Origin: Caenorhabditis remanei
Taxonomy: Eukaryota > Nematoda > Chromadorea > Rhabditida > Rhabditidae
Assembly: GCF_010183535.1 (NCBI RefSeq)
Contig: NC_071329.1
Span: forward strand, 4,898,001-4,962,000
Length of the DNA: 64,000 nt
Direction: 5' to 3'
A model generated the notes under the pieces. It saw nothing but the letters and a program-made list of their open reading frames with translations. It ran no database searches and was not told the DNA's origin. The position numbers were made by a program, and so were the translations under genes. Positions within the stretch are counted from its first letter, which is position 1, and each line of letters begins with the position of its first letter. Of the stretch, positions 1 through 64,000 are shown in pieces.

Positions 1-738
1 CGTGTAATAGGGATGCGTGAACCAAACCCTACACAGAACCACGTGAAATATCGAAATCCAGGTCTTAGCATCCGAGAATGGTTAGCTCATTTCCGATATA
101 TATTCTCTTTCCCTGGAAGGTACTCACTTCTCTTTAGTAGAAATACATGTAAATTTGATTGGAGCTCCCTGAAAGAAACAATCGGAGGATCCGAGATAGG
201 AATGCTCGTATTTTACAATTCCTGTAGTTTGGAATGCGCACAGACGGTGTTCAGACAATTCCCATCTGTCAAACGTTTTTTTGCGTTCAGTCGGCGTCTT
301 GTGAACCCCAGCTTGTATAGTAACATTTTGATTAAAAACTTGGATATGTTGGCTCTCGGACACCCTACTTTGTCTTTAAGAATTGGATTGGATGACTTGT
401 TATTGATAAATAGCAAGGAAATACACATTCGATCATTAACCATCACTGATAAAGTGATCAATCGCTTTCTGAAATCTTGGATGAGAGGATCGAACCCAAG
501 AATGGATTACGTGAGCTTTACTTTTAGTGACGGCCGGTTCCTAGATAAGGATGCTATATTAAAAGGAACAAATTATCACAAAGTACTATTGAATAAAGTC
601 AGGCATTACAAGAGCCATGAGAGGACCATAGTGGTCAAAGGTGGATACGATATCCGTCGAACGGACGGAACTGTCGGAACTGTTACAATTCGACAACGAT
701 TTCAAGAACGATTTGTTCTATTTCATGTATGGTGCTGA
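1..738 (+). CDS. F-box/FBA_2 protein, 3' part (5' end outside window)
   Basis: Frame 1 is open from the first base to a TGA at 736-738. It is nearly identical to the C-terminal two thirds of the intact gene at 10303-11380, so it is the 3' part of a paralogue that starts upstream. It contains the FBA_2 (Sdz-33 F-box associated) signature: an EWLAHF segment, then a DDLLLINSKEI block and RFLKSWMRGSNPRM. In nematodes such proteins are taken to be substrate-recognition subunits of SCF ubiquitin ligases, with the FBA domain as the variable substrate-binding part. The missing 5' part should hold exon 1 (F-box start) and a short intron, as in the siblings. The 3' flank (739-1070) matches the flanks of the other plus-strand copies, with AATAAA near 940. 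Substrate unknown. Confidence 0.85.
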   Translation, partial: RVIGMREPNPTQNHVKYRNPGLSIREWLAHFRYIFSFPGRYSLLFSRNTCKFDWSSLKETIGGSEIGMLVFYNSCSLECAQTVFRQFPSVKRFFAFSRRLVNPSLYSNILIKNLDMLALGHPTLSLRIGLDDLLLINSKEIHIRSLTITDKVINRFLKSWMRGSNPRMDYVSFTFSDGRFLDKDAILKGTNYHKVLLNKVRHYKSHERTIVVKGGYDIRRTDGTVGTVTIRQRFQERFVLFHVWC

Positions 739-1441
739 TTAAACTCACTACTTGCATCCTACATCTTTCAATTGTATGTTTTTATTCCTTTAATAATCAT
801 TTAATGCATTCTTGAATTGTAACGCTGATCGAACATTAAGCATTTTCAGTTTTTGATTTAATTGCATGATTGTGATTTTGTCCTCATAAAACTGTGAATC
901 GCTGCTTAAATCTGTGTCTCTCCGTCTATCTAAACAATAAATGTCTTCGTAGCCAGTTCATCCTTAATTGCTTTATGCTATTCAACTATTCAAATTACCT
1001 TTTACTATTCAACGGATCTTTTTGCGGTACATTGGAATATCCAAAAGACTTCAAATTTGACTAAATTTTGCTTCGAAATTGCAAAATTTCAGTCGAAAAA
1101 TGGAAACAATTCATTTTTTCCCAGAAAATATCCTGAAACGTTTTTTAATATTGTTTTTTTCCAATTTTTTATATAAGACGGTTGAAATTTCAAAATTTTT
1201 TGCTAGCGAATTAAAAAATGGCTTTCTGTGAATAATCTGTACTCAAAGTTCAATATATCCGTGAATTTGAAAGATTTTGCAATAAACTGGCAATTGCAAG
1301 AAAAAGATGCCCGTGAAGTAAAGAGTTTACACATTTCGTTTGAGTGACGTCATTTTCTGTACTTTTTTCAAAGTTTATTTAAAAGTACAGAATCGGTATT
1401 GATACCGATTATTTACCAAGAGATTCCTCCAGATTCGGTAT
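739..1441. other. Intergenic: duplicated 3' flank, then unique AT-rich DNA
   Basis: Positions 739 to about 1070 repeat the 3' flanks after 7585 and 11380. The match breaks off near actaaattttgctt, where the other two copies continue into the flank of a solo LTR. From there to 1441 I see AT-rich sequence and a short palindromic ATCGGTAT/ATACCGAT motif that recurs near 2190, but no gene. Confidence 0.6.
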
Positions 1442-2097
1442 CAGAGTTGCCCGGAATTCCGGGTTTTTTTGACATTTCGGTTCCGGTTCCGGATATCGGA
1501 AAATTTAAAATTTTCATTCTGGTTCCGAATTCCGGATTCCGGTTCTTTGAGTTTTCCGGAATCCAGAAGTTGAAATTTTAAATTTTTTTGAGTTCAAAAA
1601 GCAACTATAGCACTTATTTTTCGGTTTTGATCCTCAAAAGTAGTTTTAAACTTTATTTGTCATTAAAACACTCGAAAAAATCACTTGGCCTTGCAAATTT
1701 ATCGAATCATTCCGAATTCCGGATTCCGAAATTCCGGAATTCCGGGTTTTTTTGACATTCCGGTTCCGGTTCCGGATTCCGGAAAATTAAATATTCATTC
1801 CGGTTCCGGATTCCGGAAAGGAAATATTCATTCCGATTCCGGATTCCGGAAAGGAAATATTCATTCCGATTCCGGATTCCGGAAAAGAAATATTCATTCC
1901 GGATTCCGGATTCCGGAAAAGGAAATATTCATTCCGATTCCGGATTCCGGAAAGGAAATATTCATTCCGATTCCAGATTCCGGAAAAGAAATATTCATTC
2001 CGGATTCCGGATTCCGGAAAAGGAAATATTCATTCCGGTTCCGGATTCCGGATTCCGGAAATCAAAAAATATCATTCCGTACAACTCTGTTCGGTAT
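1434..2097. mobile_element. hAT-like MITE with internal TTCCGG minisatellite, copy 1
   Basis: The element runs 1442-2089. It starts CAGAGTTGCCCGGAA and ends TTCCGTACAACTCTG, so the termini are inverted repeats of CAGAGTTG. It is flanked by a perfect 8-bp duplication, TTCGGTAT, at 1434-1441 and 2090-2097. CAG-type termini plus an 8-bp duplication are hallmarks of the hAT superfamily. The inside is an array of roughly 26-40 bp units built from TTCCGGATTCCGG and GGAAATATTCATTCC (about 1745-2060). No transposase is encoded. Two relatives lie at 57570 and 62347. Confidence 0.85.
1745..2060. repeat. Minisatellite of GGAAATATTCATTCCGGATTCCGG-type units
   Basis: About eight imperfect units alternate TTCCGGATTCCGGAAA with GGAAATATTCATTCC. 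The array keeps a reading frame open, giving a repetitive hypothetical peptide, but composition and position inside a MITE argue against a gene. Confidence 0.85.
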
Positions 2098-2410
2098 GCA
2101 TACCGATTCTGTACCAAACAACAACTTGTAAATTCTGCATAAAAGTTCACGTGAAAAAAAATTGTTTTTCAAATTTTATTCAAAAGTACAGATTCGGCAT
2201 CGATACCGATTCCGTACGAAACCAAACCATTGTAAATTCTGGAAGAAAGGTCGCGTGAAAAATTGGAAATCCACGGTTTCGTATTGTCAAATTTTATTTA
2301 TGATTATTTTCGCTTACGTGGATTCAAATTTGATTTTCACCCAGTTGATAATCTGACAAAAATAACAATTTTCGATAAAAAATCACCTAGATTTTGTTAT
2401 TCGATTTTGA
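2098..2410. other. Gene-free stretch
   Basis: AT-rich DNA with a second copy of the AAAAGTACAGATTCGG...ATACCGATT motif seen before the hAT-like MITE near 1385. No coding or RNA feature is recognisable. Confidence 0.5.
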
Positions 2411-2640
2411 TCAACTTGCGATTTCCATTCTCGGGTTCGATCCTCTCATCCAAAATTTCAGAAATCGATTGTCCACTTTATCAGTGATGGTTGTTGATCG
2501 AATATATATATCCTTGCTATTTATCAACAACAAGTCATCAAATTCCATTCTCAAAGCCGTATCACGGTGTCCGAGAATCAACGTATCAAAGTTTTGAATC
2601 AAAATATTTCGGTACATGCTGGGGTCTTCAAGACGCGGAA
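2411..2640 (-). pseudogene. F-box/FBA_2 gene fragment
   Basis: The minus strand encodes an FBA_2 fragment corresponding to the middle of the neighbouring genes: EDPSMYRNILIQNFD, FDDLLLINSKDIYIRS and RFLKFWMRGSNPRM are visible. Homology ends on both sides without the N-terminal F-box or the C-terminal block, so this is a truncated relic. It is clearly diverged from the array members and probably older. Confidence 0.8.
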
Positions 2641-2709
2641 TTGACGCATTTCTCAAACTCCACATAAATGGAGACTTTTGTAACTTTAGGGGCCCAAAGC
2701 AACTCAATT

Positions 2710-3179
2710 TAATTTATTTAATCGTATAGATATATAGTGAAAGTGACTGGAGGTCAGGTAAGGTCCCTCACGAGGCTAAACCTGAGATGGAAAAGCAGTG
2801 AACAACTGGGAAAGGGGAAGATAATGAAATTGTTAGTTATCAGATACGGGTAATATTATTTACAAGAAAGGCCTTGATTTCGGAGGGACAAAGAAAAGTA
2901 GTTGCATGATAGGTTAGAGCATTTGAGATTGTAATAGAGAAAAAGTTAGAACAATTGTGATTTATACAGATAAGACACATTGGGGGACGGGAGAGAGAAG
3001 GTTAACCTGTCATGGGTATCAAGATTTGGAAAATAGAAGGCGCCGATTAAAAAGTTATATGTGTTATATACGAGAAGTAGTTGCCTGCATAACAAGTCAA
3101 AAATGCATTATAGAACTGTTAAAGGAATAAAATGATACAATTGAAGAGTGTAGGATACAAGTAGTGAGTTTAATCAGCA
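2710..3179. other. Gene-free stretch upstream of the array pair
   Basis: No ORF of interest. The last part (3070-3179) matches the 3' flanks of the minus-strand siblings at 8760-8843 and 12570-12657, including ggaataaaatgatacaatt. Rev-comp polyadenylation-type motifs for the minus-strand gene are plausible here. Confidence 0.5.
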
Positions 3180-4233
3180 CTATACACAAAATCGAATAAA
3201 TTGTGGTCGAATTAAGACTGTCCCAACAGTTCCGTCGCTTCGACGGATATCATATCCGTCTTTGACCACTATGGGCCCATAAGTCAATTGTTTGGAATGT
3301 CTGACTTGATTCGATGATATTTCGTGATAATTCGTTCCTTTCAATAAAACATCCTTATCCGGAAACCGACCATCAGGATAATCAAAGTTTACGACCTCCA
3401 TTCTTGGGTTCGATCCTCTCATCCAAAATTTCAGAAACTGATTGATCACTTTATTAGTGATAGTTAATGAGCAAACGTATATTTCCTTGCTATTTATCAA
3501 TAACAAGTCATCCAATTCCATTCTCAAAAACGGAGTATGGTATCCGAGAAACAGCACATCCAAGTTTTGAATCAAAATGTTTCTATACATGCTGGGGTCC
3601 TCAAAACTTCGACTGCATGCAAAGAAACGTTTGATGAATGGGAATTGTGTCAACACCATCTGTGCAAATTCCAAACTACAGGGATCAATAAATCTGAGGG
3701 ATTTTATCTCAAATCCTCTGACTGTTTCTATCAGGGAGCTCATATCAACCTCTCTAGCAAACAAAAGTGCGTTCTCTTCAGGGAAAGAGAATATATATTG
3801 GAAATGAGCTAACCACTCTTGGATGCTGAGACCTGGATTTTGGTATTTCACCCGGTTCTGTGGAGGATTAGTGTCACGCATCCCTATTACACGAGCTGGC
3901 ATATAAACTGGAATCGGTTCAGTGCTATTATCTTCCTTTTCCGGATAGAAATTCCACAACATGCGCGACGGGTTGTTCCTGAATCCGTCGATTTGAATTC
4001 CGATGATATTTCCAATTGTCAAATTGATATCATTGATTTTCAAGTTAAGAGATTTGACCACTTCTTTAGTTTTATTGGATGCCAGAGAGAATGAGACTCT
4101 GAAAACAACGATGTTGGAACAGAGAACTTGAGTTTTTGAAAAAAAAAACTCACATATCAACATAATCAATGCTATAAAGCACATGATGTAGTGCCTTTTT
4201 GGGAAGGTAGAGGAGAGAGAAGGTAGTAGACAT
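3180..4233 (-). CDS. F-box/FBA_2 protein, two exons, 332 aa
   Basis: Exon 1 is 4154-4233 and exon 2 is 3180-4098, with a 55-bp intron (GTGAG donor, TTTTCAG acceptor). The splice joins the F-box start (MSTTFSLLYLPKKALHHVLY) to VSFSLASNKTKEVVKSLNLK in frame, which restores a normal nematode F-box of about 45 residues. The FBA_2 domain follows in the C-terminal half, with EWLAHFQYIF, LDDLLLINSKEI and RFPDKDVLLKGTNYHE. The stop is TAG at the codon where siblings have TGG, so two residues are lost at the C-terminus, probably harmlessly. The gene is transcribed away from the split copy starting at 4676 through a shared 442-bp intergenic region. Predicted role: adaptor of an SCF ubiquitin ligase; substrate unknown. 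Confidence 0.88.
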
Positions 4234-4675
4234 GATGAAGAATAAGGGAAGAGTGAGATGGACCTGTCTCGGCCCTGCCTTGGATTAGATGGGAGTGACG
4301 TGGCAAGGAAAAGAAGTCGATCATACATATACTTTGTGTTGTTTGTTTGCGATGCTCTAGAGAGGCTGGGCCATATTTGGCATTACACATCTATTCAAAT
4401 TGTCCTCACACACCAGACCCTTCATTCTTATTGTTGTTAGAGACCTTCCCACGTCACTCCCATCTAACCCAAGACAGAACCAAGACAGGTCCACCTCACT
4501 CTTCCCTTATTCTTCATCATACCCGGTCCCCGCTGCAAGCGCGCTCCATTGACATTGAGTGGTCACTGCCTGTCCCCGGCTACGTCATCATTTATATCCT
4601 CCGTCTCGTTGACACGTCACGTCTTCTAATTGTCCAACATATCGGACCCTCCTCATTCTCCCCTCATTCACTGTC
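4234..4675. promoter_or_regulatory. Bidirectional promoter region of F-box pair 1, inverted-repeat structure
   Basis: The region between the divergent start codons is itself a large inverted repeat. Sequence 4231-4302 (GATGAAGAATAAGGGAAGAG through GGGAGTGACGTGG) is matched in reverse complement at 4449-4520. The same layout occurs between the genes of pairs 2 and 3. This fits a gene pair born by inverted duplication, with both genes carrying the same promoter. Specific factor sites are not identified; TGACGTGG/CCACGTCA motifs recur symmetrically. Confidence 0.6.
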
Positions 4676-4965
4676 ATGTCGGCTGCCTTCCCTCTCCTCC
4701 GACTACCAAAAAAGGCACTACATCAAATGCTTTATAGCATTGATTATGTTGATATGTGAGTTTTTTTTCTTAAAAAATTCAAGTTCTCTGTTCCAACAAC
4801 TTTGTTTTCAGAGTCTCATTCTCTCTCGCATCCAATAAAACTAAAGAAGTGGTCAAATCTCTCAACTTGAAAACCAATAATATCAATTTGGGACTGGAAA
4901 ATATCATCAGAATTCAAATCGACGCATTCAAGAACAACACGACGCGTTTAATGTGGAATTTCTAT

Positions 4966-5213
4966 CGCCCCCTCTCTTTAAATCCGATAGGTATGAGGTG
5001 GGCGATTTCGGTGGGCGGAGCTTCGCCAAAAGTGTCGAATGGTCTGTCAAAAACTTTGAGTCGCACTCATTTTTAGAATAACTTTTTTTCGCCCCCTCTC
5101 TTTAAATCCGATAGGTATGAGGTGGGCGATTTCGGTGGGCGGAGCTTCGCCAAAAGTGTCGAATGGTCTGTCAAAAACTTTGAGTCGCACTCATTTTTAG
5201 AATAACTTTTTTC
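4966..5213 (+). repeat. Direct duplication of the Helitron-like 5' terminus
   Basis: Two copies of a 124-bp unit, each starting CGCCCCCTCTCTTTAAATCC and ending GAATAACTTTTTT, lie head to tail. They look almost identical, so the duplication is young. Confidence 0.9.
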
Positions 5214-6183
5214 GTTGTAGAGATTTTCAAAAAATTCTTTTTCGTTTGTTTTTGAAAACTTAATACGGATGTGGCGACTGTCAGGGGATAGATTTGGAGC
5301 ATTTAGGAGAGAGTTATGAGCACAAAAGTAAAAACAACTTTTTTTGCTCAAATAAATGGCTTGAGAAATTCACGATTTCCGCCGTTTCCTACTTCGTACG
5401 GCTTCAGCTTTGAACATTTCTGGGGGATTTTTTGAACTTAAGATCTCTGAAAATCTGGCTATCGAGACATATAAAAATTATTCACAAATCTGTGAAAATA
5501 TGATTTATGGCCATAAAAGAAAGGAAACGACTTTTTTTCTCAAAATTTTCACTTTCCTTCTTATTTCTCGAGTTTTTTTGAACCGAGAGCTTTGAAATTT
5601 GGTACAGTTATGTAACTTGGCATGGCGGAAGTGACTAAAAAAACAGATTTCAAATTGGAGATGATGCATTCGAGTTATACTCAAAAAACAGTCAAAAAAT
5701 GAGCAAAAAACTACCTCTCCCCCTTTTCCGGCCCAAAACTTTCACCGGCTCTAACTCGCCCAGTTTTAAGAAATTTCAGGATCCGAAAAAAAGGAGATAT
5801 GTAGAAAAAAAATCTCTATCGATCCATGTAAAATTCAAGATACTTTTAGCTGATAAAGCTTTCTGAAAACCGGATTTTGTGATTTCCGCGGTTTTTCGGT
5901 CCGGTTGGGATTTTTTCTATTCGCTGTCCTGGGCACTGGATCCACTGAATCGCTCTGAATTTTTGACACCGATCTAAACTTTTGGAGATCTAATGGAACC
6001 AAAAAGTCCGATCAAAAAATATTGACACCGGACAATTCTGTGGAGAAACCTGAATCTCCACTGACATTTTTTTCGAATACACTGACAATTTTGTCATTGT
6101 ATGTGTCATTGTACAGCTGCGAGGAGCTCCCCTCTTTTCTATTCTCTCCATGACCGCGTTTTTGTGTGCGTCGGTGGCGCAGT

Positions 6184-6478
6184 CACAGGTAAAGCGCGAT
6201 GGATCCATTATGGATGAAACGCGGATCGCGCGGATGCTGTGGGTATGTCAGATGGATCCATTATGGATCCATATAGATCCACGCGTGTCAGATGGATCCA
6301 TTATGGATCCATATGGATCCATCCACGGAAACTCGAGGGCGACCGCCATCCTCCCCATCCATATTCCATCCGCGCGCGATCCGCGTTTTAAATGTGGACC
6401 CATTAGGGATCCTATGTGGATCCATATTCGATATGGACGCATATGGACCCACAATGGATCCATCGCGCTTTACCTGTG
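6184..6478. repeat. GGATCC-rich palindromic repeat or MITE inside the Helitron-like element
   Basis: Inverted ends CACAGGTAAAGCGCGATGG (6184) and its complement ending ACCTGTG (about 6478) enclose many copies of ATGGATCC and GGATCCAT. No clear target duplication was found, so transposon identity is unproven. Short ORFs through it are compositional artefacts. Confidence 0.65.
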
Positions 6479-7585
6479 GTGGAAGAGGGCGGGGGTGAGA
6501 ATCGGTGGGGTGGGGGTTCGAAACCTTCTTATTCGTTTTTGTTTTTTTTGTTTTTTGTATGAACTTTCTAAATGAATATGAAAGGAAATATTGTAAAAAT
6601 TTCGAATGTTCTGATCGAATACGGGGAAAATAGGATCAGTCGGTGTGTCTGTTCTGAATTCAAAAGCTGGTCGTTCTTCCATTTTCCTTCAAATTCAAAT
6701 CGAGCAAGCTAATTTTTGAATTTAAAACTTGCTAAGCACCGCACACGAGGCGCAGCCGAGTACTGCGGAGCCCGCCGGGAGGCGGGGGACGCTAGTCCGG
6801 AGAATAATAATGATAGCAACAAACCAATTCCAGTTTACATGCCAGCTCGTGTAATAGGGATGCGTGAACCAAACCCTACACAGAACCACGTGAAATACCG
6901 AAATCCAGGTCTTAGCATCCGAGAATGGTTAGCTCATTTCCGATATATATTCTCTTTCCCTGGAAGGTACTCACTTTTCTTTAGTAGAAATACATGTAAA
7001 TTTGATTGGAGCTCCCTGAAAGAAACAATCGGAGAATCTGAGATAGAAATGCTCATATTTTACAATTCCTGTAGTTTGGAATGCGCACAGACGGTGTTGA
7101 GACAATTCCCATCTGTCAAACGTTTTTTTGCGTTCGGTCGACGTCTTGTAAACCCCCGCTTGTATAGTAACATTTTGATTAAAAACTTGGATACAATGGC
7201 TCTCGGACACCCTACTTTGTCTTTAAGAATTGAATTGGATGACTTATTATTGATAAATAGCAAGGAAATACACATTCGATCATTAACCGTCACTGATAAA
7301 GTGATCAATCGCTTTCTGAAATCTTGGATGAGAGGATCGAACCCAAGAATGGATTACGTGAGCTTTACTTTTAGTGATGGCCGGTTCCTAGATAAGGATG
7401 CTATATTAAAAGGAACAAATTATCACAAAGTACTATTGAATCAAGTCAGGCATTACAAGAGCCATGAGAGGACCATAGTGGTCAAAGGTGGATACGATAT
7501 CCGTCGAACGGACGGAACTGTCGGAACTGTTACAATTCGACAACGATTCCAAGAACGATTTGTTCTATTTCATGTATGGTGCTGA

Positions 7586-7950
7586 TTAAACTCACTACTT
7601 GTATCCTACATCCTTCAATTGTATCTTTTTATTCCATTAATAATCATTTAATGCATTCTTTAATTGTAACGATGATCGAACATTAGGCATTTTCAGTTTT
7701 TGATTTAATTGCATGATTATGATTTTGTCCTAATAAAACTGTGAATCGCTGCTCAAATCTGTGTCTCTCCGTCTATCTAAACAATAAATGTCTTCGTAGC
7801 CAGTTCATCCTTAATTGCTTTATACTATTCAACTATTCAAATTATCTTTTACTATTCAACGGATCTTTTTGCCGTACATTGGAATATCCAAAAGACTTCA
7901 AATTTGACTAAATTTTGTTTCTACGGTATAGAAAAGAGGTCAAGGTGGGT
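7586..7950. other. Duplicated 3' flank of F-box gene
   Basis: Matches 739-1070 and 11381-11745. AATAAA motifs near 7785 may serve polyadenylation. No gene. Confidence 0.6.
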
Positions 7951-7955
7951 TAGTA

Positions 7956-8471
7956 TGTCGTGACACGTAAGTGGGACGGTGAGCCCATGTCACTTTTAAG
8001 TGCGAGAGGGAACAAAAGGGAGGAGAGCAACAACAACTTTATTAACATGTCAGTAGAGAGTTCCATAGGTTCCAGTAGTTGAGTCTTCTTCCCATCGAAT
8101 ACTGCTGGTCACGGGCGGTTGCTGTATTGTAGAGTAGAGATCCGAACCACGGTGCCACAAGATCTTCCTCGATTGACAGTCGAACGCATAGAGTGAGAGT
8201 GATTGAGAGACGACGACATTCTGACGATTTCCTCTTCCTTATATGCACAGAAATGTAGGGTAGATCCTTATCGTAAGGTCACCAGGTTGGGTCCAGGGCA
8301 CGTCCAGAATAGTGATGGTATCAGAGTGGAAGGTCACGGGTCACGTGTCATGCAGTTGTTGAAGCTCATTTTATTCATTTATTATGCAGATTATAGTGAA
8401 TCTGCTGTGAGACTAACGGCTCAGGAGTTATAACTCAAGTTGCGAGTTAATAACTTATTAATTCCGCAACA
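7956..8471 (-). mobile_element. Solo LTR, copy 1 (516 bp)
   Basis: The segment starts TGTCGTGACACG, ends CCGCAACA (TG...CA ends) and is flanked by a perfect 5-bp duplication TAGTA at 7951-7955 and 8472-8476. No internal retroelement sequence adjoins it. AATAAAG on the minus strand suggests the LTR reads right to left, though orientation is tentative. A second copy lies exactly one array period (3795 bp) away. Confidence 0.82.
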
Positions 8472-8476
8472 TAGTA

Positions 8477-8843
8477 GATCAAAGTAGGAGAATCAAGGCG
8501 TGCTACAGCGTCCCTGACAGAATCGACGGAAACAATGAAGGTACCTCCATGAGTGTACGGGTGGGATGAGCTGAGAGAGTCTAAAAGGAAGGAAAATAGG
8601 GGATATAAGTAGTGAGTCAACACCATATGTACATAAAATCGTACAAATTGTGCTTGAATCGAGATAAGATCAGCGATTTATAGTTTTATTAGAACAAAAT
8701 AATATAAAAGAGAAGTCATGTCAAAATTCAAGAACTGAAAATGCTAAATGTTCCGCCAGCGCAACAAGTCAAGAGTACATTATAGCACTATTAAAGGAAT
8801 AAAATGATACAATTAGGATGTAGGATACAAGTAGTGAGTTTAA
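8477..8843. other. Spacer between solo LTR and minus-strand F-box copy
   Basis: Matches 12288-12657 in sequence and order. No ORF of note. The end holds the 3' flank of the minus-strand pseudogene. Confidence 0.6.
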
Positions 8844-9895
8844 TCAGCACCATACATAAAATCGAACAAATTGTGGTCGAATTAAGACTGTCCCAACAGT
8901 TCCGTCGCTTCGACGGATATCATATCCGTCTTTGACCACTATGGGCCCATAAGTCAATTGTTTGGAATGTCTGGCTTCATCCAATAGTACCTCGTAATAA
9001 TTCGTTCCTTTTAATATAACATCCTTTCTAGAACCGGATCATCAAAAAATAAAAAGGTCACCAATTCCATTCTTGGGTTTGATCCTTTCATCCAATGTTT
9101 CAGAAATCGATTGATCCCTTTATCAGTGATAACTGTTGATCGAATGTATATTACCTTACTATTTATCATTAACAAGTCATCCAATTCTATTCTCAAAAAC
9201 GGAGTATCGTATCCGAGAAACAACACATCCAAGTTCTGAATTAAAATGTTTCTATACATGCTGGGGTCCTCAAAACTTCGACTGCATGCAAAGAAACGTT
9301 TGATGAATGGGAATTGTCTCAACACCATCTGTGCGCATTCCAAACTACAGGGATCCATAAATCTAAGGGATTCTATCTCAAATCCTCTGACTGTTTCTAT
9401 CAGGGAGCTCATATCAACCTCTCTAGCAAACAAAAGTGATTTCTCTTCAGGGAAAGAGAATATATATTAGAAATGAGCTAACCACTCTCGGATGCTAAGA
9501 CCTGGATTTTGGTATTTCACCCGGTTCTGTACAGGGTTAGTGTCACGCATCCCTATTACACGAACTGGCATGTAAACTGGAATCGGTTCGATGTTATTAT
9601 CTTCCTTTTCCGGATAGAAATTCCACAATAAGCGCGTCGTGTTGTTCCTGAATGCGTCGATTTCAATTCCGATGATATTATCAATTGTCAAATTGATATC
9701 ATTGATTTTCAAGTTGAGAGATTTGACCACTTCTTTAGTTTTATTGGATGCCAGAGAGAATGAGACTCTGAAAACAAAGGTGTTGAAACAGAGAACTTGA
9801 ATATAAAAAACTCACATATCAACATAATCAATGCTATAAAGCACTTGATGTAGTGCCTTTTTTGGAAGGCAAAGGAGAGAGAAGGCAGCCGACAT
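8844..9895 (-). pseudogene. F-box/FBA_2 pseudogene (premature stop and frameshift)
   Basis: Exon 1 is 9816-9895 and exon 2 is 8844-9767, with a 48-bp intron, as in the intact sibling at 12658-13710. Two lesions are visible against that sibling. A TAA replaces CAA after EWLAHF near 9467-9470. A one-base loss at TCTAGAAAGG (near 9031; sibling TCTAGATAAGG) shifts the frame before the last block. The original stop context at 8844-8846 is preserved. It is paired head to head with the gene at 10303. Confidence 0.87.
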
Positions 9896-10302
9896 GACAG
9901 TGAATGAGGGGAGAGTGAGGTGGACCTGTCTCGGCCCTGCCTTGGATTAGATGGGAGTGACGTGGCAAGGAAAAGAAGTCGATCATACATATACTTTGTG
10001 TTGTTTGTCTGCGATGTCCTAGAGAGGCTAGGCCATATTTGGCATTACACATCCATTCAAATTGTCCTTACACACCAGACCCTTCATTCTAATTGTTGTT
10101 AGAGACCTTCCCACGTCACTCCTATCTAACAAGACAGGTCCATCTCACTCTTCCCTTATTCTTCATCATACCCGGTCCCCGCTGCAAGCGCGCTCTATTG
10201 ACATTGCTATAGGGTGGTCACTGCCTGTCCCCGACTCGTCAGTCTGGTTGCCACGTCACGTCTTCCCACTGGACCCTGCTCATTCTCCCCTCATTCACTG
10301 TC
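9896..10302. promoter_or_regulatory. Bidirectional promoter region of F-box pair 2
   Basis: It separates start codons at 9895 (minus) and 10303 (plus). Both edges carry the same sequence in opposite orientation (ATGACAGTGAATGAGGGGAG beside each ATG), and internal CCTGTCTCGGCCCTG / GACAGGTCC blocks are also mirrored. The organisation is the same as in pairs 1 and 3. Confidence 0.6.
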
Positions 10303-11380
10303 ATGTCCAGTGCCTTCCCTCTCCTCCGACTTCCAAAAAAGGCACTACATCATGTACTTTATAGCATTGATTATGTTGATATGTGAGTTTTTTTTCTCAA
10401 AAATTCAAGTTCTCTGTTCCAACATCGTTGTTTTCAGAGTCTCATTCTCTCTCGCATCCAATAAAACTAAAGAAGTGGTCAAATCTCTCAACTTGAAAAC
10501 CAATAATATCAATTTGGGACTTGAAAATATCATCAGAATTCAAATCGACGCATTCAAGAACAACACGACGCGCTTAATGTGGAATTTCTATCCGGAAGAT
10601 GATAATACTAGCAACAAACCAATTCCAGTTTACATGCCAGCTCGTGTAATAGGGATGCGTGAACCAAACCCTACACAGAACCACGTGAAATACCGAAATC
10701 CAGGTCTTAGCATCCGAGAATGGTTAGCTCATTTCCGATATATATTCTCTTTCCCTGGAAGGTACTCACTTCTCTTTAGTAGAAAAACATGTAAATTTGA
10801 TTGGAGCTCCCTGAAAGAAACAATCGGAGAATCTGAGATAGGAATGCTCGTATTTTACAATTCCTGTAGTTTGGAATGCGCACAGACGGTGTTGAGACAA
10901 TTCCCATCTGTCAAACGTTTTTTTGCGTTCAGTCGGCGTCTTGTGAACCCCAGCTTGTATAGTAACATATTGATTAAAAACTTGGATATGTTGGCTCTCG
11001 GACACCCTACTTTGTCTTTAAGAATAGAATTGGATGACTTGTTATTGATAAATAGCAAAGAAATACACATTCGATCATTAACCATCACTGATAAAGTGAT
11101 CAATCGCTTTCTGAAATCTTGGATGAGAGGATCGAACCCAAGAATGGATTACGTGAGCTTTACTTTTAGTGATGGCCGGTTCCTAGATAAGGATGCTATA
11201 TTAAAAGGAACAAATTATCACAAAGTACTATTGAATCAAGTCAGGCATTACAAGAGCCATGAGAGGACCATAGTGGTCAAAGGTGGATACGATATCCGTC
11301 GAACGGACGGAACTGTCGGAACTGTTACAATTCGACAACGATTCCAAGAACGATTTGTTCTATTTCATGTATGGTGCTGA
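10303..11380 (+). CDS. F-box/FBA_2 protein, two exons, 340 aa
   Basis: Exon 1 is 10303-10382 and exon 2 is 10438-11380; the 55-bp intron has a GTGAGT donor and TTTTCAG acceptor. The ATG at 10303 is chosen because MSSAFPLLRLPKKALHHVLY continues across the splice into VSFSLASNKTKEVVKSLNLK, a typical nematode F-box. A longer unspliced ORF beginning upstream would lack the F-box. The C-terminal half is an FBA_2 domain: EWLAHFRYIF, LDDLLLINSKEIHIRS and RFLKSWMRGSNPRM. Predicted function is substrate recognition in an SCF ubiquitin ligase. It is almost identical to the copies at 1-738 and 4676-7585, so this is the best intact reference for the group. Confidence 0.9.
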
Positions 11381-11745
11381 TTAAACTCACTACTTGTATC
11401 CTACATCCTTCAATTGTATCTTTTTATTCCTTTAATAATCATTTAATGCATTCTTTAATTGTAACGCTGATCGAACATTAGGCATTTTCAGTTTTTGATT
11501 TAATTGCATGATTGTGATTTTGTCTTCATAAAACTGTGAATCGCTGCTCAAATCTGTGTCTCTCCGTCTATCTAAACAATACATGTCTTCGTAGCCAGTT
11601 CATCCTTAATTGCTTTATACTATTCAACGATTCAAATTACCTTTTACTATTCAACGGATCTTTTTGCCGTACATTGGAATATCCAAAAGACTTCAAATTG
11701 GACTAAATTTTGCTTCTACGGTATAGAAAAGAGGTCAAGGTGGGT
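11381..11745. other. Duplicated 3' flank of F-box gene
   Basis: Same sequence as 7586-7950. No gene seen. Confidence 0.6.
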
Positions 11746-11750
11746 TAGTA

Positions 11751-12282
11751 TGTCGTGACACGTAAGTGGGACGGTGAGCCCATGTCACTTTTAAGTGCGA
11801 GAGGGAACAAAAGGGAGGAGAGCAACAACAACTTTATTAACATGTCAGTAGAGAGTTCCATAGGTTCCAGTAGTTGAGTCTTCTTCCCATCGAATACTGC
11901 TGGTCACGGGCGGTTGCTGTATTGTAGAGCTTTCGCAAGCAGTGAAGATCCTCCGAAACACGGTGCCACAAGATCTTCCTCGATTGACAGTCGAACGCAT
12001 AGAGTGAGAGTGATTGAGAGACGACGACATTCTGACGATTTCCTCTTCCTTATATGCACAGGAATGTAGGGTAGATCCTTATCGTAAGGTCTCCAGGTTG
12101 GGTCCAGGGCACGTCCAGAATAGTGATGGTATCAGAGTGGAAGGTCACGGGTCACGTGTCATGCAGTTGTTGAAGCTCATTTTATTCATTTATTATGCAG
12201 ATTATAGTGAATCTGCTGTGAGACTAACGGCTCAGGAGTTATAACTCAAGTTGCGAGTTAATAACTTATTAATTCCGCAACA
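11751..12282 (-). mobile_element. Solo LTR, copy 2 (532 bp)
   Basis: Homologous throughout to 7956-8471, with TGTCGTGACACG and CCGCAACA ends. The flanks are TAGTA (11746-11750) and GAGTA (12283-12287), so the target duplication carries one substitution. It differs from copy 1 by about 16 bp of extra sequence around 11935 and scattered changes. Sharing the insertion site shows that it was copied by segmental duplication rather than inserted twice. Confidence 0.82.
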
Positions 12283-12287
12283 GAGTA

Positions 12288-12657
12288 GATCAAAGTAGGA
12301 GAATCAAGGCGTGCTACAGCGTCCCTGACAGAATCGACGGAAACAATGAAGGTACCTCCATGAGTGTACGGGTGGGATGAGCTGAGAGAGTGAAAAAGGA
12401 AGGAAAATAGGAGGATGTAAGTAGTGAGTCAACACCATATGTACATAAAAGCGTACAAATTGTGCTTGAATCGAGATAAGATCAGCGATTTATAGTTTTA
12501 TTAGAACAAAATCATATAAAAGAGAAGTCATGTCAAAATTCAAGAACTGAAAATGCTTAATGTTCCGCCAGCGCAACAAGTCAAGAGTACATTATAGCAC
12601 TATTAAAGGAATAAAATAATACAATTAAAGGGTGTAGGATACAACTAGTGAGTTTAA
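12288..12657. other. Spacer after solo LTR copy 2
   Basis: Matches 8477-8843; no gene. Confidence 0.6.
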
Positions 12658-13710
12658 TCAGCACCATACGTAAAATCGAACAAATTGTGGTCGAATTAAG
12701 ACTGTCCCAACAGTTCCGTCGCTTCGACGGATATCATATCCGTCTTTGACCACTATGGGCCCATAAGTCAATTGTTTGGAATGTCTGGCTTCATCCAATA
12801 GTACCTCGTGATAATTCGTTCCTTTTAATATAACATCCTTATCTAGAACCAGATCATCAAAAAATAAAAAGGTCACCAATTCCATTCTCGGGTTCGATCC
12901 TTTCATCCAATGTTTCAGAAATCGATTGATCCCTTTATCAGTGATAGCTGTTGATCGAATGTATATTACCTTACTATTTATCATTAACAAGTCATCCAAT
13001 TCCATTCTCAAAAAAGGAATATCGTATCCGAGAAACAACACATCCAAGTTCTGAATTAAAATGTTTCTATACATGCTGGGGTCCTCAAAACTTCGACTGC
13101 ATGCAAAGAAACGTTTGATGAATGGGAATTGTCTCAACACCATCTGTGCGCATTCCAAACTACAGGGATCCATGAATCTAAGGGATTCTATCTCAAATCC
13201 TCTGACTGTTTCTATCAGGGAGCTCATATCAACCTCTCTAGCAAACAAAAGTGCGTTCTCTTCAGGAAAAGAGAATATATATTGGAAATGAGCTAACCAC
13301 TCTCGGATGCTGAGACCTGGATTTCGGTATTTCACCCGGTTCTGTACATGGTTAGTGTCACGCATCCCTATTACACGAATTGGCATATAAACTGTAATCG
13401 GTTCGATGTTATTATCTTCCTTTTCCGGATAGAAATTCCAAATCATGGGTGACGTAGAATTTCTGAAATCGTCGATTTGAATTCTGATGATATTATCAAC
13501 TAACAAATTGATATCATTGATTTTCAAGTTGAGAGATTTGACCACTTCTTTAGTTTTTTTGGATGCCAGAGAGAATGAGACTCTGAAAACAAAGGTGTTG
13601 AAACAGAGAACTTGAATATAAAAAACTCACATATCAACATAATCAATGCTATAAAGCACATGATGTAGTGCCTTTTTTGGAAGGCAAAGGAGAGAGAAGG
13701 CAGCCGACAT
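12658..13710 (-). CDS. F-box/FBA_2 protein, two exons, 334 aa
   Basis: Exon 1 is 13631-13710 and exon 2 is 12658-13582, separated by a 48-bp intron (GTGAG donor, TTTTCAG acceptor). Translation across the splice gives an F-box (MSAAFSLLCLPKKALHHVLY, then VSFSLASKKTKEVVKSLNLK). An FBA_2 domain follows with EWLAHFQYIF, LDDLLMINSKVIYIRS and RFLKHWMKGSNPRM. No lesion is seen. It is the intact counterpart of the pseudogene at 8844-9895 and is divergently paired with 14124-15198. Probable SCF substrate adaptor; target unknown. Confidence 0.88.
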
Positions 13711-14123
13711 GACAGTGAATGAGGGGAGAGTGAGGTGGACCTGTCTTGGTCTTGGGTTAGATTGGAGTGACGTGGCACGGAAAAGAAGTCGATCACCACA
13801 CATATACTTTGTGTTGTTTGTCCGCGATGCTCTAGAGAGGCTAGGCCATATTTGGCATTACACATCTATTCATATTGTCCTTACACACCAGACTCCTTAT
13901 TCTAATTGTTGTTAAAGACCTTCCCACGTCACTCCTATCTAACCCAAGACCAAGACAGGTCCATCTCACTCTTCCCTTATTCTTCATCATACCCGATCCC
14001 CGCTGCAAGCGCGCTCTATTGACATTGCTATAGGGTGGTCACTGCCTGTCCCCGACCCGTCAGTCTCGTTGCCACGTCACGTCTTCCCACTGGACCGTCC
14101 TCATTCTCCCCTCATTCACTGTC
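13711..14123. promoter_or_regulatory. Bidirectional promoter region of F-box pair 3
   Basis: 413 bp between divergent start codons, with mirrored ATGACAGTGAATGAGGGGAG-type edges and mirrored CACGTCACTCC blocks as in pairs 1 and 2. Confidence 0.6.
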
Positions 14124-15198
14124 ATGTCCAGTGCCTTCCCTCTCCTCCGCCTACCAAAAAAGGCACTACATCATGTGCTTTATAGCATTGATTATGTTGA
14201 TATGTGAGTTTTTTTCAAAAATTCAAGTTCTCTGTTTCAACAACTTTGTTTTCAGAGTCTCATTCTCTCTCGCATCCAATAAAACTAAGGAGGTGGTCAA
14301 ATCTCTCAACTTGAAAATCAATGATATCAATTTGAAAATTGATAATATCATCATAATTCAAATTGACGCATTCAGGAACTCTCCGTCGCAGATGTTGTGG
14401 TATTTCTATCCGGAAAATAATAATGATAGAATCGAACCAATTCCAATTTATATGCCAGCTCGTGTAATGGGGATGCGTGACACAATTCCTCCACAGAACA
14501 TCGTGAAATACCGAAATCCTGGTCTCACCATCCGAGAATGGTTAGCTCATTTTCAATATATATTCTTTTCATCTAAAATTCACTCACTTTATTTTACTAG
14601 AGAAACATGTAAATTTGATATGAGCTCTGTGAAAGAAACGATCGGAGGATCCGAGATAGGAACGCTCAGATTTTATGATTCCTGTGGTTTGGAATGCGCA
14701 CAGATGGCACTGAGACAATTTCCATCTGTCAAATGTTTGTCCGCGGGCAGTCGAGGTCTTGAGGACCCCAGCATGTACAGAAACATTTTGATTCAAAACT
14801 TGGATATGTTGGTTCTCGGAGAGCCTACTACGTCTATCAGAATTGGATTGGATGAGATGTTATTGATAAATAGCAAGGAAATATACGCTTGCTCATCAAC
14901 TATCACTAATAAAGGGATCAATCGGTTTCTAAAACATTGGATGAACGGATCGAACCCGAGAATGGAAGTCGTAAACTTTGATTTTCCTAATGGCCGGTTT
15001 CCGGATAAGGATGTTTTATTGAAAGGAACGAATTATCACGAAATACTATCGAATCAAGTCAGACGTTACAAAAGACATGAGAAGATCATAGTGGTCAAAG
15101 GCGGATACGATATTCGTCGAATGGACGGAACTCTCGGGACTGTTACAATTCGACAACGACTTCAAATACGATTTGTTCTATTTTTCGTATGGGGTTGA
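14124..15198 (+). CDS. F-box/FBA_2 protein, diverged array member, 340 aa
   Basis: Exon 1 is 14124-14203 and exon 2 is 14256-15198, with a 52-bp intron. Exon 1 encodes the same F-box start as the siblings. Exon 2 keeps the FBA_2 landmarks (EWLAHFQYIF, LDEMLLINSKEIYACS, RFLKHWMNGSNPRM) but differs at many residues from the 1-738, 4676 and 10303 group. Differences concentrate in the middle, the region thought to contact substrate. The ORF is intact to TGA at 15196-15198. It is the oldest plus-strand copy here by eye. Confidence 0.88.
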
Positions 15199-15527
15199 TT
15201 TAATTCACTACTTGCATCTTACACATCCTTTAATTGTATCTTTTAATTTTTTTAATAATCCTTAAATTGTATCCTTTAATTGTTATGCTGGTCGAACATT
15301 AACTTAAGCGTTTTTGAATTACATGGTATTTTTTTAATGTGATATTGTCCTATTAAACTTCGAATCGCTGGTTTTATCTGTATCTCCCCGTCTATCTTAT
15401 CATTAATAAATATCTTGATTGTCAAATCATCCCCAATTATCTTTCACTTTATAACGGATGCTCACTGTCTACATTTGTTCTTCACCCATCGAAATACAGT
15501 TAAATATCTAGTACAGTGTATCTAGTA
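15199..15527. other. 3' flank and spacer
   Basis: AT-rich 3' flank with AATAAA near 15408. Nothing else recognised. Confidence 0.5.
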
Positions 15528-15919
15528 CAGTACCGGTCAAAAGGTTAAAAAAGGTTATGGAGTTCCGCCGTTTTCAGTGGAAAATACCCTACTTTGAAAG
15601 GTTGTTACGGTATAACGGATTGTCCCACAGAGTAAATTATGTATAAACCATACAGAACAAAGGTACATAGACCTTCATTTTTATAGTTGACTTTTTTGTA
15701 CGGACAACAAGATAAGTATCGACAAAGTAATTTTTCCCTCGAATCGACCAATTTCAGTGCAAAATAAAGCGATTTTTGAGATGTCTCCTTAAAATGAACA
15801 TAACTCTCTAGGGAGTGTCTGTACAAAAAAGTTGTCAACTACAAAAATGGAGTTCTATTCTTGGCCTGTATGATCTATCAAAAATCTACTTGATGGGACA
15901 ATCAGTATTACCATGAAAA
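15528..15919. mobile_element. Mariner-type palindromic MITE, truncated right end
   Basis: Starts TA/CAGTACCGGTCAAAAGG and contains the mirrored core shared by the family (GTTGAC...TTTTTTGTACGGAC and TGTACAAAAAAGTTGTCAAC). The canonical CCGGTACTG right end is missing. Other copies begin near 21896, 23211, 25262, 26045, 28710 and 55476. Confidence 0.7.
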
Positions 15920-16113
15920 ACTAGTAGAAACTAGTATACATTGCCTCGTCTATTTCTTAATCGGCTCATTATCCACACTGATTATGGAAACGTGTGGACA
16001 GCAAATAGCTCAACTTTGTGGTGCTGGTGGTCTGAACTTGGAAAAGAAGCCGACACTTGTCCGTCAACTCTCACTATAAATATCTTCTTTTGTGTTACAA
16101 TAACACTAATTCT

Positions 16114-16839
16114 ATGCCCATGTCTACATCATTTGGTCAGACAACACGCCTAACTCCTGCCTTTCGCTTTCGTTTCCCCTCCCAGACTACAATTATCGGT
16201 GCTACGCAATCTGGCAAAACTACTCTATTACGTAGTATTATTGAAAATTCGAGCCGTACATTTGAAGAACCAATTTACAATATTTTTTGGTTTTATGGTG
16301 TTGACACTCCTGGAATCCCAAGATATTTACCAAATCTTCGAGCAATTGAGGGAATACCAGACATTGAGCTACTAAAAAGGCACAAGGACGAGAGAAACAT
16401 TGTTGTATGTGATGACTTGATGAATTTTTTCGCCAGGGACAAAAAATCAATGCACCTATTGAATGACCTGTTTTGTTTGTATGCTCACCACATGAATTGT
16501 GCAATCTTTAATTTGGTACAATCTGCATTTGCACTACCACCCACCACTCGAAACAATAGTACATATTTGATTTTGATGCGAAACCTTTCTGATGCGGCAC
16601 AAATTAAAAACTTACTTGTACAACAATTTGGTCAGAAATGGCGTGGAGCTTTCGAAGCATACCAGGATATAATGTCGGAACCCTATCAAGCAATGCTAAT
16701 AAATAATGACCCCTTGGCACACTCGAGTATGCGAATCCTTTCAAATTTCACAATGCACAGTCTCTCAAACCCCGAGAAAGAACTGCAAGTCCAATGGAGC
16801 GCACACGCATACCCCAGCCGGCGGCAATTTTTTTTTTAA
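16114..16839 (+). CDS. Maverick/Polinton-type packaging ATPase, 3' end interrupted
   Basis: The protein has a Walker A (GATQSGKTT), a Walker B ending in two acidic residues (NIVVCDD) and a downstream FNLVQS segment. This order is typical of the FtsK/HerA-like DNA-packaging ATPases of Maverick/Polinton elements (A32-like). ATG 16114 is preferred over 16057 because the following residues lead directly into the ATPase; a CTATAAATA box lies at about 16074. From 16756 the frame reads into the inverted repeat of an inserted transposon, adding about 27 foreign residues before TAA at 16837. Beyond the insertion the original frame would end ten codons later (stop at 20554-20556). No polymerase B, integrase or capsid gene of a Maverick is visible nearby, so this is an isolated remnant or a domesticated gene. 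Old virus-like copies of this kind are known in nematodes. Confidence 0.75.
   Translation: MPMSTSFGQTTRLTPAFRFRFPSQTTIIGATQSGKTTLLRSIIENSSRTFEEPIYNIFWFYGVDTPGIPRYLPNLRAIEGIPDIELLKRHKDERNIVVCDDLMNFFARDKKSMHLLNDLFCLYAHHMNCAIFNLVQSAFALPPTTRNNSTYLILMRNLSDAAQIKNLLVQQFGQKWRGAFEAYQDIMSEPYQAMLINNDPLAHSSMRILSNFTMHSLSNPEKELQVQWSAHAYPSRRQFFF
16756..16789 (+). repeat. Left terminal inverted repeat of the RAG1-like transposon
   Basis: Begins CACAGTC, 6 of 7 matches to the recombination-signal heptamer CACAGTG. After a 12-bp spacer comes the A-rich nonamer-like AGAAAGAAC. It also supplies the accidental tail of the ATPase reading frame. Confidence 0.85.
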
Positions 16840-17240
16840 CGTTCGAATGTTGTATTTTTCACTCTTCTTTGTTCTAATATTGATTTTTCGTGTATTTTTT
16901 CACTTTTCTGATAAAGTTGTTGATATTTCAGTACAATCATCGTGCAAAATCAGGTTCAAGGCAGATTCGAGACTCGCGAAATGGCGGAAAGATGCAATTT
17001 TTCCCGAAAATTATTTTTCTGGCGGTTAGTTAGCGATCGGAACGGGTTATTCTTCTCCGATGAAACTTTTTCAGGGCCGAAACACGAGTCACATCATCAA
17101 TACTCAAGATATTTCAACGAATTAATGCGACATTTGGCTAGCGGTTAGAAAGAATAAACTTAAAATACTTCTCCGCCCGTTATTTTCAGATTTCGTCGGA
17201 ATTCTCTTGCTGGAAACAATAATTTATTGGAAGAAAATTT

Positions 17241-19766
17241 CTATTCCTCTTTGTACCAAGAAGAACCAATATCAAAAATAAGATTGAAATGGGATAATCG
17301 ATCGACGATAAGAGTAGCTTTCTGAATCGGATCCCGAACAGCGGCAAATCGAACGTTGAGCCTGTTGAAGATAGCATGCAAGCTTTCGATTCCTTGCTCA
17401 GTCACTCTTCCCCAACTACGATAACGCTTCAGATATGGAATGAGATGTGACGACAATAAATGAAGCTTTGGAGTCACAGAAGCATCTGGCTGAGCTTCGC
17501 GAAGATTTCCAACAAATCTCTCCATAACTCTCTCAATTTCCTCAATCTCGTCATCATTTTTCACTGAATTCGAGGCGGCCGACATCAATGTAGCAAGATC
17601 CAACATCACTGATCGCATCAAATCGATTTTTACTTTTTCTGAAGCGTTTGGAGCTCTTCTGCTGTTAGAAGTGAAAACCGCAAGGACTTTATCAATGGAA
17701 GAATGACGGAGAAACTTTCGAGCCTGGTTCCCTGTCAAATCTTGGTACCAAATTCTACTGTCACATCCGATACTTCTGAGGGCAGCTTCGAGAAGTTGAC
17801 GAGTCGACACTTCACTTCGAATACGGGAGCCTTTAAGATGTTGCTCCAATTTCAATCGCTCATTATCAGCAACTTCTAATATATCCTGAGCTTGCAGGAG
17901 CTGCTCATTCACCGATTTCTGAATTTCAAGGGCCAGAGAGAGACGATCGGGAATCGACGGAATCATTCCATGACGACAATCCAAGCAAACTGCATTCGAT
18001 TGGTCCATCAGAAGTCGCTGCTCTTCCGTAATGTAAAATGCGCAAACATCGTGTACGGCAGCTTTACACGAAGTGCACTGGAAGATAGAAGAATCCCGAA
18101 AAGAAGACTTTTTAGAAGATCCAACAATACAAAACGAAGATGTGCAGTGAGAAGAATTCTTTTGTTTTGGCTTTGTAGTCTTGCAGTTTTTTTGAATGGT
18201 AGTCACGGCATCGTTAATTCTTTCCAGTGAACTTTCTAGAGAATCAACTAAATTAGTTGTTTCTTCTGTTTCCAAAACCAATTTCTTCAAGTCTTTCTTT
18301 AGTTGTTTCAGATTTGCTGGAGATGATGAGCCAGTGTCAAAGTTGATAGCCATTGCAATGAGCCAATCGATACAATAATACTGACAAATTCCAAGAATTG
18401 TGTGGACTCCAGGAGGGCCAGCGTTCAAAGGATCAACATCGAGAAGAGGAACGCCGGTTTTTTTGAGATCGGAAAGAGTACGAATTTCTCCGGAAAACTC
18501 AAAATCGAAATTCTCAAGACTGGCAGTGTCGGACCCATGTGTAGACCATGCTAAATTGCACACATAGCAAGGAGTTTTGGAGTTTTGTCCTGCGTGACCG
18601 TACATTGCCGACACAAACTTGCAGTCTCCCAGTGGCTTCATGACAACAGCTTTTTCAACATTATTGCTTCCATCAAAATATCGAACACTATGAAGTTGGT
18701 TTAATTGATCGAAAACCGATGCAAAATTCTGTTTCAAAAGGGAATGACTGTCGTTGCCTGTGTAAAGGCCAAGGAGAAGTACTGCATGGGGATCATTGGG
18801 AATGTCGACGTTTTCTAAGACGATGACAAGTTTGGTTGTGTCAGAACCCTTGTCTCCACCGACTCCAATAACGATGTTGTCTTTTGTGCCATCATCGAAA
18901 CGAAGACGTTCATGCCGACTCAACATTTCCAATCGTTTGGAGAGAAGTTCGTGGACGTCATTGGCCTTTACAAGCGCTGTTTCTGCCATGATTTGCTTCC
19001 CACTTCGTGATGGTTTCATTACATTCTGACGTTCAAATGTGTAATATTTGGAAGTTGCGAACGTCTTCTTTACTTCTTCAATTTGATGGCGAGATGCGAA
19101 AATGTCAATATGCAAATGTTGTTTTGTAAATTGCTTGAAATCTTTCAAGAATCCATCTGAAAGCTGATGCTTGACAACAGTGAAAAAGCTATTCCAGGGT
19201 GACAATTTCAAAGTAAACTTCAAATCCTCATCTTCGTCGGCCATCTTCAAGAAGTCATACAAAAAAGCGTCAACGTTGAGAGGTCCCACAAATGAAGAAA
19301 TCATTTTAATAATTCTTTCATAACGATCTATTTTAGTTTCGTTGGTCCTAATCAAATTATATTGTTTCAGACATTTTCCGCGGCTCGGCGACTCTTCGAC
19401 CAGTGTGTCTACTCGTTTCTGCAGTTGGTCAGCTCTAGATTGGAGATAGGTGCCTTCCTTCTCTTTTTCGCGAAATGAGGATAATAATTGCTCTTTTTCA
19501 TGATTTTTTTCAGCAAGAATAACACATTTTTCACTTTTTATATGTTGTATCTCAATCTCTGCATCTTGAAGTTTCTTGTTTGCCAATTCCAGGTTCTCTT
19601 TCAGCTCTTCGACCTCTTTTTTCAAATAGAATACTTCTTTTTTCAGTTTTGGAAACATAGTTTCTTTTTCTGCTTCGTGCTCAATCTCGTGGTTTTTCGC
19701 AGCTTTGAAAAGAGACGCCTGTTTTGCGCGTTCTATTCTTGCAATTTTATTTCGGGAAGGTGCCAT
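17241..19766 (-). CDS. RAG1/Transib-like transposase with internal PHD-like finger, 841 aa
   Basis: Single-exon ORF. The N-terminus (about residues 1-130) is a charged coiled coil, not a RING. The core reads: D305 in GGDKGSDTTKL, D381 in PLGDCKFV, a C400-x2-C403 pair, H769-x4-H774, then E790 in VTEQGIES. In mouse RAG1 the corresponding residues are D600, D708, C727-x2-C730, H937-x4-H942 and E962. The D708-to-C727 distance (19) equals D381-to-C400 here, and both zinc-pair spacings match exactly. Between the CxxC and HxxxxH pairs lies a Cys/His cluster at about 541-597 (CTSSFC, CTSC, HDVC, CLDC) that fits a C4HC3 PHD finger. Predicted role is cut-and-paste transposition of the surrounding element, by DDE chemistry. 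The frame is open and all landmark residues are present, so it may be functional. Family assignment is by motif spacing only; no alignment search was run. Confidence 0.82.
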   Translation of the reverse strand: MAPSRNKIARIERAKQASLFKAAKNHEIEHEAEKETMFPKLKKEVFYLKKEVEELKENLELANKKLQDAEIEIQHIKSEKCVILAEKNHEKEQLLSSFREKEKEGTYLQSRADQLQKRVDTLVEESPSRGKCLKQYNLIRTNETKIDRYERIIKMISSFVGPLNVDAFLYDFLKMADEDEDLKFTLKLSPWNSFFTVVKHQLSDGFLKDFKQFTKQHLHIDIFASRHQIEEVKKTFATSKYYTFERQNVMKPSRSGKQIMAETALVKANDVHELLSKRLEMLSRHERLRFDDGTKDNIVIGVGGDKGSDTTKLVIVLENVDIPNDPHAVLLLGLYTGNDSHSLLKQNFASVFDQLNQLHSVRYFDGSNNVEKAVVMKPLGDCKFVSAMYGHAGQNSKTPCYVCNLAWSTHGSDTASLENFDFEFSGEIRTLSDLKKTGVPLLDVDPLNAGPPGVHTILGICQYYCIDWLIAMAINFDTGSSSPANLKQLKKDLKKLVLETEETTNLVDSLESSLERINDAVTTIQKNCKTTKPKQKNSSHCTSSFCIVGSSKKSSFRDSSIFQCTSCKAAVHDVCAFYITEEQRLLMDQSNAVCLDCRHGMIPSIPDRLSLALEIQKSVNEQLLQAQDILEVADNERLKLEQHLKGSRIRSEVSTRQLLEAALRSIGCDSRIWYQDLTGNQARKFLRHSSIDKVLAVFTSNSRRAPNASEKVKIDLMRSVMLDLATLMSAASNSVKNDDEIEEIERVMERFVGNLREAQPDASVTPKLHLLSSHLIPYLKRYRSWGRVTEQGIESLHAIFNRLNVRFAAVRDPIQKATLIVDRLSHFNLIFDIGSSWYKEE

Positions 19767-20487
19767 TTTTCTGAAATTGTTATAACTAAACTATGTTTAA
19801 AGTTGATTTCACACTAACCAATTGGATGGAATCCTGTTCTCTTGGCACGGAACCCGTATTATAATGTACCCAATTGTTTGAACTTCTGGAAAATCATAGA
19901 TTTCAGCAAATAATTGAGATTTCACATCACATAAAACGAGATTTTTGAACAAAAAACAATAAAATTTCACATAATTAATGGTTAATGTGATGAATATATC
20001 AAGAAAAATCAATTATTCTTCTAAAAATCATGATTTAATGGCTCTTGTGTACTCCGTTTGCTCAATTTTTGAAAAAAAACCCGTGCGTCACGTTGTGGAA
20101 TTTTCAGCTTCAAACTAACCGCAATTCACCATTTTTTAATAGTTCTATCTCAATTATAGCTCAAAAAATTCGTCATATTTTTATCTACATTTCTGTAGGA
20201 CGGTTCACTTTTTAACCCAATATTTTTCCAGAAATCGTGAAAAAACTGAATTTTCAGGCCAAAACTTCGATATTGATAAGCTCCTTCATTTCTGTTCCAA
20301 TAATGGTATTCTTTTCTTCGAAGTGTTGCTTTTGCCGTTTTCTTGTCTTGTATTGGACGATTTTCACTATTTACTTCCTTTATTGTTTGTAATTTATAAA
20401 AAATCAAAATTTCCAGTTGAAAAATTAATAAAAAATTATTTCCGACTACTGTAGCGCGCGGCCTTTGCGCTCCGTTGAGAACTTTCG

Positions 20488-20521
20488 CTTGCAGTTGTTT
20501 TTCGGGGTTTGAGAGACTGTG
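20488..20521 (-). repeat. Right terminal inverted repeat of the RAG1-like transposon
   Basis: Reverse complement begins CACAGTCTCTCAAACCCCGA and has AAAAACAAC at the position 12 bp after the heptamer. It matches the left end at 32 of 34 positions. Confidence 0.85.
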
Positions 20522-20526
20522 CAATG

Positions 20527-21560
20527 TCTTATCCTATAGCACATGTGCCTGTATAAAATTTAGTTTCAATTGTGTATTTTCACCAAAAATGATTGAATTT
20601 AAATAAAATGTTTGTCAATTTCACTCGTATTATTCCAAACATGTGCCCAAGAAAATTATTTCATCACATCTCTTTCCTCTCTATGTGTACATGGCCGAGG
20701 CGAGTGGCCGAGTCTACAGCGGAGCGCATTTGCTTTCGAGTCCCCCAGCCACCACCAGAATTCAAAAGCGCCCTTCCCCTCCTCCCCTTCCCCTTTATGT
20801 GTGTGTGTGTGTGTGTGTACATGACCGAGGCGAGTGGCCTAGTCTACTGTGGAGCGCATTTGCATTTCGAGTCCCCCAGCCACCACAAGAATTCAAATGT
20901 ACCTAAATGGAAAGGGACAAGGATTTTCACATTCAGCAGTTTATTTGGGTGACAAAATCGTAAAGGGAAAGATTATTTTGAGAAAAAATCGAAAGAGGTG
21001 GAATATTTTGAGAAAAAATCGAAAGAGGTGGAATATTTTGAGAAAAAATCGAAAGAGGTGGATTATTTTGGGAAAAAAATCGTAAAGGGAAAGAATATTA
21101 TGAGAAAAATAAAAAGAGGGGGCTATTTAGATGGAAAACTCACTATCGGAGTTGTGGTGAGCTGTTGTGGACGGAGTTGTGAGGAGTGTGATGGATGAGT
21201 GGGGGGAGAATGCGTATGCCTGAAAAAAATAGAATTTATGAGTAAATTTGGAGTAAAAAACTCACTATCGGAGTTGTGGACGGAGTTGTGAGGAGTGTGA
21301 TGGATGAGTGAGGGAGAAAGTGGCGCTGAATGTGTATGCCTGAAAAAAAAGGATTTTATGAGTAAATTTAGGTAAAAACTCACTGTTGATAATGTGTTGA
21401 GTGGTCGAGTGGAGGCGTGCGGGAGAAAGAGAATCAAAAATCAAAGTTGTAAAATATCGGGGCTCTGATGTTTGCGTGTGGACGTTCTGAAAAAAACTCT
21501 ATATTCATATCATGGAAACCTGTTATTATATGAAATTACCGTTTCTCCATTGAACTCTCT
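20527..21560 (-). pseudogene. Relic gene 3' region, locus 1 (tandem Ser/Pro-rich exons)
   Basis: The segment is homologous to 26751-27330. On the minus strand, repeated short exon-like blocks are bounded by TTTTTTCAG acceptors and GTGAGTTTTTT donors (about 21135-21225, 21255-21340, 21375-21470). They are rich in His/Ser/Thr/Pro codons (ACTCATCCATCACACTCCTC type). They lie downstream of the exonuclease-like exon at 21560-21720. No intact product can be built. A 30-bp tandem repeat (20965-21075, TTTTGAGAAAAAATCGAAAG units) and a (GT)n run (20797-20818) also occur. Confidence 0.5.
20965..21075. repeat. 30-bp tandem repeat, about four units
   Basis: Units of GAGAAAAAATCGAAAGAGGT plus GGAATATTTT follow one another; the outer units have drifted. 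Confidence 0.85.
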
Positions 21561-21720
21561 CTCCTACATTCAAATAATGGAGCGAGACGGTATCCATGGC
21601 CGCATACCACATTTGGTCTTTCCGTAAATTCAGCACTCTCCAGTTGGACATTGTCTTTGTTTTCAGAACCTCCATGCCAGTCACTAGACGTGATCTCTAA
21701 GCGCTCTGGATCTGTAACAA
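21560..21720 (-). pseudogene. 3'-5' exonuclease (DEDDy) exon relic, locus 1
   Basis: Minus-strand translation contains MSNWRVLNLRKDQMWYAAMD followed by LHYLNVG. This matches the SNW...L...Q..YAA.D block (Exo III region) of WRN/RNase D-type 3'-5' exonucleases. An in-frame stop lies upstream of this block. Related blocks lie at 27343-27845, 33403-33587 and 54430-54600. Confidence 0.65.
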
Positions 21721-21895
21721 TATCTTAAAAATCAAAAGCCGTTTTTTAATTTTTTTTAAAGGTTCTACTTTTTTTTAGTTTAAGTCAAAAAGTTCAAGTC
21801 AAACATTTTAATGTGACTTTTAGGGTGGAGCATTTAGAAAGAACATGGCAAAAAGTTGTACGAAAGTCATTGGACGTTATAATTTTTACCAGATA

Positions 21896-22345
21896 CAGTA
21901 GCTTGCAGTAAGACATACAATTTAGCCTTTTTCAGTTAAAAATGACCAACTTTCAGAGGTTGTTACGGTATCACTGATTGGCCCACACAATAAATTATGT
22001 ATAAATCATATAGATTAAAAGCAGGGCTCTATTTTTGTAGTTGACAACTTTTTTCTACGGACACTCTTTAGAGAGTTATAGTCATTTTAAGGGGACATCT
22101 CAAAAACTCTATTTTGCACTGAAATTGGTCGATTTGAGGGAGAACTTATTTTGTCGGTAGGTAACTCTCTAGGGAATGTCCGTACAAAAAAGTTGTCCAC
22201 TACAAAAATGAAGATCTACTTTCGTTCTGTATGGTTTATACATGAATTACTTTGTGGGACAATCAGGTGATACCGTAACACCCTTTCAAAGTTGGTCAGT
22301 TTCAACTGAAAATGGTCAAGTTGAATATCTTGCTGCACGGTATTG
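21896..22345. mobile_element. Mariner-type palindromic MITE
   Basis: TA-flanked CAGTAGCTTGCAGTAAG start and TTGCTGCACGGTATTG end enclose the mirrored GTTGACAACTTTTTTCTACG / CGTACAAAAAAGTTG core. Non-coding. Confidence 0.65.
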
Positions 22346-22670
22346 AAACTAATCTACCACGAAAAATTGCTAAATCTAGTTAAAATTTTTTGATATCACT
22401 ATAACACAGCACCTGCCTGGCATACGATAACTTACCTCAAAACTCCTCCATGGTCCAAGAAGACATTAAAATAATAGAAAAAAGACGAGAATTCTAGAAA
22501 AATCAATGTTGAACGCCTATTCCGTTAAGGCATTTAGAGAGACAATGATCTGGTTGAGATGAGAATGTAACAGGGGGACTAATAGGCTCCGCCCACTTTC
22601 CCGGTCTCTCTTAGGACACGCCCTCTTTCTCGCTTCCCACGCAAACAATGAATCGGATAGTGAGTGACAC
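22346..22670. repeat. Dispersed repeat with AACGCCTATTCCGTTAAGG core
   Basis: A module beginning near CTTACCTCAAAACTCCTCCATGG and running through CCTATTCCGTTAAGGCATTTAG and GGGGGACTAATAGGCTCCGCCC also appears at about 27940-28140, 46460-46640 and 54655-54840. On the minus strand it carries a GAGTTTTGAG|GTAAGTTATC splice-donor-like junction. This suggests it derives from the 5' part of the exonuclease-like gene family. Confidence 0.6.
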
Positions 22671-24120
22671 ATCTCTTTGTGTCGGCATATGTGAGAATTC
22701 TCATTTTTCTCAGGCAATCATAATCGGATCAAAACGGTAATGTGAGAATTCTCACTTTTGTTCTCTCTCAGATGGAGCGGAGGGGAGGGGGAGGAACAAA
22801 AGAAATGTGAAGGTATAATAATGCCGACGTGGAGTATTACATGTTTATTTTGTGGAGTCAATATAGAACTGCTGATAACAATAAGTCGCCCCTTTTTATA
22901 TGCTATAGGGCGTGGTTACTTATGATATTACAAAGGTAATTGCGTTTCTCAGGAGGGAGACTCGACGACGTACACAACAAATTTTTGGTAAAAAATTGGA
23001 GAAAAATAAGCATACCGGATAATTGGTTCCAAAATTCAACTCGTTTCGAATTTTTTGGAGTTTTTTGCGAAAAAGTCAAATTTTTGACTAAAATGGCTTC
23101 AGTGGTATTTCAATATTAGTTTATTATTCAACTAGAAAATATCACAATAGAACTCTGAATCAGAGCTCGAAAGCATAAATATAATGTAACAAACCGGGTA
23201 TTTATACTTACAGTACCGTCCAAAAGGTTGTAAACTTTGGCCAACTTTGAGAGTGTGTCATGGCAATACTGATGGTCCCATCAAGTTGATTTTTAATGAC
23301 TTATACAGAACGAAGGTAGAGCTTCATTTTTGTAGTTGACAATTTTTTTGTACGGACGCTCCGTAGAGAGTTATGGTCATTTTGACACGACAGCTCAAAA
23401 ATCGAACTATTTTGCACTGAATTTGGTCGATTTGAGAGAGAAATTATTTTGTCGATATATAAATTGCTCAACTGTGCGGTTACCTCATCTCTGGACATCC
23501 GGATTGACGGACACAAAGATATATTAATGTCTGTGTGTCCGGATGTCCGGATCTGTTTACTGATCTGTAACTTCTCAGAGAGGTCTTGTACAAAAAAGTT
23601 GTCAACTACAAAAATGAAGCTCTACCTTCGTTCTGTACAAATCAATAAAAATTTTCTCGGTGTGACATTCAGAATTACCATGACACACTCCTTTTGGACG
23701 GTACTGTAAGTATAAATACCCGGTTTGTTACATTGTATTTATGTTTTCGAGCTCTGATTCAGAGTTCTATTGTGATATTTTCTAGTTGAATAATAAACTA
23801 ATATTAAAATACCACTGAAGCCATTTTAGTCAAAAATTTGACTTATTCGCAAAAAAACTTTTAAAAATTCGAAAAGAGTTGAATTTTGGCGCCAATTATC
23901 CGGTATGCTTATTTTCCCCCATTTTTTAGCTGAAATTTGTTGTGTACGTCATCGAGTCTCCCTCCTGAGAAACGCAATTGCCCTCTCATTTTTTTTGTTC
24001 CCCTCCCTCCCCTCCGACCCATGGATAGCAAAAGTGAGAATTATCACATACCGATTTGATCCGATTATGATTGCCTGAGAAAAATGAGAATTCTCACCTA
24101 TGCCGACACAAAAGATATAA
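22670..24120. repeat. Composite palindrome with a MITE at its centre
   Basis: The left arm (about 22680-23208) and right arm (about 23708-24115) are imperfect reverse complements: TGAGAATTCTCATTTTTCTC, the TAACAAACCGGGTATTTATA block and the CTCTGAATCAGAGCTCGAAA block occur in both. The mariner-type MITE 23211-23706 sits in the middle. A lone left arm recurs at 28180-28708, again next to a MITE. Confidence 0.7.
23211..23706. mobile_element. Mariner-type palindromic MITE
   Basis: CAGTACCGTCCAAAAGG start and CCTTTTGGACGGTACTG end, flanked by TA on both sides. The centre includes an insertion-like GGATGTCCGG-containing stretch shared with 28985-29065. Confidence 0.8.
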
Positions 24121-24644
24121 CAAGGAAAGAAGGAGAGGATCAAGGCCGGAGAAGGACAGGAAAATGAAATACGACTATTTCATACACGATTTCGAAAGGT
24201 TGTAACTTAAAAACTGGGAAAAAGCTAGTTTCCGACAAATTTCATCAAAAAACTGGGGGAAAAGTAAGCATTCTTGTCCAGGGGCCGAAATAAATGGCGC
24301 CAAAATTCTTAATTCAAAATTTTCGAATTTTTCAAAACATTTTGCGAAAAAAAATAATTTTCGACTATGAATTAGAATTATAAGGAATTCTAAAAAAAAA
24401 ATTAAATGTCTAGAAAATGTTGAGAAAAATTGGCTCTTTTTTGAAACCAGGAAAAAACCTTATTTCCGACAAATTTTAGCTGAAAAAATTGGTCAAAAAT
24501 CAATTTTTAAGAGAAAAAGTCAAGTTTTCGAATATGATTCAGATTTAGAGGAAATTCTGAAAAAACATTAAAAATGTTCAGGTTTTCGAGGAAAAATTGA
24601 AAAAAAAAAGTAAAAAATTTGGTTCTTTTTTTTTTGAATCTCGC
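24121..24644. other. AT-rich gene-free repeats
   Basis: Repetitive A-rich sequence with GAAAAATTGG / TTTTCGACTATGA motifs shared with 46800-47400. No gene. Confidence 0.5.
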
Positions 24645-25008
24645 TAACTAGGGAAGGTCGTGAACTCGGTCTGGCGTTATGGGTCGTGACCTATATCATT
24701 GGAAAGCTGAAATCATGCTGATTCCAAATATATATTCAGTTTTTGCCCTCGAGGCATGGAAATTAAGAACAACAAGGTCAAAAAATGAAAAATTATTGTT
24801 TTTTTAACGCGCAAAAGTTGCAAAAAAAATTTTCGCGTGTCAAAAAGGCAATAATTAGTCATTTTTACAAACTTTGACCTTGTTTTTCTTGAACGCCAGG
24901 CCTCGAAGGCAGCAACTGAATATATTTGAAATCAGCATTTTCTCAGCTTTCCAATGGTATAGGTCACAACTCATAACTCCAGACCGAGTCCACGACCTTC
25001 CCTAGTAA
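24645..25008. mobile_element. PIF/Harbinger-like palindromic MITE, 358 bp
   Basis: Element 24648-25005 starts CTAGGGAAGGTCGTG and ends with its complement CACGACCTTCCCTAG. It is flanked by the 3-bp duplication TAA (24645-24647 and 25006-25008). Nearly the whole length is an imperfect hairpin. A TAA/TTA duplication suggests the PIF/Harbinger superfamily. Confidence 0.75.
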
Positions 25009-25261
25009 GCCACTAACATAATCCCCCTTATCCCGTCCTACTAAAAAGGTGTCATTAAAAACGGAGAGATAGATTAAATGGCATAACTGACCCCTTCTTA
25101 TGACGATACTTGACCGCAAAGTGTCACCTAGAATAGTCTTGATGGATCACTAAGCCGAGTTAATAAGCAGGTTGTCAATGAGTAGAAGAATGGAATTGAG
25201 ATTGGTATCTGTGAAGAATCGTGGAAGCCGAGAATAGGAGATTGGTGTTGTAGACCACATA

Positions 25262-25711
25262 CAGTACAGGACAAAAAGGTATCAACTTTGGCTGTTTTCA
25301 GTGGAAAATTACCAATTTTGAGAGTGTGTCATGGTAATACTGATTGTCGCATCAAGTAGATTTTTATGAATTATACATATCAAGGGTAGAACTTTATTTT
25401 TGTAGTTGACAACTTTTTTGTACGGACACTCCCTAGCAAGTTACATATCGTCAAAGTAATTTCTGCCTCAAATCGTTTCATTTCAGTGCAAATTAGTGCG
25501 ATTTTTGAGCTGTCCCCTGAAAATGACCATAACTCTCTAGGGAATGTCCGTACAAAAAAGTTGTCAACTACAAAAATGGAGCTCTACGTTCATTCTATAT
25601 GATTCATTAAACATTTTCATGGTGTGACATTCAGAATTACTACGGCACACTGTCAAAGTTGGTCATTTTCCACTAAAAACAGCCTAAGTTTATACGTTTT
25701 TGTCCGGTACT
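25262..25711. mobile_element. Mariner-type palindromic MITE
   Basis: CAGTACAGGACAAAAAGGTA start and TTTTGTCCGGTACTG end, with TA at both borders (25260-25261 and 25712-25713). Same mirrored core as its relatives. Confidence 0.82.
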
Positions 25712-26044
25712 GTATTTAGTTGAAAATATTCTAGACGCAGAACGAAATTTCATTTTTCACTAGAAAAGGCGATTTTTAGTTTTTTATTCTTCCGTTTGCA
25801 CTTAATCCTCCAATCCTCCAAATAACGTTTTTTTCACAAATTGCCTGAAAATCAAAAAAAAATTCAATAAATTCCAAACTTTCCCACCAAAATATTGAAT
25901 CTGTCTTTGTGTCTGTCTGTTTCCACCTAATCCTGAGAACTTTTTGTTATTTTATTCCATTGACCAGCTGTTGGTTAATTCCATTGTGTTGGAATGACTA
26001 ACTGGGGTAGCTCTCTCCGGTCACCTGCAGTCATAATTAAACTA

Positions 26045-26496
26045 CAGTACTGCCCATAAAGAATGCGACACTTGCAGTTTTTAGTTGAAAATGGTCAACT
26101 TTGTGAGTGTGGGACGGTATCCCTGATAGTCTCACAATACTTTTTGTTTATTGACTATACAGATCGCAAGTAGAGCTCCATTTTTGTAGTTGACAACTTT
26201 TTTGTACGGACACTTCCGAGAGAGTTATGGTCATTTTGAAACAACAGCTCAAAAATCGCACTAATTTTCAATGAAATTGGTCGATTTTAGGGAGAAATTA
26301 CTTTGTCGATATGTAACTAGCTAGAGAGTGTCCGTACAAAAAAGTTGTCAACTACAAAAATGGAGTTCTACCCTTGATCTGTATGTTCCATTAAAAGTTT
26401 TCTTGGTGTGACAATCAGCATTACTATGGCATACTCTCAAAGTTGGTCATTTTCCACTGAAAACAGCCAAAGTTGATACCTTTCTGTCCGTTACTG
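26045..26496. mobile_element. Mariner-type palindromic MITE
   Basis: CAGTACTGCCCATAAAGAAT start and TTTCTGTCCGTTACTG end, with TA borders (26043-26044, 26497-26498). Non-coding. Confidence 0.8.
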
Positions 26497-26750
26497 TACG
26501 TTAAATCTTGAATACAAGTTTTATTGGGAAATGAAAACAATTGTGGTTACATTTGAGGATTTTTTATGTCAATTTGAATAAAAACCCTGACCGAGAATCT
26601 GTTAACACTCGCTGACAGCTGAAACGACTGCTACGATTATAATTAAATATGGGAAGCTGGGAATCATTGGATTGGAGGAGTATAGGACTAAGTGCAAACA
26701 GACAGACACACAGACAGACAGATTTCCTCAACATTCCCTCCATTTCCCCT

Positions 26751-27330
26751 CTTATCCTATAGCTCATGTGCCTATATAAAATACATCTTCAAATATGTCA
26801 GCATGTTTTTTTTGGAATTTAAATAAAATTTTGTCAATTTCACTCGTATTATTCAAACAAGTGCCCAATAAATGATTTCACCACATCTCTTTCCTCTTTC
26901 ATCTCCTTGTGTATATGGCCGAGTCGAGTGGCCGAGTCTACCGCGGAGCGCATTTGCATTCGGGTCCCCCAGCCACCACCAGAATTGAATGTACCTAAAT
27001 GGAAAAAAAACGGGATTTTCAGATTCAGCAGTTTATTTTGAAAAAAATCATAAAGGGATGGAATATTTGAGCAAAAAAATCATAAAAGGAATTGGCTGCT
27101 GAGGAGAGTGGAGACGTGTGGGAGAGTAGAGACGAGCAGTGAGGAACGAGGGTGAGGTGTGTGGGCCTAAAAAAAAAGGATTTTATGAGTAAATTTAGGT
27201 AAAAAAGCTCACTCACGATGATGTAGTGGAGCGTATTGTAGAGGAGACGTGTGGGAGAGTAGAGACGATGAGGAGCGGCGAGGTGTGTGGACCTGAAAAA
27301 AGGAAAAGTTGGAATTGACACAACAAGGAG
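26751..27330 (-). pseudogene. Relic gene 3' region, locus 2
   Basis: Homologous to 20527-21560. Minus-strand exon-like blocks (about 27215-27295 and 27090-27165) are bounded by TTTTTTTAG/TTTTTCAG and GTGAG-type sites and encode Ser/Thr/Pro-rich stretches. They follow the exonuclease-like exons at 27343-27845 and probably belong to the same ancestral gene. Confidence 0.5.
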
Positions 27331-27342
27331 AGAAACTTACCT

Positions 27343-27845
27343 TTAGAACATGTGGAAATTCCACATGTAAAAACGAGGAGGTCTCGTGATCTCGCGAATT
27401 GGGCGCGGCAGATCTGTAACAATATTTTTTTTAAATACGCCTTTTTTTTTACAAAACTTACCGTATGACCAATTCAGTGCTGCCCCAATGTTTAAATAGT
27501 GGAGCACTACACTATCCATTGCGGCGTACTGTAGTTGGTCTTCCCGCAATTCTGCCGACGCCCAATTACTCATTGTCTCACACTTCCTTAGATTGAATTC
27601 GATATCATGAGCGTGGGCGCGTAGTGTGCGCTGCTGTCTAATCTGCCCTCGTTCGTGTATTCCACTTGCATGTCCGCCCATGGTGCAGTGATTACGTCAT
27701 TCTCGTCTCCAAAGGTCACGACTCTTCTCCCAATTGAATTTATTAATCTTTTGACCTCTTCAAACTCGTGTCTGGTTAACTCGTGGACTTTCAGCAACAA
27801 AACTTCGTGATCTCGTGCGTTGTAGAAGCTGAAAGAGTGCGACAT
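27343..27845 (-). pseudogene. 3'-5' exonuclease (DEDDy) gene relic, locus 2
   Basis: Two overlapping minus-strand frames carry the pieces. The first runs from 27845 (MSHSFSFYNARDHEV... with RRVVTFGDENDVI). The second contains MSNWASAELREDQLQYAAMD, LHYLNIG and a GTAAG donor near 27465. The switch of frame around 27600-27680 means that no single product can be read. The YAAMD block matches Exo III of WRN/RNase D-type exonucleases. It is the best preserved of four relics and could be used to define the family. Confidence 0.65.
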
Positions 27846-27939
27846 TTGTAACTATTCTACCACGAATTGCTAAATCTAGTAAAAATTCTTTGATATCACT
27901 ATAACACAGCACCTGTCTGGCATACGATAACTTACCTCA

Positions 27940-28180
27940 AAACTCCTTCGTGGTTCAATAAGATATCAAAATAATAGATAAGAAATACGAGTATTCTAGA
28001 AAAATCAATTAAAACGCCTATTCCGTTAAGGCATTTAGAGAGACAATGATCTGGTTGAGATGAGAATGTATCAGGGGAACTAATAGGCTCCGCCCACTTT
28101 CCCGGTCTCTCTTAGGACACGCCCCCTTTCTCGCTTCCCACGCAAACAATGAATCAGATCGTGAGTGACACATCTCTTTT
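27940..28180. repeat. Dispersed AACGCCTATTCCGTTAAGG module, copy 2
   Basis: Same module as 22430-22670, in the same position relative to the exonuclease relic, so relic and module moved or duplicated together. Confidence 0.65.
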
Positions 28181-28709
28181 TGTCGGTATATGTGAGAATT
28201 CTCATTTTTCTCAGGCAATCATAATCGGATCAAAACGGTATGTGAGAATTCTCACTTTTGTTATCCCTCAGATGGAGCGGAGGGGAGAGGGAGGAACAAA
28301 AGAAATGTGAAGGTATAATAATGCCGACGTGGAGTATTACATGTTTATTTTGTGGAGTCAATATAGAACTGATAACAACAAGTCGCCCCTTTTTATATGC
28401 TATAGGGCGTGGTTACATATGATATTACAAAGGTAATTGCGTTTCTCAGGAGGGAGACTCCTGACGACGTACACAACAAATTTTTGGTAAAAAATTGGAG
28501 AAAAATAAGCATACCGGATAATTGGTTCCAAAATTCAACTCTTTTCAAATTTTTTGGAGTTTTTTGCGAAAAAGTCAAATTTTTGACTAAAATGACTTCA
28601 GTGGTATTTCAATATTAGTTTATGATTCAACTAGAAAATATCACAATGGAACTCTGAATCAGAGCTCGAAAGCATAAATATAATGTAACAAACCGGGTAT
28701 TTATATTTA

Positions 28710-29269
28710 CAGTACCGTCCAAAAGGTTGTAAACTTTCGCCGTTTTCAGTTGAAATCGGCCAACTTTGACAGCGTGTCATGATAATTCTGATTGTCCCAT
28801 CAAGTTGATTTTTAATGACTTATACAGAACAAAGGTAGAGCTTCATTTTTGTAGTTGACAACTTTTTTGTACGGGCACTCCCTAGAGAGTTATGGTTATT
28901 TTGAGACGCCAGCTCAAAAATTACACTATTTTGCACTGAATTTGGTCGATTTGAGAGAGAAATGACTTTGTCGATATGTAAATTGCTCAACTGTGCGGTT
29001 ACCTCATTTTTAGATATCCGGATTGACGGACACAAAGATATATTAATGTCTGTGTGTCCGGATGTCCGGATCTGTTTACTGATCTGTAACTTCTCAGAGA
29101 GGTCTTGTACAAAAAAGTTGTCAACGACAAAAATAAAGCTCTACCTTTGTTCTGTATGACTTGTACAAAATTCACTTTATGGGACAATCAGTAATACCAT
29201 GACACACTCTCAAAGTTGGTAATTTTCAATTGAAAACGGCCAAAGATTACAGCCTTTTGGATGGTACTC
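28710..29269. mobile_element. Mariner-type palindromic MITE with internal insertion
   Basis: TA/CAGTACCGTCCAAAAGG start and CCTTTTGGATGGTACT end. The centre carries the GGATGTCCGGATCTG stretch shared with 23211-23706. Confidence 0.75.
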
Positions 29270-30865
29270 TTCGGCTCCGGCCTTATCTGATCCTCTTCTT
29301 CTTCTTTTTTATATTCCTGCGGAGGCGTTGGTTAGACGTTGTGATATCCAGATTCTCTGTGCCGCATCTGGTTGACCTTTCCGCCGCGGCTCCCACAATT
29401 GATGTCTATCCTCTGCTCCTCTCGGGGTCACCTTCTCTCCGTCGTACTTCTCCTCTAGATGTTTGTGTGCCAGCTGTTCTTCCAAGTGCTCATACTCCTC
29501 AACCACTATCATCTAGCGGCATCTTGATCTTGATTGATGGGTCGGCTTGTCGTCCACAACATTGACTATGACTCAGAATTGGAAGATTGTTTTGGTCACT
29601 GTTAAGAAAATCGAGAGTGGGGAATTCGTGTTGGAGACCACTTTTTAGTTGAAAACATGCCAGACGCAGAACAAAATTTCACTAGAAAAGGCGATTTTTA
29701 GCTTATTATTCTTTTGTTTGCACTTAATCTTCCCATCCTCCAATTAACTTTTTTCACAAATTGCTGAAAATCAATAAATTCCAAACTTCACTGGAAAAGG
29801 CGATTCTTACTATTAGTTTATTGATCTGTAACTTCTCACAAAGGAAGTCTTTGGAGGGTCAAAAATACCTATTATCAAACTTATAGGTCGTTTGAAAGTG
29901 ACGTTTCCAATGACTTCCCTTGTCAGAGAGATCTCTTACAAAAAAGTTGTCAACTACAAAAATGAAGCTCTAGGTTTGATCTACGACTAATACAAAAACT
30001 GACATTATCTATCTGTCTGTGTGTCTGTTTTTTTCATTTAATCTTCCCATTCTCCACTACAACGATCATTCACAGTCTACAATATTTAATTATTCAACTT
30101 CCAATACACATTTATATCTCACAAATAGCTTGAAAATCAAAAAAATCCAATAAACGCAGTTTTCCCGCCAAAATATTAGCACTCGTTTTTGATGTATTAT
30201 GGGAAAAGAAGTGATGTCGAGATGATTTCATTTTCCATTGATAACATTGAATATCTGTCTGTCTGTTTGCACTTACAATTAGTTCTCCCTGTGAACATTT
30301 CCTGTTATATTACGAAAGCAATCGTTTCAGATGTGTTGAGTGATCTCATTGCTGTGTCATTTCAGCTGTGTCGAGTGTCCGTGGCGCGAACCCAAGATGG
30401 CGCAAACAGACGATTGCAAACGTCCTTTCTTGTCTAATTCCGACACGAAACACAGCTGGCTGTGGTTTTCAATTTTTTTATTAAAAGAAGATAGAATAGA
30501 TGCTCTCCTCTGGGTATCAGCCAGATGGTGAATCATGAAAAAACAGTAAGTTGGAAAACGAGACGAAAGTGGGAGAGTGTACACTATACAATAGAGTACA
30601 GACACCAGCATCGAGAATTCCAGAATTATTTTTGTCATTACGATCTATTAATAAACACCTGTTCAGTTAACAAAAGTTATTGATAAGTGCTCCATATCTT
30701 TGAGGGTCCACTCATGACAATAAGAATCTTAAAAGTATTCATTTTACAGTTACACTATACACTTCCAGATAAATGTCTATCGTAACATGGTTCAAATAAA
30801 TCCCTGGCAAAAAATGAAAAAAATTCCGGAATTCCCTCAGAGTGGTCTCGTACAAGAAAGTTGTT
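29270..30865. other. Repeat-derived DNA, possible exon relic at 29309-29570
   Basis: The minus strand at 29309-29570 encodes a charged stretch (VVEEYEHLEEQLAHKHLEEK) interrupted by a stop. Its composition looks like an old exon, but I do not recognise it. The rest is made of CTGTCTGTCTG-rich and GTTGTCAACTACAAAAATGAAGC repeats shared with 47700-49200 and 56380-56600, including a block (30350-30480) repeated at 48640-48780. Confidence 0.4.
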
Positions 30866-32650
30866 ATAAGAGGCGTTGTCTGTAAGATGAGGATTCCTCT
30901 TGGCACAGTTGCAAAAAGTTGTTTCAATCCGAACTCTTTTTACAGCATATGTACCCCTATGGTAGTGATTTACAAAAAATATGTCACCAGTCCCCTATGA
31001 CGTCATCATAGGAAAATATGCTCCATAATCGACTTTTCACCCAAAAATTCATAAAATTTTTAATTTTCCAGATAACTTCGGGAAACTTTCGTAACATGTT
31101 AGAAATGTTTTTGGCTACTTTTACACAAATTTCCAGCTTCCCAGACACCCCAGAAACAGTTCAATTGAATTTCATTTTCATGTTTTTTCAACATTTCTCG
31201 AAAATTCCCTCTAGAAATCCTCAAATTTCAAATCGTATTCGTATTCCCCGCTAAAAGTTCTATTAGGTCCAATTAAAAACATCAAAAAGTAGGGGGACCA
31301 TTTTGAGATATTTCGATTTTTTCAAAAATCACATAAGGGTCCCCCCTTATGAAAATTTCATTTTTGAAAAAAATTTCAAAAAAAAATTAACTTCGAAAAC
31401 AATTGGAATGTTGATCAAACCCTTGAAATAAGTCACACACAAAATAAAAGATCTCAGAAATGTGTTTGAACGGATTCCGTTTTTTTTGTTCATCCAATTT
31501 TTTCCAGTTTTTTCCCGTTTTTATCAATAATTTGTACAGAAGTCCTCAAATTTTAAAGGATATCCTAATTCCTCACAAAATTTAACATATGGTTCAATTG
31601 ACATCATTGAAAAACAGGGGGACCATTTTGAGATTTTTCTATTTATTTCGAAATTCAGATAAGGGTCCCCCCTTATGAAAGAAAATTTTTATCAAAAAAA
31701 TAATTCAACTTTTTTTGATGCAATAGACGTTGAGAACATCGATAAAATATCGGAAACATTTTTCTATAGTTTGAACGTCTATTGCATCAAAAAAAAGTTG
31801 AATTATTTTTTTGATAAAAATTTTCTTTCATAAGGGGGGACCCTTATCTGAATTTCGAAATAAATAGAAAAATCTCAAAATGGTCCCCCTGTTTTTTAAC
31901 GATGTCAATTGAACTATATGTTAAATTTTGTGAGGAATTAGGATATCCTTTAAAATTTGAGGACTTCTGTACAAATTATTGATAAAAACGGGAAAAAACT
32001 GGAAAAAAGTGGATGAACAAAAAAAACGGAATCCGTTCAAACACATTTCTGAGATCTTTTATTTTGTGTGTGACTTATTTCAAGGGTTTGATCAACATTC
32101 CAATTGTTTTCGAAGTTAATTTTTTTTTGAAATTTTTTTCAAAAATGAAATTTTCATAAGGGGGGACCCTTATGTGATTTTTGAAAAAATCGAAATATCT
32201 CAAAATGGTCCCCCTACTTTTTGATGTTTTTAATTGGACCTAATAGAACTTTTAGCGGGGAATACGAATACGATTTGAAATTTGAGGATTTCTAGAGGGA
32301 TTTTTTGAGAAAAGTTGAAAAAACATGAAAATGAAATTCAATTGAACTGTTTCTGGGGTGTCTGGGAAGCTGGAAATTTGTGTAAAAGTAGCCAAAAACA
32401 TTTCTAACATGTTACGAAAGTTTCCCGAAGTTATCTGGAAAATTAAAAATTTTATGAATTTTTGGGTGAAAAGTCGATTATTGAGCATATTTTCCTATGA
32501 TGACGTCATAGGGGACTGGTGACATATTTTTTGTAAATCACTACCATAGGGGTACATATGCTGTAAAAAGAGTTCGGATTGAAACAACTTTTTGCAACTG
32601 TGCCAAGGCCCAACACAAACATTCTCACTCTTACAGATAGTGCCTCATAA
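30866..32650. mobile_element. Foldback element, 1777 bp, near-perfect inverted repeat
   Basis: Element 30870-32646 is bounded by GAGGC...GCCTC and a 4-bp duplication ATAA (30866-30869, 32647-32650). From 30899 and 32607 inward the two arms (about 850 bp each) are almost exact reverse complements, meeting near 31745 around a short loop. The duplicated 78-codon ORFs at 31018 (+) and 32488 (-) are the same arm sequence read twice. No transposase is seen. Confidence 0.82.
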
Positions 32651-33182
32651 ACAAAAATGAAGCTCTAGGTTTGATCTACAACTAATACTAAAATTGGCAT
32701 TATCTGTCTGTCTGTGTGTCTGTTTGTTTACACTACTTTAATTAAACGGTGATTCGCAGCTTTCCATAGTTTACAGATTTCCATTGATTACTTTACCTCC
32801 AGCACACATCTATATCTCACAAATATCTTGAACATCGAAAAATCCAATAAATCTCAAACTTTTCCACCTAAATATTAGGGTTCCACATTCCGATCAACTA
32901 CAGTCACAAGTCCACGATTTGTGTTTGTGTTCCCTGGTGCAAATAATACCTAGCCTAGTGGCCACTTTGGTCGCAATTGCAAATGTACTCTTATAGACTA
33001 GGACTCGAAGAAAAGAGACCGGTTTACGGGAGTTGGTTTATTTGAATTAGATACTCTTTTCTTCTGGAGTAACTATTTTATTTCAAACGGCATACAAAAA
33101 ATTTTACAAAAAATAATAACTTTAAAATTTTACAAAACGAGCTCCCAATATTTCGGCCATTCCCAACGTTTCTCCCATCTCA
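32651..33182. other. Gene-free repeat stretch
   Basis: Contains AATGAAGCTCTAGGTTTGATC and CTGTCTGTCTG repeats, then AT-rich DNA. Nothing coding is supported. Confidence 0.5.
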
Positions 33183-33587
33183 TCACCGATTCCAGCTTTT
33201 TCTGATATCTTCCATGTTGTTGAAGATATCCCGCAGCCAATCCATATCCTCTACAATCTCCAACAGATCATCACGAATTGTTTCCACTTGATGCATTTGA
33301 GCCGTAGTTGGAGTAATCTGAAAGATTGAAAATGCTATTTATTAATGGATTATTGAGTAAAAATTTCATATTCACAAAATCATTTTTTCTCAAAACTTAC
33401 TGTAGCTCTAATCCAGTGCAGGGCCGATGTTGATGTTATGGAGTACGATGGCGTCCATTGCAGCGTATTGGACTTGGTCATCTCTCAGTTGCGGCACAGT
33501 CCAATTGCTCATTGTTTCCGTTTTGGCGATTGGCACTCGAATCCGGTCCGCAACGGCTTGAAGTGAAAGATGAGGCGCTCTTTGGAT
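33183..33587 (-). pseudogene. 3'-5' exonuclease gene relic, locus 3, cut by the BEL element
   Basis: The minus-strand exon 33403-33587 encodes ETMSNWTVPQLRDDQVQYAA followed by MDAIVLHNINIG, the Exo III block. A TAG replaces the TGG seen in locus 2. A GTAAG donor and TTTCAG acceptor (about 33318) lead to a last exon 33183-33317 (QMHQVETIRDDLLEIVEDMD...) ending in TGA. The BEL element interrupts it at 33588-33592; sequence after 46255 continues the relic. Confidence 0.65.
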
Positions 33588-33592
33588 GTCCC

Positions 33593-34075
33593 TATCGCGA
33601 CCAGGAATTACTCGCGATTACTGATCACCAGAACACGATTACGTCACCGTCATCTCCCACAAAGGAACAAGCCGTGTTTCCCTTTCTATGGCGAATACCT
33701 GTGCTTAATTGATCGACAACCTTCAACAATGCCTCTTACCCAATCTACCGAAGCCCTTAACGACCGGCAAAACTGGAATACTGGATAAGCGGAACACTAT
33801 ATAAGAACACCTGCCGCCTCATCTACACCCTCTTCTGGAGAAGGAGAATCACCATCTCCTCTGTCAATCACCTTCACCTGCTGCCCATCGTCTGCTGCCC
33901 CCGTCTGCCGTCCCATCTACCGTACCCCCATCTATATTCCCCCACTATCTTTACCTGTAACCCCGTTAGCTGTATCTGACTTATATTACTTATATTTTGC
34001 ATCCGAATAAATATCTACCACTGAACCGTCTAGCCATACCGATTACTATAGTCCACCCGGATTGTAGTCTCTTTA
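33593..34075 (+). repeat. 5' LTR, 483 bp
   Basis: Begins TATCGCGACC and ends CTCTTTA rather than TG...CA; the borders are fixed by the target duplication and by comparison with the 3' LTR. A TATATAA box lies at about 33799-33804 and AATAAA at 34007-34012. Confidence 0.93.
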
Positions 34076-34328
34076 TGGTGCATCGACCGAACGGTGCAAA
34101 TTGTAAGGTAAGTCCTAAACAAGCGAACCTACTAGTGACTTGTCACTTAGTACTGCTTACAAAGCGAACCTACTAGTGACTTGTCACTTAGTACTGCTTA
34201 CAAAGCGAACCTGCTGGTGATCCGTCACTCAGCACTGCTTACATTTCCAAGACATCTCTAACCAGCTCCAGCAGCTAAATTGAGATTAATAACCAGGAAA
34301 TTCATTTCCTAGTTATAAAACGTTCACA
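34076..34328 (+). promoter_or_regulatory. Leader: primer-binding site, splice donor and three 41-bp repeats
   Basis: Right after the LTR comes TGGTGCATCGACC, a plausible tRNA primer-binding site (starts TGG); the tRNA is not assigned. AAG|GTAAGT at 34107/34108 is a strong splice donor. Three 41-bp units start at 34123, 34164 and 34205, each with an AGTGAC-x2-GTCACT-type stem. They could be packaging or dimerisation signals, which is inference. Confidence 0.65.
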
Positions 34329-37300
34329 ATGAGCATCACTCATGATGATATTAAAAACTGGGAGGAGATTATATCGACTCACCAGGAAGATTATGAAAAA
34401 TTCTTGAAAGCATCTTTCCAAGCTTTGAAAGCCGTACCAAACCCAACCACAGAGCCACAAACCCCAGTTCAAGATTTTCTTGCAGGCTATGCCGTATTCA
34501 TGGCCTCTGAAGTAGAGACCATTAAACCGAAAGACCAGCTGTACAAGTCACAACTTGCGACAGTCCTGGAAAACATCCACATGACTCCTGTAGGAACTCT
34601 CCTAACAGAGACCGCAAAACAAGCTTCGATCAAAATCAACAAAAAAGATCGAGAGATCACAAAATTGGTAGGTGATATTGAAGCTAGAATGGACAAAAGG
34701 CATGAACATTTAAACACACTTGCAGCAACCCACAAGGTGAAAGGACTAGCGGATACTTCGTACAGTATCCGCCCAAGAAGGTCACAAACCAACGTCGAAC
34801 TGAAGACTGACTTCATTCGACCACCAGGAAACAATCTCCAAGTAAGTAGTTTTACAACCGAAACAAGACCAACCATGCTTCAGTATAAGCATGTAAAGCT
34901 ACCAACTTTTAACGGCAACATATCAGAATGGTCAGCATTTTATATGATATTTAAGCCAACCGTTTTAGAAAACGACGAATATACAGATGTTGAAAAACAC
35001 AACATCTTAAGAAACCATCTAGTAAACGAACCAGCTGACTTGATTAGAGCGTACGATCCAGATGGCACGCAACTTGCCACAGCAGTTAAGCGACTAGAAG
35101 CCATGTACGGCTCAAAAGAAAAACAATATGACTATCTTTGGAATAGGCTAAGTGAAGTCCCAATGGCACGGGATAGCCCTAGAAGTTTGAGAATCTTACA
35201 TAACGAGCTCCATGCGATAATTAATAGTTTAAGTAAACATGGTAGTATCGAAACTCAAAATTTCCAATCGGTTATTAAATCGAAAATTCCAAGAAACATT
35301 TTGATTGAAGTCCTTAGGACAAAACCTAAAGATACCTCCGCTATTTTGGAAGCGCTAGATATCATCATCACGATTGAAGAATCAGCGCAGCGGTCGGAAA
35401 TGAAAGTGAATGAAAAAGAAGATAGAAATGTCTTCTCCGTGAGAAAACCACAGCAGAACAAAAAGTGTCGATTCTGTCAGAGAACAAACCACACGTCAGC
35501 TGAGTGTAAAACAGTCGCGTCGCTAGAAGATAGAAGAGAGTTCATAAAAATGAATAACCTATGCTTCAATTGTTTAAATAGCGGACATAGACTAAGCGAA
35601 TGCAAATCTTCAGAATGTAGAAAGTGTCAAGTGAAACACAATCAGGCAATATGCCACAGAAACCCAAACGTTGTTAGAAAAAACAACTTTCAGAAAAATC
35701 CTCCCACCTACAAATCCCAGAATGAAAATTATAGAAGAAATAATTTCAGCAACCAGAACAATGGTCACCAGTCCAGCAATGCTGCTGCGTACCAGCAAAG
35801 AAACCAAGGAACCCAAGGACAAGGGTATCAGCAGCGAAATCAGTCGCAACCAGTGAATCAGAGAATTCAAAACAATGGAAACCAAACCAATGGAAACCAA
35901 TCCAACAACGGATACAACAAGAGAAACCAAGGTCAGTCAGCACCCCAGAAAAGTTTAAAAACCAGAAATTACCAAGTAAATGCAAATAAGACGTCACTAA
36001 TGGTAGTGAACGCACCAATCGTAGTAGGTGAGGAAATTGAGAAAATTCCGGTACTCCTTGATACAGGAGCAGACCAATCATTCATTTTGTCCAGTTTTGC
36101 AGAAAAGGCAAAAATGGAAGTTCTAGAAAGAAACGTAGAAATTGACCTTTGTGTGTTCGGCAAAGACCCAACCTCAATAATTTCGAATGTAGTCAAATTT
36201 GAAATAATTACGAACGATGATTCGGTAATTAAAGTAGAAGCCTTGACAGTACCAGATATAACAGATCTTTTTGAACCGATCAACCTAACGCATGAAGATA
36301 AAAAATATCTTGAAAATGTTAACGAGAAAACCGTTAATATCACCAGACCTGAGAAAGCAGTAGCGCTCTTAGGATTAGATGTATTTTGGGACCTCATCAC
36401 TGATGAAGGCAAGAAAAAATTACCATCGGGTAAATTTATCATTCCAACACATATTGGACCTTTAGTATGCGGAAAAACTGAAAGATCCACTTCTAGTATG
36501 CATGCATTAATTGCAAGAATTAAAGACTCCCAGGAAGAACATTTTACCGAAAATGACTTCCAAGAATATTTCGAGATAAGCAACATAGGTATCACCGATA
36601 AAATTTTCGATCCAACTAATGAGGAAATCATTGTGGAATTTGAAAATAAGGTAGAAACTAACTCAGAAACTAAAAGAATTATAGCTCCTCTTACATGGAA
36701 AGAAGGGCAAAGAGAGAATTTAGCTAACAACTACGATGTGGCAATCTGTAGAGCTAGACAACTAGTACGCACCTCTAAAGGAACAGAGGCATGGCAGAAA
36801 CTTGAAGAAAATTTTGATACTATGGAAAAAACGGGTATTATCGAAGAAATCGATAATGATCCCAACTTAGGATATTACATCCCTTACGGGCTAGTATTCA
36901 ACAAAAGTAGTAATACAACCAAAGTAAGAACCGTTTTTGACGCATCTAGCAAAAAACGAGGAGAGATTAGTTTAAATAATGCTCTTCATCAAGGACCATC
37001 ACTTATTCCTGATCTTCAAGGAATTTTGTTAAGATTAAGACAAGGTAAATATCTCCTAGCCGGAGATATAGAAAAAGCTTTTCACGCCATCGAAGTCAAT
37101 GAAAAAGACCGAGATGCACTAAGATTTATTAGAGTGAGAGACCCAGAAAGGCCACTCCACCCAGATAACATTAGACTAATGAGATTCAGAAACCTCCCAT
37201 TCGGAGTAAACTGTTCACCGTTTTTACTGTCTATGTCAATTTTGTACGCAGTAAGACAAGCTAATGTTCCCGAAAACATAGTCAAAGCTATTGAATCAAT

Positions 37301-40300
37301 GTGTTACGTAGATAACGTATTCATGCTAACAGATGACTTCAATGAATTACCAAAATTTTATAACCTTTTGAAAGAATTTTTTGGTAGCATTGGTATGAAT
37401 ATCAGAGAATTTTGTGTAAATCACCCAGTAAACTTCATAAAGGAAGAAGATAAAGCCCAAAATCTTGAAAACATAAAAATGTTAGGTTATATCTATGACC
37501 TAGAAAATGATACTTTCGAAGTTAGAAAACCTAAATTAGTCATAACCGGAAAAGGAATTCCTCGTATGAATAAGAAAAAAGCAGTAGGAGAAATCACGAT
37601 GATTTTTGACCCTACCCAATATTTTGCACCCTTGTATTTACAAGGAAAAAATATTCTTAGACAAATTTCTGACCATACTATAAAATGGTTAGATTACGTA
37701 AGCGACGATATAGTCGAACAGATAATTTCATATAGACAAAAAATCGAGAATTCAACATTAAAATTTAGACGTAACATCCCGAATCTCAACAGCCGTAAAC
37801 CGGTTCAACTTGTCGTCTTCACGGACGCCTCGGAACATACCTACGGCGCATGTATCTATTTGAAGATAGAAAAACCTGATTTGAAAGGTCAGTTTGACAT
37901 CCATTTACTTATTGCAAAACAAAGAATCGCACCAAAAACAAAAACTCTTACAATCCCTAGATTGGAACTATTAGGTATACTAATAGGCGTAAGACTTCTT
38001 GACTATACCATTAGAGAAATGAATTTGAATATTGAGAAAATTGAGTTATTTTCGGACTCAACCATAGCTCTCGCTCAGATCAAAAACCATCCGACTACAA
38101 AAGGCGAAAAACACGCTCAATTTGTAGATAATAGATGTTTAGAAATTTGGAAAACCCTTCAAAACATTAAAGCAAAGAACGATCAAACGGAAATTTCACT
38201 TTCACATGTTCCGACAGATCAAAACCCCGCAGACCACATAACACGTGGTTGCGATTCCGAAGAAGAATTGAGAAAAACTAATTGGTTTTTTGGACCAGAT
38301 TGGTTACAAAACGATAACCATGTAAATCACCCTTGTAAAAACGAGGATAATCGTTTAATCATTGATAAATCAACACCAGTAGAATTGAATGTTATGACTA
38401 TCCAAGTCAAAAATCTTTCCGAAATTGAGAATAGAATTATTCCTCTAGAGAAAATCAACAACCTTGAGAAAACTAAACGAATCATGTCGTACGTACTACG
38501 GTTTTTGAAAAATAGAATCTATAAAAAATTGAGTAAACCTAGCAAAACAAAGCTAGAACGTAACTTTCCTGAACTTAAACACCTTCCGAATGAATTTTGC
38601 GGAGTGGTGAAACTAGAAGAATTAAATTTAGTCATGAAACTTTTGATTCGAAACAATCAATTAGTTTATAAAATTGAAGAAAATCCTAAGGAAAACCAAT
38701 TTTTAGACAAAGATAACATCAATTCACCTTCTGATCAGATTGTATATCAACACAACCGAATCATTGGTAAAAACAAACTACCAATAATTGAAACTAAGTC
38801 TAGATTAGCAAATCTTATAATTCAAAAAATTCATAGAGAAAACCTACATGTAGGTCCAATGACTACATTAGAAATTGTTCTTGAATCTTACGCTGGCACT
38901 CGTTGGAGAGCAGCTGTAAAGAAAGTTTTGGATAATTGTTCTATTTGTAGAAAATCTAACAACCATCCATTTAGAGAAGCTCCACCTGGAAACCTTCCAG
39001 AAAGACGTACTACTGAAAGTAGACCCTTCCAACACATAGGTGTAGATTTTATGGGTCCATTTAAAACTTATATAAGAAATTCGAATGATATTGAAAAATG
39101 TCATATCGCACTTTTCACTTGTACGACTACTAGGCTAGTACATCTTGAACGTGTACCAAACCTGTCTACCGACGAATTTCTTCTCGCACTCTCTCGTTTT
39201 ATGAGTAGAAGAGGATACCCTGATTCGATAACATCCGATAACGCCGCAACATTTAGATTGACGGCGGAGATATTAGATAGACATTCCGAAAGAGAAGACG
39301 ATTTCTTAGCGGAACTAGCTTTCGAAAAAATTGACCAATTGAAAACCAATGTTTTAGAAAAAGAAATGACAAAAAAAGGTATCAAATGGTACTTTAATAC
39401 CGCATTAGCTCCTTGGCAAGGAGGCTTTTATGAACGACTCGTAGGAGTTGTTAAAAAAGCACTAAAACATAGTTTAGGCGAAAGCCAACATAGAGTTAAA
39501 GACCTCGAAACTATTATGGCTGAATGTGAAAGTTTAGTAAATAGACGACCTTTAACTTACATCGACGAGGATAGTGAAGACTGTAAAGTCTTGAGACCTA
39601 TAGATATTATTACACCAGGATTGTATTTTTCAATCTTTGATGATAACGGTCTAAGAGATGAGTACTACGAATATACTCAAAATTTTAGAGAAGTTCAAAA
39701 ACATATCAAACGTTTTTGGAATATTTTCGTAAGAGATTATCTTAAGCAAACCAAAAATTTTCAATCTGTCGCTCAACCAAACCGAGCTCATTCAAATTTG
39801 ATAAAACCCATTTTAGGAGAAGTAGTCCTTCTCGTAGACGAAAACGTCCCCCGCGGAAAATGGAAAATGGGAATTATAACTGAATTACTAAAAGGTAGAG
39901 ACGGAGAGATACGATCTGTTCGCGTCCGTACTACGCAAAAACGTAAGAAGAGAGATGGCACTCTCCCTTACAAACCTTTCAAGATTCAAGAGATAACGCG
40001 ACCGTTGCGATTAGTCATTCCATTAGAATTGAGACCTCAACCAAAAGAAGAGGACGAAAAAATTGAAACAAAAACCGTAACTGTAAATCTGGCTAGAATA
40101 AAAGAGCCAAAATTTAAGCAAACTGAGAAACGAATGTTTCGCACAGTTATCGAAACTCAAAACGAAGATTTCAGAAAAAATCTCCAAAGAAGACCAAAGT
40201 TCAGTCTTTGGAATATATGGACCATCCTCCTCATGATGTGCATCCTTGCAACGACAGCATCAGCAAATATGCTACAAAACCTGAGTCCAAACCAGCATAG

Positions 40301-43217
40301 TAATGAATACACTACGACCTTACCGACACCAACCACGGAAATGGTCCCACCAACATTAACTACCTCACCGATCGTTACCACCACTATCGAAGTGACTACG
40401 ACTCGGAAGAAAATTACTACAGAAACTACTGTGAAAACAACCCCGTCGACTACGGTAACAACTCCGTCGACTACGGTAACAACTCCGTCGACTACGGTAA
40501 CAACTCCGTCGACTACGGTAACAACTCCGTCGACTACGGTAACAACAACAACAACAACCCTACCGACTACGGTGACAACTCGAAAGCTTACAACCAGAAC
40601 AACCCCTTCAACTACTCAGAGTACCACAACTGAGACGACCAGTCTGTCCACCACGACACCGTCTCCTACGACAACCGTTTTTCAAACCACAACTACTCCT
40701 GCTCCAATTTTGGAAAAAATTGTAGATGGAATTAGACCAAAACCAGAAGGACAGCGAAGATCAGTAACCACTACTGAGCCTCCAACACAACTCACTACGG
40801 TCCCTGCAACAAGGCCCACTACTGTCCCTACGACGAAGAAGATCACGACCACAGTGTCTACAACCAGCCCACCAGAAAACTCACTTATGAAAACTCTCCA
40901 GGAAATTCACGACAGTAAGTCTCGTTTAGATTGTACGAAATATGGTGTAAATCTAATAGACGAAGAAAACATGACCAACCACTCTAATTCAGTGTGTACC
41001 GAAAATTGGTGTGATCACACAGTTTTGACTAAAAAGAAAATTACTGAAGTTTTGATCCCTCCTGAATTTACTTTGCATAAGCATAGAGTAGTTTGGAAAA
41101 AATCGATAGGAACCCAGTACATAATTATTGAGAAAACTTGTCCACCAACGGACTATTGCTGGAAAGCATTGAAACATTTCGATTGCATTTTATGCACAAG
41201 ATTTCTGTTCAACCCTCAGTGTCACCCAAAAACAACCATAAGTATTGTAATCCTTTTAATAGCAATCGTCATGAAAATAATTTCACTCTTTTGGCATAGA
41301 AAGAAATTATGGAAACTATTCATACTTATGTGTTGCTGGTGCAATTTTTGTGAAAAAATTAGTAGATTCTTTTCTGCAAAGAAAAGAGACGAGAATCTCG
41401 AAATAGAAGAAATAGAAATGGTTCCATTAAGGAAACCAACAGTGACTCAAAGACTAAATAATGTTAGAAATTGGAGACATAAATTTAGAAGAAATGGAAA
41501 CTATTCCAGATCTGAACCTAGTACTAAGACTATGAAAAGAAGTTATACAACTTCCGCTCAACCAAGAAAGCAACTTTTTGAAATAAGTACTGTTGTAGAA
41601 AATGGTGTAGAAGTTTTGAAAATTCAAAAAACCGCATCTAGGACACCGTCCCCCTCTATGTTAGCCATTGCAACTATCTGCCTTTTAATCGCCTCGGCGG
41701 CGGCAGACGTGTGTGACGAAACTTTCCCTATCACACACGAGGAAACCACGTGCAATGAACATGGCATTTGTCGTATTGAGAAAACGGAAGATATCTTCTT
41801 TACACCGCAAACCAAAACTATCTGTCTACAAGTCGTATCTCAAAAGAACGTTATTTTGAAGTTCAAATTAACAGTCGATCACCACTTTCGGAAATGCCAT
41901 AAAGGCCCAATTTTGTTTACTAAAAACGTTACCGTACATGCCGATAGCGCTAAAAGGTGCCACGGTATGGGAGAATGTGTAGATAGGAAATGCCTAGATG
42001 TAGGACCTAACTCCAAACTCAGTGAATTCCCAGAAGGAAATAAGTATCCAGGGCATACATACTGTTCTAGCAGTTGTGGAGGCTTATGGTGCAAATGCTT
42101 ATTACCTACTGAAGGATGTCTTTTTTATAGAACTTATGCAGTCCCTACGACTGACGATAAGTTCCAAATCTATTCTTGTGAAGCTTGGTCAAATGCTATA
42201 AATTTTCAAGCAGAACTGACCCTCGACAATCAAAAAATTGAACAAGTCTTTCTAATTCAAGAAGGTGACGACTACCAAATCAATTTTAAATATGGTCAAA
42301 ATAAGGACCAAGAAATTGACATCAAATTGAGATTACTGACAATCACAGAAGAAACTGGCTTAAGTATTTTAGGCAAAAAATTTATCCAAAATAAGGAAAA
42401 AATTGCTTTAGCTTCAATTTCGAACGAAGTTTTTCCTTTAGAATGTTTTGAAACTGGTGCATGTAACTATAGAGAAACTTGTTCATGCAACCTAGGAGAA
42501 GCAGAAGCACTTTGCGTTTGCAAAGTCCCTGATCTATACAAAATTTTAGATGACATTGATCATAATCTACCAGTGATAACCGAAAGATATCACCTAGGTA
42601 CCACCCCTGATAACATTCCTACCCTTAGGACAAAACATAGCAATTTCCATATTCAAGTAATCATGGAACAAAGTTATAATGTTAGCGTGACTGAATCAAA
42701 AATTGACTGTAGTATTGAGAAGACTACCCCGTATACAGGCTGTTATAATTGTCTCAAGGGCGCCAGCCAAAACGTCACGTGCAAATCTAAAGAACCGACA
42801 CACGCTAAAATTAGCTGCGATAACGGAGAATTCGTAGACATTTTGACCTGCGATAAAACCGGAATCGTAAATGAAATTCATAGGAAATTTTCAAAATCTA
42901 TCCTAACTGGCGTTTGCGCAGTTACTTGTGGAACTAAAAATAATTCTTACAAAATAGAAGGAACACTGACATATGTATCCCATACATCATTATTCGAATA
43001 TCTGAACCAAGTACTCCACTCTGAAAAAAGTATTTCAGAAATCCACCCGTGGCACATCCCTGATGTATGGACACTATGGAACAATATCACTAAGGGACTT
43101 ATCCCTATCGTCCTCGCGATCGCAGGGATGATCATCTCTTCAATCCTTATATACTTATGCTGCATCCCAACTGTCACAGCATGCTTAAGTAGCAGAAGAC
43201 GCCATATCCGGCGTTAG
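34329..43217 (+). CDS. Gag-protease-RT-RNase H-integrase-envelope polyprotein, 2962 aa
   Basis: A single uninterrupted ORF. Gag: DUF1759-like region at about 190-340, zinc knuckles near 379, 412 (CFNCLNSGHRLSEC) and 430, then a Gln/Asn-rich linker to about 543. Protease: LLDTGADQSF near 577. Reverse transcriptase: GDIEKAF near 912 and YVDN at 993-996 in place of YVDD. RNase H: FTDAS near 1163, with later FSDS. Integrase: His/Cys finger near 1500 (HRENLH, CSIC), then D in GVDFMG (about 1571), D in TSDNAA (about 1636) and E in FYERLVG (about 1700). Envelope: hydrophobic signal-like segment at about 1958-1980, Thr-rich mucin-like stretch to about 2180, membrane segment at 2301-2324, second signal-like segment at 2441-2460, a Cys-rich ectodomain resembling phlebovirus G2-type fusion glycoproteins, and a final membrane segment at about 2924-2947. 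Replicates and integrates the element; envelope could allow particles to enter cells. Nothing is broken. Confidence 0.92.
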   Translation: MSITHDDIKNWEEIISTHQEDYEKFLKASFQALKAVPNPTTEPQTPVQDFLAGYAVFMASEVETIKPKDQLYKSQLATVLENIHMTPVGTLLTETAKQASIKINKKDREITKLVGDIEARMDKRHEHLNTLAATHKVKGLADTSYSIRPRRSQTNVELKTDFIRPPGNNLQVSSFTTETRPTMLQYKHVKLPTFNGNISEWSAFYMIFKPTVLENDEYTDVEKHNILRNHLVNEPADLIRAYDPDGTQLATAVKRLEAMYGSKEKQYDYLWNRLSEVPMARDSPRSLRILHNELHAIINSLSKHGSIETQNFQSVIKSKIPRNILIEVLRTKPKDTSAILEALDIIITIEESAQRSEMKVNEKEDRNVFSVRKPQQNKKCRFCQRTNHTSAECKTVASLEDRREFIKMNNLCFNCLNSGHRLSECKSSECRKCQVKHNQAICHRNPNVVRKNNFQKNPPTYKSQNENYRRNNFSNQNNGHQSSNAAAYQQRNQGTQGQGYQQRNQSQPVNQRIQNNGNQTNGNQSNNGYNKRNQGQSAPQKSLKTRNYQVNANKTSLMVVNAPIVVGEEIEKIPVLLDTGADQSFILSSFAEKAKMEVLERNVEIDLCVFGKDPTSIISNVVKFEIITNDDSVIKVEALTVPDITDLFEPINLTHEDKKYLENVNEKTVNITRPEKAVALLGLDVFWDLITDEGKKKLPSGKFIIPTHIGPLVCGKTERSTSSMHALIARIKDSQEEHFTENDFQEYFEISNIGITDKIFDPTNEEIIVEFENKVETNSETKRIIAPLTWKEGQRENLANNYDVAICRARQLVRTSKGTEAWQKLEENFDTMEKTGIIEEIDNDPNLGYYIPYGLVFNKSSNTTKVRTVFDASSKKRGEISLNNALHQGPSLIPDLQGILLRLRQGKYLLAGDIEKAFHAIEVNEKDRDALRFIRVRDPERPLHPDNIRLMRFRNLPFGVNCSPFLLSMSILYAVRQANVPENIVKAIESMCYVDNVFMLTDDFNELPKFYNLLKEFFGSIGMNIREFCVNHPVNFIKEEDKAQNLENIKMLGYIYDLENDTFEVRKPKLVITGKGIPRMNKKKAVGEITMIFDPTQYFAPLYLQGKNILRQISDHTIKWLDYVSDDIVEQIISYRQKIENSTLKFRRNIPNLNSRKPVQLVVFTDASEHTYGACIYLKIEKPDLKGQFDIHLLIAKQRIAPKTKTLTIPRLELLGILIGVRLLDYTIREMNLNIEKIELFSDSTIALAQIKNHPTTKGEKHAQFVDNRCLEIWKTLQNIKAKNDQTEISLSHVPTDQNPADHITRGCDSEEELRKTNWFFGPDWLQNDNHVNHPCKNEDNRLIIDKSTPVELNVMTIQVKNLSEIENRIIPLEKINNLEKTKRIMSYVLRFLKNRIYKKLSKPSKTKLERNFPELKHLPNEFCGVVKLEELNLVMKLLIRNNQLVYKIEENPKENQFLDKDNINSPSDQIVYQHNRIIGKNKLPIIETKSRLANLIIQKIHRENLHVGPMTTLEIVLESYAGTRWRAAVKKVLDNCSICRKSNNHPFREAPPGNLPERRTTESRPFQHIGVDFMGPFKTYIRNSNDIEKCHIALFTCTTTRLVHLERVPNLSTDEFLLALSRFMSRRGYPDSITSDNAATFRLTAEILDRHSEREDDFLAELAFEKIDQLKTNVLEKEMTKKGIKWYFNTALAPWQGGFYERLVGVVKKALKHSLGESQHRVKDLETIMAECESLVNRRPLTYIDEDSEDCKVLRPIDIITPGLYFSIFDDNGLRDEYYEYTQNFREVQKHIKRFWNIFVRDYLKQTKNFQSVAQPNRAHSNLIKPILGEVVLLVDENVPRGKWKMGIITELLKGRDGEIRSVRVRTTQKRKKRDGTLPYKPFKIQEITRPLRLVIPLELRPQPKEEDEKIETKTVTVNLARIKEPKFKQTEKRMFRTVIETQNEDFRKNLQRRPKFSLWNIWTILLMMCILATTASANMLQNLSPNQHSNEYTTTLPTPTTEMVPPTLTTSPIVTTTIEVTTTRKKITTETTVKTTPSTTVTTPSTTVTTPSTTVTTPSTTVTTPSTTVTTTTTTLPTTVTTRKLTTRTTPSTTQSTTTETTSLSTTTPSPTTTVFQTTTTPAPILEKIVDGIRPKPEGQRRSVTTTEPPTQLTTVPATRPTTVPTTKKITTTVSTTSPPENSLMKTLQEIHDSKSRLDCTKYGVNLIDEENMTNHSNSVCTENWCDHTVLTKKKITEVLIPPEFTLHKHRVVWKKSIGTQYIIIEKTCPPTDYCWKALKHFDCILCTRFLFNPQCHPKTTISIVILLIAIVMKIISLFWHRKKLWKLFILMCCWCNFCEKISRFFSAKKRDENLEIEEIEMVPLRKPTVTQRLNNVRNWRHKFRRNGNYSRSEPSTKTMKRSYTTSAQPRKQLFEISTVVENGVEVLKIQKTASRTPSPSMLAIATICLLIASAAADVCDETFPITHEETTCNEHGICRIEKTEDIFFTPQTKTICLQVVSQKNVILKFKLTVDHHFRKCHKGPILFTKNVTVHADSAKRCHGMGECVDRKCLDVGPNSKLSEFPEGNKYPGHTYCSSSCGGLWCKCLLPTEGCLFYRTYAVPTTDDKFQIYSCEAWSNAINFQAELTLDNQKIEQVFLIQEGDDYQINFKYGQNKDQEIDIKLRLLTITEETGLSILGKKFIQNKEKIALASISNEVFPLECFETGACNYRETCSCNLGEAEALCVCKVPDLYKILDDIDHNLPVITERYHLGTTPDNIPTLRTKHSNFHIQVIMEQSYNVSVTESKIDCSIEKTTPYTGCYNCLKGASQNVTCKSKEPTHAKISCDNGEFVDILTCDKTGIVNEIHRKFSKSILTGVCAVTCGTKNNSYKIEGTLTYVSHTSLFEYLNQVLHSEKSISEIHPWHIPDVWTLWNNITKGLIPIVLAIAGMIISSILIYLCCIPTVTACLSSRRRHIRR
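40434..40560 (+). repeat. Tandem repeat encoding a TTVTTPS mucin-like tract
   Basis: About six 21-bp units (ACAACTCCGTCGACTACGGTA) follow one another in frame inside the envelope part. They encode a Thr/Ser/Pro stretch likely to be O-glycosylated. Units are nearly identical, so the copy number is probably variable. Confidence 0.85.
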
Positions 43218-43394
43218 AAATCCAATCAAGATGATAAAACCCCTCGATCTCAGACGAAGCTTTACAAAATTTTTTTTACAAACTTTGAAACCCTTGTATA
43301 ATCCGTACATTTACTCGTCAAAACCTTCGAAAAAGTTCCACTTTTTAACATTACGAAAATTCCAGAAATCAACGAACCTATCCACCTATCCAAC

Positions 43395-43841
43395 ATGTCC
43401 AAACGCCCAGCCCCAGCGTTCAACGCTCAAGAAACCGAAGAGATGATGCAAGAAGCCAAACGCATGGCGGCGACATACCAATGCAAAGAAATGTTGGATT
43501 CCGCAAAACACCACAAGCAAAGGGAGCAACTTTTGGCCAATAAATCACCGCCAAAATGTACCATCTGTCGCCAAAACCATTATGCATCAGCATGCAAACT
43601 GCCTCTAGAAGAGAAGATGAAGATCATCACACAACGACGCATATGCCAAATTTGTCTCACAAGAGACAGACATACTCCAATCAAATGTAAGACACTTCGT
43701 TTCCCGCAACACCTGTGCGACAACAAACACTGCGGAAAGAGTTATACCTTCCATCATGCAACGATTTGCCCTTTCACGGCGCCAACAACCACAAACATGT
43801 CGCCTGCGGAATCAACGGGACACGACGAAATTCTAGATTAA
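43395..43841 (+). CDS. Accessory zinc-knuckle ORF of the BEL element, 148 aa
   Basis: The ORF starts 178 bp after the polyprotein stop. It contains two Cys/His clusters, CTICRQNHYASAC and CQICLTRDRHTPIKC, and a third Cys/His-rich segment (LCDNKHCGKSYTFHHATIC). The N-terminus is basic and helical. This resembles nucleic-acid-binding gag knuckles, but the ORF lies behind env. A consensus acceptor TTCCAG at 43360-43365 upstream of the ATG, with the leader donor at 34108, suggests expression from a spliced subgenomic RNA. Role unknown; RNA binding or regulation of the element is inference. Confidence 0.7.
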   Translation: MSKRPAPAFNAQETEEMMQEAKRMAATYQCKEMLDSAKHHKQREQLLANKSPPKCTICRQNHYASACKLPLEEKMKIITQRRICQICLTRDRHTPIKCKTLRFPQHLCDNKHCGKSYTFHHATICPFTAPTTTNMSPAESTGHDEILD

Positions 43842-44011
43842 AATTTAAAGATAAGACATCTGTTGCCTCTAGATATTTTCCTATATATATGAAAATATGT
43901 TTTTGTCTAAACAGTATATAAACGAAATTCATTTCTACAACCACCAATTTATTACAAAATGAATACGTTATCAGAAAAACACCAGACTAAAATGAGAGAA
44001 GAGTGACTCCA
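43842..44011. other. Short spacer between converging genes
   Basis: Between the sense accessory ORF and the end of the antisense gene at 44012. AATATAT-rich, with possible terminators for both strands. Confidence 0.4.
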
Positions 44012-44516
44012 CTACCAGATGTGATGTGGTAGAACCATCCGTTGCGAGACATCAGGTGCCTCCACTTGAATTACTTCCAATGGAAATAATTCCTGTGGTC
44101 GTCCAAACATGTAGACGCAGCAATTAGCCTCTGGGGGCACTCCAATCCTCCACCTGATTGCGAAGTGATCAGCTACGCTCCTCCATTCCTGTCTTGATCT
44201 ACAGTAGAAGTATAATTGAGATGGCCTGAAAAATAAAGAAACTCATAATAAGAACAAAGCAACACAAAACTCACGGAAGGGGGAGGAACTGTATAATAGA
44301 GGTAACCTCATAAGGCCGGTGTGTAAGTGACACACGAATAGGTCCCAATTCATAGAGAATATTATTTAGTAAACGCATATTTCCACGACGAGACCAGGCC
44401 GGAAAAACCTCGCGAAGAAAGGAAAAAATGGAAACCATTGGTCTCGGGGGAGATATGCGCCCCATGTCCGGGAAAGACGAAAAGGACTCATCGGAGTCAG
44501 AGTCGTAATTAGTCAT
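44012..44516 (-). CDS. Antisense accessory gene A of the BEL element, two exons, 151 aa
   Basis: Exon 1 is 44275-44516 and exon 2 is 44012-44225. The 49-bp intron has a GTGAG donor and TTTTTCAG acceptor, and the split codon joins in frame (242 + 214 = 456 nt). The protein starts MTNYDSDSDESFSSFPD (acidic, Ser-rich), then a basic helical part (PAWSRRGNMRLLNN), a central RPYEVTSIIQFLPLP, and an aromatic C-terminal half (YFYCRSRQEWRSVADHF; CCVYMFGRPQELFP). I recognise no family. No signal peptide or membrane segment, so probably intracellular. It lies on the strand opposite to gag-pol-env within the element, so the transcript cannot come from the 5' LTR. It could be a captured host gene or an antisense regulator. 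Confidence 0.7.
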
Positions 44517-44832
44517 TACGACGTCGGATAAATGTCAAATCTCTAACCAACTCTTTTATACCAAAAGATGACCTAAAAAAGTGACCCAAAAAATAAAAAA
44601 CCCGTTTATCAAATGAATGACCTAAATATCCTAATTCCCGTAAAAAATACATCTCAATTCCAAAAAGATCAAGCGATAAAAAATCTCGCAACATCCTCCG
44701 AGAAAATTACATTTCCCTCTCCGCAAAATATCTCTCAAAATTGAAAAGAGAAATATCCGTTTTCTCTACAAAACCACTCTATAGAAAATTCTACAACCAC
44801 AAACCGTATTCCATTCATTCATCTTCAAACCA
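44517..44832. other. Region between the two antisense accessory genes
   Basis: AT-rich. A 61-codon minus-strand ORF (44509-44694) overlaps the start of gene A and could be upstream sequence of its message; not supported as a gene. Presumably promoter for gene A and 3' end for gene B. Confidence 0.4.
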
Positions 44833-45312
44833 TTAATATTTAGAAAAAATCATATAAAAAATAACCAATAGAATCATAATGGATAACGACAACATAACGA
44901 TTACCAAAATCTCGAAACCATTCGTTGACTTCTCTGTCGAAGGCGTGACTTCCGAAGAACAGGTCGTAAAATTCCCATCGACCTTCTCAACCAAAGAAGA
45001 GTTATCCATTTGACAGTCAACAGCCACAGTAGGAAAAAATTCCAGTCTTATATAGCAGGGAATGTCCTTTTCATCCAATACACAGAAATATGGATCAGGA
45101 TACCTATAAAAAATCTAATACAAACACGAAAATTCAAAAACTATTAACAAATACTAAAGAAACAAACTGTTAAAAAATATCTTAACGTACCCTTCCAATA
45201 TAAGGCAGTATTCACACTCGCCACATTGAGCAAGCAATTTCCATTTAGGAACAACACCGCTCACATTCCCAACAGATAGGAGAATAAAAAATAAGGAAAA
45301 ATAAGACACCAT
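44833..45312 (-). CDS. Antisense accessory gene B: small type I membrane protein, two exons, 130 aa
   Basis: Exon 1 is 45191-45312 and exon 2 is 44833-45103; the 87-bp intron has a GTACGT donor and a TTTTTTATAG acceptor, and the split codon joins in frame (393 nt). Exon 1 encodes a signal peptide (MVSYFSLFFILLSVGNVSG) and the start of a Cys-rich ectodomain (CGECEYC). Exon 2 continues with more cysteines and N-glycosylation sequons (NSS, NFT). A membrane span then follows (FEILVIVMLSLSIMILLVIF) with a very short cytoplasmic tail. Type I topology is predicted. I recognise no family. The pairing with an envelope-bearing element suggests a role at the cell surface, such as receptor interference or envelope partner, which is inference. 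Confidence 0.72.
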
Positions 45313-45771
45313 GAAAAGCAAAGTTGAGAAGAAAACAATACAGAAATAAATAATAGTTTCAGAAGCATTTTTATACCGTCACCTCGCGTGGGCGCCGGAA
45401 GATAACGGAGTTGCTCCGTCATTTAGTTAATTCTTCCCCCCCCCCCTTTTTTCCTGTATTTCATCCTTCTTATCTTCATCCCTCTCTTGTACCAACAATA
45501 GTTGGAATTCAGATTATTCCCCTTGAAACTTTGTTTTCCCTTTTTCCTTTTCCCCCCCCCCTTTCCAATTCCCCCCCTTTCAATTGGCAAATGGACACTG
45601 ACAACGACAGCAACCACACCTGTTCAACAAATGCGCGCTTCAACTACGACTCTCTGCCAACAAATGCTCGGAACCCCGATAACCATGGCAAATCTCGACA
45701 ACTATCCATTTTGGCGGCCCAATCCAAATTGCCATTCAACTGCGTATCATTCAATCTTCCCGCCGCCGGAG
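45313..45771. other. Pre-LTR region with C/T homopolymer runs
   Basis: Holds the promoter side of antisense gene B, several runs of C (45437-45446, 45553-45562) and T, and overlapping plus-strand ORFs (45411-45803, 45502-45891) that run into the LTR. I see no obvious polypurine tract just before 45772, which is odd for an LTR element. An extra ORF here is possible but unsupported. Confidence 0.45.
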
Positions 45772-46254
45772 TATCGCGACCAGGAATTACTCGCGATTAC
45801 TGATCACCAGAACACGATTACGTCACCGTCATCTCCCACAAAGGAACAAGCCGTGTTTCCCTTTCTATGGCGAATACCTGTGCTTAATTGATCGACAACC
45901 TTCAACAATGCCTCTTACCCAATCTACCGAAGCCCTTAACGACCGGCAAAACTGGAATACTGGATAAGCGGAACACTATATAAGAACACCTGCCGCCTCA
46001 TCTACACCCTCTTCTGGAGAAGGAGAATCACCATCTCCTCTGTCAATCACCTTCACCTGCTGCCCATCGTCTGCTGCCCCCGTCTGCCGTCCCATCTACC
46101 GTACCCCCATCTATATTCCCCCACTATCTTTACCTGTAACCCCGTTAGCTGTATCTGACTTATATTACTTATATTTTGCATCCGAATAAATATCTACCAC
46201 TGAACCGTCTAGCCATACCGATTACTATAGTCCACCCGGATTGTAGTCTCTTTA
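45772..46254 (+). repeat. 3' LTR, 483 bp
   Basis: Looks identical to 33593-34075 over its whole length, followed by GTCCC. Confidence 0.93.
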
Positions 46255-46259
46255 GTCCC

Positions 46260-47945
46260 ATGTGTTGCATCCAAGGGATGTTTCTGGTCCAAAAATGACT
46301 ATCCGGCGCTCGAGCTCTGAAAATGCTCACTTTTTCACTGGATCCTCACAAAAACACGAATAACTTTTTTCACAGATCTCCGTTGTAAAAACTGATTACC
46401 GATTCGGAATCACCGTAAAATTTGCATTAGGATATCATTTCACTGGTATACGGTAACTTACCTCAAAACTGCTCCATGCCGCAATAAGATATAAAAATAA
46501 TAGAAAAAGACGAGAATTCTAGAAAAATCAATTTGAAACGCCTATTCCGTTAAGGCATTTAGGAAGACTATGATTTGGTTGAGATGAGAATGTATCAGGG
46601 GGACTGATAGGCTCCGCCCATTTTCCCGATCTCTCTTAGGACACGCCCCTTTTCTCGCCGCCCGCGCGCAAACAATAAATCAGATTGTGACAAATGGTCA
46701 GCGGGGGGTAAGAACAAAGGAAAGTTAAGGAGGGAGGCACGATGACACACACATGGAATATGACTATTTTATACACGATTTTGAAAAGTGTTACCTTCAA
46801 AAACAAGGAAAAACTAGTTGAGTACTGGAAAAAAACAACAAAAAAATTCTGACAAATTTCACAATCAGCTGAAAAAATGGGAAAAAATAAGCAATATATT
46901 TTTCTAACTAGGGAAGGATCTCGGGATGTAGTTATAAATTGAGATATTTATCACTAGAACGGAAATTTTGATCTGATTTCATATCTTTATTCTGTTTTTG
47001 CAGAACGATCTCTTGAAACAAGTTATTCGCGTTTTTCTGGCTTCTTGGTGCAAAAATGAGCGTTAAATAGTTGTTCTTCTATGTAGTTTTTGTGAGTTTT
47101 CATGATGCCAAACGTTTGAGTAAACATGAGAAAATCACCCCTTGTCCCTCTTACTAAGGTGTCATTTTTTAATTGGCGCCAAAATTCAAAATCAAGTTTT
47201 TGGTAACTTTTTTGCAAAAAAGTCAAATTTTTGACTACGATTCGGAATTAGAAAAAATCTGAAATATCACCGAAAATGCTCACATTTTTTAAAACTTGTT
47301 CGCGAAAAAGTCAAATTGTTGACTATGATTTTGAATTAGAAGAAGTTCTGAAAAATCATTTAAAATGTTCACATTTTCAATGAAAACTTGAAGAAATGTC
47401 AAAAAAAATGTGTTCTTTTCTGGAGTCTCAAATTTTTCCCAGAACTCACCATCATACCCTCCCCCCTTATCTCCCTACTAATAAGGTATCATTCAATATT
47501 GAGAGAGAGAGATGTGCCATCCCCTTCTTATGACGGTACTTGGCCGGAAAAGTGACACATTAATTAGTCATGATGGATCACTAAGCCAAGTAATGAGGTC
47601 AGATGACCAGTGAGTAGAAAAATGATATTGGGAATGGTCTCTGTTAAGAATCATGGAAGTAGAGAGTCGGGATTGGTGTTTATAACCATATTTTTGGTTG
47701 AAAACTTAAACATAATAGGCGTAAAACAAAATTTTACACTGAAAAAGGCGATTCTTAGTTTACTGATCTGTAACATCTCAGAGAGGTTTCGTACAAAAAA
47801 GTTGTCAACTACAAAAGTAAAGTTCTAAGTTTGATCTACAACTCCTACAGAAATTGGCATTACGGGACAAGAAGTCATGTCGAGATGGTCATTTTTCACC
47901 AATAACATTGAATGTCTGTCTGTCTGTGTGTCTGTCTGTTTGCAC
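46260..47945. other. Repeat region after the BEL element
   Basis: 46255-46310 continues the interrupted exonuclease relic. The AACGCCTATTCCGTTAAGG module (copy 3) is at about 46455-46640. A TAACTAGGGAAGGATC left end of a PIF-like MITE lies at 46906. The rest is A-rich repeats and CTGTCTGTCTG stretches. No gene supported. Confidence 0.5.
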
Positions 47946-48566
47946 TTACTAGGGAATGTTCCAGACGTAATTTGGCCTTTTAAATTGGCTCATTATCTAT
48001 AAGGTACTTCTGAACACGCTGATTCCGAATATGTGATCCAATTTTGCAGAACGCTTTACTGAACTGAGATATATGCATTTTAAGTCATTTCTAGTGCAAA
48101 AAACGCATTTTTCAAGAGGCTGAAAATCAAGTTTAGACTCAATTTTTCTAATTTCTTCTGTGTAATACGTGTGAATTGAGGTTAAAAAAGAACATTAGAA
48201 ATTTTTTCTAGTAAAAACAGTTTTCAGGAAAAGTTTAATCACGACGGTGCAAATGCGAAAAATGAAAGTGATACAATTATTTTCCTGAAAACTGTTTTTA
48301 CTAGAAAAAGTTTCTAATGTGCTTTTTCAACTTTAATTCACACATATTACACAGAAAAAATTAGAAAAAATGAGTCTGAAATTCATTTTCAGCCTCTTGA
48401 AAAATGCAATTTTTGCTCTAGAAATGACTTAAAATGCATATATCTCAGTTCAGTGTATCGTTCTGCAAAATTGGATCACATATTCGGAATCAGCGTGTTC
48501 GGAAGTACCTTATAGATAATGAGCCAATTTAAAAGGCCAAATTACGTCTGGAACATTCCCTAGTTA
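47946..48566. mobile_element. PIF/Harbinger-like palindromic MITE, 615 bp
   Basis: Element 47949-48563 starts CTAGGGAATGTTCCAGACGT and ends with the reverse complement, flanked by TTA (47946-47948 and 48564-48566). The arms pair over almost the whole length, with a loop near 48240. Confidence 0.78.
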
Positions 48567-49520
48567 GTTCTCCCTCGATATGTTCCTGTTATGTTACGGA
48601 AGCACTCGTTTCAGCTGTGTTGAGTGATCTTATTGCTGTGTCATTTCAGCTGTGTCGAGTGTTCGTGGCGCAAACCCAAGATGGTGCAAACAGACGATTC
48701 TTCTACTCACTGGCCATCTGCTTATTTACTTGTCCAATTCCGACACGAAACACAGCTGGCTGTGGTTTTTCATAGTTTTATTTAAAAACATAGAATCGAC
48801 GCTCTCCTCTGGGCATAGAGACCAAGTATAGAGACGGAGCTTCTAACAATAAAACAAGTAAGCTAGAATAAGATCATGATTCAGCCAGACGGTGAATCAT
48901 AAAAAAGCAATAAGATGAAAGGGGACACGATAGTTGGAGAGTGTAAACGTACAATCAAGTGCAGACACACATTCTAGACGTAAAATAAAACGTCACTTTT
49001 TTGACAGAAAAAGGCGATACTTAGTTTGCTTATCTGTAACTTCTCAGAGAAGTCTCAAACATAAAAGTTGTCAACTACAAAAATGAAGCTCTATGTTTGA
49101 TCTACAACTCCTACAAAAATTGGCATTATGCGAAAAGAAGGTCATTTTCCCCTTATCACATTCAATGCCTGTCTGTGTGCCTGTCTGTCGTAGCGAAACG
49201 TAAAAAGTTTTCTCTATTTCGAAAATGTTTGTACACTGAAATGTTCTGAGAGTGCGTGTGAGTTTTGCTTCGAAATTGCAAAATTTCTGTCGAAAAGTAG
49301 ACAAAACCTGATTTTTTCCAGAAAACGGTTTGAAAAAGTGACTGTTTTTTTAAATATTGTATTTTAAATTTTTTTTTTCCTCCGAATTCCTCTCTGGGGC
49401 GCGTTTACATTCACGTGTCCCCAGCCACATGAATTAAACTTGAATGTATCTGAAAAAAAAGAAGAACACAAGTTTCTTAACAGCCTGTAATTTTATTTAA
49501 AAAATACAAAGAACGAAAAG
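48567..49520. other. Dispersed repeats
   Basis: 48640-48780 repeats 30350-30480. CTGTCTGTGTGCCTGTCTG and GTTGTCAACTACAAAAATGAAGC repeats follow. No gene. Confidence 0.45.
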
Positions 49521-49524
49521 ATTT

Positions 49525-49914
49525 CAGAAAAATATCAACCCTAAATTTCGGCTGCGCAATAATTCATAAAAGCTCCCGAAGAACGGACCGATATACATTA
49601 ACAAATCTATTATTGAATCGGGAGACATGGCCTTATTGTTGTCGAGGTGTCCCCTCATTTTTCCTCTTACATCAACAATTCTTTTCTCGAGAACGGGGTC
49701 CATCTTCTATTAAAAGAAAAAAATTTAATCACAATAAAATAGGTAGAAGATTTTTTTTTGAAGGAAAGTTGTAAGTTTTTTTGGTAGAAAATTAAGATTT
49801 TTTGAAAATAAAAACTCACTCTCAGATTGATAATTGAGTGATCCGGGTTGACTGGCAGAATGCGTAGAAGTGGTGGACGAACACGTGAGCAAGCAGAATT
49901 GAGAGAAGATGTTC
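49525..49914 (-). pseudogene. Possible two-exon gene remnant truncated near a LINE
   Basis: Minus strand: an exon-like block begins after TTTTCAG at about 49914 and ends before GTGAGTTTTT at about 49820 (frame with RVRPPLLRILPVNPDHSIIN). A second block after TTTTAATAG runs 49525-49707 (KMDPVLEKRIVDVRGKMRGH...) to a TGA. They join in frame. There is no start upstream; the LINE lies about 100 bp beyond. Family not recognised. Confidence 0.4.
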
Positions 49915-50017
49915 TGAAAAGGCATAGAATTAGCAAATCATTGAAGAAAAAAAAGAAAAAATATAGGATTTTAGAAGAAAATGCACACAGGAAAGTTTGA
50001 AACAAAGTTTTTAATGA

Positions 50018-50113
50018 GGGACACTTTTCAATTTTTTCTCACTTTTCAATTTTTTCTCACTTTTCAATTTTTTCTCACTTTTCAATTTTTTCTCACTTTT
50101 CAATTTTTTCTCG
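50018..50113 (+). repeat. 5' tandem repeat of the LINE, 18-19 bp units
   Basis: Five units of TTTTCTCACTTTTCAATTT. Repeated 5' ends of this sort often act as promoter modules in non-LTR elements. Confidence 0.8.
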
Positions 50114-50143
50114 AGCCGAGCGGTCGTCTGTCGCGGAGCTCTG

Positions 50144-51004
50144 ATGAAAAGATTATTGAATCTTTCCCCGCTATCAAACAACAAACAAGACAAGCGTTCC
50201 AAGTCATCATCTCTTTCTACTGATTCTATCTTCTCCTCTCTAACTATGACTACAACTCATCCTACGGATGCTTCCCCGGAGGATGATATTCTCAAATCTA
50301 TTATTCACTTGACTCTGCCACAGAAGAATCATGGCGAATTGTCTGTTCTCTGGGCTTCCATGGCCAAGATTGTTCTCAATCTTCAACAGCAGAACAAGGA
50401 TCTGATTACCGAGGTGGGCTTGCTGAGAAAAGAAATTGTTGACTTGAAGAACTCCGTCGATACTTCTGGTACTTCCAACAAGAAAACGTTTGCTGAAATT
50501 CTCTCCAAGGGACTTGCTGCTCCTTCTGCTCAAGTCTCATTTATGTCGGCTGCTAAACTTGCTCAGGATGCTGATAGTCGGAAGTGCGCGGTTATTGTCC
50601 GAAACGCTCAGGTTTCCTCTGATTCTTCTAAGGATGCCGATTTCGCCAAGGAAATTGCAGATCAGTGCAAGGTTTCCGGAAAGTGCCAGGTTTTTCGAAT
50701 CAACCTGAAGGAAAATGCGCCCCCTCTTCTCAAACTCCAACTCCAATCGAAGGAAGATGCCTTCAAAATTCTTACAACTTTCGAAAAGATGAAGGGCAAT
50801 CTCAATGGATGTCGCAATGCATCCGTGCGTCCAGATTTCTCGAAGCCAGAACTGGCCAAGTACCGTCAGGCATGGAAGGAAGTCATCAAGCTCAACAACG
50901 AAGCCAAACAACGTCTCTTCACCGTCAGGAACCTGGAAGTCTCCCGCATCCCGTACAAAAAGGACCAAACTCCTTGGCCATGGACAATTCAACAAAACAA
51001 GTAA
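50144..51004 (+). CDS. LINE ORF1 protein, 286 aa
   Basis: Basic Ser-rich N-terminus, a coiled-coil-like segment near 85-110 (LQQQNKDLITEVGLLRKEIV), then a domain with alternating strands and basic residues (CAVIVRNAQV, KCQVFRIN, FEKMKGNLNGCRNASVRPDF). It resembles RNA-recognition-type ORF1 proteins that coat LINE RNA. The start could also be the second Met near residue 35. The 3' end overlaps ORF2 by 25 nt in another frame, which suggests coupled translation. Confidence 0.7.
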   Translation: MKRLLNLSPLSNNKQDKRSKSSSLSTDSIFSSLTMTTTHPTDASPEDDILKSIIHLTLPQKNHGELSVLWASMAKIVLNLQQQNKDLITEVGLLRKEIVDLKNSVDTSGTSNKKTFAEILSKGLAAPSAQVSFMSAAKLAQDADSRKCAVIVRNAQVSSDSSKDADFAKEIADQCKVSGKCQVFRINLKENAPPLLKLQLQSKEDAFKILTTFEKMKGNLNGCRNASVRPDFSKPELAKYRQAWKEVIKLNNEAKQRLFTVRNLEVSRIPYKKDQTPWPWTIQQNK

Positions 51005-53776
51005 AGTTTTTATCTGTCGGTTACGCAAATTGTTTCTCTGTTAAAAATAAGTTAGCTCAGTTAGAACTTGTAACCATTACAAATAATTTTGACATAGTAT
51101 GCCTCACCGAAACAAAACTAGATAACACCTTTCCCGATTCTCTATTATCTCTTAGTAATAATTTTTCTGTTGTCCGAAAAGATAGAAATAAGCATGGCGG
51201 AGGCGTTGCAATATTAATTTCAAAATCAATTAGATTTCTTCCAATTGAAATTCCTTCCTCTCTTCTCTCCTCTGAAATTGCAGGCGTGGACATCTTGGCT
51301 GGCGGAGTTTCGATCAGAATCGTTGTTGGATATCACCCAAGTCATCATTCAAAACTTGATGGTATGATCTCATGTCTCGAATTTTTACTTTCCACTAGAA
51401 AAAATTGCGTCATTCTGGGCGATTTCAACATGCCTCATATTTCTTGGCCGTCTCTCACCGCTTCTGACTCACACTGTAAAAAATTTCTTTCTTTTGTTAC
51501 AAAAAACGGTCTAACACAACATATTGCTTCTCCCACCCGTTTGAAGCCTGATAACATTCTTGATCTTTGTTTCACAAACACAAATATTTTGAGAGATGTC
51601 AGAGTCGGGGATTTGTTCAGTGACCACAAACTTATTCACGTCACACTTTCAGTCAAAAACCGAACCAAAAAACTAACAAAAAAAGTCAAACTTTTCAGAA
51701 AAGCTGACTATGCATCTATCAACTATTTGTTGAGTAACACTGATTGGGTTCTTAGGTTCTCTAACCTAAATGCCGATGGAATGTATGAAAATCTGCTCTC
51801 AATTCTACATAAACTAATTGCATCTTATGTGCCCGTCAAAGCAATTAACACTCTATCCAAACGTCATTCAGCTGAAATTCTGAAACTACAGAAGGCAAAG
51901 TTAAATGTCTGGAGGAAAGAAGGCAATTCTACTAACTACAAAAACATATCAGCTGACCTCAAAGTCGCATTAATTAAGGAAGAAAAACGTGTGAATGATG
52001 AAAAGCTAACTAATGGATCTGTCAAAGACTTTTTTAAATTTATCAATTCTCGCTACAAAGACAATCAGGAGATCGGAACTCTAAAAAATGATTCCGGTGC
52101 TCCAATAAATTGTGATTCTGAAAAAGTTGAACTTTTTTCCGATAGTTTTTCAAAAGTATTTACAGAAGATAATAATGTCCAACCTCATTTCGACAAAAGA
52201 ACTGAGGAACTAGTATCCTCTCCTGATTTTGAGCCTTACATCATTGAACACACTCTTTCTAAACTAACGCCCAAACTTAACACTACTCCTGACGGCATTC
52301 CCGCTCTTTTTCTAAAAAATGTTTGCACCGCAATAGCCCTGCCTCTATCCATAATCTTCCGTGAATCATTTCGTACTTCAATTGTACCCACTGCATGGAA
52401 AACAGCTATTGTCAAACCGCTTCATAAAAAGGGATCTCGAGCTAACCCTAACAACTATCGTCCTATTTCGTTAACCTCCTCTGTCGGTAAAGTTATGGAA
52501 AAACTCGTTCGCAAACAGCTAACAAATTACTTAAACAGCAACCGCTTACTTTCTAACTGTCAATATGGGTTCCGTTCGAGCATGAGTACGGAAGCTCAAC
52601 TTCTGTCCTACCAAGCAGATATTTTAACTAATTATATTTGCAAAAAAAACCACCCATAGTGTCTATATTGACTTCAAAAAAGCATTTGATAAAGTTTCTC
52701 TATCTAAACTAAAAATTAAGTTGCGCTCCTACGGGATTCATGACGATTTCTTCAACTGGTTGTGTGCTTTCTTAACAAATCGTACACAGCGTGTGTGTAT
52801 TAACAATGTTTTCTCATCTGACCGTTCTGTTCTATCTGGAGTACCGCAAGGCTCAGTTCTTGGACCTCTCCTTTTTCTCCTTTTTATTAACGACATTGGT
52901 GACGCTTTCGAATCAAACTACTTACTCTATGCTGATGACTTAAAACTGTTTTCTACTAACGCCGACTGCATCAAAAAAGATCTTGTTAGACTAAGTGTAT
53001 GGTGTGACAACTGGCAAATGGGTGTTGCGCCTGAAAAATGTGAAGTAATATCGTTTAATCATTCTAAAAAACACTCTAACTCAGCTTCATTGAACTTTTC
53101 CATTAATGACGCAATTATTCCTCAAACAAAAATTATTCGAGACTTGGGTATCATTTTCAATTCTGATCTTAACTTCTCAAACCACCTTGATGTCACACTT
53201 CGCAAAGCCCATCAAAGAGTCAACATATTTTTCAATGTTCTCCGTCATGCTGACTTCGAAATTTTCATCAAATGCTTTAAAATTTATGTTCGTCCCCTTT
53301 TGGAATATGGGTCTACTGTTTTCTCCCCCACATCTAAAGAACAAGTTAGGCTAATCGAGTCAGTCCAAAAAACTTTTATTTTTCGGGTTTTTCGTAAATT
53401 TAATATTCCTTACATATCTTATTTTGAATCCATTAAACATTGTGATATTCTTTCTCTTGAACATAGACGCATTATTATTGATTTAGTTTTTATGTATAAG
53501 ATTCTTGTTAGTAAAGAAGTAAGAATTTATAACGACGTGCACATAAGTCTTCCTCGTTTTAGTAATAATTTACGCCGTCACCCCTATTATATCAAATCTA
53601 AATTATCAAACAGCACTAAGAACACTTGCCAATTTTTTACCAACAGGATTATCTCCTGTTGGAATAAACTCCCCCCTCATATATTCCCCAGTTTTCCTAA
53701 TTCCGATGTATTTCGATGTAATATTTCTTTTAATTTTGTGGAACCCTTTTTAATACTTAAACACTCTAATTTTTAA
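50980..53776 (+). pseudogene. LINE ORF2: endonuclease and reverse transcriptase, one frameshift
   Basis: ATG 50980 starts the frame with SVGYANCFSVKNKLAQLEL. Apurinic-type endonuclease: CLTETKLDN, GGGVAILISKS, VILGDFNMPH and SDHKLIHV. RT: WKTAIVKPLHKKG, NNYRPISLTSSVGK, QYGFRSSMSTE, then after the break VYIDFKKAFDKVS, GVPQGSVLGPLLF and LLYADDLKLF. The break is in an A8 run at 52642-52649. The downstream frame is offset as if one A were extra, and a stop follows at once. Apart from this the enzyme looks complete (about 930 aa). It could be a real lesion, polymerase slippage in the read data, or frameshift expression. Confidence 0.82.
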
Positions 53777-53905
53777 ATTATAACTGTTTCTTTTTTTTCT
53801 TATTTGTATAAGTGGTGAAAGTCCTTCAAATAAATAAATAAATAAATAAATAAATAGGGACAAGAAAGTATGAAACAAAGGTTTCTTGTGAGGGACAAGA
53901 AAGAG

Positions 53906-54240
53906 TTAAATTATTTTATTTTTTTCTTATTTTTACAAAACTTAAATTATTTCAAAAAGAAGGACATATGAGAAATGAGACATTCACAAATTAGACTATA
54001 GATAACACGAAACATTTTCTAAATCTAGTGTGAAGCCTTTAATATCAAACAAATTCCAAGAAACTTCGTGAAAATTCAAATTTGAAGCGATTTTTAATGC
54101 TCACTTTTTCACTGGATCCTCACAAAAACAAGAATAACTTTTTTCATAGACCTCCGTTGCAAAAACTGGTTTCCGATTCAAAATCAACTTAAAATTTGTT
54201 ACAAGACAGCAATTGACTGGTATACGGTAACTTAATAGAC
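53906..54240. other. Gene-free AT-rich stretch
   Basis: Contains a TCACTTTTTCACTGGATCCTCACAAAAAC motif shared with 46330. No gene. Confidence 0.45.
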
Positions 54241-54610
54241 TTACCTTAAATATCCTCCATGGTCCAATTGGGAGATTTGAGCGATATTAGGCTCCGTCTG
54301 AAAGTTTGAAAATGTTATTTATTAATGGATTAGTGAGTTACCGGACTGTAGAATGTTGGCCTGGTGTCTGGATCAAGTGGTCTGGGAGGGTCTGGAAAAA
54401 TGTCATATTCACAAAATCATTATTTTCAGATCTTACTGCAACTCCAATCGACCGTCGTTTTTATGTTGAGATAATGGAGCGCAATCGCATCCATTTTGAC
54501 ATATTGAATTTGGTCATCGCGGAGTGTTGGGACGGTTCAATCCGACATGGTTTTCGTTTTTGCGATTGGCAATCGAATCCGGTCCAAAGGATGTTTCTAG
54601 TCCGAAAGAG
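54240..54610 (-). pseudogene. 3'-5' exonuclease gene relic, locus 4
   Basis: Minus strand at 54430-54600 translates with TVPTLRDDQIQYVKMDAIAL followed by HYLNI, the same Exo III block; a TGA interrupts the SNW motif. The catalytic-block spacing is kept but YAAMD has become YVKMD. A GTAAG donor and downstream TTTCAG are recognisable. Confidence 0.6.
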
Positions 54611-54654
54611 ACTAAAACAATTCACGGTTTGTCTGGCTTACGGTAACTTTATCG

Positions 54655-55475
54655 ACTTACCTCAAAACTCCTCCATGTCGCAATTAGATATCAAAATAAT
54701 AGAAAAAAGACGAGTATTCTAGAAAAATCAATTTGAAACGCCTATTCCGTTAAGGCATTTAGGGAGACAATGATTTGGTTGAGATGAGAATGTATCAGGG
54801 GGACTAATAGGCTCCGCCCACTTCCCGCTCTCTTTCTTCGGACACGCCCCCTTTCCCGTGCAAACAATGAATCAGATCGTGACTCATTCGTTTGTGTCGG
54901 TATATTCTCATTTTTCTCAGTCTGACGGGCGAGAGAGGAGGGAAGAACAATGGAAATTTTAGGGAAATTGTGTTTTTGAGGAGGGATGCTCGAGGGCACA
55001 TGAAATATGACTGTTTTAAACGCGATTCTGAAAGGTTTTACCTCAAAAACAGGAAAACGTGTTCAATACAGGAAAAACCGTTTCACGGCAAATTTTAGCT
55101 TACAATAGTTCGAGAAAAATAAGATCTTGTTTTTGCAGGAGCATCTTGTGAGTTATTCAAAAATCAAAGTTATTCTACTTTTGCGAGTTTTTATTGTGTT
55201 ATATTTGTGAGTAAGCATGGCAAAGTTTGATGTCAGAGTTATATTTCAGACCTGATCCATTTATAAAAACTCTGTCCGAAATTTTGAGAACTTCCAACAA
55301 GTTGGAAATACGACACAAATCTATTTGGAAAAAATATTCAAAAAATGATTCTGAGAGCCCTAAAAATGCTCATTTTTAAACTTACCAGCCATCAAAAATG
55401 TTTTTCATGTGATCGTTGAGCAAAAAAAATGAATACAGATTCGGAATTAGTGCGAAATTTCCGTTTTAGTAATTC
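54655..55475. repeat. Dispersed module copy 4 and A-rich repeats
   Basis: 54655-54840 is the AACGCCTATTCCGTTAAGG module. After it come diverged parts of the TGAGAATTCTCATTTTTCTC arm seen at 22680 and 28190, then AT-rich DNA without genes. Confidence 0.55.
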
Positions 55476-55926
55476 AGTACCGGACAAAAAGGTATCAAAT
55501 GTTGCCGTTTTCAGTTGATTTTGCCCAACTTTGAGGGTGTGTTATGAAAATTCTGATTGACCCATCAATAAGATAGCTAATAAATCATAGAGATCAAAAT
55601 TAGAACTGCATTTTTGTAGTTGACAACTTTTTTGTACGGACACTCCGTAGAGAGTTATGGTCATTTTAAGGGGACATCTCAAAAATCGAACTATTTTGCA
55701 CTGAAATTGGTCGATTTAGAGGAGAAATTACTTTGTCGATACGTAACTTGCTAGGGAGTGCCCGTACCAAAAAGTTGTCAACTACAAAAATGAAGCTCTA
55801 CATTTGCTTTGTCAGGTTTATACATAATTTATTTTGTGGGACAATTAGTGCTACCGTAACACCCTTTCAAAGTTGGTCAGTTTCAACTGAAAATGGTCAA
55901 GTTGTATATCTTGCTGCACGGTACTG
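55476..55926. mobile_element. Mariner-type palindromic MITE
   Basis: CAGTACCGGACAAAAAGGTA start, CTGCACGGTACTG end, with the shared mirrored core. A truncated right half of another copy follows at about 55990-56085. Confidence 0.75.
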
Positions 55927-57154
55927 TAACTAATCTACCACAAAAAATGGCTAAATCTAGTCAAAATTCTTTGATATCACTATAAGTAATATATTTGATC
56001 AGAATTACCATGACACACCCTCACAGTTGGGGCAATTTCAACTGAAAACGGCAAAAATTCATAGATTTTTGTCCGATACCGTATCAATCTCGATCTATAA
56101 CTCTATCTCGACCCGGTTCCTATCCCTAGTAATCCCCCTTACCCCCTACTAAGAAGTTGTCATTAAATATTGAGAGATATGTGCGATACCCTTCTTATGA
56201 TTGTACTTGGCCGGAAAGTGACACCTTGAATAGTCATGATGAATCACTAAACCAAATAAATAGGTCAGGTGGTCAGTGAGTAGAAAAATGGTATTAAGAA
56301 TGGTTTCTGTTAAGAATCATGGAGGTGGAAAATGGGGGATTGGTGTTGAAGAACATTCTAGACGTAAAATAAAATTTCACTTATTTCACTGAAACAGGCG
56401 ATTCTTAGTTTGCTTATCTGTAACTTCTCAGAAAGGTCTCGTACAAAAAAGTGGTCAACTACAAACATGAAGCTCTAGGTTCTATCTACAACTCCTACAA
56501 AAATTGACATTATCTGTTTGCCTGTGTGTATGTTTGTCTGTTTGTTTTCACTTAATCTTCCAATCCTTGAAAATCGAAAAAATCCCGTAAATCTTAAAAC
56601 TTTTCCATCAGTTTATTACTGTAGCACTCGTTTCAGCTGAGTCTAGTGACGTCAACCACCTCTACTAAAACTAGCCTTATGGGAAAGGAAGTGATGTCGA
56701 GGTAGCCATTTTTCACTACTAACATTAAATCTCTGTCTGTCTGTTTGATTGCACTTAATGAAGGTTTTCTGTTGTTTCATCACATTCAATGACCACCTGT
56801 CCATTATTTCAATTGTCTCGGAATAACTAATTAGGGTGTCACTTTTCGGTCAATTGCAGTCATAATTAAACTATTTGTCTCTCCCCTTCCAGCTGCCCAC
56901 ATTTGGTAAAATTCCATTGTTCGTCTTGGTAAATTGTAAAGGATTTCATCCGTCTCTATGATTTCGGGTCTGACAAGTAGAAATAAATCCTATCCTCGTG
57001 ACATCCGGGACCATTTGAATAATTTTAAAACATTTTTGTTTACACGTGCTCTATTTCTCAATCCCACATCTCAGGTCAAATTTCCTGACAAAAAGTTAGC
57101 AAATTTATTTTGAAAAAGTTCTCTTATCTCCATTTCCCAAAACAATAATCCATA
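55927..57154. other. Repeats and upstream region of the 57155 gene
   Basis: Truncated MITE halves, a CCCTAGTAATCCCC PIF-like end near 56130 and CTGTCTGTCTG repeats up to about 56900. Then about 250 bp of unique sequence upstream of the gene, which should hold its promoter. Confidence 0.45.
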
Positions 57155-59109
57155 ATGGAACAGTGGTTCGCAGCTGAACGTATGAAAATGCAATCCGCCA
57201 GTGGGGAGAGTGCGGATAAGCCAAAGAAGGTGAGTGAATGGGATATCAGAATATTGGGACATGCGAACACACAGACAGACAGACAACGTCTGGCGCACCT
57301 TTGGCGCGTTTTTTGAGCAAAAATGTGCAGAAAACAGTAGGAAAACCATGAGAGACAGAAATCGAAAAAACCTTCTGAAAAACAACACTGGCGTACCTTC
57401 GACGCGTTTAAACATACGACCATAGTTTAAATTACCGATATTTTTAATATTTCCCCAATTTTGTTATCACCGATTTTCGGCTGGCGCGCCTTGGACCTTT
57501 TCTAAGCGAAAAGTTTTCGGAGTTCTTGTGGACAAGCTTTAGGGAATACAGTTATTCGGACATCTGGACCAGAGTTGCGCGGAAGTGATTTTTTCTAAAA
57601 CGGAAGTCGGAAGTCGGAAATCGGAAATGAAAAAATGCCCGGAAGTCGGAAGTCGGAAGTCGGAATTCCGCGCAACTCTGATCTGGACATCCAGACAAAC
57701 AGACAGACAGGCAAACCCCGCCCACCTCAACACATGTTGTTTGTTTTCAGAAGAAAATGATCATAATCTCGCAACCGGACGTTCTCGAACTTTCGTCACC
57801 ATTCCACGTGCACGCCGAACAAAAAGCCGTCAAATGCGTGAAGAAAAAGACGATCGAGTTCCAGACGGACATTTTCATCGCTCCGAAACCCAAATCATAC
57901 GCTGAACTCAAGAAAACGTTGTCAAAGGACACTGCAAAAGTTACATCAAGATCGAGATCGATGAATATGAATGATAATTCGAAGGTAGATCAAGAGGGAG
58001 TTTGTAAGATCTACTTGTCGCCGAAAGGAATATATATTCAAATGGTTCAAATATTCCACGATTTCAAAGCGGTACCGTATGACGAGGGAGATCCAGATGC
58101 GGAATCAGAGAAGCCCAGGGAGAATACTTATCCGAATATGTTGAAGATAAAGTTAGCCGGTGATGGGAAGAAATCGGTGGAGGGAGATCTTCGTCTGGTG
58201 TTTTCGGAGGTGGCGATTATGAAGAAGGAGTGTTGTAATTGTGGGGTTACGGTGAATATTGGGTTGAAGGATGTGACTAATATTGGGTGAGTGGTGGGAA
58301 GGGAGCAGTACGCGACACGCGACGCACTGCTCATCTTCTTGAGCACGCGACGCTACTTCTAAAAGCATATGACGGGCGGTATAGAGGGCACGCTACGCAC
58401 GGTCCAGAAACACGCGATGCATGGTCTGAAGGACACGCGACGCGCGATTCAAAAACATTTCGTCCTGTCTAGGGAACACGCGACGCACAGTTCATAAATA
58501 CACGATGCGTGGGCGAGACAGTACATGACACGTGGTTGATAGATTTGCGGTAGAAGCATATGACGGGCGGTCCAGAGAACACGCGACGCTCCTCCCTCAG
58601 ATATATGACGGTTGGTTGGAAGGACACGCGACGCACGATTTAAAAGACGCGATGCACGATCTAAAAGACGCGATGCACGATCTAAAAGACGCGACGCACG
58701 GTCTGACGAACACGCGACGCACGAACTGAAACACGCGACGCGCCGACCCGTCATGAGATTTGTGACTGGCGGTACATGAGGCAGTGTTCAAAAACACGCG
58801 ACTCGGTGCAATGGAACACGTTTCCACCACTCTCCAAATTTTCAACCCACCTTCTTTTTTCCAGAACCGCCTCTATCAATACGAAAAAAGAGGTCACTGA
58901 CCCATCCAAATCTATCAAATTCATCCAGAATGTACAGTTTGATGAGAAGAAAATGAGGTGGGGCAAACGAAAAATGACACAATTTTCTAAAAAAAAATTT
59001 AAGCCTGATGATAAGCCACGCAGCGATCGCTGATGTGAGTGAGAAGACGAATTCGGAGACGGGAACGATTGAGTTGAAGGAGAAGATTGAGAGCTCTATT
59101 AAGTATTGA
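57155..59109 (+). CDS. Uncharacterised basic protein, four exons, 269 aa
   Basis: Exons 57155-57229, 57751-58286, 58865-58957 and 59004-59109 join with compatible phases (810 nt in total). Donors are GTGAG, GTGAG and GTGGG; acceptors are TTTTCAG, TTTCCAG and a weaker TTTAAG. The protein starts MEQWFAAERMKMQSAS, is Lys-rich after that, and has a central part with CVKKKTIEFQTDIFIAPKPK, FHDFKAVPYDEGDPDAESEK and KKECCNCGVTVNIGLKDV. It ends with an acidic helical tail (EKTNSETGTIELKEKIESSI). There is no signal peptide or membrane segment. I recognise no family. Codon use and phase agreement make it a real host gene. A small hAT-like MITE sits in intron 1 and a minisatellite fills intron 2. AATAAA follows at about 59120. 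Confidence 0.78.
57562..57688. mobile_element. hAT-like MITE with GGAAGTC repeats, copy 2
   Basis: Element 57570-57680 (111 bp) starts CAGAGTTGCGCGGAA and ends TTCCGCGCAACTCTG. It is flanked by a perfect 8-bp duplication ATCTGGAC (57562-57569, 57681-57688). The interior is GGAAGTC units. It lies in intron 1 of the 57155 gene. Confidence 0.88.
58300..58800. repeat. Intronic minisatellite of GACGCGATGCACGATCTAAAA-type units
   Basis: Imperfect units with a CACGCGACGC(A/G) core repeat through intron 2 of the 57155 gene. The units at 58640-58700 are nearly exact. GC-richer than the surroundings. Confidence 0.8.
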
Positions 59110-59436
59110 TTGAGTATTTGGAATAAACTATGGATTCTCAAAAAAAGATATATCTCAAAAGTTTGACAAGCTAGCGGAAAATTGTCAACTAACGAAATAT
59201 GAAGCGTTAAATTTCACACATTTTGTTAGTTGAAAGATTTTTGATAACTGTTGAACGAAGGGAGTTACGGTAGTTGGAAGATGAGCGTAGGAGAGAGGAG
59301 AGAGAGACGCAGAGAAGCTAGAGTGTCTGACTGTCTGCGCTCTCTCTCTGATTTGGCCAATTTGAAGGTTTTGACGGTTTTATTACGTCTCAGACTATAG
59401 TTCTTATATTGAACCCAAAAAAGCAATTACCTGAGA
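59110..59436. other. Intergenic region with GTGTCTGACTGTCTGCGC repeat
   Basis: Contains the first copy (about 59300-59350) of the AGAGACGCAGAGAAGCTAGAGTGTCTGACTGTCTGCGC repeat that is spread through the next gene. Otherwise the putative promoter of the chemoreceptor. Confidence 0.5.
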
Positions 59437-59547
59437 ATGGAAATTGAGAAAAGCAAAATAAATGTTTTTGTGAATAACACCGTACCGGAAATTAAAAATA
59501 TATATACAATACGAAGCAGACAGAGCCGCCTAAAATCATTCAAAGCC

Positions 59548-62109
59548 ATGAAATACCTATTCTGGGCTCATCTCGGCAAAGAAATCACAAAATTCGGATT
59601 CTATTTGACCGCGTTTTCCTCCACACTTTTCATTATTCTCACTCTTTTTTATGTGAAGGAAAAGATTGGAAGCTATCGATACTTGTTACTATTGCTACCG
59701 ATTACTGGATTCCTTTTGGCATCTTTTGAGTATATGCTTGACTTGGTAAGCTCGCTTTATCGCAATTTGAGTGAGATAAGATACGCAGAGAAACACGAGT
59801 GTCTGACTGTCTGCGCGCTCCCTTTCTCTCTTCCTATCCTCTAAACTTCTACAGCTCATATCTCCGCAGCCTGAATTCTATCAAAAAGTGGTTAACTAAC
59901 AAATTCTGCGTGTTGAAATTCTACACATTTTGCTACTTGACATTATTTTGATATCTTTTTTCCCTGCAGAGATACAAGTGGTGAAAGTTTAGAAGGGTGA
60001 GAGAGAGAGAGAGCAGACAGTTAGACACTCTTGCTTCTCTGCGTCTTGTCTCACGTTGAAAAGACGTATGGAAGGCATCGATAGACTTTATTATTGAAAT
60101 TTTTATAATTTTTAACTATGGAGAGATGCAGAGAAGTTAGAGTGTCTGACTGTCTGCTATCACTACCTGGTCTCTAAAGCTCTACCGCTCATATCTACCC
60201 AGCATGAAACACAATCAAAAAGTTGTTAACTAACAAAATATGCGTCTTGAAATTCTACACATTTTACTACATGACATTTTTTCGGTATCATTTTTCCCTG
60301 AGGAGATACAAGCGTTGCAAGTTTAGAAGAGTGTCTACCTGTCTGCGCTCTCTCTCTCTCTCACCCTTCAAAACTTCTACCGCTCATATCTCCCCAGCCT
60401 GAAACGCTATCAAAAAATTTTCAACTACCAAAATCTGCGCCTTGAAATTTTACATATTTCACTTTTTGACATATTTTTGATATCATTTTTCCCTCGGGAG
60501 ATACAAGCGTTTAAAGGTGAGCAGGGTGAGAGAGAGCGCGCAGACAGTCAGAACCTCTAGCTTCTCTGCGTCTTGCCACACGTTGAAAAGGCGTATGGAA
60601 GGCATCGATAAACTTCATTTCGGAAAACTTCAATTATGGAGATACGCAGAGAAACGAGCGTGCCTGACTGTCAGCGCGCTCTCTTTCTCACTCCCTCTTT
60701 CTCTTTACACTCTAAACATCTACAGCTCCTATTTCCGCAGCCTGAAATACTATCAAAAAGTGGTTAACTAACAAATTTTGCGTCTTGAAATTCTACACAT
60801 TTTGCTACTTGGCATCTTTTTGATATCATTTATCCCTGCAGAGATACAAGCGCTTAAAGGTGAACAAGGTGAGAGAGAGAGAGCGCAGACAGTCAGACAC
60901 TCTAGCTTCTCTGCGTCTCTATTACAGTTCTTCCACTGCTACAACCACGCGCTCGTCCACTTCCGATTCACCAGCTTCCAAAGCCTGTCATATGAAGTCA
61001 ACACAAGTTTTCTATCCCTCTTCCCTGGACTCTACGGTGCAACTATTTCCACATTAGCTCTCCAGTTTGTCTATCGATACTGGCTGATTTTTCAGTATGG
61101 CTTAGAAATCCAAAACTCCAAAACTAGTCCCCCTTTTTTTAGACCGCACAACATCCACCGCTTCTTCGACGGGCCCCGCTTCATATTCCCCGTATTCTAT
61201 ACACTTTTCACCGGTGCCACCTGGTTTTCCGGCTCAATTTTGTTCACCAGACTAGACTCGAAATGTGTGAAATATCTGGAAAAAGAGATATTGAATTGTT
61301 ATGGATTAGTGATAGCTGAGCAGCCAGCGCTAGCTTTCGTCGCCTACGACAATAATGGAGATCTCCGTTGGGAGAGTTTGGTTGGGATGGGGTCGATGAG
61401 TAGCTCGATGGTAGGAGTAGCTTGTCCAGTAGAGCACACATGCTTCTTTTCAGACTTTTCAATACGCTATAATCATCTATTGTGCATGTATTATGGGTTT
61501 GAAAATGCAGGAAAAGATTGCGATGCTTTCATCGAAATCTCAGAGGATGCACCGCCAATTCTATCATGCTTTGGTAATTCAGGTATGACCGACAAACCTC
61601 TTCTTTGATTTTCTAGGCCATCACTGTGTTCCAGATAACTGCTCCATCAATCACCTTGTTCTCCCCTGTATTCTTACTGTTTTTCGCGCCATATCTTGAT
61701 ATCGAAATGAGCTTCCCTGGAATATTTATGAGTGCATCTGCTTGCTATCCAGCTATGGATATACTCATTATGATTTATATGGCAACGTTTTATAAGAATG
61801 CGTTGATAGGTAGCGAGATATAAGAGACGGAGAGAGAAACTAGAGTGTCTGTCTGTCTGCGCGCTCTCTCTCTCTCAGAGCGCGCAGACAGCTAGACACT
61901 CTCATTTCTCTGCGTCTCTCCACATTTGAAGTTTCCAGATTTCCTGAAAACCGTATTACTGATGAATCGGGGAACAACGCAAAAGATTAAAAGTGTGATA
62001 CAGAGATATCAAGAGACTCAGATGGTGAGTCAACAAAAAACTTTATAAATAAAAAATCAGTGATTTACAGAACACAGTAACCACAAGAGCTACAAGACCG
62101 GATAACTGA
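59548..62109 (+). CDS. Str-superfamily chemoreceptor (7TM), six exons, 372 aa
   Basis: Exons: 59548-59745, 60928-61410, 61454-61573, 61617-61809, 61939-62024 and 62071-62109; all phases agree. Seven membrane segments are visible: KFGFYLTAFSSTLFIILTLF, YRYLLLLLPITGFLLASFEY, GLYGATISTLALQFVYRYW, FIFPVFYTLFTGATWFSG, QYAIIIYCACIM, APSITLFSPVFLLFFAPYL and CYPAMDILIMIYMATFY. YG at TM3, the HRQFYHAL-type segment before TM6 and YP.MD in TM7 are Str/Srj/Srd-type landmarks. Such receptors are G-protein-coupled chemosensory receptors on neuron cilia; ligand unknown. ATG 59548 gives a length near the family norm; an in-frame ATG at 59437 would add 37 residues. Intron 1 (1182 bp) is filled with repeats. 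Intact as modelled. Confidence 0.85.
59746..60927. repeat. Intron 1 repeats: GTGTCTGACTGTCTGCGC arrays
   Basis: Four or more diverged copies of a unit of about 250-300 bp. It contains CGCAGAGAAACACGAGTGTC, (CT)n, ACCGCTCATATCTCC, ATCAAAAAGTGGTTAACTAAC and the reverse-oriented GCGCAGACAGTCAGACACTC. Copies alternate in orientation at their ends, so parts can pair as hairpins. No exon is seen inside. Confidence 0.7.
61826..61918. repeat. Short palindromic repeat in intron 4
   Basis: ACTAGAGTGTCTGTCTGTCTGCGCGC pairs with GCGCGCAGACAGCTAGACACTC around a (CT)n centre. This is the same repeat family as in intron 1. Confidence 0.75.
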
Positions 62110-62234
62110 TTCTTCAAAGTTGTTTCTAGAAATGATGCGAACATTCTTTAAGGCAATAATCCATAAATTGTATATATTTCAAAAAGTACCGGAGTCGCTA
62201 CTCACATAAACTCTTTTAAAAACATTTGTGTAGG

Positions 62235-63106
62235 CTTAAAACCATACTTGCAAACCGGGCCGAAACGGGCCGACACGGGCCGGCTCGTAACTCTCTTCAA
62301 ACTCAATATTATGCGCTGAAAAATATAACAAAATGTAGATCTCGACCAGAGTTGAGCGGAATGCGGTTTTTGAAATGGCGGAAGGCGGAATTGAAAATAT
62401 ATCGGCGGAAAGCGGGGAGCGGAAGGCGGGAGCAAAAATTTTTTGGCGGAAGGCGGAAGGCGAAAAGCGGAATGAAACAAAAATGCCAAAAGGCGGAAGG
62501 CGGAATACAATGTCGCTTTCAAAAATACGATGTTGGCCTTATATTGTAATAAAAAACACTAAAATGATTAAACTTGTGTTAATTTTTGTTTTTTCGGTAA
62601 ACACTGATAGCATTGCTGCAAAAAACCTCAAAAATATCAGGAAATTGGAATAGGTGATCAAATTTTTCAAGCTGAGGAAAAAATCTTTAAACAGCGGAAA
62701 GCGGAAGGCGGAAAGAAAAAAGTGGCGGAAAGCGGAAGGCGGAAAGAAAAAAGTGGCGGAAAGCGGAAGGCGGAAAGAAAAAAGTGGCGGAAAGCGGAAA
62801 GCGGAAGGCGGAAGGCGGAATTCCGCTCAACTCTGATTTCGACGAGTTCTATGTCGGTGACCTAATACGGGCCGGATGACTATTCGTTAATGTGCCGCGG
62901 GCCGGGCTAGAATCGCTTTTTTGGTCATTTTTGCAATTTTTGACACTTTTTCCCGGCCCACGGCACATTAACGAATTGCCATCCGGTCCGTAGTAGGTCA
63001 TGGGCATAGATCTCGTCAAGATCTACATTTTGGTATATTTTTCAGCGCATAATATTGTGTTTGAAGCGAGTTACGCGTCGGCCCAGTTTGAAAGTATGCT
63101 TAAAAC
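62235..63106. mobile_element. Palindromic MITE with 8-bp target duplication, copy 1
   Basis: Element 62243-63098 starts CATACTTGCAAACCGGGCCG and ends CGGCCCAGTTTGAAAGTATG. It is flanked by a perfect 8-bp duplication CTTAAAAC (62235-62242, 63099-63106). The arms (GGGCCGGATG, TTCGTTAATGTGCCGCGGGC and complements) fold back along most of the length. It is interrupted by the hAT-like MITE 62347-62835; without that it is about 360 bp. Confidence 0.85.
62339..62843. mobile_element. hAT-like MITE with GGAAGGCGGAAAGC repeats, copy 3
   Basis: Element 62347-62835 (489 bp) starts CAGAGTTGAGCGGAA and ends TTCCGCTCAACTCTG. The 8-bp flanks are ATCTCGAC (62339-62346) and ATTTCGAC (62836-62843), 7 of 8 identical. 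The interior carries GCGGAAGGCGGAA and AAAGTGGCGGAAAGCGGAAG arrays on both sides of a unique AT-rich centre. Nested in the palindromic MITE. Confidence 0.85.
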
Positions 63107-63402
63107 CTCATAACCTTGTGCAAAATTAATGAATACAGTTGCAGTTCTAAAAATGTGAGGTGTAGGTCAAACTTTCTGCAGTATTATGGATTCTGAGAAA
63201 TAAGAACAGATACTCCTCTTCGATTTTCATTATTTATGAAATTTAATTTTTCCCCGTGAATCTTTTTTTCTCTGTCGACCCCATAAGAAAAAACAAGTTC
63301 AAAAAGTAGAGCACGTGAACTGAGATCTGTCTCCACGATACAACAAAATTCATTCCCAAAGATTCCACCAAAAACCGTAAAAGAATACTCGAACAAATCA
63401 CT
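63107..63402. other. Upstream region of the last gene
   Basis: AT-rich, no repeat recognised; should include the promoter of the gene starting at 63403. Confidence 0.4.
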
Positions 63403-63459
63403 ATGGATTTGAGAGTGGAATTTGCAGCCGCCGCCCCTAATGCTGATGATATTATAGAA
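63403..63459 (+). CDS. First exon of a gene leaving the window
   Basis: ATG 63403 opens a 19-codon exon (MDLRVEFAAAAPNADDIIE) ending at a GAA|GTAAGT donor at 63460. No family can be called from so little. A TTTTCAG at about 63536 could start a short second exon ending in TAA at 63571, but the following intron with a MITE makes a longer gene more likely. Confidence 0.5.
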
Positions 63460-63653
63460 GTAAGTCTATTGAAAATTACAATTTTTGAATTTTCAAAGAG
63501 AAAAACAAAACTTCGAAAAATAGTTTAGTTTTCAGATCTTTTTTTCTCTGTCGCAAATGTTGCATTTGTAAAATATACCTAGTACCACACTTTTGCTGTT
63601 AACAGTTTGGTGTTTATCATTTTCCTGAATTGTTACCTATTACGTATTTATAG

Positions 63654-64000
63654 CATACTTGCAAACCGGGCCGAAACGGGCCGCCCAGGGCCGACGCGTA
63701 ACTCGCTTCAAACGCAATATTATGATTTGAAAAAATATACCAAAATATAGATCTCGACGAGTTCTATGCCCATGACCTACTACGGGCCGGATGGCTATTC
63801 GTTAATGTGCCGCGGGCCGGGAAAAAGTGCCAAAAAACGCGAAAATGGCCAAAAAAGCCATTCTAGCCCGGCCCGCGGCACATTAACGAATAGCCATCCG
63901 GCCAGTAGTGGGTCACGGACATAGAACTCGTCGAGATCTACATTTTGGTATATTTTTTAGCTCATAATATTGAGTTTGAAGCGAGTTACGCGCCGGCCCG
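63654..64000. mobile_element. Palindromic MITE, copy 2 (runs off the window)
   Basis: Starts CATACTTGCAAACCGGGCCG like the element at 62243 and folds back through GGGCCGGATGGCTATTCG and its complement. The right terminus is outside the window, so the target duplication (left side ATTTATAG) cannot be checked. Confidence 0.8.

Follow-up and report, generated by a model that had tools for sequence, protein, structure and literature searches.

A complete DUF1280 transposon of Caenorhabditis remanei with 5-bp target-site duplications and a predicted RAG1/Transib-type transposase core

The element and its surroundings

The window analysed, a stretch of 64,000 nucleotides of C. remanei DNA, contains a transposon of 3766 bp (positions 16756 to 20521) flanked on both sides by CAATG, with the termini 5'-CAC and GTG-3' (Table 1). 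Its terminal inverted repeats (TIRs) are identical at 32 of 34 positions, and a single uninterrupted ORF on the minus strand, coding for a protein of 841 amino acids, occupies most of the element. The length, the CACAGTC repeats of 34 bp, the CAATG duplication and the protein had all been proposed in a sequence-only reading of this DNA and were found again at the same positions. When the window was searched with the first 18 bp of the TIR, allowing up to 3 mismatches, the only two sites were the two ends of the element (mean in shuffled sequence, 0.05).

Table 1. Features of the transposon, in window coordinates
Feature	Position	Strand	Basis
Left target-site duplication, CAATG	16751..16755	.	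read in sequence
Left TIR, 34 bp, first bases CACAGTC	16756..16789	+	
Transposase ORF, 841 aa, Pfam DUF1280	17241..19766	-	Pfam; fold match to RAG1 and HzTransib
DUF1280 (PF06918) match, residues 142-361	18684..19343	-	E 2.4e-79
D305, catalytic acid 1	18852..18854	-	position and alignment
D381, catalytic acid 2	18624..18626	-	position and alignment
E790, catalytic acid 3	17397..17399	-	position and alignment
Helical hairpin insert, about residues 481-650	17817..18326	-	secondary structure, two models
PHD-like zinc finger, residues 541-597	17976..18146	-	ligands conserved; fold evidence weak
Right TIR, 34 bp	20488..20521	-	
Right target-site duplication, CAATG	20522..20526	.	read in sequence

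The left end of the transposon lies inside an ORF (16057-16839) matching poxvirus-A32-type packaging ATPases (E 1.4e-06), a type present in Maverick/Polinton elements. An open frame of 2962 aa (34329-43217) with matches to a Pao peptidase, a reverse transcriptase, an integrase zinc domain and the Phlebovirus_G2 fusion glycoprotein is, as judged from these domains, a BEL/Pao retroelement with an envelope-like domain. Endonuclease and reverse-transcriptase matches in two adjoining open frames (50665-53776) point to a non-LTR retrotransposon, possibly with an interruption. An F-box-associated (FBA_2) ORF is located at 10214-11380, and the ORFs at 13-738, 3180-4328, 6716-7585, 12658-13545 and 14035-15198 resemble it by eye, forming a tandem cluster.

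The transposase and its zinc finger

The Pfam match of the protein to DUF1280 scored 266 bits (cut-off 25), and an NCBIfam scan gave nothing relevant. Three protein searches (16, 7 and 7 matches) yielded at least 18 distinct relatives, whose hosts include C. remanei, C. brenneri, C. nigoni, C. japonica and C. sp. 36, with one relative each in the echinoderms Asterias and Lytechinus. In viral contigs, 33 stretches fitted a pattern for relatives but none was confirmed, and the first 18 bp of the TIR gave no site.

D305 is found in a GGDKG and D381 in a GDCK motif, and C400, C403, H769, H774 and E790 were also located; all seven residues are conserved throughout the 17 aligned proteins, apart from alignment gaps at D305 in P0011 and P0012. 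The Chapaev motif set, DDE with C(2)C, LH and H(4)H, is present. C400 and C403 follow D381 at +19 and +22, the offsets of C727 and C730 from D708 in RAG1 by a manual count along the PDB chain, and on these points the sequence-only reading was accurate. The predicted fold of the 841-aa protein matches RAG1 and HzTransib strongly, and fold match, secondary structure and alignment agree in the core order D, D, C-C, H-H, E. The RNase H fold on which the earlier proposal of a RAG1/Transib-like transposase depended was predicted from the fold match and the order of secondary structures, with D305, D381 and E790 as its putative catalytic acids. A coiled coil is predicted N-terminal to the core.

Sequence searches alone failed to show the link to RAG1. 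RAG1 was absent from the results of a single-sequence search of PDB; in a profile search RAG1L reached E 0.085 and ranked behind both coiled-coil proteins (E from 0.0026) and PHD fingers, HzTransib not being among the matches listed; and hhalign of the profile against human RAG1 gave E 0.011 with a probability of 3.9%. The link to RAG1 therefore rests on the fold match, the residue order and the published grouping. Apart from the transposase ORF, the element has four ORFs of 80 aa or more; searched for a RAG2-like gene, none of these uninterrupted frames had a kelch or PHD match at E <= 1. Similarly, no RING match was obtained for the window protein in Pfam at E <= 1. RING matches of the Asterias relative, all under the Pfam cut-offs, would fit the RING-bearing Chapaev subgroups reported in PMC4411706.

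The sequence-only reading made no mention of a zinc finger at residues 541-597, where the pattern C-x4-C-x17-C-x2-C-x4-H-x2-C-x18-C-x2-C provides C4HC3 ligands. By motif order this finger lies between H455 and G679, which are 224 residues apart, whereas their RAG1 counterparts H795 and G851 are 56 residues apart (hand count). Of the 15 nematode-type rows of the alignment, 14 have all eight of its ligands (P0009 being without the last two); neither of the two echinoderm rows has them. A looser form of the pattern was found in 15 of 19 proteins (not in P0009, P0015, P0016 and P0017) and, among the 30 loci with a protein match (L001-L030, several of them overlapping), at 21; in L007, whose longer stretch is L079, two cysteines of the finger are closer together by one residue, and the finger of L028 contains a stop. 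Since divergent copies in the genome carry it, the finger is not peculiar to the element in the window.

The finger, folded together with its hairpin, gave a model with a pLDDT of 86.1. The first five Foldseek rows for this model were PHD chains, headed by PHD6 of MLL3 (best E 0.30, probability 0.94), none of which reached E <= 0.001, and VIA-align placed no PHD chain among its best 50 rows. The family profile matched the PHD of KMT2D at E 0.005, and 4 of 17 members had a Pfam PHD match at E <= 1, the best (0.0024) under the cut-off. The finger was therefore named PHD-like rather than PHD, as its ligands fit but the fold and profile matches are weak.

The PHD pattern of invertebrate RAG2L proteins is given as Cx4-7Cx14-16Cx2-4Cx4Hx2Cx11-18Cx2C (PMC7204232). 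It is fitted strictly by 2 of the 19 proteins (P0010 and P0018); among the other 13 proteins with a finger, 10 are off by one residue in one spacer and 3 are off in two. PHD spacings are generally alike, and this likeness was thus taken only as a lead. Many H3K4me3 readers have a tryptophan in this region of the finger; residues 535-605 of the window protein contain none, and a chromatin-reading role is not claimed as established. That nematode DUF1280 transposases hold a chromatin reader of their own, with a PHD on a helical arm doing the job of the RAG2 PHD within one protein, is in our opinion unlikely. In the boldest form of this suggestion, the finger would be homologous to the RAG2L PHD, and the partnership between RAG1 and PHD would therefore predate the separate RAG2 gene.

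Copies in the C. remanei genome

With the 34-bp TIR and up to 3 mismatches, 318 sites (160 + 158) were detected in the C. remanei genome, against 0 + 0 for a control with the reversed pattern. At least 54 scored protein matches (88 candidates) and at least 46 DUF1280 matches were obtained from the same genome. Among 80 loci examined, 32 distinct pairs of ends were recognised from the ends alone. An exact 5-bp duplication flanks 31 of the 32, and an exact duplication of 3, 4 or 6 bp flanks none; the sole exception, L038, has CAGCT shifted by one base. Different copies show different duplications. The sequence-only reading, which had staked the RAG-like mode of insertion on such duplications at other copies, was right on this point, and together with the fold match and the conserved order of DDE and zinc-ligand residues they support its view of a RAG1/Transib-like fold and insertion mode.

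Most of the pairs (29 of 32) are 613 to 789 bp apart and are short non-autonomous elements; the remaining three measure 2376, 3766 and 4557 bp, and the longest contains one short copy, outside which its identity to the window element is about 98%. Full-length copies missed by the pairing script were read by eye, with the duplications CACTG (L076) and CACTA (L077). L079 belongs to another family, 38% identical, whose ends, CACGGTATT, match at 20 of 24 positions and whose duplication is CTCTG. L075 has one truncated end and lies outside the duplication test.

The six stretches around larger copies (L075-L080) were also scanned for other ends. No candidate was found in L077 and L078, and candidates in L075 and L080 had no convincing duplication; a 4-bp match, AATT, in L080 was discounted as the interior of a longer inverted repeat, because its flanks are reverse-complementary to each other. 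Within L076 (610-2027), a 1418-bp element with the ends CACAGTACCCCGCGAC and the duplication AGACC is nested within one end of a related copy, and may represent a further non-autonomous family that duplicates 5 bp.

Elsewhere in the genome, at least two more copies have an intact ORF, L002 and L003. The dN/dS ratio (Nei-Gojobori, Jukes-Cantor) of the window ORF was 0.23 against L002 and 0.25 against L003, and 0.16 between L002 and L003, and the transposase ORF is thus under purifying selection. For the hairpin the ratios were 0.10, 0.10 and 0.22 in the same order of pairs, and the finger alone showed few changes (10, 4 and 8). Given the near-identical copies and the intact ORFs found in this one genome, activity was probably recent. 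Synonymous divergence from L002 and L003 decreases along the ORF, being about 0.8 over the 140 N-terminal codons and about 0.06 over the final 191, which suggests mosaic copies formed by recombination or gene conversion.

Interpretation and relation to known systems

We conclude with high confidence that the window contains a complete, probably recently mobile cut-and-paste transposon from the DUF1280 (Chapaev-related) branch of the CACTA/Mirage/Chapaev/Transib assemblage, with a RAG1/Transib-type core. The catalytic RNase H domain is predicted to be interrupted by the region with C400, C403, H769 and H774, through which the transposase presumably binds zinc. By analogy with RAG1 and HzTransib, the enzyme would pair two ends starting with CAC, nick the DNA at CAC, leave the flanks as hairpins, and insert the ends into a target at positions staggered by 5 bp, which would account for the duplications of that length. 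The short copies, which have these ends in common, are probably moved in trans by this or a closely related enzyme, and the PHD-like finger on its helical arm and the N-terminal coiled coil may contact chromatin or a protein partner.

Relatives of such elements have been described. DUF1280 was equated with Chapaev transposases and grouped with RAG1 in clade II in 2014 (PMC3985635), and a 2015 paper united Transib, TransibSU, Chapaev and Chapaev3 in a Transib superfamily, with C. elegans in its tree legend, the clade unstated (PMC4411706). Two C. elegans families bear the names Chapaev-1 and Chapaev-2 (PMC6873666, PMC7917558), and the CMCT group is said to comprise EnSpm, Mirage, Chapaev, Transib and others, with duplications of 2 to 5 bp (PMC12730594). 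The claim of the sequence-only reading that a nematode member would be new, and the system undescribed, is not supported, in view of the 2014 equation of DUF1280 with Chapaev and the naming of the two C. elegans families. The same print record (PMC3985635, PMC4411706, PMC6873666, PMC7917558) rules out that this is the first RAG-like element of a nematode, since elements of this kind had been reported from worms before. In open-licence PubMed Central no published report of Chapaev in C. remanei was found, nor, in the text available there, a DUF1280/Chapaev element combining a 5-bp duplication with a PHD finger.

The strongest alternative, to which we give a real though smaller chance, is that the element is an ordinary nematode Chapaev whose 5-bp duplications and finger are normal traits already catalogued, for example in Repbase. 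The named C. elegans families and the C. elegans entry in the 2015 legend speak for it, as do the occurrence of the finger across divergent C. remanei copies and a record from the protein searches already titled 'Zinc finger PHD-type'. However, the published hallmarks of Chapaev, namely CAC/GTG ends and DDE with C(2)C, LH and H(4)H, go with duplications generally of 3-4 bp (PMC4079192), and the domains described are the CHAPA zinc domain, RING in two subgroups and C2H2, PHD not being listed in the sections available (PMC4411706). As far as these descriptions go, the lineage differs from printed Chapaev by the length of its duplication and from described relatives by its built-in PHD-like finger.

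That the element is a true Transib or RAGL and no relative of Chapaev is improbable: the 5-bp duplications, the predicted RAG1/Transib fold and the CAC ends are as expected of one, but membership in DUF1280, the weak sequence match to RAG1L with none listed for HzTransib, the failure to find a RAG2-like ORF, and domains beyond the core, of which canonical Transib is described as having no identifiable one (PMC4411706), all argue against it. A domesticated host gene or dead relic, which the intact ORF under purifying selection might suggest, is scarcely credible in view of the intact ends and duplication, the intact ORFs L002 and L003 at separate places, the duplications that vary among copies and the hundreds of related ends.

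We therefore class the element with the DUF1280 transposons, as a relative of Chapaev, rather than as a canonical Chapaev, Transib or RAGL element. In it, a DUF1280/Chapaev-type protein and a 5-bp duplication, which the literature consulted keeps apart, are joined; since this duplication is that of Transib and RAG, Chapaev and Transib could not be told apart by its length alone. The PHD-like finger in a transposase of predicted RAG1 fold makes it a natural case for asking whether PHD chromatin reading recurs in RAG-type transposition. Activity could be tested, since Caenorhabditis is used as a laboratory model and matching ends number in the hundreds in this genome.

With Chapaev the element shares the DUF1280 domain, the CAC...GTG ends and the DDE with C(2)C and H(4)H, and it differs in duplicating 5 bp instead of the 3-4 bp published and in having a PHD-like finger and no RING match; from Chapaev-1 and Chapaev-2 of C. 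elegans it may differ likewise, going by published descriptions of Chapaev in general. With Transib it shares the 5-bp duplications and, by prediction, the core fold, whereas its transposase adds a coiled coil and a finger and has no listed sequence match to, for example, HzTransib. The consensus of the Transib end heptamer is CACWATG, in place of which the element has CACAGTC. Compared with RAG1/RAG2 and RAGL (ProtoRAG), no RAG2-like ORF was found in the element, a coiled coil is predicted before the core, and the finger is placed inside the RAG1-like protein itself.
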